Assembly: GCF_019649055.1 (NCBI RefSeq)
Contig: NW_026570240.1
Location: 434,001-498,000 of the forward strand
Source: Paramacrobiotus metropolitanus
Taxonomy: Eukaryota > Tardigrada > Eutardigrada > Parachela > Macrobiotidae
Direction of reading: 5' to 3'
DNA length: 64,000 nucleotides
Shown here: in pieces, positions 1 to 64,000 of the stretch
Layout: the number at the start of each line of letters is the position of its first letter
How positions within the stretch are numbered: the first letter of the stretch is position 1
Program-made: the position numbers and the translations under genes
The notes under the pieces: model-generated
The model's input: only the letters and a program-made list of their open reading frames with translations
Databases searched by the model: none
Told to the model about the DNA's origin: nothing

Positions 1-3000
1 ATTTTTACCTTTAAGCCGAGTATTTTCATTACGTCCATTAAAACATCTCGATATGCACTGTTCGCAGGGCGGGCAATGTCTACTTCTTTTGTTACCACCG
101 GTACCAAAATCTGTTCCAGAATACGATGAACTGTCAATCTTTTCTGTTGGTCATTCATCTGTTTCAGCATAAAAGCATAGATTTCCACTCGTTTTTCGGT
201 ATTCTGTCGGCCAACCAAGGGAACTTAGCGTGGTTCCGATCAGCAACTTGCGCCGCTTTAAAGCGAGGATGGGTTATGCACCGCGGAAGAAACACTACCG
301 CTTCGGCAAAATCAGTGTAGCAATTGTTGCGTTTCTTAATCAAAGAACGCAGGCAAGTCCGTACGCTGTCCCTAATGCTTTCATCCGGGTCACAGGTAGA
401 CGTCAGGAACTGATAAAATACCGTCGGGTTCCATTGCAAATGTTCGTTCAACAGCAGCGTTTGGATATGGTTAATAACATCACCGCGAATTTCGATGCAG
501 GGGTCACTCAGCCAGCCGTACACTTTGCCCAGATGGGTCTCGACAACATCCCCGAACATTCTTAAGATATCAAACACCACAACAATGGCGTCTCGCCGCA
601 AACCGTTATCGATATTAAGTCCGTTGGCAACATCAACGATAGCTGCAATGTTATTCCATGCAATGGTCTTGGTGCCCAAGCATAGCCTTCCCAGCGCGAA
701 AACTGCATGGGCTCGAATCCATGGGCGATATCGTGAGCGAGGTCCCCCAAAATCACACATCCGCACAATCAGTTTTAAGGGGTCATGTTCTGCGAAACGG
801 GTAGCAGTCTGACCTTTCTGATACAAACCGGCATGTAAAGCAATCTCTCCGATCAATCTGACGTCAAAGGCTGCGCCCGCATCCTTATCTGGGTCGTCCA
901 AGTCAGTTAAGCGCTGCAAAGTTTCATCCAGTCTGTCTGTAGCCTCCAGTAACTGATTATTGGACCACGGAGTAAATTCTGTGGAGTCATCGCACAATTC
1001 ATAGTAAGAATGAATGCAGCGGACAGCTTCTACGATTGAAGCCACGCCACGGGTTCGAGGAAAAATGCTCAGAAGGTGCTGTCCATAGCGCTGAAGGTCA
1101 GCAGGCTTACTGACGCTGAGATTAAAATGCACAATCTGGAATGCACTAGCACAAGCCATATCCTCCTCAGCCACATCTGCCTCAGTTTTCAAAAAGTCCA
1201 ATGCGAAATCCACATTTCGATCATCCTTGATGAGTCTAAATAAACAGCGTGATGTGGCAATTGCCAATGTACAGTGTGTCCAATGTGCCTCTGACAGAGC
1301 GTGATGTGTCAAATTACGAGTACCAAAGTCTCTAGATACATTTTACCAAACTTCGAATATAGAAGTCGAACTTAATCAAATCGACGGTGACAGTGACAAA
1401 CTGTGAAAAAATGTTACCTTGATAGTTCTGCAACAAATTTCCAGGCTGTTGCTCGTACGGTTTTGTCTGTGCCATCCTTTGTTAATACATTTGCTTTGAT
1501 GTACTTGATCGTGTTTTTGTTAATTGCATCAAATCCCACGGCATCTGCGTCTTTCTTCATATCGCATAACATTTGCCGCAACAGCCGCAAATTTCCAACT
1601 TCGTCTTTACAGATGCGGCCTAACACGTTCCAGGCCATAACGTTCTTCCAGCTCGTGGATCCATGGGCTGAACAATTTCCTCCATAATCACTGCTAGAAA
1701 TGACCGGACTGTCGCATCGCGAATACTTTTTTCAGCATCCATGTATTGATTGAAAACGCATTTAATCCATAAATCAGCAAAAACATTCTGATCGATATGG
1801 CGCAACGAAGCTACAACTTCCATATTGACCTGGCGGACTAATTTAGCTGGATCCTGTGCAGCACGCAGAATGACCTCCCGCACACGCTCGCTGAACAAAT
1901 GGTCCCCAGTGTCCGCTCTCAACAGTTTACCCAAAAGTTGTATGCATGTCCTTCTTGGGGTGGCGAAGACATCAGAGCAGCCATCCAAAATCGTATCGAA
2001 TACTTTCCGAAAAGAACCTACTCGAGACCAAGCAATGCATCAACACACGAATTACTGACCACAAAGTTTTTGTTTGCTCCAGACCATAAACCTGTTACCT
2101 TCATCTTGCTGAGCTGTATGCAAGCGTTCCATCCACTTAACGCCGTTTTTCTCAAGAGGAAGAGATTGAAGAACAGATGCAGCAATCTTGCGGACTCTTC
2201 AAAAAAGTAAAAGGATGAAGTTTCTTCTTAAACGATTGACGGTCTTAGATAACAAACCAGATATTCACTTGTAAGAGAATACGTAAGCACAGAGCTCGCA
2301 AAACTTTTGTTGCGGTCAAAACATTATACCATCTATAATCTTTTTAAATATTTACGCGAATTTTTAGAAATTCACCCATAACTTCTGACCACCTAGAATA
2401 CCACCAAACAAACAAATTGAAATCGCGATGCTTAAACGAAAAGAGCTATCCTTAGTCCTTGAATGAACTAAAGCAACTGAGAAACTTACTGTGCAGATTT
2501 GTCTTTCAATCGGTCACAGCAAACTTTCCATACGATGGCTTCCACGGTCGCAGTTTGAGCGTATGGTATATCAACTGTAACAATCAAAAAGAAAAAAATA
2601 ATTTCTTTCAAGAACTTACGTTGTAAATAAATGTTTAAGAACAGTGACCTACAATTTTGCCAATCTTTCAAAAAAATGGCAGAAATTACTTCCAAAGCAA
2701 ATTTACGATTCCTGATCCGCTCGGCTTCGGATTCCATAACCACCCACTGTACCACCTCGATCCGTAAATTGAAGTTAAGCGCATCCAGAAACCGGACGAA
2801 AGTCTAGATAACCAAGCAGGGCTTTAACGAAAATAAACTAAACGGAAGGAAAGTGTCTAAAATTACCGAAGCACACGGCTGCCGATAACTTTGGCTATCC
2901 GGCACGTTTGCAAACATATTTTGCATGAACCCGAGGAAGGTCTGGTCATAGCCATCATTCTCGAGGAACGGTGCCATAATTTCGCAAATAAATTTCGTAA

Positions 3001-5073
3001 CGCGTTTAGAAAAAGCGTCCACGTTGCGTGGAATTGTCGGTTTGTAGCTAGTCAAATCGTCCGCCAAACACAACAAGCCGGGCAACAGTCCGAATAGCAC
3101 CTACAAATTATTAAAAACAATAATAAAGAACAATTATCGCAATACAGAAAAGTAAAATTTACGGCTTCAGTTTGTTACCATGCGCAGATTTGTTTCGCGA
3201 ATATCCCGCTTTAGTTGAACGGACACCAAGAGGGAAAAACAGTGGCTGGCGACCAATCGTCTGGTGTTTATAGGTGGGCGGGGATTTAACACGAACTCTT
3301 CACCGGGTAACTCTTGAACCCAAACATTGGCCAGAGAACGCGCTAAACGGCCCATATGAAAAGGTGCAGAAGCCAAATCCACGGACTGCAGATAAACTGC
3401 CCATGCCTACAAAATCAGTTCATAAACTAACTACTGACAAAGCTGCGTATGTAATCCATAGTTGTCTCTACATCACTACTGCGCATATAAAATCCTTGAA
3501 TCATAAACGAATAGGTTACTCTTATTGTTTTTCGATCCTTGATAATTCTAATATTGTAGCACACGCAAGCTGTTCCCAGAAATATTGTATACAGTGTATC
3601 CTTCATGGTCAGACAAAAATGGCTTTCGATTTGAGTAAAAACGGTACAACGTTGTTAACATAGTGAAAAAACAATTTCGAGCCTAGGATGAAACCAACAC
3701 GATACAGCTTGCTTTTTAAAAACTCTTGCCAGAATTCTTTAGATAACCAAAACCATTTCTATCTCTATTATTAACAGCAACCGGCTAGCCGAACATTACC
3801 TTGTCGTCGTATTGTTAAATTACCTTCAGCAACATCAGCTCGGCATCCGGCCACATTACATTATACGCCATGGTAACTTCCATTTGGTCCTCTTCGGCGT
3901 CGGGCTCCTCAAGCTAAAACGATCAGTAACACAAATGACAATGGCAGGTTCGCCACGCACTCATTTCCACAATCTCACCACAACTTGCCGCCCGCGCCCT
4001 TTTTTCACCGGAACCGCTGTTTTCCATCCGCCGGGAACGCACAGCATGTCCGCACTCTTCGAGAACAGACTCAATAAGTACAATTTGGAGATCATGAGCT
4101 CCTTGTGTAGGGCGGCGGGGATCTGGCCTTTAGTGGCGGCCAGGAGAAGAATATAAAAAGCGCCGGCCAAAGCACCGCGCACGGCAACTCCGCCGTTGCG
4201 TTTAGCCTAAAAACGATTAACACAATATGGTAATGGAAGTCCAAAATGCCGATTTTCGTTTATGTTTTCCGTGCGAAAACGGATTGTTTGGCGTCAGATT
4301 TAAAAGAATACTACCAACGCGTTCCCATCCGAGGTACGGCGTACAAAGCTAACAAAGGGTTTAGCGAACCTGAACAGTAGTTCTCCATTCATAACAACTT
4401 CTAACGGATAATCATATCATAAACTGGCCAGTATAAATTCTCAACGAAATAGTGTCTTTTAGGTCAGGACTAACTTACCTTAACTCCAAGATGCAAAAAC
4501 ACTGCAACGGCAACTAGTATTTCCCGTACAGGAATCTTGGCGTGCTCCAGCGCAACAAGGAGATCTAAGCAAAAAAACGGAAACTGTCACGCCCACGCCT
4601 AACAGTTCCCTCATAATTAACAGGAACAGAAAAATAAAACTTTCACGGCTTCATTCAACAAAGTTATCATTACTCTGACGATTGTTTCCGCCGTTATCCG
4701 CCGTTGGCTTTTCCAGGGCGTGGTGCAACTTTTCCACCACATTGTACAATGCATCAATGCTACAGGACTGTAAATCCTCCAGCACGGCTTCGTCGATCTG
4801 ACCCAAACTGAAGCCAGCATCGTAGCATTCCATAACGAAATCTGCCAATTACAATGAAGTGTAGAGGCGGTTCGCAAGAAAGCAAACACTATGATTTCGG
4901 AGAAGAGTTCAAAGTGGGTTGCATCTTTCCATTTCATTTTTAGCAACGGAAATCCAAAAACGACAGGCAAACTGGAACTAGTCTGTCGCCTTACCACTGT
5001 TCAAGAAACCCTCTCCAAACCGGAGTCCATGGAAAGCTTCGATAACTTCGTTGAATTCCTCGTCCTGCTCCAT
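1..5073 (-). CDS. NCAPD3: Condensin-2 complex subunit D3, partial (C-terminus off the left edge)
   Basis: HEAT-repeat subunit of condensin II, which binds and compacts mitotic chromosomes. The start is the ATG at 5073 (MEQDEEFNEV). The first exons are 5073-4995, 4841-4674, 4564-4479, 4206-3979, 3913-3824, 3406-3179, 3100-2867, 2803-2653, 2574-2490 and 2196-2099; all join in frame at GT-AG sites. Another starts at 2017, and a long one runs from 1331 to about 230. That long exon matches the conserved D3 region: a GRLCLG motif, a DAIVVVFDILRMF helix (family NNVIVVMCDLCIRY) and DPDESIRD followed by LIKKRN (family LLKRN). Sequence at 1-200 continues in another frame (KRVEIYAFMLKQM, family KRMKIYKFLLEHF). 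Two joins do not resolve as introns: about 1640-1690 and about 200-300. The family is near 1,500 aa; the missing C-terminus should lie beyond base 1. Condensin D2 is the main alternative, but the conserved block fits D3 better. Confidence 0.85.
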
Positions 5074-7967
5074 TGTTTGTGGTTTGACCGTTTACGAGTT
5101 TGCAGTCCAGAATGGTTACCAAATATACTGAGTCGGAGTAGACTCAGTGAAGCCACACATCGGCCTAGAACTTGGCAAGTGTAGTTCTGAAGAACCGTAG
5201 TTATCGTACGTTCATAAGAGTAATAAAGTCAGTAAAATTGAGTAAATAATAAAATCCCATGGCTCTACAAAATCCAGAATCTCTTCATCATCGCGTTCAA
5301 TAATTATCAGAAATATCATGAAGTAATATTAATAATAGGAATCGGTTCATTGTCTCCTAGAGGACTGCGCGGTAGAAACCTCAACGGATTGTGACGATGA
5401 AAGACTGGGCGGTTGATGGTGATACAACAGGTTTATGGGGTAATGCGCTTATTTTGTGTTTTTCGTTTTTTTTTTGTTACTGTAAGTACTTTAAGTCTTT
5501 AATCATTTATCGATCTTATTGTTAAGTAATTATTCCAATGTGATATATTCCTTGTATTTTAGGTAAATTTAACTCAATCTCTAAATCATAGGTTAAAATA
5601 GTGTGTGTTATTACTCTGTTTGTGTATTATTAAATGTGTTCTGCGTATTATTAACTTCTCGAATGTGCGAGATTAAAAAAGTTGGAATCCGTTGAGAAAA
5701 CGTTAGAGCGGTCTGTCCAATATAAAATTTGAATTAAATATTTGTATTTTTAATGGAATTTCTAACTTTTAGGACAAATCTTATTATAGAAATTTGTTTT
5801 ATTACTAAAAATAAAATAATATTATTATTGATTCGATAAATCAATACGGAGATGATTTCTGCGTGTATTATATTCAAAATGTGAAGAGCGGTTTCCCAGG
5901 CCAAATAGGCCATAGACGTACTGGGGGAAGAAATTGTATCTCCTTTGCTACTGTAGAAGGTGATGATCATGTCCATCTTCAGGCTAAGTTTTTGTTTAGG
6001 TCAAGAGTGGTACACTTATTCGTCACTTTCTCGCAACCAAATAAATCAAGTTCAAGTAGTTCATCTCCTCAACAAACACGATGATGTAGAAAACGTTCCC
6101 ATGAATCCCTCGTATATGCGCCAGTTAAATATGTGAGGCCGAGAGCTGCACTGATGATAATGTGATTTATAATATATCCAGATTTCATGCGACATAAAAT
6201 TATAAAAAATAACAGTCGAAGAAATAAACAGTGGCTTAGAAATAAAGCAATATTTAAAACTTTAACAATAATTAATATAATAGGTCTTAAAATTAAGAAC
6301 TATCACACAGTTAAAGACATACCGTAAAACGAAAAATTAGGAAAAAAACTAAGGAACATGAAAAGAATTACAGTACTAAGTACGTTATATCTATAATACC
6401 TTTGTATCAAATAGCCTTGGTAAACTTTGATTTTAAACACATATTAGCTTGTGCGTGTGGGAAATACTAATGCAGGAGGCTAGTGAGTTATCGTGGGGAA
6501 TATTCCGCATGCATAAACCGTGCGCGCAATACATAATTGAAAGACGGCAAGTATTGGTTGTGAGTCGGATCGAGAGACATCTACTTACTCGCATTCGAGA
6601 AGTGGATGGAACAGCAATCTGTTTTCGCAGTGGGTCACTTTAAGTGCTTTAAAAATTTTCTCCATCACCTGCCGTTGTTATTTTTAATCCACAGAAGAAA
6701 GGAAAGCGTTAGTCATCCGCTTAATAATAACGCATGTCAAATATGCAAGGTGATATATGCCGTGAACGTGAGTGATATACATATGGGCCACATGATAACG
6801 CAAAACTACGCTGTAAGCAAAAACATTCTCCTATTAAATTTAAATGCATAATAACAACACTGGCCATAAGTATGTTTAAATGTACAATATTATACTCGTA
6901 CAACACTTATTATCAATAATTACACATTTACAATCTATGCCGGCCCGGAAAATAAAGTGCCGAATTACTATTGTCAAAAGTTTTACTTTTATGTTTTGTA
7001 AGACCATACATAGTATGCTTTTTCCGCCCACGATGCCACTTCCCATTTTTGGATGCCGGTAATTAATTTTAAGTTATGTAATAGCAGAAATGTAATTAAG
7101 ACACATATCTATGTTGATTGGACCATAACGCAAATTTGATGACGTCCATCGTTACGCAATAACCGAAAAACAATTTACGCAATCATAATAATTAGAGGTT
7201 TTCAACAAATTGCAAGCAAAAACATAAATCGTCGCAACCGTCGACGATATGCTACGTATTTTACTAATTTTAGGTATGTAAGCTATTTCATGTATGTGTA
7301 GCACATTTTTTACCAATGAAAAGATGCAGGAAATCTACCTCCAGTAGCAGTACAAATGATTTTATTGAGCTACGAATATTAATACATGGAATCGGGATGC
7401 CACTTCGGCTCTCCTGACCATTGTGCAGGATCATTCCTTATTGCTCTCATACGTAGGGAATAGAAAGTGAATACTGAGACAGCTGTTTGACCCTTTTAAG
7501 CCGATAGGCGGTCATCGGGAAAGTTCAAATCCAGAATGAAGCCGAGCGGCGGAACAGAAGAACCGGTAAAACAAATGTCAGTAGCCCAGACAGTCGAACG
7601 CAATCATTCGCCAAGAATGATTCATATTCTGCTCGAATAACCATCACAATGGACAGTCTATATAGATTTTCAAAAATATAGTTAGAGCCGCAACTGCCAT
7701 CTTACTGCAGCCAATAAGCTGAACTTATGCTAGGCTGCTAGCCCGCTTATAACAGGCATGCCGGAAACATCTGCATTGTCCGCGCTACTTCAGTATTTTA
7801 CGATTTATGATTTCTAACGCTCGATATACCATGTTTATGCGCTGCAGCCGTTGATGTCTGAGAAAGAAGACTCTGTATGTTGCAAAGTGGGTTTGCTTAA
7901 TAAATTTTAGGTTATTTAATGAGGACCAGGATTCTCTTATTTAAAGCCAAGCTAAGCATTAAAGGCG

Positions 7968-8086
7968 TATATAAAAAGCACCCATAGTTTCCATATACAT
8001 TTATAACGGATTGCATTCAGATATCGTGAGTCTTGAAGAGCGGATTAACTGATTTTATAAAAATGGGCCCCCGAAAAGATTAACAG
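7968..8086 (+). promoter_or_regulatory. Candidate TATA promoter and non-coding first exon
   Basis: A TATATAAAAA box lies at 7968-7977. About 110 bases downstream is a consensus 5' splice site, AACAG|GTAAGT, with the exon side ending at 8086. The spacing would suit a short untranslated exon transcribed rightwards, which could splice to the acceptor TTTACAG ending at 21468 in front of the prospero reading frame. Both signals can occur by chance in AT-rich DNA, and nothing else supports transcription here. Confidence 0.22.
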
Positions 8087-11000
8087 GTAAGTTTATTTAT
8101 TAAAGTTAACAATTTACAAAAAGCGTGTTGTGTGCATGCGCATGAACTTCTTGACGCCATTACGATTGTGATACAGCAGCATTTTTGGTCCGATGTGCCA
8201 AGATAATTATGCCGAACATAAAAACATCATGTTGCTCTTCTCTTTGCTATGCTCATTGGTTCGATTAAGTTATTAAGATGTTGATAAAGTGTTGTGCAAT
8301 ATATATTGGTAATGGCACCTATATTTTGTATTGTACTTCTATCTGCATATTATAATCTATATGCATATTTATCGATGCCGTACACGGTATAATAGTGGTG
8401 TTTACCATAATTATAGTACATATATCGTATTGTATATCGCACCGGTGTGATTAGAGTATAGTCTGGGGCATACTGTTGAGGCTAGCATTATGCTGACGCA
8501 GTCACTTCGTTTGTTTTTCGGTAGACGAGCACTGTTTTCAACAAATAACTACAACTGAACCTAATTTCTGCCTAGGAAATAATTAATATAAATAAGTCTG
8601 GGTCAAGCTGATTGACGTTAAAACTTTTACAAGTATTTCATATTCACTTGTGCGAACAATATTTTGCCGAGCGCACGGACACCTTAAGAGGGGAAGTGTC
8701 TGATGATACCCACCACAGCTGTAATTAGCAAATTAACAAAACCAATCTACTTCGACACCACATTTCATGTTTTCTATAAAATGTAAGTTTCTCTAATAGC
8801 TGCTCTTCTGTAATTCTTTCGGATCATCACAAAATATATTCACGATTATAGAACAACTGGGTCATTAGTATGTTTCAGGGATTTTGCGCAGAACATTGTC
8901 CATTCGTACTGTATATCAGCTAAATCACCGTATTAAATTTTGTAAAAACTATTGTATTTATGAAACCTGTATTTGAATGATTTTTCATCGATCTGGAAAA
9001 ATTACCTGTATTATACCCTCTGCGCTTACGCCACCCATCTGTTTGCTTGTGTTTTTGAGTATGTTCCTAAAGCTGCTAATAAATTAAGACATATTTCGAG
9101 AGTGCTACCAGTTGATACGTCTATTAATATCATGTTATGCATGAGAAAGATACAGTAGCTGAATTACCCATTCATAAGAGATTTAAATGTACAAATACTG
9201 TGTATACAGATTCCGTATATGTATTATGTATATATCTGCAGGTAACTATATATACCTCGCACACGTAAGTGTGCTTTCACAAGAAAAAATAAATTCTTAG
9301 TGACATAATCAACAACTTGCAAAATTTATCAGGTACATTACCGACATCTATATTGCTACGCTTCGGTCACACAAAGTGCCCGCAAAAAGCGAGTGCACTT
9401 TCCTTTCCTAGTACATCTGCAGGTCCAGTAGTTCTGGGGGTACGCAACCATAGAATATTATGTGTAAGTTAACCGTTTCCTGGAGCATCTTCTGTATCCG
9501 GTAGATCGTTTCAGAGTTCTATCACAAGGCTTGGTGTCTGTACTATAACCTAAAATTAAAATAAAACTTTTATTAAATAAAAGTTATGACGAAAAGTCTA
9601 TCACGACAAATTTTGGTGCTTTATGGATCTGCTTAATGAACAAGGTAATCAGTTAAATCTTATATTGTGTGTTACTTATTGCTATGCAGTAATCAGTTTA
9701 CGGACATAATGAAAAGAGTCAAAAACAGACAAACTATGGCATACACTTTTTAGTCTAACGTGTTTCCGGTTTACAACTAATTGTTTCTTAAGCCGTGTAG
9801 CAAACGATCGATGGATGATCTAAGAAGTTGCTTTGTGAACTCCATTGATGATCCGGAAGCTAAAGGTTAATGAAGCAGCTCGTAAGGCAGGCAATTCAAG
9901 TCATATTATTGCACACGCAACGATGCCAGCTTTTTGCATGTATTCCCACAGGCTGCTGAACGTGTGCTTGTCATCGTCCTGTTCTTTTCTTGGTTTTTAA
10001 TATCCATCGTGCCCTTTTGTGCATTTATGATTTAACCACTGAACGGAAAAACCGGATGTTGAGAAGATTACAAGGCTGTTGATGCCACCGATACTGAGTT
10101 TATTAACCAGATCTTTCTTAGCCGTTAACACATGACTACAGTGTATTGCAACACGACGAGATGTTGCATTTGATAGTGATATTTTCTAGCAAATCAAAGC
10201 AAACCCGCCGCACTACTTGTCGTTGGAGAATTAGCATTATTACTGTACCGACTATGGATTTAAACTGCCGAAGTCGAATGTGCTCACGACCATGCAGCGC
10301 GCAGTTGCCAAAACTTAATCTCCGTCATGAGCAGTTAACTCTGATAAAAAAGAGGTTATTTCTTCTTAGCGCATTGTCCAGATCAAAGAATAGTAGGGCG
10401 CAGTAAACGCTGTTCAGCGCCTTGAACAATTTTGCATGCTCTTCTTCCCGTTTGTTGCAGCCTGCTTGTTTGTCAACGATCGTAACAAAATAAAAGTCGA
10501 TTGTGTTTCTTCGGGCGTAAAGAAGTCATGGTGGTCATACCAATAAGTCTAATAAACACAAAAGCTAGCCTGCACAAACAACTGGAGATACATTTTGTAA
10601 TTACACACCGACACTGTCCATTCAAAAAAGTGTGCTTCTTTTCTTCGAGGTAGACCTTCCGCCTTTTCGATTCTAAATATATAGATATAACTGTTTTTCC
10701 TTTCCACGATACAACGTTCAGGAGTTTAACATCTTTCGACATAACCAAGAATAAAGTAACACCAAGTTGTGTAGACATGATAAATTACGGAATGTTATCG
10801 TATACGTACAGTACTTACATCCGCTGCAAGCGTCGCGCATCGAACAAAGTTTTGTTCAATCACCTATGAGGAAAAGAACTGCTGAGATACCGACGCAGAA
10901 ATGGATTTCCATCACTGTTTTTCTGATTTTCCGATAATTGGCGCAGTAATGGCTACAACACTTTGTGTTTGTTGTTAATCGACATTACAATTTCAGTTCA

Positions 11001-13347
11001 TGTAAAATAAAAATTGCGCTCTCGGTATGTGTTAGTGGCGTGCGTAGGAGCGCTTATTGTAATTCATTTCATTGTAATAATTGTGCAACTTTACATTTTA
11101 TACGTACAGTACATATATGCAGTACCAGAGCAGATGGCAATCAATCTCACGATCAGAAGGCAGTAGCGCTGGTATTGTTAACGCAAGTTTATGCTTAAGA
11201 GTCCGTTCATACGTTATAGTAAACACTTTTATTTCGATACAACTTACTGATACAAATACCTGATACCCCATCTCATACTTTTAAACACACCACTGACAAA
11301 AAAAGCACAAAAAACTACAAACACATCCACTGACTTAATTTCTAATTTGCAGGTATTGATATACCTAATGTGGTTTTTTTAGTTACTGTGTATTTTTTAA
11401 GGAAGCAGTTGAACTAATAGATGTACAGGGAATGCAAAATATTTACTTTGTAGTATTATACTAGTGTAGTATGGTGACAAACCTTACTTAAAAACTTGGA
11501 GAACAGCAGGCCATTTCGCCCTTGTGAGCGTATAACTTTGAAAATCATCTGTGATACGTCTACTGCTTTCCTCCTTTTCTTGCCCAACAATAATATGCTA
11601 TGTATCTGTGGTAAGTGTCTGTTTCGGCACTAACAATCTTTGACGTCCGACTGCAAAGAGAGTCAGTTCGCAATCCCCAGAGTTTGGGTACATTTTGACA
11701 GTGGTTAACCTCCTTTAGCTGCCTCAGAGGTGGGATTCCGTATTTCCTTTGAGCATTACGCACAGCGGTCAGTAAGTTGCATCAATACTTTGATAATTGA
11801 CTGCAACTTGCGACACTTATCGTTATTGATTGGTTCACAGCGACAGGGCGTTAACGTTGTTGTACCTACGATGTTGTGGAGCTCAACAAAATCTTCTTGA
11901 ACGACTGACGATGAGACCAACGTTGCTACTTGTTAGCCGCATTACATGCAATGTATCGTAGACGTTCATCGTAAGCGCCGTTGATGCCACCGTGCCGGCG
12001 ACCATATGCCGACAGGGCTCACAAATTTCTAATCTTGTTGCGTGTTGGTGGGAGTTCACCTTTGGTTGAAGTCTGCTTTTTTGACGGCTCCAGGGCTTTT
12101 ATACTAACACCTTAACATTCATGTGGCTTTATAACTAAAACGTTAAGTAAGCGGTTAATTTTCGTGTTTCTTTAAGGATAATCTACAATATATCGTTTCT
12201 GTTAAACTGTTCCTATGTATTCCATTGAAGTGATTAAAAAACTGTAGCGAAGCGACACAGCAAGAAACCGACGAGGTAATTTTACTTTTTAAAGTTCTGT
12301 GATTGCAGGACTCTTAACAGCACAGTAACAAGTTGTCAACCGGCTTTGCGTGCTTTTCATCACCCTCCGGAAACTTGTCACCGATAAGGCAGGCTTAAGA
12401 CGACGACACATCGATCTCAAGACATCTGACGGCAGCCGCCATATTACGTGTGCGCCTATTCGATCGGCCCAAGACGGTCTCGATTCGCGGTAAGTCCCAA
12501 ACGCTTGGCAGAAAGACTGTTTTTACATGTCGCTTGGCCAGTGTACGTGAGAGAAGCGGAAATGAAATTCTGCAGCATACATCGTATGATTACCTTCGAG
12601 ATATACGAGGAGCAATAGCACGGTAATAGCGATCCTGTAGACAACAATCTGTCAAATCTGCTGTGTTTCCTGTTGCATGAGGCATCGTCGATGACGGTAA
12701 ACGAGAAAATTATGACCGTGGTAAAGCTTAAAAACGTCAAATTGCTTTCGCCCAGCACAGTGAAATAGGTAGCAATTAGAGATAAAGCCAGGCACAGGAT
12801 AGATGTAAATCTTTAGGGCCAACTGCAAATGATACAGCTGCTGGTTTGAATTATGGAATTATGGATGAATAACTAGTAGTCCACATCTTCCTTGTGTGTA
12901 TGGCATTGTAGCCAGCTCCTTTGATGCTCTATGAAATACGAGTGCACAGAGACATTCTAATTATTAATATTCCAGCTTTCACTTTGCGCTTCATCTGTTT
13001 TCAAGGCGTCTTAAAATGTGCAACAGTGCAGAACTGTGTATGCGCTGCATGTACCCCTTTAAGTAAGGCGTGCTGCATGTTTCGGTACAGTCATCGGCGA
13101 TTCGGGAGCGAAAATCAAAATAATTCTTATTACTAGTGGCGCCGTATTTTAGTTTTTTATCCGATTACTGGTATATGTACTCTTTGTGTATTCTGTCAAG
13201 GGCGCGGATAAGATAATGTTTTTAACGATTGTTTAAACCCATTAATTAAACCCAATCTATAAGCGTTTAAGTTTTGGCGAAATTTTCCGGAGGAATGGTT
13301 GTTACATAATTCTTTAGGATGTTGACACCTAACAGAGTTAATGTTAA

Positions 13348-13430
13348 AAGATCGGTACTTAAATTAATACTCGGTACTTAAATTAAGAAGTGAAGAATTT
13401 AAAGATCGGTACTTAAATTAAGAAGTGAAG
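13348..13430. repeat. Three-copy short direct repeat
   Basis: The 16-mer TCGGTACTTAAATTAA occurs three times within about 80 bases, roughly at 13351, 13371 and 13405. The second and third copies share a longer tail (GAAGTGAAG). It looks like a small local duplication; no terminal inverted repeats or coding content accompany it. Confidence 0.7.
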
Positions 13431-15030
13431 CATTTCTCTTCCTTTTAAAACTTTTTAGTATTTTTGTATTTTTCTTGTACGGTGTTAGTAGATTGTACTG
13501 TGCATGATGCCGGTTACTTTGCATATGCTCTGCCGCTGAATACACTGGTAATAGTCTGTGCTGCTGGTTTTAAATCAGACGTATTCGAGCTTTTTGTGAA
13601 ACTTGCGGACTTAAGAGCACAACATTTTCCGGCTGTCTTAAGCGAAGCGTTTAAAAACGGTATGCAAACGGTGATGCAGTATTTTATTTATGGATCCTCT
13701 TCTAGGCCTCACGCTTATAGGAAGCGAGAAGAGCGTAAAGGACATTGTTGAATTTAACGGCATATGGCGTGATGCATTAAGTTCTTGATGTGTATGCCCC
13801 CTGGGATGTAAAAGTAGTACTTCTTCCCAACTCCCATGATAGTGCTCTTAGGTTAACGGGTTTACTTAATCTTGCTAGCATCGTTTCTGCAAAATTCATT
13901 GTCATTGCGTGTCGGTTCCGGGCATTCTTAACTGTTCTAAATAATGCAATTTGCATTTGACTTTGCCGATTAGCATTCTCGATTCGTTCTTGAATTTGAG
14001 ATTGACACAGCTGAATTGATTTTCGCAATCCTTGTGTACCGGTAATACTCTTACATTTTGTCGAAATTCTACAAAGACAGATAATGCTTCAAAAAAGCAC
14101 ACGAGTCCTACAATCGAGAAATCAAAAATATATTCTGCAGTTCTTATATAGACGACTGTTACTTTCAATTAAGTCATGGTCAAGCCTAAAGGTGATCAGT
14201 TTTTGAACCGCGTACAACTTACATATTGTTCGATATGGTGTACTCACTATAGCTACTCACTACAATTATAGTTACAACGCAGAAAATTCAGTAGGACAAA
14301 AATGCCTAATTTTCAAGAATCGCAGGCGTATCTTTGTGTATTGGTAAGTGCTTGCTGTCACAGTTATTTCTTGTTTGCCGGGCATCTCATATCGCAAATT
14401 GCGCTGGACGCCGGTTTGTCAAGGCCAGTCTTTATGAAGTGCACGATTGAAGGTGGTATTAATTTATTGAATTATTATTCTGCTCTTGAAGGGTATGCAA
14501 GTCTTGAGTATGTCCTAGAGAGATAGCACAGCCCAAGAGTCGGCTGTACCGATATACAAAAAAAACAACATTTTTCTCGTTGCACGTAAATGTGATGGGA
14601 AGAACTGGAAAAGATGTATCATATTGCACTGCCGGTTGATCTTGTTAATATTCGCCTTGGCCTATCGCTGTGAACCCGTAAAGCATCTCTTTCACATTTA
14701 ACAATGATATAACGGCCTTCCTTTCCTGTGATACTTGAAAAATATGTGATTTCTCTCACGTTCGCTGGCAGCAAGTTGAAAAAGTCGAAAGCTAACGTCC
14801 AAGGAGATCAGAGTGAAACGGAAATTAGCATGCTTGATAACGTTCGTATGCACCAAAGGTGAGGACACTTTTCAAATTAGACAGACTTCATGTTTCATCA
14901 CGGCTCTATGATGTATTGCACTTTCCGGTCTACACAAAATTTTATTAAAATACGGCAAGTGGCCTACGGTGCTACGTACGTCTACGATGGAAATTCTTTT
15001 GCAGGAAGCTCTAGTTCCGTCACTCGTCAC

Positions 15031-15072
15031 TACAGATCTCTACAGATCTACGCTTCTACGCTTCTACGCTTC
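15031..15072. repeat. Compound microsatellite-like repeat
   Basis: Two copies of a 10-base unit (TACAGATCTC) are followed directly by three copies of the 8-base unit CTACGCTT. The array is short and AT/CT-rich, with no sign of function. Confidence 0.6.
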
Positions 15073-18000
15073 ACACACATATATGCATATTTAGGCATGC
15101 TAACGTTGCAATTACAGTTACCTAGGGTGATAATGGCGGCAAATAAGTTGCCTAATTACAAGGTAATAATTAAGCCGCTACCGACGCATGCCAAATACGT
15201 ATCCACTGCTCGTTTTTACGTATATCGTATATCGTCGGTGTGGTAAATTTGTTGCTCGTATAAGTTAAGAAGCTCATTACGTATTTTTTATCGTGGATTT
15301 TCCATTAATTTATGTATACTTGATTGGAAAATAGTTTTCTTCAAATCACAAATTTGTAATCGAAAACAATCTTGCCAGCTTGGAAAGGATGGTGACGACA
15401 GAAATCAATTTTAAAAATTGCTTTGGCTGGGCTTACTTCTTCCATGTCGCCGGAGGATTAATATAAGTTAGCCCTTTGAGATTCCTTAGGCGTATAAGGA
15501 CTTGGCCTTTCGCTACTGGCTACAACTTGGAATTTTGATTACGCTTAATGCGCATCTGTCTTTTCTTTACAAGATAATCCTCACGTCATGTATCCTCCAG
15601 AGCTTACTGCTCGGTTTATAACCGATCGCTAAAGTCTGTCATGATCAGTACATGCAATATTTACGTTCAAGTCTAATATTCAACGAAATGCGAAATTGCA
15701 AACAGGTCACTGCAGCGAACAAGGCAATGGGTGACATATCAACTGCAAGGATTTCATTTATGAACATAATTTATTGTTTTGCTTTGATGTATTTGGAATC
15801 TTGCACCGTTGAACAACATGTTTCGTGTCTGATTTATGAAAAAGCGTAATAATAGTAAGAACTCGCAAAAAAGCCGGCAGTTTAAAGCTGAGGTAACGCA
15901 ACGACTATAGTGGTATCATATGCAATATTTCAGAACGTCCATACATATTGTACATACATTATAACCTGTATACGTATATTATCTGCGCTTGCATTTGAAG
16001 CTTCGTTGTAGTAAATTTAATTGGTACGACTGGCACTTGCCTACTCAACAAACTTCCTAGTTTATTCTTGAGCGGACAAGGGAATTCTTGTGATTTAGCT
16101 TTGTGGACAGTTCTCAAGTTTCGATGTGTGACTTTTCTTAAAACAAATTTGTGGCACAGTAGTGAAGTAATAAGAGATGTAGTTTAGTAGTTTATAGAAA
16201 AGTTTGTCTGGTCAGCACTCATTTTTCCGACACTTAAGATTTGGCATCCGCATAATTTACCTAAACGGAAGAAACTGCGACCTTTAGTAACGATGTACAG
16301 ATGCATCTGCAAAAGTGCCCGGATAAACAACAGACGGCACTTTCGCAACAAAAATTCATCCTTTGCTTACGAGTCAAAAATATCGGTTATTCGTGTACAC
16401 AGTATACTGTATAGTGTATACGTATGTACCAGCACAGAGTCGGCGCTATGGTGGTAAGCGCCTTACCGCAGTGCGAATGCTTAGAACTTTAATAACATGA
16501 TTCTATAAGAGAAAACCACTTCATTACGCGATAAAATTATAGTACCGGTAAAGGTAAAGTGAAACTGTTGAAAGCCCCGTGACTTAAATTTTTAAGCCCT
16601 TTTTTCTGTGGCTGGAGATGGGTTGGCTTAGAAGCCATTTAAAGTCGTTTATGTACATATGTTTTAATAAGTGCGATCTCGGAGCTGTGATGCTGTGCAT
16701 ACATTCAGGTAAGCTGAGCAGTTTGAGCACGAAATGGTGAGTTAAAAGCAGTGTACTGTGGACAAGAGCTTAGAAACGGAAATGGCGTTAAAGCGAAGTC
16801 GTTAAATCATTTGTTGAGGAGGGAGGAACGCTTGTGCATTGAGTGAATAAGTTTAGAGAAGCGTGTTTCGGCTAACTAAAGTGGTTGTCGGTTCTTTTAC
16901 GGTGTCGACAATATTATATTATATCAATCTTTAATGGCTAAAGAACCTCACTTAGCGAAGCTGCTGGCAGCATGTACCTTGTTTATGTTCGATTTTCTTC
17001 TCTTCTTAGAAATACAAAAGTGTTCAACAGAAAGGTCGACAATTCCTCTCTGTATATAATGGAACCAAAGTGACCCGACTAAGCAAGACCGTACCTCCAT
17101 CATTTCCATATCTCTTTAAAATATTTGCTGATGGGGTATAGCGAAATCGTTTAAAATATTGGAGATTATGATTGTAGTAGAGTACTATTGTATTCTAATA
17201 TCACGTTGCATAGGCGCATGTAAAGCGTACGTGCTGGATGCAGACTACGTCTTTCCGCGCTGCAGTAGGCCCTAGAAACTAGAAACTAAACTTCGTCATC
17301 GTAGTGATAGGTGAGAGTTACCGATTTCCCACCTGATTAGCTTTTCCCTGATCGATTACTATACGTAGATACATATATATAGCGTAATGTACGGTAGCTT
17401 CCTTCTCTGAATCTCTTTTTCTTCCGCTGCGATCAAGGATGGCAGAATAAACTTGCTAAACCAAATGAATCTTGGAAGCCAGCATCCAAAGAATCGATTG
17501 GTTTCTCAGCTATCTGTCGTATCGTTTTCAGAGGGGAATTGTAGTGTTTGGCTGGAGAATGATCCTGTGTACCAGGATCACGTCGGTTCGGCATTTGTTT
17601 GCTGTATGCCGGCTACGTATTTGATTACCTTTGCTGTGGCCTTAATTGCGAGTTTTGTGGCGTATATGTGTGGGTGGGAGCGGGAGCGAGCGTGAATATC
17701 ATCCTTCGCTGCTTCTGTATTGTGCATTGGCTTTAAGTCACTTTTAACGTTTGAGCGCCATACGTACAGCCTAAGTCCACATTACAATGAACAAACGATT
17801 AGGCGAAACGTTGACTTAGGAGTTTGATTCAGAAGCCTCTAAGTGCGTCTCGGACGGATATGACGATGTTTGATCTCCTTTTCGTGTAAACAATAAAATA
17901 GAAAAATGCCACGTCTGCTCTCGAGCTATTGCTAACCTGAGATGTTGTGGTGTTCCGCTTTTATTCACAATATAACGATAGATGTCATCGCATATACTGT

Positions 18001-21000
18001 ATATCCAAAATAACGTCATTGGATACACTATGTTACATGAAGTAGCGCGTGAATGGTGGGTGACCTTTCCGTTAATTAACTCAATGCGCTTGAAAAACCG
18101 CGGACCCAGAATTGGCAGCTAATACCAATGCTGAAAGGAATTTGTACGAGTGTATTTGAGCTAACCGACTAGCGATCGTTTTCCTGATAAGCGGTAAAAA
18201 CTTTACTAATTCTAAACTGCAGTTTAAAATAATTAGCTAAGTGTAAAACTCCGAACGGGAAAGGTTTCTTCCTATAAATATTATTCCTTTTTCTATTCCA
18301 AGAGCAGTGTTTATAATTGTTGTTGCATAATTAATGAGAAATTTACGAATAATTGTCCTAGTATTCCATGGTGTTTAGCAGAAAAGAGCCTGTAATTCAT
18401 ACTATCTGCAGTGTACGCAGTGCGTACTACGCACATCATCGAGCGATTTCTTTCTAGGCGTACTTATTAAGTTCATCATTTTTATAAGCTCGTATAGTTT
18501 TTAAACACGAAGTAGATACTTGTACAGTTTTACTAAATGCAACATGAATTACCTACCTTCTCATAATTACAATAACTACAGCGAAAATCGATAAAGTGAA
18601 AATTACTCGTATTTTTATTGATATTTTGTACAGCAAAACATTTAATATTCATATAGTTTGATCCCTATATGTAAGTACGTATCGTAGATCACGAAGACTG
18701 CGATCCAGCCGGCAACGTATTGCACTTTCCATTTCATTTGAAATAACTGTCTGTAAATAATTATCTCGATTTGAAAACCGAACTCATACATTTATTGCTG
18801 TGACATAATGGCTGCAAAAAGTTTGATTAAAGGTAGGAAGCCGTTTCCCAAATAAACGACACGATTTACTTAAGATTTGAGGTGCGCTGAATTCCTCAGA
18901 TCGCAGTTTATTGCGGTACAAGGTATTCCGCGTCATTTGTTTACTTCACCTAATAAAGCAATATATCTCATGTGGACTGCAACGGTGCTAGGCATACTTT
19001 TTCTTACACTGAACCTTCCCCAGCCCACTTGATCTGTCGTATAACTTGGCATCTTATCAAAGGCCACTCTTTAGGTTCGTTTACAGACGTAAACGTTGTG
19101 AGCCTGATGTGTACTCAACTTTAAAATGAGGTTACATCTGTGGGATTGTCTATCAGAACAAGCCAACATTAAAAGAATATCGTCTAAGTATTGCCTAGCG
19201 GACATTCACCAAATATCATATCAGTTTGTGTTGTTCGGTGCTCTGTTCCTGGCGCATTTATTATAACACTGCCTTAATGTTTACTGCATGTTGCGCTATT
19301 TTACGACGTGCTTTTAAGGTCTCGTTGGTTATTGTACTGTTCTGCATAGTGTTTTCCTGAAACCTGAAACATTAGCCATCAAAAAATCTAATTGTTTTCA
19401 GCGGTTTTGTCCCCTCCTGCAGATCGACTAGCTTGTGGTAAGTAACATTTACAAATTATCTCAGACTAGCTTTATAAGTAACTGACCCCCAAAATCAGAG
19501 AAAAATGGTTAAGAACGCATTTGCAGTCAGGCTGATTATGTTGAGTTGTTGACTAAAATTAAAAGTTATCAATTATCTTTGGTGTTATAGCGTACTGACA
19601 TCAACGCTACTGCTTTACTTTACTTTTTGTAGCTTTTATAATATCACAAAACACTAAAATTACAGTATTATTTTAGCTTTCGGTAGCATGGTGCCGAGGA
19701 ATTGCGCATGGTTTTCAAGTTTTGTAAGAATCTAAAACTCTCTCTCTCTTAGCCTGATTAATACATAAATAAATATAAATGAGACGTAATCGCTTCACGG
19801 GGTACAAAGGTTGTGTTCAATACAGACGTTGATTATTATGCGTGCACGCTACATTATTATTAATTATGAGCCAGACGGCAATTGGTTCACCTATGACCAT
19901 CCATGTGTTGACACAAGAAAGCTGACAAAGAAATCATCTTTTAATTGTTTGAAAAGCTGTGCTACAAATTGTAATATATTAATGATCCACAAAAAACTTG
20001 TCGTGGTAATGTTTGACACCATTAGTGAACAGAGACTAAAACACTACAATACACATGCAGAAAAACTGATTTGTTATGCCAAAAATGCAGGTCAAAGACG
20101 GGTATTTACAGATATGGACTTTGATCTTTCATTGCAAATTTCCGTATGCTTGAGCATGTGAGATATAATCGAGATCATTGCCTTGTTTAGTACAAACTGT
20201 TCCTTATAATAATTTGGTTCACTTTCCTTATTGCCGGTGTTGGTCGCCGCAACGAACCGGCTTAAAGTAGGTAAGCACTGTTTGTTTTTGTCAATTTTTT
20301 CCACCCGTTTTTTTACATTTCCTCCCAGATTTCACATGTTTAACAGTAAAGGTGTTCTCTCTGTGCGGCGTCGGTTGTAATTTTTATAATTTCTGGACCG
20401 TATTTTTTGCTTAGAAAATGGTAAAGGTTACGACAGCAATAATGTGTCATTGACGACGCGGCTTCTGTATACAGGATTTCTTAATGACTAATTGGGACGT
20501 GCACAAGAAATAGCATTTTGCCGCGTGACTGCTTACTCAAAATAACCATATGCAGGGAAATTTCACGCAAGGTATACGTTGTACTTTAAAAGCCCAATGA
20601 TTTATTATTATGCTGTATGCCAGGACAGCCAGGTGCAGTACGCTGTATGGAGCGTGCAATTGCAATATGGAAACCTTTGCACTCCTTTGAAGCACCGGCT
20701 TCAGAGCGAAGAAATTTATGAATATTACTTGTTTCCTGAGTCTACTACGACAACAATTATGTTAGTAACAGCCATTCAAAGCAGAAGTTACAGCAGGTTG
20801 ACGAACAGAATTTGTAATTTTGTAATCCTTTGAAACACCAAAAGCTACATTGTAAATGTCCAGTGTTGGAGGTGCATATGATCTCCTTTGAGAATAAAGT
20901 TTATTGTGTGTACGTGCTTCGCGTATAAACTTAAAGATGCATCTTTTCGATTAAACTGCGAACAGCAGTTGTGATATACCAATGTAGAGCCGCCGCCAAA

Positions 21001-21541
21001 TGGCAGTATTATATTAAAATACGATCCAATGCAGTGATCCTGGAACTAGAAAGTTGCGAAGCGGTGGATAGTCAGAATGGAAAATCTTGATCATTGGTGC
21101 GGCCTCCATAAATTTAAAAACAGCTGCATTGTCTTTGTATGATACTCGTATATTATTTTTGTGTTAACAGTTTAAATTCTGAGCTGCTGTACTAATACTA
21201 AGCGGTGCTAAATATGTTTATTGCTCATACAGACTGAAAGCGCCAAAAGATCATCATCCGAAGTTAATTCCTGTGAAAGTTGGATTCTTCTCGAGTGCGT
21301 TTGATGGATTCACTCTTGCACTGCACTGTTTGTCCTATCGAGCAAGATTCTGCGACAGCGACACTTAACGCGACAGCTTGGACATCTTAGGTGATACGTC
21401 CCAGTTGAGCCGCTACCGGCGGATGTGAGTGGATCCGCCGCAGCGAGATCGACCGTGCTAATTTACAGCCGGCATTCGTTGCATCTTAAAAGACATTCAG
21501 CGCGTTTAGCTGCTGTGCTGCTACTATTGGCACAGTCCAAT

Positions 21542-24500
21542 ATGGATTCTCAAGCATGCTTCACGTCACCCATCGGACTGACCAATCAGAGCGCGGCATT
21601 TTCTTCCTTTGCGCGCAACTTTCCCCGTTTACTGCAGCCATCCTACGACGTGCATTCCTATTCTCCTGACAAGGAGGAAAAAGAGCTCTTTCTGAGCCAC
21701 TCCGAACACAACAAATATGTGTTATCAGAATGCGGCAACTGCGATAAGACGCAATAGTGAGTTCCTGAACATAGGCTCCAATAACGGCGGCTGCGTCGTG
21801 GGCGGCGTTGATAACGGCAGCAATATGAGTGTGCCGGCCGGAAGTCGAACCCCCCACGAAGTTAATGGCGGTGAACCGACCAACTTGTCGGTCAAGATTC
21901 CGCCTGCTGACGCACAAGCCACAACCAATCAGAGTAACACCGGAACACGCCTCAGTTTACGCGAGATCTTGCAGAACAACAAACCCGAAGAATGTGACGA
22001 CATTCAGTCGAACGCCGATGACCATCACGATAACGCCAGCCATGTGGATTCCTTTTCTGAGAATGAGAGTGACGATGATATGGGTAATAAGCCGGAAGAG
22101 AACGGAGCGAGCCTGACAATGGGCGCGATTATGGGAAACGGGGAAAGCATGTCAGAAAACGGTAGCGATGTACAGATGAAGAAAAGCCGAGTGGAAAGCA
22201 TTGTCTCCAGTATTCGTGCACCATCAAACGGCACCTCCTCATCCGGAAAACTCGGAAAGTATCGGCGGGGAAAGCCGTAAAACTAAGCGCAAACAGGTGT
22301 ATCCCAAGCAACAAATTGACAGTGACAACGGCATGGTGAACGAAAAAGATTTATGGCGGAAGCAACTGCTGATGATGCAGCAGCAAATCAACGTTATGCA
22401 GGAACGCTATGACAACCTGCCAAGCTTCCGTGGCGGCGGCATTAAACGCCAGCTGGATGACATAGATGGACCGGCCGGAGGAAACGACTTTATGATCCCT
22501 GTTATTGAGCGTGGCCTGGAGAATGTGCAGGTTAGCAATGAGGAAGTCAGGAAGTTGGCCGTGCTGATATCGGCGGAAATCCAAGAGCAAATCAACCCAA
22601 TTATCTCCTCCGTTTTGGCGAAGTATATTCGCAAGCCCAAGGAGAACGCCCCGCCCCCGGCTAAAAATAAGGCACGCACCCGAACGCCGACACCGGCGCC
22701 TCAAGCGGAAACACCAGCCCGATCGCCCTCGGTGGCCAGTCAGGCCGTGCGCGCGGTGAAAATCGAGCGAACCAAACAACCAGTCAACCAGCTGCCCGGC
22801 GAAATGGTTCACACCAACAAGCACTTCACTCCGCTGTACAGTATGGGTTTTCCGCCCCGACCGTTCTTCAGTAACGAAAGCAAACTGGGCAATGATTTCT
22901 TCAGTATGTCGCACTTTGCGGCCGCGGCCATGGCGTCCGCCGCGCCCACCATGTACAATCCGCATTTTCAGAATTTCCTCCGACCCGGTTCTACCCGGAA
23001 CAGACAGGAGGCCATTCCGCTGGTGGTCTCACAGAAAAAGAAGCGTCATAAGGTCACCGATACGCGCATCACACCGCGCGTAATGAGTAAAGTGATGAAC
23101 CAGAAGGAGGAGTTGGTGTCCGACAACCGCAAATTCCTCCCGTCGTCCCCAAATGCGGTCAACGGCGCCGTGCACATGGGTTTCAGCGCCAGTAGCCATC
23201 CGTTGCTGGCACGATCTCTGGCGACGCAGAGTGCACTGAATCATTCCGAATCATCGGCCTTCCATCCGTCGGGATTGGATGTCAGTCGAACACTGTTACC
23301 GGCGGGCGGCGGTAACTTTTACGCCCACCCCGGACTGGACAGGCGGGATGTAGTCAGTCCGACAGAGAACAGTATGGAAAACGGAAGTAACGACATGAAT
23401 GAACAGAACTCGCTGGACGGAAGCGACTCCGCTACCGAAATATCCGGTGGTCGCCAGCCAAGTGCTCCTTTTCCTTCGAGAGGTACGCAAAAGCTTTTGG
23501 TCATTGATGCATGCGTTCGTATGTACTGTATATCCTTTCAAATCAGATCAGCAACAAACAAGCAAGAAATTCCATTCTTGCACCCATAGCGTCAAAAATT
23601 TACCGCGCTTGTGCGTTGACTGTGAAACACTTAACGTTTCACAGCCGGGAAACGCCCAAAAGATACCAATACAAGCAACATCAACCTATCTGTCTGTACC
23701 TTAACCTTAATTTGCTAATCATGGCGTTCTTACGTAGACGGGGCACACCAGTTTATAATTAAAAGAAAACGACTTACGTAAAAATATGGAAAACCGGGTT
23801 TAGGTTGTTATTGATTTACTTATTTAATTTCGTCACCCCATAACCGATGACGTAAGCTGCAAAATTAATGATGTAGACAACATCTTCGATATGAGTTTAA
23901 GTTCGAAATCAATCGCGCACTCTCTGGATAGACAAATGTTTCAGGTAATTTTTCACTGAAGTACGAAATTTCGGTATGACTGTTAATTCTTTTGCTAATA
24001 AGACAATCAATGTTGTGCGATTTTGGTAGAGAAGAAGTCGCGGGTAGCCGCACAAATGGCTCATCTTTTATTAGACATGTCGATCGAATGCATAATCTGT
24101 TGTTGAAACGCATTTATGAGCAGGTAAACATGGTCGAATAAGAAAGACGAAAATATTTGCCAACAGTGAGCAATGGTCAGCTAAGTACACACGGGAGTAG
24201 GGGATGCATTTCAGGGATCATCAGACCGGTGCTCGTTGGTGTGTGAGCGCGGCACGCAATACCGACGCTGCACTGATGGTTGACCTCAAGATAAGGAGCT
24301 GCAGGTTTATAAATCGACAGGCATGATTGCAGGAAATATGAAGTGTGCCAGATAAACATTGAAATATTCTCATATTATTCCGATCAGGCGCAGGCGTAGC
24401 TGTGGGCTGGCTGCTGCATGAAAAGAGGAATCTTAAGCACAAACTGCATGAGCGCTTGTGAATAAAAGAGGCCACGCGACTGGCGTGCTGCCGCATCCCA

Positions 24501-25869
24501 GAGAAACATCTGCTGTCGCATTAAGTGCTGGCGTATCCTGCAGTTAAGGCTATGAGAAGAGAAAGCCAAGTTGGCAAAATGGCATTATTATTCGTGATAA
24601 AGATCATCTGCTCCTGCTATTCTTCCAAGGAGAGATGCAGACAGGAGTTTATAGTCGCACATTTGGATCGATAGATGCGAGCTGACATGGGGCCACTGGG
24701 ACAGCCGTTAAGGATTGTTCTAATCTTTCCCTTTAAAATCCCTTATTCGCTCGCTGACTCTCTCGCTGTCGGCAGCCCCGCATCGCGCATCCCATCCTGT
24801 GTCAATGTGGTGCGCGCATACCGAATTACCCATCCGACACAATGTGTGCGCCCCTGTCAGCCTTGAATTAAATCTTTTGTCAATGAAGAAATTAATATTT
24901 TACAGGCGATTCCCTGACTTTCGCCCACTCGAGCACATTAACGCCCATGCATTTGCGTAAAGCCAAATTGATGTTCTTCTACACACGCTATCCCAACTCG
25001 GCCACGCTGAAGACCTTCTTCCCGGATATCAAATTCAATAAAAATAACACGGCCCAACTTGTCAAATGGTTTTCCAATTTCCGGTACGTACATCACAAAT
25101 TTGTTATAACCAATAATATACCGAGCATACAGACAAGTAAGAACAGCATGATTTTTGCTTTATGTTTTTATTCGTCACATTAATCTTGGAAATAAAACCT
25201 TTCAGATTTTTTGTAAATGTATTATATTCGGTATTGCGATATTTTATTCTGGTTATCCTAATTCCTGATTCCTGTGTATAACATCGTAATATGGTGTGTG
25301 TACAGTTTTATCCTATTTCAACCCACAACAGAAGTTTCAAGTGATAGCAACGATTCGCGATTTATACACACAGCAAACGTTTTCGCGAAAGCCGGTTAAA
25401 CTATTGGCGTAAAGGTCACATAATCCAGTTCTTCTCACAGGGAGTTCTACTATATCCAAATGGAGAAGTATGCCCGGCAAGCCTTAGCAGAAGGACTAGA
25501 AAATGCCGACGATATTCAAGTCTCCAAGGATTGCGAATTATACCGGACGCTAAACTTGCACTACAATCGTAATAACCATATCGAGGTACAGTAAATTATC
25601 GCTTAGGAGTTTCTCTTCGTTCGAACCAGTGTATGTTATTAATTGTAAGTTGCATTATGGTAGCTTTGCTCATGAATCTCTTGTTCAAGGTCCCCGATGC
25701 CTTTCGTGAAGTGGTGGAAGAGACGCTTAAAGAGTTTTTCAAGGCGATCCAAGTTAATCGGGACCAGGAGCCGTCATGGAAAAAAGCCATTTACAAAATC
25801 ATCAATCGAATGGATGACATTATTCCCGAATATTTCAAGTCGGCTCACTTTTTGGAGCAACTTGAATAA
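21542..25869 (+). CDS. pros: Prospero/Prox homeodomain transcription factor
   Basis: Atypical homeodomain regulator of cell-cycle exit and neural or sensory differentiation. Exon 1 runs from about 21469 to 23482, with exons at 24906-25083, 25441-25585 and 25690-25869; their phases agree. The last three exons encode the Prospero domain: [15 protein letters not shown], the homeodomain helix [10 protein letters not shown], then [32 protein letters not shown] and a C-terminus at LEQLE, as in Prox1. Exon 1 carries the upstream Prox signatures [10 protein letters not shown] and a KRKQ basic stretch (nuclear-localisation-like), a Gln-rich helix ([10 protein letters not shown]) and AIPLVV. These signatures lie in two frames: frame A (21717-22280) holds RVESIV and frame B (open from before 22201 to 23482) holds KRKQ and the rest, so the sequence has a +1 break near 22235-22275. 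A third frame, from ATG 21542 to 21757, may be the true N-terminus; otherwise ATG 21717 is the start. Exon 1 is rich in Asn, Ser and Gly, and its middle is low-complexity. Confidence 0.93.
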
Positions 25870-26367
25870 TCCTGATCAAAAAACCCCCAACGTATCAACA
25901 AATACCGTCCAACGTGCGTTTCCCCCTTGAGTTGTACTGACAGTTTATTAGTCTCGTAAATTTTCGGTCAGGATTGTGGAGAATAGGAGATGCATATTCC
26001 GTCGTGATCTGAGAAAACCATTCCAGCAAAAATACAGTGTTCTTCGGTCGGCTTTAAATGTCCGAGTCAGTGAGACCATTTCATTCCTAAATTTTTGTTT
26101 CATTTTATTTGTGTTGGTGCAAAATGCCTTCGGTTGATTACATCTAGTCGCTGTCTTCGCTATCCTGTCTGGAAAAGAATGCAAGTGTTTATCGAGAAAT
26201 TTTCGGTTCTGTATGGTAATTTCTTGTTCCTCTTCGACCTGTAGCCTAATTGTGCGAATCCAGTTTTGTACAGAGTGCTTGTCGTTACTACGTATTTTTA
26301 TGTTTCTTCTGCACTGCTTCTTTGATCTGCGCGGTAAATAGTTCCTAATTTGTATAGCATTTGTGCG

Positions 26368-26373
26368 AATAAA
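26368..26373 (+). terminator. Candidate polyadenylation signal for prospero
   Basis: AATAAA lies about 500 bases after the prospero stop codon, in otherwise gene-free sequence (25870-26538). It is a plausible 3' end signal, but the motif is common in AT-rich DNA. Confidence 0.25.
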
Positions 26374-26538
26374 TGTAAATATCACTGAATTGCGATTCGC
26401 GAATTACTTAACTATTACCATATCGCGATATCGCAACGGCATAAAGGTGACGATACACATACCGCAAACAGTTTTGAAAATGATAACCGATCGAAACGAT
26501 TAAGTGCATGTTGCAAGCAGTAACAAGTACGAGCATTT

Positions 26539-26687
26539 TTATTTAGTAACTTTGGAAGCGAATTCGGAATAGTCTATAAAACCGTCATTGTTCGTATCGT
26601 CGGCCAACAGTATGGCATCCACAGTCGTGCTGAGTTCGCTTTCAGTATACATGCGAGCTACACCATCTATCACAGGAAGATCTCCCT
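26539..26687 (-). other. Alternative terminal exon B of the MCFD2-like gene
   Basis: The acceptor is TTTCAG. The encoded segment is colinear with exon A ([10 protein letters not shown], loop ending FIDYSEFA) but has a shorter tail, SKVTK, before TAA. It shares the incoming phase with exon A, so either can complete the reading frame from exon 2. It is probably a tandem exon duplicate. Confidence 0.8.
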
Positions 26688-28811
26688 CTGAAATTGAGAA
26701 ACAATCTGACCGAGAAAGTATAAAGAAGGTGATTGTGTCAGTTATATGTATCTTGCATTTGGATCTTAAAGTGGGCCAAACAAATTTTAATCCGCGAAGC
26801 AACAACACTACAAAGCAAAGCAACCACTGGAATCGTACTCGTACTGATTGCGAGATCAAGAAAGTGTGACAAGTGGAAGGTGTCGTCTTGCTACAACAAA
26901 GTACTGAGATCAAATTCCGGTACACATCCAGGTTTTTATTTTATGACAAAACTCTACTGTAAATTTACAGATGTACAAAGCACTGTAACTGTTTTACGCA
27001 CCTCGATCGAACAGTTATCACGAAATTTATCCCGCCAGAACTTTATTAATAATTTTCTGCTGTTAGTTAAACATTTGCAGTGAGTTAACTCAGAAACTCA
27101 ACTGAATGGTATTCTGCTTCAGTGCAAACAAATCAATTACGCTGTAGAAAAAATACACAATAAAACTTTGTCAAAAACGTAAGGTAAGCCAGCCGGTAAA
27201 AAAGCATAAATCTAAGACTGCTGCCTATTCGGATTATTTGGGCCCTGATTTCTGGTCTGCGAGGTAGCAAATTCGGAATAATCAATATAACCATCATTAT
27301 TTTTATCATCGTCCAGTAATATGGCATCCACTGTCATGCTTAGCTCGTGATCGGTCAGCATACGAGGACCTTTCACATCCGGAACTTCTGCAACGCATAC
27401 ATACGTTTAATTTTTTCCATAAAATTAAAAAAGAGCAAAGAAAGAGTAAGAAAAGCCTTGCAAATCTGTCATGCAGAAACAGAAAACGCTTTCTCTGCAA
27501 GCCTTACTGTTTGTTACAAACTAAAATACCAAAAAACCGCCATGCAGCACCGCAAACCCACTGGCAAGGTGCTCTGCAAACTGTTTCTACGAAATACGAA
27601 CCATGAACGTCGTTTCAGTTTTAAAAGCAGCTCAAGCTGGTATCTGGCCTTCACTACGCTTTAGTTAGCAGTTTGTCATTCAATTCCGAGCTGCGTAATC
27701 GTGCACCCATTATTGTTATTATGTTAGGAAACACAGAGCTTCAACTCCACTCACGAACTTCTTTACCTTCCACAACTAAATCCTTTCTTTCGAAAAGCGG
27801 ACCTAAATCTTATCCACAAAAAAACATCAACTAGAAATGTTCTCAGTCGGCGCTAAGTCTGTGAGCTCTATTAAAGTAGGTGTGCTAAAATTCTACAAAA
27901 TTCCTCTCCAAATTACATACGTAATAAGATGCAGTACTTAATGCGGTTACTGTGGCATCGCTGTTGCAGTACGCATTACGCGCGGGTTATCAGTTCCTTC
28001 CTCAAGTTGTTAAATAAGCAGGCAGAGTTTAAAATTCCGTTTATTGTTAAACCTGTGTTATTGCGAATAGGTGCCAGCCACTGTTATCACGTCATACTCT
28101 CGATGGTTAGGTTGTCCGAAACCGCTCGCTAACTAAAACGTCATAGCCGCAATTAATGGCATTCCGTTCGGCCGATCCCGCGAATGCACATACATAGCGT
28201 CTAATAACACAATTAAGTGAACAGATATGGGGCTAATAATTTACTGCAAGCAGTAAGCTACTAACGTACGACACAAAGCGATAAAGCCAGCAGCGATAAG
28301 GTGCGGTAAAATTCGATAAGGACAAGCTACCAGTTCCGGGATCATGCGCTTGCGTACAATAGTACAAACACAAACCACAGCATTTACAATGAGAAATAGG
28401 GTGAAGGTGTTAACCGTACCTCCGCCGTGATAATGCGTGATAGCATGGATCAGCTCCAATCCGTCAAGCTTGTTGTTGCTGTCCGTGTCATGGAGTTTGA
28501 AGTAATGGAACTGCAGTTCCAGTTCGTTCATATCTTCCGGTCGTTTGTTGGTGATGCCTTCTAAATGCTCTTGAATATGCCTAAGAAAAGGTGCTATATG
28601 AAACACAGAAAACTTTTCTGCACCGTCACGTGTTATCGTACGCTTTATCCTGTACGAAGGCCTTGTCGTGCATGGGATTCTGGCCAGGTTGTAGATGCGG
28701 TTGAGGAATTGGAGGGAGATTGTAGTTTTGATTACTAGCATGGCAGGTTACGTCTCGCAACACCAGGGCACACGCGCATATAAATAGGAGATTTATCAGG
28801 TTCAATATCAT
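26539..28811 (-). CDS. MCFD2-like secreted EF-hand protein, two alternative last exons
   Basis: Resembles MCFD2, the calcium-binding partner of the ERGIC-53/LMAN1 cargo receptor that exports glycoproteins from the ER. Exon 1 (28811-28642) begins with a hydrophobic signal peptide ([17 protein letters not shown]) and ends with the family's VQDK motif. Exon 2 (28580-28420) encodes [19 protein letters not shown] and the first EF-hand (loop from [12 protein letters not shown]), then AITHYH. Two different exons can follow in the same phase: 27387-27212 (EF-hand loop [12 protein letters not shown]) and 26687-26539 (loop [12 protein letters not shown]). Each has its own acceptor and stop, giving 168-aa and 159-aa proteins; both totals divide by three. 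The order signal peptide, EF1, EF2 and the length match MCFD2. Whether the partner receptor is present cannot be told from this window. Confidence 0.85.
27212..27387 (-). other. Alternative terminal exon A of the MCFD2-like gene
   Basis: The acceptor is TTGCAG. The exon encodes the second EF-hand ([10 protein letters not shown], then a loop ending YIDYSEFA) and a polar tail rich in Asn and Gln, ending at TAG. This copy keeps the acidic run before the loop seen in the family, and lies nearest to exon 2 (the intron is about 1.0 kb). Confidence 0.8.
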
Positions 28812-29774
28812 TTCTGAGTCTGCTGACGGAGATTCTGGCAGATCAATCCAAATCTAACTGGATCTCGTTGTCAGCTGGGATCCGTAGAAACTCTTGCCTC
28901 CTGGATCTCTGACCCAAACAACCCAGACAGAATGGAATTTATGGTGTCACGGCAGACAGCGAAGTTACAACGATGAATTAAATCGACCGAATCCTGAGGA
29001 GGATATTGGTGGATGACGCTACCGAATAATTTTCGCGGATATTTTTAACACGGTGGCATGCTTCCTTACAGTTTACACACAGAAGCACTTGAAAAATTTG
29101 TCAACCTGTCTTTTAAATTTTAAAAAGATTTTTTTAGAATAATGTGGGTCAGTTGACTCAGTTCTGAAGTGTCAACGTAGCAATCCTGTAGGCACAGCAC
29201 AACCGCTAACGTATGGCAGCCAGCTCAAGACTTTTTGGATTTTTTTCAGGTACAGGTTTCGTCGATTGCGTAACCTGCAGTCTTTTGGAAAAATGCATGA
29301 CGTGTCGTGCCACAATTCGCAATTTCGCGGTGATTTAAAAACTTTTCACAAACTAAAAAATTTACGAAAGTTGTATCCATATTTGCCAGACCTAAACATT
29401 TACGAAGTTACGAACACATCAGTTTCTGATCTTCCATAAGACTTACAACTTACAAGTTAGTGATTGTTCTAGCTCTGAAATCTGAACAACCAGAAGTTTC
29501 ATCTAAGCATCTAAAGTGTAACTGGAACGAAAGATTAAGAAACCCGTGGCCAATGTCATAGAAAATTTCATCCAACCTTATGAACAAATACAATATTTTT
29601 TATACAAAGTGTATTGTACATCCATGACTAAAACAAAACAAATGAAGATGAACCGGCCAAATCTTCACACACTGTACAAATGATCAAACATAATCACATG
29701 CATGATGCCGTTAAAAAACGAAGCACAGTAAAACTTAAAAAAGCATCTCAGCTAAAGCTTTGTATGACTCGAAG
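28812..29774. other. Intergenic, no gene seen
   Basis: AT-rich DNA between the start of the MCFD2-like gene and the stop of ULK, both on the minus strand. It should hold the MCFD2-like promoter and the ULK 3' UTR. I found no frame with family similarity and no repeat worth naming. Confidence 0.5.
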
Positions 29775-32700
29775 TTAAAACGTTGTTTCATATGCGCTTA
29801 TATAACCTTTGCTGTGAAGAATCATCAAACGTTTCTGTACGGCTTCTTTGTAGCGTTGCAGTATGGCCTTGTCCGGCTCGTTGTCAGCTTGCTGATGCAA
29901 TGAATGTAACAAGGTGAAGGCTGTTTCGTAGCGATTAAAGCATTCTTCCGGGTTGCCGAATAATTCATCCAGAGCAGCAGACTGGCACTGCAGGAAAGAC
30001 ATTAAATCATAAATTGTCATCACAAGGCTACTCAACACTTCCTCACCGCTTCCAACGCATGCGCATAGAGAATAGCATCCGCTGAAATATTGATAGTTTG
30101 CATGTCCAGTGACTCAAACAACTGATTCCGACTGAGTCGTTTAACAACCGCCAAACATTCCACATACAACTTATGCAATGAAGAGACAGCTGCAAAAACA
30201 CGGAATGAAGGGAATTACTAAAATATAAAGCGTAGCTACTCTAAATTTTATACAACACAAGCTTACCATTCCGCATAGAATTCGATGGTTGCAGCCTTCG
30301 AGAAGAGTACTCATTTCGCGCGTATGCCAAAGCGGTCTGTAGTATTTGCAGACCTTTCCAGTAAAGAACTAGTTTCTCCGCCCACCTAAACACATGTGAC
30401 CGTTCGATCAAGCACAGGACAAAAACCTTAAGTGCGCAGTAACAATTTACTTTTGACTAAGGCTGGTCACATTAAAGCGCTGCAACGCTTCCGTTCCCTG
30501 ACCAGCAGTCAGCGATCCCACATCTCCCGCAAACCGAATTGGTGTGTCCCTGGTTTTGGCAACTTCAGTGATACACTGCACCAAATGTCTGACAAAGATA
30601 AGTTTAGATAAGCACTCATTGTGCTCCTTCTCTAGCAAAATTTCTTGTGATAATTCCGGAGGCACCATATTCATCAGCTCTTCGAATACCGTTGGGGAGG
30701 CTTGGCTTGGAAGTTCGGAACCACTGCGGTTGCGCGTTCGGGCCATGCTGAGCGAAATTCTCCTATCTCTAGGCGATACCGTGGATGCTCTTAACACAGG
30801 CGATGTCATAGGAGCGGCAAAGGCCGGTGGTACACCGTATTCCGGCTGGGGAGAATCGGGTTCCAAAGGAGCGGTAACGTTGCCTAAAGCATGCATTTCC
30901 GGCAGTGTGTAGGCCCTCGATATTTTGGACTGAGACTGCTCGATTGCAGTTACGTCAAATATTCCAGTCACCGGTCGTGGCAGCTTGGAGAGGGCCGAAA
31001 TTGGTGAAAACCCTGAACGCGGTGAATCGGGCACCGTTTCTTCGGGGTTATGTATAGGCCGGGGAATAGAAACTATGCGAGTAGCATGGCTGGGAGGGGT
31101 TCCCATGCAAAACTGCACCGGAGGAGGCGTTAAGGACTCCAGCATCGGATCTGACTTTGGTCGGTTATCAAAATTTGGAAGACTAACTCTGGGAGGCGCT
31201 GACGCTGCAGGCAAAGGTGAGACTGATGACCGGAGCGGGCTCAAGATAGGTCTCGGTGACGAAACCATGCGCTGTGGAGATATCTCCTTCTGAACACGAG
31301 TAACATTTGCAACGTCTATTTCAGTTTCTTCGGGAGAATCAACAGTGGAAGGGACCATTTCATAGTCATCAGCGGATAATGAAGAGTGATTACTGGAATT
31401 CTCTTCGGCTTCTCTAAGTCGTGGCGCGCTTCGCTGACTACGCGTCATGGTTGGAGTGGCATTTGTTTCCATGACAGATTCGTGGAGCAGCTGGGGCTCC
31501 TTGACTCTAGGCACAGATGTGTACAGGAAGGGATGTACGAAGAAATCATCGAATTCGATCCGATCGCGAGGATTTCGTTTCAGGAGTCGAAGAAGAAGAT
31601 CACGAAACTCCGGGGAAGTCTTGCTAGGAATATTTGGCTTCAAATCCTGATTACGCTCATAGAACTGCTTCAGCTGTTGCGGATTGCTGGCCTGAAAAAA
31701 TCAGTGCAATGCGGTTTTGTTTAGACCCGTTTCTCAACTTTAGCCCACCTGAAATGGAGCCTGACCAACAAAACACTGATAAAGAATCGTTCCCAAGCTC
31801 CAAAGATCGGCTTTAGCGTCATAATGCTGCGACATGATGACTTCCGGTGCCATGTACATGGGGCTTCCACATAAGGTGGCAGCCTATTAGTGCCGAAAAT
31901 AATAAATTTTAAATTTCTTAAATAAATTGAGAAAACTGTCAGTTAAACACCGTAGATGAACATAACAAGGAGTGGGAAACATAATATGTACGCAAATTCG
32001 AGTGAATAAATGAGGACTGATTACCGAATTACCAAAGATTTCACCATAAACTCACCATTACACCATCTTGCAAGAAACGAGCAAAGCCAAAATCAGCAAT
32101 TTTGAGTTGTAAACTCTGAGGATCGGGGCGACGGTCCTTGTTGCTACCAGCGCGGTAACGTTCGTCGTTACAACACAATAAAATGTTCTGTGGTTTCAGA
32201 TCTCGATGAACTATGCCCTTCGATTTTAATATTCGAATAGCCGCCGCTAACTGCTTAGCGAATAACCGAATCGTATCTTCCGTCAAGGCGCCGCTTCCTG
32301 TAGTAAAAAAATCACAACAATGAAAGCAATTTTTCTCAAATAAAACGGATAAAATCCAAAAAAGGCATAATTTACTGATGCCATATAAAGCGTGTAGGTT
32401 GCCATAACCAGCTGCCGCGACTAAACATTTCATGGGAGCATACCGTGAAGATATTCGGACAGATCCCCTGCGTTGCAGTATTCCATCACCAAATAGACAT
32501 TTTGTGCACTTTCCTGCAATAAAAAACAGCGTATAACCCACGAAATTAAGTGTGGTGGGACCGCACATTTTAATGATTTGCAAAATTTTGCCGTCCAAAG
32601 GCATACTCATACTTTTGCCACCTGTGCACGTTTACATGAAAGTTCCGATATTACTTACACAAAACGGTATCGTAAAGACAGATGATGCAAATATCGGAAC

Positions 32701-33599
32701 TTACATGTTAATAAAAAATAGTACCTTAAAAAACCGATAAAATCCATATTACTGCGCATCATATTTCGAATCTCAGAAAAATATTTTCAAGCCGATGCCG
32801 ATAATAACAACCAAAAAAAAACGTTGAAAGACTATTGATAATTAAATTTTTCGGGAATCACAATATCAACATTTCCATGAGACGCCTTTTCTGCAACAAG
32901 TATTAGAAAGGTATTTACAGTGGATACACTGGTGCAGCTACTACTATTGTACTTCTCTATCACTCGTTTGCACCGGGAATATTCTTAAGTTATTGTTATT
33001 CCTCACTGCGTCACTGGCCACTCAAAATTACTATTGTAGTACAACAACATCATTTTTTCCCACTATGAATACAAAAATAACATTAAAAAAATTACAATAA
33101 TAAAAGCAAGGGTTGGCTTAATAATCAACATCTACAGTAACTGTTCGATAACTACACATTACTGTAATTAAAAAAATTACTGTAGCTGCTAACCTACTAC
33201 GTAAGCGTTATTGATTTATGTTGTTACTGAATTACTCACCTTGCAATCGAGGAGCGACACAAGATTTTCATGCTGCAGAGATGCTAACTCCTAAAAACCG
33301 TCTATGAGCGATTAATCAATTGGAAAACAACATCTATCCGTACCTTAAGTATATTAATCTCTTTTCCGAGAATGCCTTGAGACCGAGAGAGATTCTTCTT
33401 CGCAATCACTTTAACAGCCACGAGTTTATCCAGATTCTGCAACCATAAAAAAGCTATCGCGTTTAATTAAAAAGTAAAATCTACAAGCAGTACACAATAA
33501 TTATCATACCTTGTTGTGTCTGCCTTTAAAGACCATGGCAAACGCTCCATGTCCGATAAGATCCTTGCGAAAATAAGAATATTCTCCTATTGTCTCCAT
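29775..33599 (-). CDS. ULK: ULK1/2-type (ATG1) autophagy-initiating Ser/Thr kinase
   Basis: Kinase that starts autophagosome formation by phosphorylating ATG13, FIP200 and other ATG proteins. Ten exons join in frame to 798 aa: 33599-33510, 33436-33344, 33290-33240, 32513-32444, 32297-32056, 31883-31749, 31691-30451, 30385-30267, 30189-30047 and 29987-29775. The N-terminal kinase domain has [18 protein letters not shown] (Gly loop), VAVKVI (ATP lysine), [12 protein letters not shown] (hinge), [14 protein letters not shown] and MYMAPEV, and it ends at [11 protein letters not shown]-type sequence as in ULK1. The large exon 7 encodes a long Ser/Pro-rich linker containing DDYEMVP, placed like the ULK1 LC3-interacting motif DDFVMVP. 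The last three exons encode the C-terminal helical (EAT/tMIT-like) region, with [11 protein letters not shown] and SRRLQPS resembling ULK1. The start context follows an apparent acceptor (TTTGTGCAG), so an untranslated first exon is likely. Confidence 0.93.
32634..32708. repeat. Inverted repeat in ULK intron 3
   Basis: The arms 32634-32652 and 32690-32708 are reverse complements at 18 of 19 positions, around a 37-base loop. It sits in the largest ULK intron (32514-33239). It could be a small foldback element or an RNA hairpin; I saw no flanking target-site duplication. Confidence 0.7.
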
Positions 33600-34332
33600 C
33601 ACGAAATCTTTAACTGCACAAAAATAATGCCGTTAACGGTTAACAACCGAGGAATATCGAAAAAAGCTAAGATGTGGGACGTCGAAAACAATCGCCTGCC
33701 CGATCTGAAACCAGTTGTATGCAATCTGTGATAATCTGTGATTATTGTCAACAGAAAACCCTAAGTCAGGGTTACATCATAGCGATAGAAACTGCCAAGA
33801 TTCCATTCAATTTCATCCCCAAATCAATTACAATACTGCACGGATTTCATTGTAGCCAACAAACAATTGTAATTAGTTACTAGACATAAGTAGTATAATT
33901 GATTCATGGATTCCAAACGATGGTAGGCCAGTTAAAAAGCTACGGACACCGTTTATATCCCAACTCGCATTCCTATGATCCTATTTGTACGTACTGTAGC
34001 TTTACGAAACGTATGACTGCACGCTATGACTCACTCATCACATGTTTACAAACTTTCAGCCGTGCGCAGTCGTACGACCACTTTTTAACAAAATTTTCTT
34101 GTTCCGAAAAGTTACGACTGCTGTACAGTACTTATCATCGAATTTTATTTAAACGCTGCTTGTCATTTCCAGAAATTTTTTTTATCTGATAGCCTTTAAA
34201 TCTTCCATTTATGATAATTTAACAGTATCCTTAAGCATTGCGAAATATCAAAGTCGCAAATATGTAACGCTGGGTCAGTAAAGAATCTAAATCTCCTGAG
34301 TTGTCAGAGCGCGTGCTAGCGACACTGTCACC
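33600..34332. promoter_or_regulatory. Shared upstream region of ULK and ATG2 (divergent)
   Basis: 733 bp separates the two start codons, with ULK leaving on the minus strand and ATG2 on the plus strand. No other gene fits between them. There is no clear TATA box. The 60 bases before the ATG2 start are relatively GC-rich (GTCAGAGCGCGTGC). On the ULK side a splice acceptor precedes the ATG, so part of the interval may be ULK untranslated intron. That it acts as a bidirectional promoter is inferred from arrangement only. Confidence 0.55.
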
Positions 34333-37300
34333 ATGCCTTGGAACTTTCCTTGGTTGGAGTCCGTAAAAAAGCGTGCTTGTCGATATCTCCTGCAACGCTA
34401 CCTTGGACAATTTCTCAAGGAAAAAGTTGATCTCGACCAGTTATCTGTGTCATTGTTTAATGGTACAGGTGTTGTTAATGGACTTGTTTTGGATTCAGAA
34501 GTAAGCGACTAAAGCGTGACTTGTTTTGTAATAATGTAATATTTAATAATCAGTTATCAGCTTCTGCCTTTAGCTTCTCCTAGATGTCAACAATAGCAAA
34601 ATGTTAGAATGTCAGTTAAATTGATTAATTTAATCAAGTTCGGTCTAATTAATTTTTATTAAATAAATTGGTATCATTCTAAACGAAGTCTCTGGCAACC
34701 ATTGCCGAATGGAAAAAAAGATGTCATAAATCCTAATAATAACTAATATGTAAGCGAAAACTGTAACTAAATTTTTCGCCAATTATTTCTAGATATATCA
34801 AAAGTAAGAAAATTCTTGGTTTCAAGATTTCGTACTCGTAGGCTAATCGATTAAGCATGGCTTAATATCTCGAAATTAATTTCGGAAATTCAGCCCCCCC
34901 TCCAGCCAATAAATTTGCATTTCTTGTAGCTGATAAATGAATCCTTCGAATCCGTCAATCTCCCCTTTGAAATCGTGGATGGATACATTGGGTGCGTTTC
35001 TGTGGACATTCCGTGGTCAGCGCTCCTATCCGACAACACGCGTGTGGAAATCAAAGGACTCGAGATCACTCTCAGACCGAAGCGCGTATTCGAGAAATGT
35101 GGGTTGATTAGTCTAATACTCTAATAGTCTTATTTCGTATTTTTTCGTACATTATTACCTTATTATTGCATGTTTTTCGCACTTGACTTTTTGATTCTGC
35201 TTCTGACAGTGTGCTGTGTGATTACGTAAATATTCTAGACTAGCTGCTAAAATCGCTTAATGATGGACTTTAGTACTCATTTTTCACAGGCATTAAGTTT
35301 TTGTGGCAGTTTACCGTACGAGTATTACGGTTTTACGGTTAGAGCCGTTCGTATTCTTGCTATTTCTGTTGTTTGCTATTAGTGGGAGCGTGACATACTG
35401 AATTCTCTGATCGGGTACTTTGCAGCGGTGATGCTGGACTCGATGTGGGGCAGTATGACGAAATCGAGTATGCAGCTAGCAGAAGAATGCCTCCGAGAGG
35501 ATGAACGAGCGAGGAAAGCCCAGGCAAATCAATTAGAAGGGCTGGAGAAATTTGCTCAGGCGATTGATATTGGTAAAATTGTTATTTCTTGCTTTTCGCA
35601 AAATGCTTTGTCGTTGAAAGTTGTAATGGTGATTGCAGTGCTTACCCGGATAAAGGTTAACTTCAGCGACATTGTTGTCCGGCTTGAACAGGAGCAAGAT
35701 GGATTCAAGACTCGAGCGATTGCATTGGAAGTTCGTATTAAAAAGTAATGTTTTCGCATTGGAAATGCTGCGTCGCACTTTGCCCTCAAATACGCTTAAT
35801 GTTTTTTAGCGTTAAATATTTCGATCAAGCCGCCACAGAATCTAAAGACGATGACGAAACTGTCAACTACCAACCGGCAGCCGTTGCAAAAAAGTGTTTT
35901 ATTGTGGAAGGAGTGGATTTGTTTTCTGATGAATACACTTATCCCTTTGGCACCACCGAATCTACTTCCATGTTTCCATCTTCTCATGAAATTCTGGAGG
36001 TAATGTTTGCAGGTGTATTCCTGTGATCTTTGTGTGTTGTTGTTAACATTCTTGTTACAGAATTCCGAGATGTTTTACTCCGCCAGAGATTTGGGTACAG
36101 TCACCCGTCAGCCAGATATGGAACAGCAAAATCAAACACCTAAACAAACCAGCCAAAATTTAGTCCAAATTGCGGCGTGCCATGAAATGATAGATATCCA
36201 ACTGGAAGTGAAACAGACCGACGGGGTTAACGTTCCTAAGGTTTGCTTCTGGTTCTCTAGTTTAATAGTGGTTTGACCGGTCTTGGTAGAAGGAAAGCTG
36301 CGAAATAATTTCGGTTTTTTGCGTAAAGATCTGGTCATTCCCATTTCGTTATTGGAAACTAACTGGCAACATATAATTGAATGTGAACTTCCTGCTATCT
36401 GTACTCGTATCTGTTCTCCTAAGCTATGATTTTTTTGCTTAGTTCAAAATGAGTGGACATGTTGGGGTTATCCATGCGATTGTATGGCCTAAGCAGTTGG
36501 AAATGTTGAAGAATCTCTTCCGTGATATGTTCCCTGGAAGCATTGAAGGTGGGTGTAATTGTTTTGCAGAGCATCATAAGTTCGACGTCTTCCAGGTTTG
36601 TTGGTTTGATAGATCATGGCCGAAATAGATTGGAACTGCAGAAACCCATGACGACTTCCGATTATTCAAAGATAGAAAGCGAGTTGCAGCGAGATATCGA
36701 CGCTCGCCAGCATCTGACTCAAGGTGGCAACAATATAGAACTGGCCACGTGGAATACCGATAGAACATTGCGAGAAGGTGTAAAGCATTGCTTAAGTATT
36801 TGTCCAGGATTTTATCTATCGAATAATTTTTTTCTAGACGAAGAATTTTTTTCCTTTGACTCAAGGAGACTTTCAAATGATGATGGCATTCGTAAGTCGA
36901 GTTTCGAATGGGATTGTTCTTTTTTTAATCACAGATTGTTTTGTTTACAGATCGCCGACAACCGGGAAAATCTGTTACCGGTCAGAAAAGAATGTCCTGA
37001 CCTGTCCAAAGTTGGCGCAAAATTATTCCGTCTTTAATTTGTAGTTGATTCTTCCTTTTCGGAAAGGCAGCTGACTACCATCAACGCCGCAAATATTCGA
37101 ATCCGGGCCTTAATTTTGACAGTTGTGCAGGAAGACCCCGAGGGCGCTCGATCGTGTCCCAGTTTTCCATTCTCAGAGTACGATCGCAAACTGGATAGAA
37201 CAAAGCGGGAAATGCTCTGTATTTTACAATAATTGTGTCCTTTATTTCCCTGAATATTTGTAAATTTATTAAAGAAAATGTGTTTCTTGCGCAGACTGCA

Positions 37301-40300
37301 AAAGACTGCAAGAGACTATTTTTCTGCCACATCGGATGTATGCAACTGGGATTTCCAGGACACACTCTTGCTTCGACATAGATTCTCTAGAACCATTCCA
37401 CATGGACATTTATGGTAAAAATATTTTCCACTGTGGAAAACTGTGAAGCATGGTACATGGTTCTGAACAGTGCTGATTTCCTAGTATTCAGGAGACTGAA
37501 AAGATTTTGCGATATATACCCGTTTTCGGGTTGGTAACTAATCTCATTGCTTGTAGGATAAGCGCGTCTACGCTGTTAATAGAGTGCTCAGAAAAGCGCT
37601 CGACATCAGCCATTGTGCAGTCATTGAAATGCTCATTTGGTGGATTTGAAGCATGGGAGCACTTGTTTAAATCGGATGATGTAGAGCCCGAGCGTCATCA
37701 GGAGAATTTGTATCATTTAAAAACAGTGCCGCTGTGCACAGAGGTAACACAGATTAACCATTATTTTCTCTCTCTGCCTATGTGGTTTTGAATGCTGTGA
37801 AATGTGGCTTCAGATTCTTTCGTTTCCAAATCGTAATTCCGAAGACAGATATTCGTTTACAAGCTGTATCACTATTGAACTGGAGTCAACTGAAAAGGTA
37901 CTGGTTACAGTTTTTCACATGTTATTTTCCGATTCGCTGATATTTTTGAGTTCATTTAGGTTGGCGGGGCTACCTCTAAAACATCCAGTCAAAAAAACAG
38001 CGAACTGAAGATCGCTTTACAACCAGCCAAAACTGATCTGGATATTACAATTATTGACCGACTAGTCGAACTCTTTGCTGCCCTAAGTTTGCCCGACTCG
38101 GGTCATGATCTACCGGAAAACCCTTGGTCTGCTGGACATCCCGTGCGGAGGGTGAAAAGCGATGGATTGCAGATGAATGTTTCCCTTAGCTGTGTCGAAC
38201 TGACTGTTCACATAAGGTTAGCTGGGCATTTGAAATCAGTTTAAGATGAATCGGGTGCAGAATATTTCGATAATTCGCATTTCGCACTCGATCACTTCGC
38301 ATTTGGTCGTTTTTGCTGACAGCTCGCAAATGCGTGCAATTGTAACGATATGGAAAATGATATAGAAGTACTGTAAATGGTTTTGTTGGTGCAGATTTCC
38401 GGTCTTGGATTTGCGGCCCGCACGGGACAGGTTTCCTACCTGGAAACGAGCGCTACACAAGGAGAAGTTGATTGTGATCTTTTCAGAACTGGCATTTACC
38501 ACAGCTCTGGGCGACGAGCTTGTGACAAAACTCGATTTTAATTGCCGAAGTTTATCAGGTATTGTGGTTAAATTTTGTGGTCTTCTGACACTTTCAATAC
38601 CTACTGGGGTGTATTGCAGCTGGTTTTCAAAGTTCTGCGAACGAAAAACCGATCATGTTCCTCGAAGCAGAAATGGATGTGGATTACTCCATTGATGAAA
38701 AGAGGAGGAATGAGTTTGCAAATCGCTTAAAGTATGATAAGTGCTGATCATACGCCTGAGCGGAGGTCGCGGCCATAACAAATGCGTTTGCAGGTTGGGC
38801 ATAATTTTGCGGAAGTTTCCTCGAAATGTCGTATCAGCAGACATTTTGGTTGATCATGATTACGATGGTAATGCAAAAGCCGGATCACTGGAAGATATCT
38901 GCGAAACCACAGAAAAAGAGCCTTCATTATTCATGACATCGAAAAATATTGTGGAACATGAAGAAATTGTAAGATTTGTGTTAATGTTACATTATTAGGT
39001 TGTATGATGTTTCATAGATCCTTTCTAGAATTGTGTCCAACCGGCCCGCTCCGAACAGGCATCTGCATTCAAAGACCACGTATTGTTAAACTCGGAGATG
39101 TCAATCGAGATTGTGGTTCCTAAAATAACAGCATTTATTCCGGACAAGAATGTTTTGGAAATTCTCTACAACAGGTAACAGCATTGCAACTTAGACAGAC
39201 GATAGCGCAGTGCATTTGTTTAGAAATGTTTTTTTACAGAATTAACACTGATCTTCTTCTGTGGGAGCCAGCTGGGCCAGCATCCGGGCAGCAGGTGATA
39301 CCGCTAAGTGCGGCTCACCTGATGGGACGGAATTCGCTTGATAATGGTCCAGTCATGTTTGAAATGTGCAAGAGCGCAGCTGGTAACACTGCTTTTAACC
39401 TAATTTGGACAACCTTTGCACTGTTATGTTTCTTAGATTCAGATACCGGCTCTGATATCGACGATGAGGAAAACTGGGATCATGCGCAACGCATAAACAA
39501 ATTGAAAGCCAGTGGATTGTCGAAATATCGTGCTCAAATCCCCAGCGAAGTTTGCGTCGTTCTCAACATTGGTAATGCCTCCGTGGGAGCGAAAATTGGG
39601 GTAACTAGTGAAATACTTTATAAAGTAATCCATCAGGGGCTACATCGGGTTAATTCAAAAACTTATGCATGGTGTAGAAACACGGAGAGCGCCGAGCACA
39701 TGAAGCTTGGGTGGAAATTAGTCGAGGAAGTATTTTCAGTGTTAGTGGCTATCGGGGACAGCCGGAAATCCGGTATTCTTCAGTCAAAGTCCAGCGTCTG
39801 GAGTTATATTTTGGAGGTTTGTACCTGATGATCGAATGTCACTGTAACTGTCGTAAAAAGCCGCTAACCGAACGCATTTAAGCATTTTGCTTGTATACAT
39901 GCATGACATTTAGAGGTGCACTGAAGGTCAGTTCTTAAATATTTTGACAGATTTTGTTGCACCGGATGTACCGGTGGCGTCTCTTAAGCGACCGGCCCAC
40001 TTGTTGCCGGTAATCGAACCGCTGGATGATGAATTGCTCTTGGATTATGGAAGCCCCGACACACAGTTGGATGATGCGTGCATGCTTAATGTTGCAGTGG
40101 ACATTCATGTTGATACATTTCGTAATATTAAGGTGAAACTTTTCCTGGTACGGCCATGTGGCATTTGTAAACGTTTATATGCACTTTTAGGATATAAAAG
40201 TTGCTTTGGAACTGAACGCTCTGCGAATGCATTATAGAGTAACCCTCCCTGATGATTTTTGGCTGACACAGGTATATTTTTCGAACTGGGGACCGATTGG

Positions 40301-43300
40301 TGACACTGAAACAACCCGTTCTACCGTTATTTTGCAGTTCATCGAATATTTGAATTTACGAGATTTTCCTGTGATGGGATACAATAGTCCAACCATAATT
40401 ACGGAATTTCATCTGTCAATAGGCAGTTCAGCTGCGGAATACCGGTACTCATCTTACTCATCTAAATAAATCGAAGATGCTGCTTATATTCGTTTCAGCC
40501 CAAAGTACATGCCTTCCCCACTGGCCGCACTTGTAGCTGTGAACAAGTTGAACCTTTCCAGTACGTTGGTTGCGGAAAGCCCGCAGACCCTTCTTCGAGT
40601 AATAGCTCAGGATCTGCGATTACATCTTAGTAAACGGAAACAACCTGCTAAATTGAAAGAAGGCAAGACTTTTTTGCGCAACATAATAAAAAATTGTCTT
40701 TTTCTGAGCACGTGTTTTACAGATTATGTCTGCGTTTTGGATATTCCATTCATGGAGTTTCAGGTTAAAATTGCAGAAGGAAGTCCAGTAAGTCAGTCCA
40801 GTTCGGTTTTGAATATAATGATATTAAGCCTTCCCCACTAGAACATTGTAGTTGCGGTATTAGTATAAAGTTGTGAGTTGCAGGATTTTCCGCGCTTTGA
40901 CTTTCGGGCTTCTAATGATTGCTGCTACCTGCGGACCTGTTCTGATTCCTGCTTGGAATTGTGCAACTTGCTGAAATACTTGGCTGAATATCGAGATCTT
41001 AATATTGCGCCCGCAGCACCAAAGGTCAGTAGTTTCCTACCGATTGTAAAAACTCATAAATTAGTCTTGGTATTTGACTCGTTAAGAACTGATGGGATGC
41101 AGAACATGCTGTATTTAGGATGGTTACAAACTTACTTAATTTTTATTATATTGACTGTCATTGTTGGCCATTTTGATGAACTGTTTAAAATTTTCAGATC
41201 GATGCATTCCCGCGAACAGTCTCTCTGGAGGCTAAATATAGTCAGGATGAAAATGTTTTTGATGAAATGATGGATGCCATGAAAGAAAGTCCGCCACGAA
41301 GAGATTCTTTGGCCAAACATGATTATCCAATGCACACCCCTTTGCATGTGGCAAATAATGCCCATTTCCCGATGGCAGCCACAATCTCGTCATCACTTAA
41401 GACATCGATGTCGGACGCAAATCCGATTGATGATGATGATTTTTGTATTATTGATGAAGATTTGGGTGTTGGAATAGCAGTAATAAATTTTTGTATTCAG
41501 TCAAGCTTGTAGCGCTTGTGATGGGTTTTTTTTTGACGTTGTAGCCAAAGAGTGGGGAACCGGGCGTAAAACTTCTCACGATGGAGCCTATCCGAATAGT
41601 GGAAAATCATTTTGCCGTTCCGCTGGCCGTTACGGATCAACTCAAAGCACCAGATGGCTATCCATTGCCGATAGTGCGGGTGACGTTAAAGGAAATGTCC
41701 TTTGTTTGGTGCCTGTACGGAGGGAAGGATTTCGATGATAAGGTGGTTTATCCTCGCCGACTGAGTTCCCACAATCGACTACATAGTGCTCCAGGTTAGT
41801 CTGATTAAAGGGCTACTAGTCAATACCGCGGTGTAGTTGGGGCGTGGCGGAATTGTAGCTGCAAAAGAATAAAAAGTTAAAAGATTTTTTCCGGTCTTTT
41901 CGTCTTTTTAATATAAAAAGAATTTTCTGATATCTAAGGCCATGCGCGGGTGTTTTATTATAATGACATATCTAAGTGATAAGTTTCTCAGCGAATCTAG
42001 GGAAGACACGATCTAGCAGTAGATCAGACAAAACCGATGCCGGCCATTCTCCATCATGGTTGCTGAAAGGCGGAGCCGGTCGTGATCATTCCGTTCTAAT
42101 GGAAATTCATCTCAACAAGGTACGTCCTCGAAGATTGTAGATAACAATGGTATATTTTCTGCTAACGAAGTCTGGTATCTGTATATTATTATGAAATAAG
42201 TGATCCTGTTGTATCTGTTATTGGCTGATCATGGGTAACAAAGTACTTTTTAACGATGATTCCGATACTAGGTGAAATTCCAGCATGAACAGTATCCCTT
42301 TGACGGAAAAACTGTGAAAGCGGCCCGTCAAGTTTTATTCATTCAGGATTTTGAGATTCGAGACAGATTGGCATCATCGGAAATCAACAAATTTTTATAC
42401 CAATACGTTGCTGCGTCTATGCCCAAACAGAGCTATGCTAGCATGGTACGTTTGTTAATGATGTAGTTGAAATGCTGTTGACTAGGATCGACAGTGAATG
42501 CTTGCAGTTTTCAATACGAGCATTACACGAGCGACCTGATCCGGCTTTACCGATGCAAGAATGCACACTGAAAATTTCCCTTCAGCCGCTTCGGTTAAAT
42601 ATAGATCAAGAATCTATGTTTTTCTTGGGCGATTTCTTTGCTGCGCTTTCTGACACGGGGGCAGTTCCACCAAAAACGATTACTGATGAAGGTAATTTTG
42701 CCGGATAACACTATTTTAGTTAATGCTGATATGAATACCGTATGGGTTTTGTAGAAGACTTCTCTGAACGGTCGTCGCCCCATTCGGCAGTATCACAGTC
42801 TCCCAAAGATCAGATTCCCATACGAACCACACGACTGGGATCACTAGAAGAGGAAGAGATGTTCGCTCAGGATCCCCTTATTCGATTCGACGATGCTCCG
42901 AAGAAGGCTGCTGCTGATGCAAAGTTGGATGATTTATTGGCTATACCACCACCCATTCTAGCCGATCCTGACTCTGAAATATTTTTCAAGTCAATAACTT
43001 TTTCGCCGGATGTGCCTATTATGCTGGACTATCACGGAAAGCACGTAGATGTGGAACGGGTGGTACGGTTGAAATATATCGTGATTTCGCTTCATGTTGA
43101 TTGTGCTAGTACGTTCTTTGAAGGGTGCCCTGGGAGGATTATTAATTGGTTTGGCTCAACTCAACTGCACTATGCTCAGACTCAAAGCCCTACATAATCG
43201 ACAAGGGTAAGTATGTTGATTTTTTATGTTTATTGGATGGACAAGGATGGCAGTTTTTTTTAGAATTCGTGGATTGGATCGGATGCTTTTGGCCTTGTTG

Positions 43301-44292
43301 AACGACTGGTTAGATGACGTTCGGAAAACGCAGCTAGCAAATCTTCTAGCTGGCGTCGGGCCCATGCACTGTTTTGTGCAACTTGGTAAGAAACGATAGT
43401 AATTTTGGTATTGCTTGGATTGTTCCAGTTTATCGTTTATCCCGGTAGTGATGCGTCCGAGTGAAATCGTTATTTCGTTGATAGTTCAAGGAATTCGTGA
43501 TTTGTTTTGGCTTCCGGTGGAGCAATACAGAAAGGATGGACGTATCGTACGGGGTGTACAGCGCGGTGCAAGTGCCTTTACCACGTCGACATTAATTGCT
43601 GCATTAGAGCTAACCAATCGCATTATTCAAACGGTTCAAGTGAGTATAATAATTTTTATTGCTGTAGTTGACGGTAGTTCTCCTTAGGCTGAGTGCTAGT
43701 TCTGGTGATGTTTTCTATACCAACGATGTAAACGTGCTTGTAATTGCATATTTTTCAATAGGTTGCAGCAGAATCGGCGTATGATGTGATATCGCCAGGA
43801 CCAAGCTTCAAGCGGAAACGACGGAAGTCTAATGTGATATATCCAAAAAGTCAGCCTGGGGATCTGCGGGAAGGTGTTGTTACTGCCTACCGAGTTCTGC
43901 GAGAGGTATGGAGTAAATCGACATTTCACAGGCTTCTCGATTTTCATATAAGCACCGTTATAATACAGCTTTTCTCTTCTTAATTTGTGCGAGAGTGTTT
44001 CGTTGGTGAGATAATTTCTTTTTAGGGCTTTACTGATACAGCGCAGGAAATCGTTGATGCTGTGAGCGAAGAGCGCGAGCACAAGGGAATGACCGGCGCC
44101 GTGGGCGGGGCCTTGCGACAAATCCCTCCGGCTATCGTGAAGCCTCTCATTCTTGCCAGTCAGGCGACTTCCAATGTTCTGGGTGGATTACGCAACCAGT
44201 TACAACCGGATATTAGGCAAGACGAGTTGGAGAAATGGCGCACGGATGACGACGTACGGTCCGCGCCTAAATCACGCAGTAGTGACCGGTGA
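34333..44292 (+). CDS. ATG2: ATG2 autophagy lipid-transfer protein
   Basis: Rod-shaped bridge-like protein that moves lipids from the ER to the growing autophagosome. The ATG at 34333 opens with an ATG2 chorein N-terminus (RYLLQRYLGQFL, LDQLSVSL). Exons 34333-34500, 34930-35098, 35426-35572, 35639-35744, 35810-35999, 36061-36240, 36443-36548, 36613-36777 and 36838-36891 join in frame. Later recognisable pieces include SSMQLAEECL and GLEKFAQAID with RIKV (exons 3-4), VLDLRPARDRFPTWKRAL (about 38397 onward) and the conserved C-terminus: DLREGVVTAYRVLRE (exon ending 43902), then 44026-44292 with GMTGAVGGALRQIPP, AVKPL-like IVKPLILASQATSNVLGG and NQLQPD. Exons in 36951-43760 were seen in pieces but not all joined; one near 36951 reads into a stop unless it is very short. 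Length (10 kb, many small exons) suits a protein of the family's 1,900-2,000 aa. It lies head to head with ULK. Confidence 0.93.
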
Positions 44293-44532
44293 CGGAGGAA
44301 ATGATTGAGGGGTTATTAAGAACTTAAGAAGTAGTCTCCAACCATTGTGAAACACTTTCACTGCAGATCCGTAAGCAGTGTGGCCTACTGATATGTTTTA
44401 AGCAAATGATTTTACCATTGCTTTTGCTCATTTCGTGTCTTATATTTTGAATTCTTATCTGGAGAGTTGTGACGTCACTAATTGTGATTGTTTAAGTTGA
44501 GAGATGGTGTAAATTTCGTTACCCGTAGTTGT

Positions 44533-44538
44533 AATAAA
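44533..44538 (+). terminator. Candidate ATG2 polyadenylation signal
   Basis: AATAAA lies about 240 bases past the ATG2 stop, in the 399-bp gap (44293-44691) between the converging ATG2 and eIF4E-like genes. It fits a normal 3' UTR length. Confidence 0.4.
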
Positions 44539-44691
44539 TGTCTAGAGAAATCAGAGTCGCTAACGAAGTCGTTGTGATCAAGAAACAAGAAACAGAAAAT
44601 GCTGACGAAGAAAAATTTAACAGGCACAAGCGAGAAGAAAAAATTAGCAAACAAGGACAGAGACAGCACAATAAATTTCAGAAGATGGTTT

Positions 44692-46245
44692 TTAGTTTTC
44701 TTCCACAGGATCCAGGTTTCTAATTGGCGCGTCCGCATCACCGGCACCATTTGTGGTCCGTGCATTAAACTGCGTGCTAACATCCACCATCTCTTTACCT
44801 GTATGAACAAGGGAGCGCCAAGGCTTAGCCATGGCACACTCTTCATGCGACTTTCCGTACAAATACTTGAAATTCCCTGGGAAAAAAATAAAAAAATTAT
44901 CACTGGGAAAAATTGCTAAATCTTACAAGTTAGCTGTATTTGCCAAATCTAAATTGTCAGCCATTTCCAGCAATATTATGGTAGACCTGTTGAGGCCGAC
45001 CCTAGTAAGGATTTGCATTCACAGAAAGTTAAATTTACCCACGGCGTTAGCAGGCATATCACCGGTTCCCAAGAGGCGACGCCCGTCTCCTTCTGGTCCG
45101 AACACCGGATAATCCGCGTACGGTTTCGACGCATGACAGGATCGACCTCTGGGTCGCGATGGCAGCAGACTGTATGGATGATGGTAGACATCGCGCATAC
45201 TGTCGCCTCCGCCCATTCGCAGCATAATACTGCTCTGCGACGCTTTCACATGGAACGGCCGTTTGGCCGGCACTGCGGCCACCTCTTTGACTTCCGGCGC
45301 CACACGCTTAGCGGCCAGGAATTCATCGGTCTTCACGTCCACATCCAGTTTAGTCCGGTAGCCGACCGAGCGACTCCGGAAGTGTCGCGGCAGAGTGGGC
45401 ACCTTGGGCGGGCGCACTTTCTGCGGCGCGTTACGCTTCGCGGCAATCTTACTGTCCAGCATGGCTTTGCGCTCAATGTGCGGTGTCCATTTGATGGGCG
45501 TACGACAGTCCTGCGCGAACACGCCTTCGATGCGGTCGCGTACGCATTCCCAGATGTGCTCCTTGCACGGCGCCACCCATACGTAGAAGCGGGTGGTGCC
45601 ACTCTTGCCAGACACCATGATTCCGTTGATGTAGTCGGACGTGTGAATCCAGGCTTCTTCGATGACCTTCAGACAGATATCCCGCCACAGGTGATCGATG
45701 ATTTTCGTGTCCAGATTGAAGCCCGTTAGCTGCATGCAACCGCCACCAATGTTCTCATGATCGTCCCAGTCGGGAACGATTATCCGCCGACCGAGACCAC
45801 CGCGGAATAACGCGTACTCCCAGTACACGGGCAGCTCGGAAGGCGGTTTCAAGCTGTTGTACATTCCTGTGCACATGTAAACCACTGACAATTTTGAATT
45901 ACAAATTGCCACTAGAAATAATCGTTATCCCTTTTGAGATGCCATTTTTGCGTGCGCTCCTTAATAACACTTACATTATTACAGTTTGTGATAGCGAAAA
46001 ACGCGCGGTTGCTACAGAGTACTGTACTCGTATTTAACTGCTAAAATTTTACCAACCCAGAACTGTTGGATTGTGGAGAAGGTGGCGACGGGGTGAATGC
46101 AATCCATCCACGATTTGTTCTGCGTGCCTAATTTATTTACAAGCCACAATGTCCATGGACTTTCCAGGTAGGTTTGGGTGGGATCGCGAAAGGAGGTGAT
46201 ATGGTGCACCGTATCTCGGCTGGGTAAGACGGGGGTTTGTTCCAT
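44692..46245 (-). CDS. eIF4E-family cap-binding protein with long C-terminal extension
   Basis: Three exons (46245-46053, 45866-45039, 44876-44692) join in frame to 401 aa. The core follows eIF4E: SPWTLWLVNK (family RWALWFF), KSW then FSTIQQFW (first cap-binding Trp and the FW motif), LKPPSELP, YALFRGG, PDWDDHENIGGG (family MWEDEKNKRGG, second cap-binding Trp), LWRDICLKVIEEAW and YINGIMVSGKSG, then FYVWVAP (third conserved Trp). Both tryptophans that stack on the m7G cap are present, which points to a class I type rather than 4EHP, which has Tyr at the first site. After about residue 200, where eIF4E normally ends, some 200 residues follow that are Lys/Arg/Pro-rich, including a segment from RPPKVPTLPRHFRSRSV and a last exon with SLVHTGKEMVDV. 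The start is the first in-frame ATG in exon 1; an upstream exon is possible. Cap binding is inferred, not shown. Confidence 0.8.
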
Positions 46246-47059
46246 TCTTGGCCGTGGAAAATCCGAAATTTGAACGGCTTCAGTGAAGTGCAAGCAAACG
46301 TCGTCTAGTGCCCACTTTTCCAAAAAGATAGTCTCGATGGGCCAATATTTCTTTACGAAGTTTTTTCAATATTTGACTGGAGGCAGGAAACCTTAGCAAC
46401 TGAGCTGCCTGCTAAACCTGCTAAACATGCTAATATGCCTGCGTTCTCTCGTTTTTTGTGAATGCGACGCAACCATAAGTGCCCATGTAAGTATATAACA
46501 GGGAAATCAAAAACTGTAGTGGACAGATTAATGGTGTTTTTGCCCACGAATCGTGCTTGCGTGACATTCATGTCATGAAGAGTAAATTATAAGTAATAAT
46601 AAAATAATAATTTCGAAAGGGCTATGTACCAGAAAATTTCCTGGCGCACAGAAGTGACCTTAATTATTTCACGATAAAATCGTGTTTTATGTCACGTATT
46701 TAGCTATTTACTTCACTTATTGCAATTTTAAATACTTAATTTCAAGATTACTGATAATTAATAAAACTACAACTTTTTTCACGCTTTTTAATGGGTTGCA
46801 ATCATGACCATAACAGCTAGCTAGCAGTCTGGCACAAAACTAAAATTCGCTAATAAAAGCAAAGTCATACAAACGAGTATATGATTAAGCAAAGAAACAA
46901 ATAAAACAAAAAACCCTGTAAGAATAAACACAAACTATTCACAACTTTGCAAGGATGCGACACCAGGGACAACGGGAAAGCGCTGAGAACGTGCACATAC
47001 ATGACTTCCCACAAAGTTAGTATATTGGCTCACAATGATCCGCCTATCACCAACTCAAT
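46246..47059. other. Intergenic, no gene seen
   Basis: AT-rich sequence between the eIF4E-like start and the stop of the unrecognised gene. The reading frame upstream of ATG 46245 stays open to about 46323, so a little of this may be coding or 5' UTR. Nothing else stands out. Confidence 0.45.
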
Positions 47060-48701
47060 TCAGAAGTCGTCCAAAGAGCGAGTACAAGGATTGCCCTTCG
47101 CAACATCATCGGCTTCTATAAAACAGTATTTACATTTATTTTTAATAAATCACATGTAAAGACCGATCGAACAGCCACTTTACCAGAATCGGCCGCCAAA
47201 TCTTTCGACGAAAGGTCAAGATCCAAATACGCGCTATCGTCTTCGATAGAGCCGTTTCTCCACCAGCCTGTCTCTTCCTCTGGGCTCACTCCGTTATCGT
47301 TCTCCTGAAAAATAGATGACGGTCTTGAATATCAATACAGTGGCAGTTCAATGGTAAAACATTAATTAAAGTTTGGAAAATATCGTGTGACACTTTAGAT
47401 GGCCCCTTTAAAGCAACCTTCAGCGTTAGCGTGCTACACAGGCACTGCCCTGTTGTTTTCGATTAAAACACGATATCTACAGTACGGTACAACACAGTTC
47501 TAACGTTCCACGTTTAAAGGACTCTGAATGTCTGCACCTTGTATATAAAACTACAGACGTGAATGACGCTGGCCTGCAATCACCATGCCTGTTTCCGATT
47601 CGGAAATCGCAATGCGAGTTACGAGATGGCCATTTATATCAACACGCGCACTTATAAGTAGTGAAAATATCATCTAATACGAATACAGAAGCGTTGTCCA
47701 ACAATGAACAAACGGATTTGCGACGAATTTATTAGAACTCCTATCTATATATCTGTAATTCAAGAATGAACGCTTTTCTGTTCACAGTTACATCGATCGC
47801 CTTTACCTTATCGGTTTCGGTACTTCCGTTCTCCACTCGAACCGCTGGTGTTCTTTGGGTACGAACATTTTCTGCACAGCCGACAAACATCTTTCTGCCA
47901 GCCAACTGGAACTCTATCTTATGTAAGCGAGACAAAATTTCTTGGTTTGTTGAGAGCATCTTCTTCAGCATCTCATAGAGGGAATTTTGAGTCACCAGTC
48001 CACCGTCGAAAGGCAGCGATGCTGCGGAAATGTTCCGCTGGGCAGGCAAAGAAAACAGCTGCGCAGGAGCACCGGATGCTTTAACCGCAGGCACACATGT
48101 CTGTTGAATAATTCAAATACGTACCTTATTTGCTTAAATGACAACCAAAAAAGATCGATGAAAAACCGTAAAAGTTAGCAGAACTACTTATAGTCACTGA
48201 TATCCGTACCTTCTGCGCAACAGCGCCGGTCGTTTTTTCGCCTCCTCGCTTTCGCTCACGCGGTTTTCTGCCACGCTTAACCGTAGTCTGTTTTCCAGAA
48301 GTCGTTTCCGGGGTGCTCATAATTTTTCTTTTGACAGTTCTCCCTGATCGGGTTTGGATGGCCTTTTCGTTTTCGGGATCCTTGTTACAGTTTCCGGTGG
48401 GAGGCAGCGTTTTGTTGTAGCCTGTGTTGCTGGACGCCGCCTGCGTAGCGCTGCCCGGTGGTTGCTGCAGTGTAGCTGGAACGAGATTGTACATTCCGAT
48501 ACATTCCGGCGCGCTCATCGTAGTTGTGCTGGACGGCTGGGAACTGGCAAAATGCGGTTGGAAGGACGAAGGAAACATCATCTGCGATCCCTGGAACGTG
48601 GGAAACGACTGGGTGGAAGGGAAAAAGGAACCGCAGAACTGTGGCGGTTGAGAAAACTGGCTGCCATGGAACACATCGTTCACCAACCGCGATCGTTGCA
48701 T
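47060..48701 (-). CDS. Unrecognised 320-aa protein with AT-hook-like basic region
   Basis: I do not recognise the family. Four exons (48701-48210, 48100-47807, 47304-47184, 47115-47060) have consensus splice sites and sum to 963 nt in frame. The N-terminal 90 residues are rich in Pro, Ser, Phe and Gln (SQFSQPPQFCGSFFPSTQSF). Around residues 115-150 is a strongly basic stretch with SGRTVKRK and VKRGRKPRERKRGG, which resembles an AT-hook (RGRKP) and a nuclear localisation signal. Residues about 205-235 (LYEMLKKMLSTNQEILSRLH) look like an amphipathic helix or short coiled coil. The C-terminus is acidic (SPEEETGWW, DSAYLDLDL). A nuclear, DNA- or chromatin-associated role is inferred from composition only. 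Exons 3 and 4 rest on splice signals and phase, so the C-terminus is less certain than the first two exons. Confidence 0.6.
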
Positions 48702-50378
48702 GGTGCCAGATCAGTGCAATCCGCATCAATTCCGAAATGGGGCTGAAGCAGGCAGAAACTAATGAAGAAGCGTATTGCTGACAAGAAAAAGAATGGTGCA
48801 GTGAGCTCACAATTAGAATTTGCAGCTACAAGAGACTGCACAACCCGATGAAACTGGCCTTTGCCCATGCGTAAACTGCGCGCCCATGCAAAGCTGCAAT
48901 CCACCGAATGCCAGTGGCAATCTGTATCAGTTCGCGTGATACTGACCCCTGAGTAGTACGTAATGCGCATGCTCGTCATCCAGACCGATACGGACACTTC
49001 AGCATTTATTGAAATAATTTTTCTTTTTTTCGGAACACTTTAAAACCAGAATGGTGCTACTTATGTATATTACCTAGCAAGGGCTTAAGCCTTAAACCAT
49101 ACGTAAAGCGGTCGCGGTTCCTCAGATATACTTACAGTATTCTGAGAAGCAATCGGAAGTCTATTTCAGGCGTCGGCTGTACAGCAAGAACGGTATACCA
49201 GCTTGTTTATAACTTATAATATTAAGTATACGAATTAGGAAGTTTATTATCCGATGAATATATTTATTTTAATTTTAGTGAAAAACGGCAGTGAATTTTG
49301 CAGTTGTGCGCGTTTGCCAGTTATGCGATGCAATACATACGAGTACAATACAAGAGATTCCAGATGCCAGGTTGCTTCAGATTGTTTTGCATTGTTGTGC
49401 AATGTACATTTTATGCTTCAATACTGTTGGAACTTGCCAAGAGGTGAGCCTCAAAGATTCATTTAGTTCTGGTTAGTAAAAAAATAATCTTTATTGTGTA
49501 TCCATTCTTACACAGGCACACAACACGCAATCAACAGGAATAACAATTCGGGTATTCCTACAGCTGCGGGAAAGAACAGGACCATATTATTACCACCTAA
49601 GTAAAGCATATGAGTATAAATCAAAAAATTTAATGCTTAATACTCATACATGTACTTCTTATGCTGTTTTCTTACAGTCGCTTAGTCTCCCGGCATTAAA
49701 ACCCAAAACCTCCAATTGCACTTAATTTATTCTAGCTTTAACTTATGAAATTTCCGAGAAATTTAACGAAAATTTTAGAAAAAATGGAGTAAAAGGGAAA
49801 GCATGGAGAGACTAAGCTTAAAAACGGGCCTGCTCTTTCTGCAGATGCACAGTAGTTCTACAGTCCTCAAGTTATTCAAGTATAAAAATTCTCGAAAACC
49901 AATTTAATTCATCACACAGTAGTTGACATCAAGCTTTTAAATAAGAAATTTGAAAACAGTGAGTTAGAAAGCTGTACGGTGACAGTTTGCGAGATGGCAG
50001 TGGCTATTTTATGATGTTTATCCATGCTGCTCTTGGCGTCACGGGCAACCATTCCCTTAAATTAAGCCTATTTCCAGCTGGCAATAGTCCGTTTTCTAGC
50101 CGACACGGGATAGTTGGTCGACGTTTTGTATTTTCTTGCCATTGACGAATCCGTTACGATATCAGAATAACTGATCCACTGTTCTGTAAGACACGATTAC
50201 GTCAGATGATTGCTTCTCACAATCAACTCAGTTCGGTGGGTAAAAAGTAGACGCTGTCACGTTGGAAAAACTTAGTTGTGCAGTTACAAGTTGGCAGGAC
50301 GGAATTTCATGAACAAAAAATATCCGGATCACCTTGTCCAACCATGATAATAATGCTGGCAATGAAGAGTGCGAGTTC
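48702..50378. other. Intergenic, no gene seen
   Basis: Contains the upstream flank of the unrecognised 320-aa gene and the 3' flank of the caspase. Open frames here are under about 110 codons, overlap one another on both strands, and lack family similarity. A Thr/Arg-rich minus frame at 48680-48997 is probably a chance extension from the gene's 5' flank. Confidence 0.5.
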
Positions 50379-51477
50379 TTATCCCGCTGGTAACGGCTCA
50401 GCGCCCCCTTCAACGTTTTCCGTCATACTGCTGCTAGCCACCATTCTTCCTTGAGTCATACTAGTAATTTTCTCCGATACCGGGAGCAGATAAAACTTTT
50501 TAGTCAGCCGGCTAGAAAAATCCGGCATCTGCAGCTTGAAATTCCTGGTTGGCAACCAGTCGTAATTCGCCACCTTGTGGTTGATCTTCGTCAGTAAATC
50601 AGTAAAGTGGTCTTGTTGTCCCTTGCTGTTCCTCCAACGTAACAAATTATCTTTCATAACTTCGCATAGCGTTTGGATATAGGCTGAGCCCCGTGATGTT
50701 TCCCGGATAGATTCGTAGCCGTCCACGGTAGAGTAAGCCAGCAAGATATCCGCTTCATTCGGCAGCCTGGTTGTGCGCTGCAGCACTTTTTGCTCCTGAA
50801 CGCGGCTATCGCCTTGACTCCCGCCGTCGATTTCATCGTTGCCTTTTACTTCCATCGGTTCGTGGTTTTCGGTCCTCTCATCATCCGTTGTAGAAAACCG
50901 GCTATCAGTATCCATCGGCTGACCTTCCTTCGCCGCATTAATATCCAGGTACTGACGCTGTTGTGACACATAATCATCCCAGATAATATCCACTCCTTTA
51001 TCAATACTTCTGCCGCGGCACGATTGAAAACAGAACACTTTAGGTTTTCCACATAAACCAGAACATTTATCATTGACAAAAATCCCCGTGATTGTCTTGA
51101 TCAACACTATTTCATCACGGGCAAATATAGTCTGTTCCTCCATGGGATAGAAATATAACAACTATGGAATTGCAGTTCTTCATAGCCTTCCTGCACGCAA
51201 CATTTTCTAAAGTGTCCAGCATTTCTCTTCTGGTATAATTGGGATGCACTTCGATCTCGAATTCGTAATCTTTGAATGTAGTTTCCAAACCAGACACATC
51301 ATGTTCAGACCCACGCCTTGGTTCCAATTTGGTTTTTGCATCAAACTCAGTTTGATCAAAGATCAGCACATACCCTTGCCGTTTGTGATTCTGGTGATAA
51401 TAGTCCACATGCGAGAATCCATTTCGGAAGTCCCGTACATGCGTTTGCGCAGGAACAATATTTCTCCGACGCTCCAT
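50379..51477 (-). CDS. Caspase-family cysteine protease with a frame break
   Basis: Apoptosis-type protease of the C14 family. The start chosen is ATG 51477 (MERRRNIVPAQ), giving a short prodomain. The large subunit shows NHKRQGYVLIF, then LEPRRGSEHDV, and the catalytic His motif SHGG. Directly after it, at 51122-51131, the frame breaks; the rest continues in the next frame with ARDEIVL, CGKPKVF and the catalytic Cys motif QSCRG (family QACRG). Restoring 2 nt in the TATAT tract gives the usual spacing. An Asp-rich linker of about 70 residues follows, then the small subunit (LLAYSTVDGYESIRETSRG). Two tryptophans usual in the substrate cleft (YSWR, GSWF) are Ile and Ala here (YESIR, GSAY), while the P1-binding Arg stays. 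It may be a functional divergent caspase with an assembly indel, or a recently broken gene. Confidence 0.82.
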
Positions 51478-52526
51478 TCTCAGTTTGATGCAATACAAAT
51501 ATGCACAGCTAATCAGCCAGTTATACAGTGACTCGTGAATAAAAAGGTGGTATAAACAATTCGTGGACAATGTCACAATTACCAACGATAGTCCTGGGAC
51601 GGTGGAAATGATGCAAAATTCAAAATCTGAAATTCAAACTTCGGATGGGAACACAGCTCGCGATATGATAATCTGTCACTTAATCCACGACACCGACACC
51701 GTTGATACGGTACGCGTCCCTAAAAGTCGATACTGCTCCTGTGTAAGCGACCATGACATGGGTGCTGACAGTATTAGCATAGAAAAGTATTAGTACTGTA
51801 CTTCGCAGACCAGATTCACTAGAAGATAGAAAGCATGTTTATCCCTGTTTTTAACAATGAGCTTTGCGGGGCGGGACTTCCCGAATTAACTGCAATTTTA
51901 TTTGACCTAGATCTGTATCGCTTTCAGTCTCTCACTGTTTCTGACCAGAATCCTCTCGAGTCTCTGTCAACAATAAACTGCCAGGGGACGCAAGTTCCCT
52001 CCAACGGGATGCAGCCAGTGTAGCCACTGCCAGTCAGTGCATAGAAGACAGCGCACGACGGTGAACTGGTACAGAACCCGACAAATTACAGTAGATAGGT
52101 ACGTACGCGTTGTTAATGAAATACGTAATACAGTTTTATAATAAGTAATTATTATGCGATACAGTAATAATTATTAATATTTTGATTCTTAATAAATATT
52201 GAATACTAATTCTCATATTATCCTGATTCCTGACGAATCACTGCCGTCTGCAAGCACAATACTGCGCTCGATGCAAATAACCAAAACTTTATGCGAAACA
52301 CCGGTCTCAAAGACTGACGCTAAACCAATTCTGGCCAGGACACATACATATCACGAAACACTTTTTCTGCGAAGTTATTTTTGGCAGCTCTGCTAATGAA
52401 TGATAAACATCCAGAAGTCATTACAACGCAGCTGACAAAGCAACCCACTGGGCTAGAAATGCATATTCAATACAAAATGAATTCGTGAAAGACTTCTGCG
52501 ACACTTTTGTAAAAGCTATAAATTCT
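51478..52526. other. Intergenic, no gene seen
   Basis: Lies between the caspase start and the stop of the phospholipase gene; both are on the minus strand. The caspase frame stays open upstream to 51585 with hydrophobic residues, so an upstream coding exon cannot be excluded. A plus frame at 51563-51793 (76 codons) has reasonable composition but no recognisable similarity. Confidence 0.4.
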
Positions 52527-55500
52527 TCAAACGCGTTGGCGTAATAGTTTGGCCAGTCGTCGAAGTTTAACATGCTCGCTCTCAATGTACGCTCTCGTTT
52601 CCCACAGCATCTCAATCAGCTGCAAAACATCAATAACAGGAGAAGGACCACTCAATATTACAATCTGCGCTGGCAAATTAAAATTTGTTAAACTTTATCT
52701 TGAATTTACCGTTTCATCGTGCGTGCAGTCGAGAGGTATTTCTCTGGAGAATTGAGGACTAAACCGGAAGAAGGGAATACTATGCGATTCACTGAAACAT
52801 CAAGACCAATGATTCGAGATTCATTCCATTCTGTCTGTCAATAATTTCACTCACCACCAGGCGCTAAAAAACAACAAGAAAATAAAACCTGTCGTTTTGC
52901 ACAACATTTTACTGCTATTAATATGTTATTACCGCGCTCTATCCACAACGCGGCCCTCGCTCTGGCAAGCCTGTTCAATTATAAGTCTGCCCAGAGCAGA
53001 AGCGTTCAGTCCAATTTTGGCGGCATCCCAGAATCTTTCAGGCCAGTAAACATCAATACTAAAACATCAATCAACTTAGTGTAGAAAAATGGCTTGCACG
53101 GTTAGCACCAAATAGTAACCTTGGAACAGCCAACATAGGTTGACGTCCTGTTCCCAAGGACAACACGCACAAAATTTCTTGAACTTCGCTTTTTCGACCC
53201 TAAAATATTCCTAATGTTATGCCGTAAAAAACGGATGACGAAGACAAACCAGAACAAACCTGATTTTTTAAATATGCATTATAATCAAAAATTTCCGTTA
53301 AGCAATCCAGCGTTGGATTGTTGGCCATCAAACCGCCGTCCAAAAAGTTTTCTGCCGACCGGAAATACGTTGGCGCAGCGCCCGAAGCTCTATTCCCATG
53401 ACAAAAAACCCGAAGCTATAGCCAGTAGCAAGCACAAAAATCACTAATGCACGTACCTCGCCGCACGCCAAATCAGTTGATCTGGAAAATGAGAAGAATT
53501 CCGATAACATTCAGCTTATTACAAAGAAAAAAAACAACAATTCGATCCGAGTTATTAGCAAGTGACGAGATACCCTTAGGCTCCAACGGCTTGCATAATA
53601 CTTTGGGACCACTTTTCGTAGGAATGGATTCAATGTGATTCGGTCGCACCGGATGATCGTAATTTCGAAACATATGCAGTGCCGGGGGATGACGATCGAC
53701 CAGGAGACTTGGAATCAGCACTCTGAATTAAAATCACAACTCAATGATTTTATCAGCTAACAGTACCTACAGTCTTCAACAGTACACTAACTTTGTGCCA
53801 ACAATGTCGGTCATTTTTCTGTCAGCACCAAATTCTTCTTGTAAAACGCTCTCAAATGTTTCAGCCGGATAAGGGCGGGATCCAACAAAGATTTTGTCTT
53901 TCATGCGAAAGTACAAAGCCATACAATGACGCATATCTTTTCCTAAAACCATGGATCAGGATAAGTAATTAACCAATGTCCAGATGAAGATCATTCAACC
54001 CAGTCAAACCTGTAGCTAAAGCGAGAGCAATGGATGCGCCGGTACTGGTTCCAGCAACCCAGTCAAAACACTCCGACAGTGGACGTTTGACCATATCTTC
54101 CACAGCCATAAGCAATTCAATTAACACCAAACTGGAAAGCAAATGTTGCAAGAAGCAACAAAAACGCGAGTGACATTTAATACGCACCCTCGAATCCCTC
54201 CGCCTGTGAATAAACAGAAAGAACTCGTGAAAGGTTACAAAAAACAAAATTGCCAGTTCAACAATTATCGCGGACGCACCATCCAAACATAACACTCTAC
54301 ACTTTCGTTTTGGTCCTAGAACGACTACTGAATCGTCCATTCCATCATCGTCTTCATCCACAGCAGATGTCTCGTCCCAACTGTCGTCCAGAAATTCAAG
54401 GCCCGCAGGGAGATTTTCGTCCGGAAGTTGACCATGCTTTTTCATTTCGTCATGAAGCTGACTGCGATACTTTTGTATAAGAGGAGAAAAGGTATTCGAC
54501 GCCGTAACCGAACCCGTGGCAATACTTAAAGCCATAAGCAGCTCATCTCGTCGCTTCGACAAGGCACATGTATCAGCCAGATGAAGCGCTGTATCACCCA
54601 TTTTGTTTGGTATGGTCATATCCGATCCGAAGACCACCATCGCTTTCACAATGTCCAGAGACCCGTAGAAAACGGCAGTATGGAGAGGAGTGTTGCCTAA
54701 ATTATAAATAATTATTACATCAGCTGCGCCAGGTTGTGTTGCAACATAAAATTTTATCTGTAGCGCACAAGAGTAAGATAAATCACATTCAATACTAATT
54801 CTGTGCTACTGTAGTGTATGACTGTACGTATTGGTACAGCGACGTACGAGTGCAAAGTATCTCGTGAATTGTTGTCCTGTGGCTATGGCTAATGTGCCGT
54901 AGCAACGGCGTACCTATTGTCCATTGTTGTCGCCTTGTTTAGCGATCAGTTGGCTGGTTGGCTCGGTAGCGAGCAGTTGTATTAATAAAGTATACACTGC
55001 CGCTACATACATCACAATGGCGTGACTAGGATGTTGTCTATTAACGTACTCAAAGCGCATGTGGGGAGTGTATTGGTCCTAAGACCACAAGCGAGAGGAG
55101 ACGGAAAGAGAGCCCACGAAGACCACAACTCCATCCAGCCCGTGGATGTAAAAGAAGGAGGAGCGAGAAAGAAGCTCACCGGAGAGAAGAATGAAGGTCA
55201 CCGGATATGGAGCGCGAAGGCATTGGCCGAAGGGCGTAGTCCATACGGTATGGAATGAAAGTGAAGGTGAAGTTCTGACAGGTAGCCTGAGGAGGACGGC
55301 AGGCCTGCGAACGTGAAATCCTCCAGAAGTGAAAGGAAAGAGTGCTTGGACATGAAGCCAGAAGAAGGGCGTAGTCCATTGAATGGTTCGATGACCTTGG
55401 CGTACCTACAGTGAAGGAGGACCCAGGAAAATGACGAACCGAATGTGAAAGTTCCTGTTGGTTGCTAGGACGTAAGACAGTGTATTGACAATGTATAAGA

Positions 55501-57490
55501 GTTGCATAATGTTGCTGTACATTGAATGAAGCATTGTTGGTAACCACTGTGTAATGTGTACTGCATGAGTGCATGATTGTATGTACTTCTGATTTTCAGA
55601 AGTAAGGGGCGAGTGTAGTGTATGACTGTACGTATTGGTACAGCGACGTACGAGTGCAAAGTATCTCGTGAATTGTTGTCCTGTGGCTATGGCTAATGTG
55701 CCGTAGCAACGGCGTACCTATTGTCCATTGTTGTCGCCTTGTTTAGCGATCAGTTGGCTGGTTGGCTCGGTAGCGAGCAGTTGTATTAATAAAGTATACA
55801 CTGCCGCTACATACATCACAGCTACATACACTAAACTACCTTTATAGTCGACCACATCAATTTTCGCTCCATGACTAAATAACACAATAGCGCAGTCCAG
55901 CCTTGACCGCATTACCATAAGGTGCAAAGGGGTCTGGAATACATAACAATAAGTCAAAATGACGAAATTCGAAGGGTTAAATAACGAAAAGCGATTGTAC
56001 AAAGAAAATAAAATAATTTTATAAAATTAATTACTCGCGTACCTCTCCCAGGTCATTCCTGCTCTCAACATTAACGTTACAAAGTATAAAGCGCATAGTT
56101 CCAGCCTTTGTCTTGCACCAGTGAAGCGGTCCGCCTCCGAATTTAATACCGCTTGGATCCAAGAGGTCAGGGTAAACTTTGCACAGAGATTCAGCGCACC
56201 TACAATCACCTGCAATCACCTACAAGCTGAATTCCTGTAGGATAAAGCATGATCGCATACTGCATTTGCAGAGATTTGGAAGCCGGGGTTGAATTAACAG
56301 GAACGATGCCATTCTGAGCCAAATCCGCACCAACGGAAAACAGTGCTTCTATACAGTCCTGCTTAGCTGCCATGCACGCCAGCAGCAATGGAGATTGGTC
56401 AGCGTGATTTACAGCGTTGATCACGGGAGAACATTTAGCTCCGAGAATCTATGGCAAGAAAATGCGAGTGAAATGAGCAACGCAGAACGCTGTGCTAACA
56501 ATGGTCTGGCAGTGCCTTTATGATTTCTGGAGATGAGGTGGCCGCGTAATGAAAGACTGTATCACCCATGTTGTTCACGATGTCTAACCGGCAATTCAGT
56601 TCCAAAAAGCGCACAATTAGATCCATGTGGCTTCTCTTCACAGCAACATGCAGAGGAACTTCTCCATTTGCAGGGTTTGGTAAATCAAGATTTCTGCAAT
56701 AAAAACAGGTTCAAAAATTGTGCAAGAAACGGGAAAAGAAACAAAACTGAAACAAAAATTAATCGCACAGCTTTATCGTAATTAACGGATGCGAAAGCCG
56801 GTTGCAGAGAGAAATGCAAGATTTTATACGCTCGCTTAAGAAGCTCGTTTCTATACGTATGCAAAAGCGCTTCGCAGTTAAAAGCTTAATGAAAGCCCAA
56901 AAAACAACATACTGAATTATGGCTTCACTTTTCCAGGCTTCCATCCAACCAAAAAACGTGGCGATGTGCGCAGTCGGCCAGTCTTTGTTAGCCGAAGTGA
57001 AACTGCATACATTTTTCACAGTCACGGGATGCCAAAAATCCGGAATGCCATCGATTTGACTAAGCTGGTTTACGGCAGGAAACAGCACGTCGAATTCTTC
57101 GTTTACTTTTTCCTGGGATGGAGAGCGGAAGATGCTGCGGAGAGCAAAAGTTGAAAGCCATGAGTGAAACGCCATCAGTTTCTCTTCACTGTTTACACTT
57201 ACGAACAAGCACAATCGCACAACAACTTACGAAAACACGCAGTTCGGACCAAGGAGAACCAGATCATAAATTACGGATAACTTTCTCACAGCATCCGCAT
57301 CTAAATTTGCAGGCTTCTCTCCAATCGGTTTGGCGTAGACGGCAAAGGGTGCTTTGAATTTGCAAAGACTGGCAGCCAGGTAGTCATTCTCGCTGCCTGG
57401 GACGACCGTGTACATAAAAGGTAGAATCAACTCCGTCAAACGCTTTTGTCCACGAAATATACTGGGCAAATTGCTGCGAATGTAATCCAT
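52527..57490 (-). CDS. PLA2G6: Calcium-independent phospholipase A2, group VI (iPLA2-beta/PNPLA9)
   Basis: Hydrolyses the sn-2 acyl chain of membrane phospholipids; the family acts in lipid remodelling and mitochondrial health. The tentative start is ATG 57490 ([12 protein letters not shown]), with exons 57490-57231 and 57188-56913 carrying the N-terminal WPTAHIA motif (family WSVAHLA). Ankyrin repeats follow in several exons at 56.7-54.4 kb ([58 protein letters not shown]). The patatin-like catalytic domain begins at CLDG, continues through a 16-nt microexon (GGGIRG, oxyanion site), then 54131-54010 with [10 protein letters not shown] (catalytic Ser), [31 protein letters not shown] and [13 protein letters not shown] (catalytic Asp). 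The C-terminus reads [27 protein letters not shown] and stops at 52527. All catalytic parts are present. Some ankyrin exon joins, notably after 56913, were not resolved. One intron (54697-55839) holds an LTR mini-element in antisense orientation. Confidence 0.92.
54188..54203 (-). other. 16-nt microexon of the iPLA2 gene
   Basis: The exon is bounded by acceptor TTCACAG and donor GTGCGT. It joins CLDG-encoding sequence ending in GAT-G to the next exon starting at 54131, and completes the GGGIRG oxyanion motif that every patatin-like phospholipase needs. Without it the catalytic domain would lose this loop and the frame. Confidence 0.85.
54810..55016 (+). repeat. 5' LTR of the TRIM-like element
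   Basis: 207 bp, TGTAG...TCACA, preceded by GCTAC (54805-54809). It carries AATAAA at about 54984-54989. Confidence 0.92.
55614..55820 (+). repeat. 3' LTR of the TRIM-like element
   Basis: 207 bp, the same sequence as the 5' LTR by eye, followed by GCTAC (55821-55825). Its end is only 18 bases from the 5' splice site (GT at 55839-55838) of the host iPLA2 intron. Confidence 0.92.
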
Positions 57491-58285
57491 GCCGAATTCT
57501 CTTCCAGAAAGCAAAGCTGATGTCAGAATTTCAAACCAAAATCATCGGCATCGAACTGATCGAAGTAAGCCGAGTACAGGACTTGTCACTTGTGGTTTGT
57601 AGGGCAGTTCAGTAGCAATCAAAATGCCCAAAAGGATATGGCATGGTTCGAGTAATTTTCAAACAATCCCAGTGCGTCAAAGCCGACTCAAAGGAGACAA
57701 ACATGCCGTCGAAAGAGGTCTTAGGAGCATGTCAAGGAGATAAGCTTTTACGTTTTAATAATATAGTACAATCATACAATGTACGACAAATCCACATAAT
57801 TGTTATGACTCACGAATCCAAACCGTATTGTCATTTACTGTTTTAGGATCACTGAAAAAACAAACGGAAAGCAAGTGAACGGATTTTCCTTTTTTTTGAA
57901 ATGTCTTTCTCTATTCCCCCCTCATCCCCCCTCTCCCTAGAATAAAGCTTCGGCTCGTAGAATTTTCGCTGCGTCATCTCAAATTCACATTATTTGAGTG
58001 AGTCACATGACATGTCTTAAACATATTCCCCTATATCTTAAACTCTTAATCTTATTTGTAAAACTCTTAATCTTATTTGTAGAAGTAACCAGTAAGTATA
58101 CTTACAAAATTGTCACAATCATATTTAGGAAGAGTATTATTAATAAGTTCTGTTCTAACAATTACCAAAATTTCGATTGTATGCTGTTTTATCAACAGTG
58201 AGTTATTATTAGATTTGTGAACAGATTATTTGCTATTCGTTAGTTCCTTTCCGTGCAGACTTATAATCACCTATTCCATTCTGCA
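57491..58285. promoter_or_regulatory. Divergent spacer between iPLA2 and small Maf
   Basis: About 0.8 kb separates the inferred start codons of the minus-strand phospholipase and the plus-strand Maf gene, and should contain both promoters. A pyrimidine-rich stretch lies near 57900-57940 (TTCCCCCCTC-type runs), and a short tandem duplication (ACTCTTAATCTTATTTGT, twice) lies at about 58043-58080. No gene is seen. Confidence 0.4.
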
Positions 58286-59165
58286 ATGAACCACGAACCT
58301 CTGGAAGATATTGTAGAAACCAATTCTACTGATGGGGACGATTTCTACCGGGAGCAGAATCGACAGTTGTTTCTGATCCCGAACTAGTCACGTTATCAAT
58401 TCCGGAGCTCAATCGTCGTCTCCGAGGCCTCGCTAAGGAAGAAGTGAAACGTTTAAAGCAGCGTCGACGAACGCTAAAAAACAGGGGATATGCTGCGGTG
58501 AGATACCTTGTCCTCTTTAAAGATTAGTTTTAATTGGTATTTTTTTTTCACGGTAATACAGTGATTAAGATATGAATAATTTATAAGTTAGCGATCTATC
58601 CTTGAGTCCTCGCTAAACAATTTAGAATGCTTACTCACAATGTACGGTACCTTAGGCTTATACTATACGTAAATAATAACGGTAAATTACTAGTAATTAA
58701 TTACATAATCGTAAGGTTTTTGTCATTTTATCGAATCCGTGAGTGTTGTTTCTGGTGAACAACTTTTAGGCTTTTAGCTTTACGGTTACAATTTTTGGTT
58801 TTGTCTTGTAGAACTGTAGAAATCGCCGTTTAGAACAAAAAGATGGCTTGGAAACGGTCCGAGAAAATTTGGTGGCGGAAATAAAGAAAATGAAAAACGA
58901 AACAAAAACAATCGAATCTGGTAACTATGTACTGTAGATTCCGCACAAAGATTAACTTACTTATTTGAGCTCATCCTCATATCTATATGTACTTCTACGG
59001 TCTACCGAAACTGTACTAGACTTGGTGTTTATAATTTTTCAAATTATTGTATGCCCAAATTGGTATCGTAGTGTTTTATGTAGAAATCACTTAAAAGCTT
59101 GTTTGCACTTTGCAGATATCGTTAACCTGAAAATCCAGCTTGCTGCCACGGGAAAGTCATTGTAG
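58286..59165 (+). CDS. Small Maf bZIP transcription factor
   Basis: Small Maf proteins pair with CNC bZIP factors at antioxidant/Maf-recognition elements and lack their own activation domain. Exon 1 ends at 58497; exon 2 is 58812-58920 and exon 3 59116-59165, in phase. The Maf-specific extended homology region and basic region are plain: [34 protein letters not shown], then [11 protein letters not shown] across the intron, followed by a short zipper helix ([12 protein letters not shown]) and a stop after ATGKSL. The protein is short, as in MafF/G/K. The ATG at 58286 opens a frame that stops at about 58387, whereas the bZIP frame begins only after a TGA near 58332. The N-terminus therefore either crosses a 1-nt break or comes from an unseen upstream exon joining near 58363 (GAGCAG). 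Confidence 0.88.
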
Positions 59166-59841
59166 TTTTTAAGATGCTAATTTTTCTTTTTTTTGGTTGT
59201 TTGTATAAGTGTACCGCATTGTGTAGGTTCATGGAAAGGTTTCAGTGGTCAGTATTTCAGCTTTTGGTCTAAGAGACGAACAGATTACACAGGGCGATGA
59301 GAATTTTTAAGTTTCACTACTTGTATACTGAGCGCTGCTTACTAACCATCCTCACAATGTCTTACAATAAACAAGAAGTCCTGAACGAAATTTGCTTACG
59401 ATTACGTGGTCTGTTTACGATATTTACACACAATACTCGAATGTTAGTGCTAATGTTTGCCCAATATTGTTTTGATGGAACAAAGTAGTAATGAACAAGA
59501 CACATGTTAGAAATAAGAATTAACAGACGTGTAAGATTAGTACACAAACAGAACCGAAAGGTTGTCAACAGGTTTCAACAAAATTCGTAAAACATGGTAT
59601 CAAGCCGCCACAATTCAAGTGCAATATTTTTAACCACCATCAATTACAACAATAAACGTATAGCTACTGACCGATTGAATTCAAGAACATTACCCAAAAT
59701 TAACTCCCAGCATACTCTCGATGCATATTGGAAATTATAGTTGATACAATAAACTGTCAGAAAACACTTCCAAAAGACATTAGAAAAATTACAAACACGC
59801 TGCAAATGACTCCTCCAATTTCTTAATATAAAGAAAGCAAC
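59166..59841. other. Convergent 3' region of small Maf and ECT2-like genes
   Basis: AT-rich spacer between the two stop codons. AATAAA at 59366-59371 could end the Maf transcript. No gene or repeat stands out. Confidence 0.45.
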
Positions 59842-62800
59842 TCACTCTTCTGACTTAGATTCTTCATCGCATTTCGGCTGACTTCGGGCACTCTTTGCCG
59901 GTGTAAAGAGCATCATAGAAGCTGCGCGTTTGATGCCAGAACCGGAACGGGTACCCAATCCAGAAAATACTTTGGAAACACGAAGCGTCGTCTGAGATGC
60001 CAGCTTGCGGGCCTTTTCCATTGCACGCTTATTAAATCCATCCGACATTTTCATGTCACACGAGCTTTCCGCTTCATTCTCCAGATTATCGTTGTTCCCC
60101 GTTGCGTGGCTGTTCATTGCGCGCAGTATTATCTGGAGCTCGTTAATCGCTGTCTGGAGATTTTCATGGTCGGGATGGTTATCACTCCTGCCGAACAATA
60201 AAGGTCACCACAAAACCACTAATACGCAAAAACCCTCTGATGCCAACTTACGTGTACTTTTGTATGTCCTTCAACAGAAGAACGACTGTAGGCAAACGTT
60301 GAACCGGGCGGATCAATAAATCTGACAAAGACTGCCGACCAAACTCAGGAAGCATCAAAAGTCGTTTCAATAAAGTTCGAACTTTCGCTTTACCAATGCA
60401 AGTGTCTTGAACAATACGCTGAATTTCCTCAAAAGAACATACAAAAGGAGGATATGATTTTGAAATATTAAAAACATGTTGTAGAAACAAGGAACCAATT
60501 TCACAGCCATCATCCCATGGACTCATCACAGTTTCCAGTTCCCTCACGATCTGCTCGTGAATACTGCAAATTGAAAAAAAGCAAGCATTAAAACGAAATG
60601 CATACTTCGTACATTTATTCGTAAAACCTAAAGCCCGTTGCACTGAACTACATTTCTACGCAAATACAGTAGCTTTACAGATTCTGTTGACAAATTAATT
60701 TGCTGGCACGGTAGACAATAAAAAAGATGTCCGTATGTTAGGCCAGATATAACAGCATCGTGCAATTTTGCACAGAATTCAATTATATACCGAAAAGGTA
60801 ACAGCAAAAGTATTTGCCGCATAATGCAGGTCTTACAGGTCCGTAGAATATTCGTCACTGTCTCAAAAATGTTATTAAAGCCTGAACCAAATAGCTGCCG
60901 GTTTCCTAAAATATTCGAAGAATAAAAAGCACCACTTGCACAGATGCACTACCTGAAAATATCAGGAAGGCGGCCAAAAATGGCGCCCACTTGGCCGGCA
61001 TCCAGACATCCACCGCGGCCATTTTCACCACATTCCAATCCACTTTTAACATGTGTCAGCAAACTTCGCAAAATGATGACATAGTTCCGTTCCGTATCTA
61101 ACAACTCCATTATCCGCTGGTGACGCTTGGATGGTTCTCTTTCTTTCGGCGGCTCATCAGTGGACGTTTCCGACTTACGATAAACCGGCTGCTCAATTCG
61201 CGGCTGATCCGTCAGAGCGGGAGATCCCAAAATTAATGATCGTAACTGCTTTGTCGGACTGTCGGATGGAGGATAGCGAGGCATCATCGATTTCGCGGAA
61301 CGATACAGCCGGCGCTTGGGACTGCAAAAGGTTTCCGGTTCGGGTTCTGCGTCTTCCAGGGACAGTCGCCGTTTGCGAACGTGGACTCCCCCCTGGAAAT
61401 TGTTACCATCCCGGAATACAGAAAACTGAAGCAACGAAGGCAAAATTTTCCGGCTGAAGGAAACAATTAGCAGATCGGCGGTAACAACATGCTGGCCATC
61501 GTGCAGAACGAACCACCGCGTCACAGAATCCACAATCAATTCCACATGACGCTCCTCGCTGCTAACATGTAGCCGTGCCTCAATATTTCTGCAAAAAAAA
61601 AGCAAAATGACAAAATTACGACTTTCACCTAACCCCAAAGCGAAATTAAAATTTTAGATCAAAACGTTAAAGCTTCAGGCTAAAACGTTTCAAGCTTCAA
61701 ATTTTAAATTTTAAACCTATGAAATCCTCTGCGAGATCAAAGATCGAAAAGAACAACACGGCTACGATTTTTTCCACTGTTCGTACCTGTTGTGGTGATT
61801 GACAACAACAATATCAGAAGATAAAGAAAGGTCACTTTCAACAGAACCCCCGGCATTAGCAATGTAAGTAATCCAATGCAGACGCTCCGTCTGGCCAAAG
61901 CCGAGCAAATGAAAACGAATGTGCCGCAAAAAGCATCCCTGGAATCTGCAGCGTCGCTGGATGACGTCAGGTGTGCTACCGGTATTGCGCGTACTTCGCC
62001 GACGCCACAATTGCGCAGGCCAATCTTCGGTCATGATTTCGATTTTGGACGGATTCTCGATGGCTGTTTGGTAACCAGCACTTAAGGCATTGTACGTTAT
62101 CAGATGGGTCGGTCTTTTCACTGGAGGATTCCTTCAAGGGCAACCAAAGTCATATACTCCCGCGGCGATACGAACTCATCAGTACAGTACTGATAACAAT
62201 TTTGCTTTTTACCAGGTCAGGTCTCATTCAAAGTCATTCTGCTATTCTACACGTTTTTTAAACAAAGCACTTCTGTACATAAATATCGACTAATATCTGT
62301 ATAAATATTTCAAATTTTTGCTCTTTCCAAAATGGGATCACCTATTTGTAACATCTCGCAAATCATTGAAGTCAGTAAATTGTAGGTACAGTACCTTAAA
62401 AATTGCTAGACCTAAACTTCTTTAATAGCGGGTAAGCAGTACGACATTTTGCCATCCGGACACTATAGGCCCGGAACGTTTGTTGAAATTTGCAACAACG
62501 AACGTTTGCAAAAGCTGGTTACTGTAACGCGTGAGTTGCATTGGTTTCCAACTTTGCAGGCAGTTGCATCTGCAGCACTGTACTGTACATATTAACCTCC
62601 TAAACTATTTTTTGTTCCAAAGGGTACTTCCTATTATTAGCAGTTAGGTGGCTAATTGGTACTAATTTAAACCGCAATGGGACAGGGACAACAGCAAAAC
62701 CACGTAATAAAAGGCAATGATGTGCTTACAGCTGGACATTCCATTAAGAATCCTTAAACAGCCACTTTCATTTGGAAATGTTTCAAACTTACAGCGATAA

Positions 62801-63235
62801 AGACGACGAGACTAGTCTGCGGATGACCAAGCCTCCCATATTATGGATCTCTCTGACAATCTGACCCGTCTGCTGATCGCAAAATCCGCTGACGACAGCC
62901 ACAACGCCCTCCATTGCCAGACTGTAGATAGGCCTTCGAATATCTGGCAGGTGATCGGTGCAGATCGCAGCAAAATGGGCCAGTGCAGGCGGACCAAGAA
63001 TTTGCTTGGAAACCGATTTGATGCGCTTAAACAAATCTCCATCAAAATTTTCTGTGATAAAAACGATCTTCCTTCCATTTTTCTTCCTCGAAGCCGCACG
63101 AAGGGCCTCTTCACAGAACAGGAATGAGCAAGCGTGAAAAAGCTTTACGCTCTGTTTCACGGAAGTGTTGTGTTCCAGCTCTTTATCCAAAAGGCAGAAC
63201 TGAAGTTTTGCTGGCGCATGCTTGCCGATATCCAT
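59842..63235 (-). CDS. ECT2: ECT2-like RhoGEF (BRCT repeats plus DH domain)
   Basis: ECT2 activates RhoA at the cell equator to drive cytokinesis (Drosophila Pebble). Five exons (63235-62793, 62131-61787, 61588-60953, 60563-60252, 60187-59842) join in frame to 693 aa. The N-terminal BRCT region includes ILGPPALAHF (family VIGPPVVLN), RPIYSLAMEG, VVSGFC and NMGGLVIR. The next BRCT begins THLITYN and includes a second block with FHLLGFGQTE. A basic Ser/Pro linker (VRKRRLSLEDAEPEPE, SPKRRLY) resembles ECT2's nuclear-signal and CDK-site region. The DH domain reads IMELLDTERNYVIILRSLL, IFGRLPDIF, YPPFVCSFEE and GRQSLSDLLIRPVQRLPTVV. After the DH, the frame goes within about 25 residues to a basic tail (RKLASQTTLRVSKVFSG) and a stop, so no PH domain is seen. 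Human ECT2 is near 900 aa. The start ATG follows an in-frame TGA closely; BRCT0 may therefore be incomplete. Confidence 0.88.
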
Positions 63236-64000
63236 GCTTCAGCTTCTTCGTACGCGGACGTCACGTTGTATTTTTCTCTCTGAGATGCGTCCGTTTCTCA
63301 TTCTGATCCAGTTTGTCAACGGCGAGCTCGGAGAAGATCGAAGCGTGCACGAGTGTTTACTAATATGGCTCGGTCCACTTTGGAGTAGGAATTCAGTTTT
63401 AAAAATCAGTCCAGGAAGACTTTAGAGCTGAAACATATTCTAATGGTTTTACCCTCTTGCAAAATGAACCTCTGACTGTCTAACAACTGACACAGTCAGG
63501 CAGGTGTCAAACTTTTAGTCCCATCATTCAGACCGTTAATCTATGACAGTAAGCTGTGCGACACAAAAATGGTTACAAAATAAAGACAATAAAATAATGG
63601 CTTCAGTTTGGCTTTATGATTAACAACATGAAGTAGTAAGTACATGTATTAAATGCTGACCGTAAATAATTAAAACATAAAAATTAACAACAGGACTTTT
63701 GCCTTTTGGCCTTCAGCTTCTCAAAAAAATTCAGAAATCAAGTTGAATCAACGGTTTAGCGCTACGTTCTACCGCAATAGGTAACCGCCGTACCTGGAAG
63801 CGTTTGATGTGACTATACGTAAAATTAATACATGCACAGCTGGCCAGTGGCCACTGGGCACTGGCCATTGTTATTATTCATAGTACGTAACGTTTGTACA
63901 ATACACCTATGGTAAATAGACTAATGTAAGTAATTTTACGGTAAAAAAGTTTGTAATTGATGTATTCATTTACTTACTTAACCTTAACTTTGCGATTTCT
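63236..64000. other. Upstream flank of the ECT2-like gene
   Basis: Should contain the ECT2-like promoter and perhaps an upstream exon (a minus frame with EEAEAWISASM overlaps 63240-63160 but differs from the BRCT frame). A 9-bp inverted repeat, TGGCCAGTG (63841-63849) and CACTGGCCA (63859-63867), stands out in AT-rich DNA. No gene is seen to the window end. Confidence 0.4.

Follow-up and report, generated by a model that had tools for sequence, protein, structure and literature searches.

Two predicted autophagy genes lie head to head in the stretch of DNA analyzed here, which spans 64 kb (positions 1-64000) and is referred to in full as the window: a ULK/Atg1 kinase gene on the minus strand and an ATG2 gene on the plus strand. 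The pair, its parts, and the segment that separates them are as follows.

33599-29775, minus strand: predicted ULK/Atg1 kinase gene of the ULK1/2 type; 10 exons, 798 aa; ATG at 33599, stop at 29775
31749..33599, minus strand: ULK exons 1-6, with the bulk of the predicted kinase domain (PF00069, residues 11-283), which ends in exon 7
29775..30385, minus strand: ULK exons 8-10, with the bulk of the predicted C-terminal tandem MIT region; the MIT1 match starts at the end of exon 7
33600..34332, no strand: intergenic segment of 733 bp between the ULK and ATG2 start codons; GC content 38%; no coding gene detected
33613..33628, minus strand: acceptor-like site ATTATTTTTGTGCAG/T, 14 nt ahead of the ULK ATG; might serve a 5'UTR intron or act in trans-splicing
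34333..44292, plus strand: predicted ATG2 gene; some 35 exons encoding roughly 2,000 aa; ATG at 34333, stop at 44292; splicing of small exons uncertain

The ULK model was spliced by hand, the gene-finder model having fused ULK with the downstream EF-hand-like gene and included doubtful kinase exons; joined across GT-AG introns, the 10 exons encode an open protein without interruption. In Pfam searches, this protein has a Pkinase match (E value of 1.8e-64), an ATG1-like_MIT2 match (E value of 4.3e-9; 37 bits, above the cut-off of 27.6), and an ATG1-like_MIT1 match (E value of 6.7e-4; 20.1 bits, slightly below the cut-off of 22.5), such that the C-terminal tandem MIT region of ULK1/2 (Atg1) is present, with MIT1 as its weaker half. 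Against solved structures, the protein scores 391 bits with ULK1 and 375 with ULK2 but only 188.5 with ULK3, a lead of about 190 to 200 bits, and the kinase is therefore of the ULK1/2 type. Like ULK1, ULK2, Atg1, and UNC-51, it joins a conserved kinase domain (184 of 273 aligned residues, or 67%, equal those of the ULK1 chain) to a C-terminal MIT region; it departs from the ULK1 chain by 12 additional kinase-domain residues, 9 of which fall around residues 144-155, and is otherwise ordinary. Judged by its predicted product, the segment 33599-29775 on the minus strand is a complete ULK1/2-type (Atg1/UNC-51) kinase gene. One of its introns (32514-33239) is 726 bp long, compared with 53 to 172 bp for the other eight. 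When the kinase was searched against genome contigs (578 confirmed loci), the 80 matches listed carried prokaryote titles at 27 to 34% identity, with no animal relative among them.

The gene-finder model of ATG2 has 35 exons and encodes 1,997 aa; hand correction of the boundaries of three C-terminal exons gives 1,995 aa, and other small exons (27 to 30 bp) are doubtful, which affects neither identity, start, nor orientation. Searches of Pfam and PDB, made with the model before this correction, returned an ATG2_CAD match far over its cut-off (E value of 2.2e-117) and, at the N terminus, a VPS13_N match (E value of 1.5e-11) whose 43.3 bits fall below the model cut-off of 80. The ATG2A chain 8kbx_B aligns in six stretches that run from residue 3 to residue 1984 of the 1,997-aa model (E value of 2.2e-231), and residues 3-260 alone align to it with 141 bits, placing a chorein-type N terminus and the ATG2 C-terminal domain within a single long protein. 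In its ATG2_CAD domain, its subthreshold VPS13_N match, and its correspondence to the whole ATG2A chain, the predicted protein resembles the lipid-transfer proteins ATG2A, ATG2B, and ATG-2, with no notable difference except lineage divergence, and by these matches the segment 34333-44292 on the plus strand encodes an ATG2. A query with the ATG2 C terminus had no match in a viral contig collection.

A first-pass annotation of this DNA had named the two genes ULK/ATG1 and ATG2, and both names are borne out by the Pfam and solved-structure matches. Its arrangement also holds: ULK is on the minus strand and ATG2 on the plus strand with their 5' ends facing, and the 733 bp separate the two start codons exactly. 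An unannotated gene between them would have undercut its idea of a link, but no coding gene was detected there by open reading frame (ORF) score and shuffling. The longest ATG-initiated ORF of the gap, at 89 aa, was rejected as a hidden gene because its coding score is -0.106 per codon (compared with +0.083 to +0.183 for 10 predicted gene models) and because its length is also reached in shuffled sequence (an ORF of at least 89 aa in 57 of 1,000 shuffles of the gap). Across the whole 64-kb window, ARAGORN found no tRNA and Rfam gave no match at gathering score; non-coding transcripts in the gap are possible. The gap and its surroundings hold a single direct repeat pair of 12 nt and two pairs of imperfect inverted repeats.

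The acceptor-like site ahead of ULK scores 6.44, above both the median (5.34) and the 75th percentile (6.34) of 99 predicted acceptors in the window, and its sequence suggests either a 5'UTR intron or trans-splicing. If the site is used, the true ULK start site would lie deeper in the gap. Ahead of ATG2, the highest-scoring acceptor-like site (5.34) is 160 nt from the start codon.

The surroundings of the pair were annotated with a gene finder that had been trained on long ORFs from the window itself, and the resulting models were read with Pfam. They are intron-bearing animal genes (median intron of 112 bp over 99 predicted introns) at a density of about 1 gene per 6 kb, and those beside ULK and ATG2 are the following.

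164-5073, minus strand: condensin-subunit-like HEAT protein (gene finder and Pfam)
21542-25869, plus strand: Prospero-type homeodomain gene (domain confirmed by structure search)
about 26144-28747, minus strand: EF-hand-like gene (every Pfam match below cut-off)
44692-46245, minus strand: eIF4E-like gene (gene finder and Pfam)
between the eIF4E-like and caspase genes, minus strand: gene without family assignment
after the family-less gene and before the ankyrin-repeat gene, minus strand: caspase gene
after the caspase gene, minus strand: ankyrin-repeat gene (patatin match slightly under cut-off)
after the ankyrin-repeat gene, plus strand: small-Maf-type bZIP gene
last in window order, minus strand: BRCT-RhoGEF gene, which we take to be of the ECT2 type

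Several of these genes have features of their own. The Prospero domain scores 262.9 bits with chain 1xpx ("Protein prospero") and 216.4 bits with chain 2lmd ("Prospero homeobox protein 1"), presumably from fly and human, respectively, a difference in keeping with a protostome as the probable source of this animal DNA. The 16.5 kb immediately upstream of this gene (5074-21541) hold no predicted gene and are possibly its regulatory domain. For the caspase, caspase-6 and caspase-3 chains are the top matches among the best 60 of 110, a result that gives no indication of a nematode; gene density and intron size might nevertheless suit a clade I nematode such as Trichuris. Only the first ~115 to 130 residues of the searched 328-aa piece of the eIF4E-like gene match eIF4E, leaving a long tail without assignment, and the 306-aa protein predicted at 47060-48701 has no match in Pfam (E values up to 0.01) or NCBIfam (E values up to 0.1). 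A second divergent pair, at 57175-58300, is formed by the ankyrin/patatin-like gene (minus strand) and the small-Maf-type bZIP gene (plus strand), whose predicted start codons are 29 bp apart, or about 1.1 kb apart if alternative starts are taken.

Nine intergenic gaps are predicted in the window (29, 274, 399, 676, 733, 814, 1,049, 1,677, and 16,468 bp), a set that omits the EF-hand/ULK junction fused by the gene finder and whose smallest value, 29 bp, hinges on start codons that are uncertain. Because these gaps lie between 29 and 1,677 bp, with one 16.5-kb exception, a spacing of 733 bp is typical here.

Divergent arrangements are common. In the available text of PMC2670823, 31.6% of Drosophila melanogaster genes belong to divergent pairs whose start sites are separated by less than 1 kb, and the corresponding range for other eukaryotes is 6 to 55%. 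ULK and ATG2, on opposite strands with facing 5' ends and no gene detected between them, resemble these divergently paired genes (DPGs, treated there as having putative bidirectional promoters) in lying at the ~1-kb scale and, like the fly DPGs as that text describes them, in having no TATAWAW in the gap; the DPG definition, however, sets its 1-kb limit on the distance between transcription start sites, whereas the 733 bp here are measured between start codons. With a pathway named beforehand, and on the assumptions of 20 to 30 core autophagy genes, 10,000 to 15,000 genes per genome, and a divergent share of 0.16 (half of the fly share), about 0.004 to 0.014 autophagy divergent pairs at such spacing are expected per genome (i.e., in about 0.4 to 1.4% of genomes). 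The pairing is not trivial for a pathway set in advance, but this pair was singled out after reading and many pathways could have supplied one, and the figure is therefore unremarkable.

The reading that we favor, and consider likely, is that ULK and ATG2 form an ordinary divergent pair in a gene-dense, compact animal genome. Two unrelated, conserved autophagy genes would have been brought side by side by rearrangement, the origin of the pairing being presumably one of chance. Each gene most likely has its own core promoter inside the 733 bp; the two promoters could overlap or lie in common open chromatin, and any transcriptional coupling would be mild, as is usual for close neighbors, and not a dedicated switch. 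The typical gap size, the commonness of divergent pairs, the lack of a standout site for a shared regulator, and the different preferred factors of the two genes in Caenorhabditis elegans speak for this reading; against it is the low a priori expectation, and some co-expression would not surprise given the correlations seen in Drosophila.

In a stronger proposal, a single element within 33600-34332 acts as a functional bidirectional promoter that drives both genes and keeps initiation and lipid supply in step during starvation. As reported in the available text of PMC2670823, positive correlation is more frequent than negative among divergent Drosophila pairs with expression data (1,031 of 1,770, or 58.2%, compared with 404, or 22.8%). 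The geometry of the locus, with its facing genes and 733 bp between ATGs free of any detected coding gene, accords with such a promoter, as would a ULK transcription start moved into the gap by use of the acceptor-like site. So does a GTAAACA forkhead-type site that overlaps the gap's only CACATG-type site at 34038-34049, although each is compatible with chance (P values of 0.19 and 0.55). The remaining sequence evidence argues the other way. When 23 animal regulatory patterns in the gap were compared with 500 shuffles, none was significantly enriched: the lowest P value, uncorrected like the others, was 0.064 for TGATAA (3 occurrences versus 0.81 expected), followed by 0.076 for TRTTKRY (6 versus 2.98 expected) and 0.076 for the palindrome TGASTCA, which is counted on both strands. 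CACGTG, TCACGTGA (CLEAR), and TATAWAW are all absent from the 733 bp. We accordingly rejected shared starvation/TFEB control by motif, given a gap with neither CACGTG nor TCACGTGA and 0 of 23 patterns significant, and bacterial-type promoter matches (6 versus 2.3 expected) were set aside as uninformative for an animal promoter. In the window as a whole, CACGTG occurs only at 28627, 36746, and 40709, two of these inside ATG2, and is scarcer than expected (3 versus a mean of 12.7 over 100 shuffles).

Regulation in C. elegans, a comparison whose relevance hinges on the species of the window, likewise weighs against a shared element. In the available portions of PMC4804169 and the review PMC12005284, the two genes are predominately under different bHLH factors, hlh-30 for unc-51/atg-1 and mml-1/mxl-2 for atg-2; TOR knockdown nevertheless rescues atg-2, a rescue that depends on hlh-30 and that the authors of PMC4804169 interpret as compensation by HLH-30. 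The differing preferences and the TOR rescue together indicate, as far as those portions go, that matched control of ULK and ATG2 is no strict rule in C. elegans, yet that some shared input exists. Among the titles and abstract openings listed in literature searches, no genomic link between ULK and ATG2 came to light. The first-pass annotation regarded the two as unlinked loci in the animals familiar to it, and we take unc-51 and atg-2 to lie on different C. elegans chromosomes. On balance, a functional bidirectional promoter strikes us as unlikely. The first-pass annotation had advanced co-regulation by a shared promoter and tied it to survival of starvation or desiccation; that proposal, drawn from adjacency alone, may hold, but the sequence lends it no support. 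A stricter reading still, a kinase gene and a lipid-transfer gene held in a single lineage under one bidirectional promoter kept by selection, with trigger and membrane supply transcriptionally locked, we regard as very improbable.

Alternatively, the adjacency could be an old, lineage-wide local gene order kept for other reasons, for instance, because the gap carries enhancers of a neighbor such as the Prospero-type gene. Animal genomes retain some local gene order, partly linked to regulation (PMC8851819, in the sections available), and a 16.5-kb expanse free of predicted genes might befit a heavily regulated gene. Both the EF-hand-like gene and ULK, however, separate the Prospero-type gene from the gap, and we give this explanation little credence.

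As it stands, the locus contributes two complete, correctly annotated autophagy genes, and it is a candidate for gene-order comparison in animal genomes. Should the pair prove conserved and co-regulated, it would offer a natural test of whether autophagy needs transcriptional matching of initiation and lipid supply.
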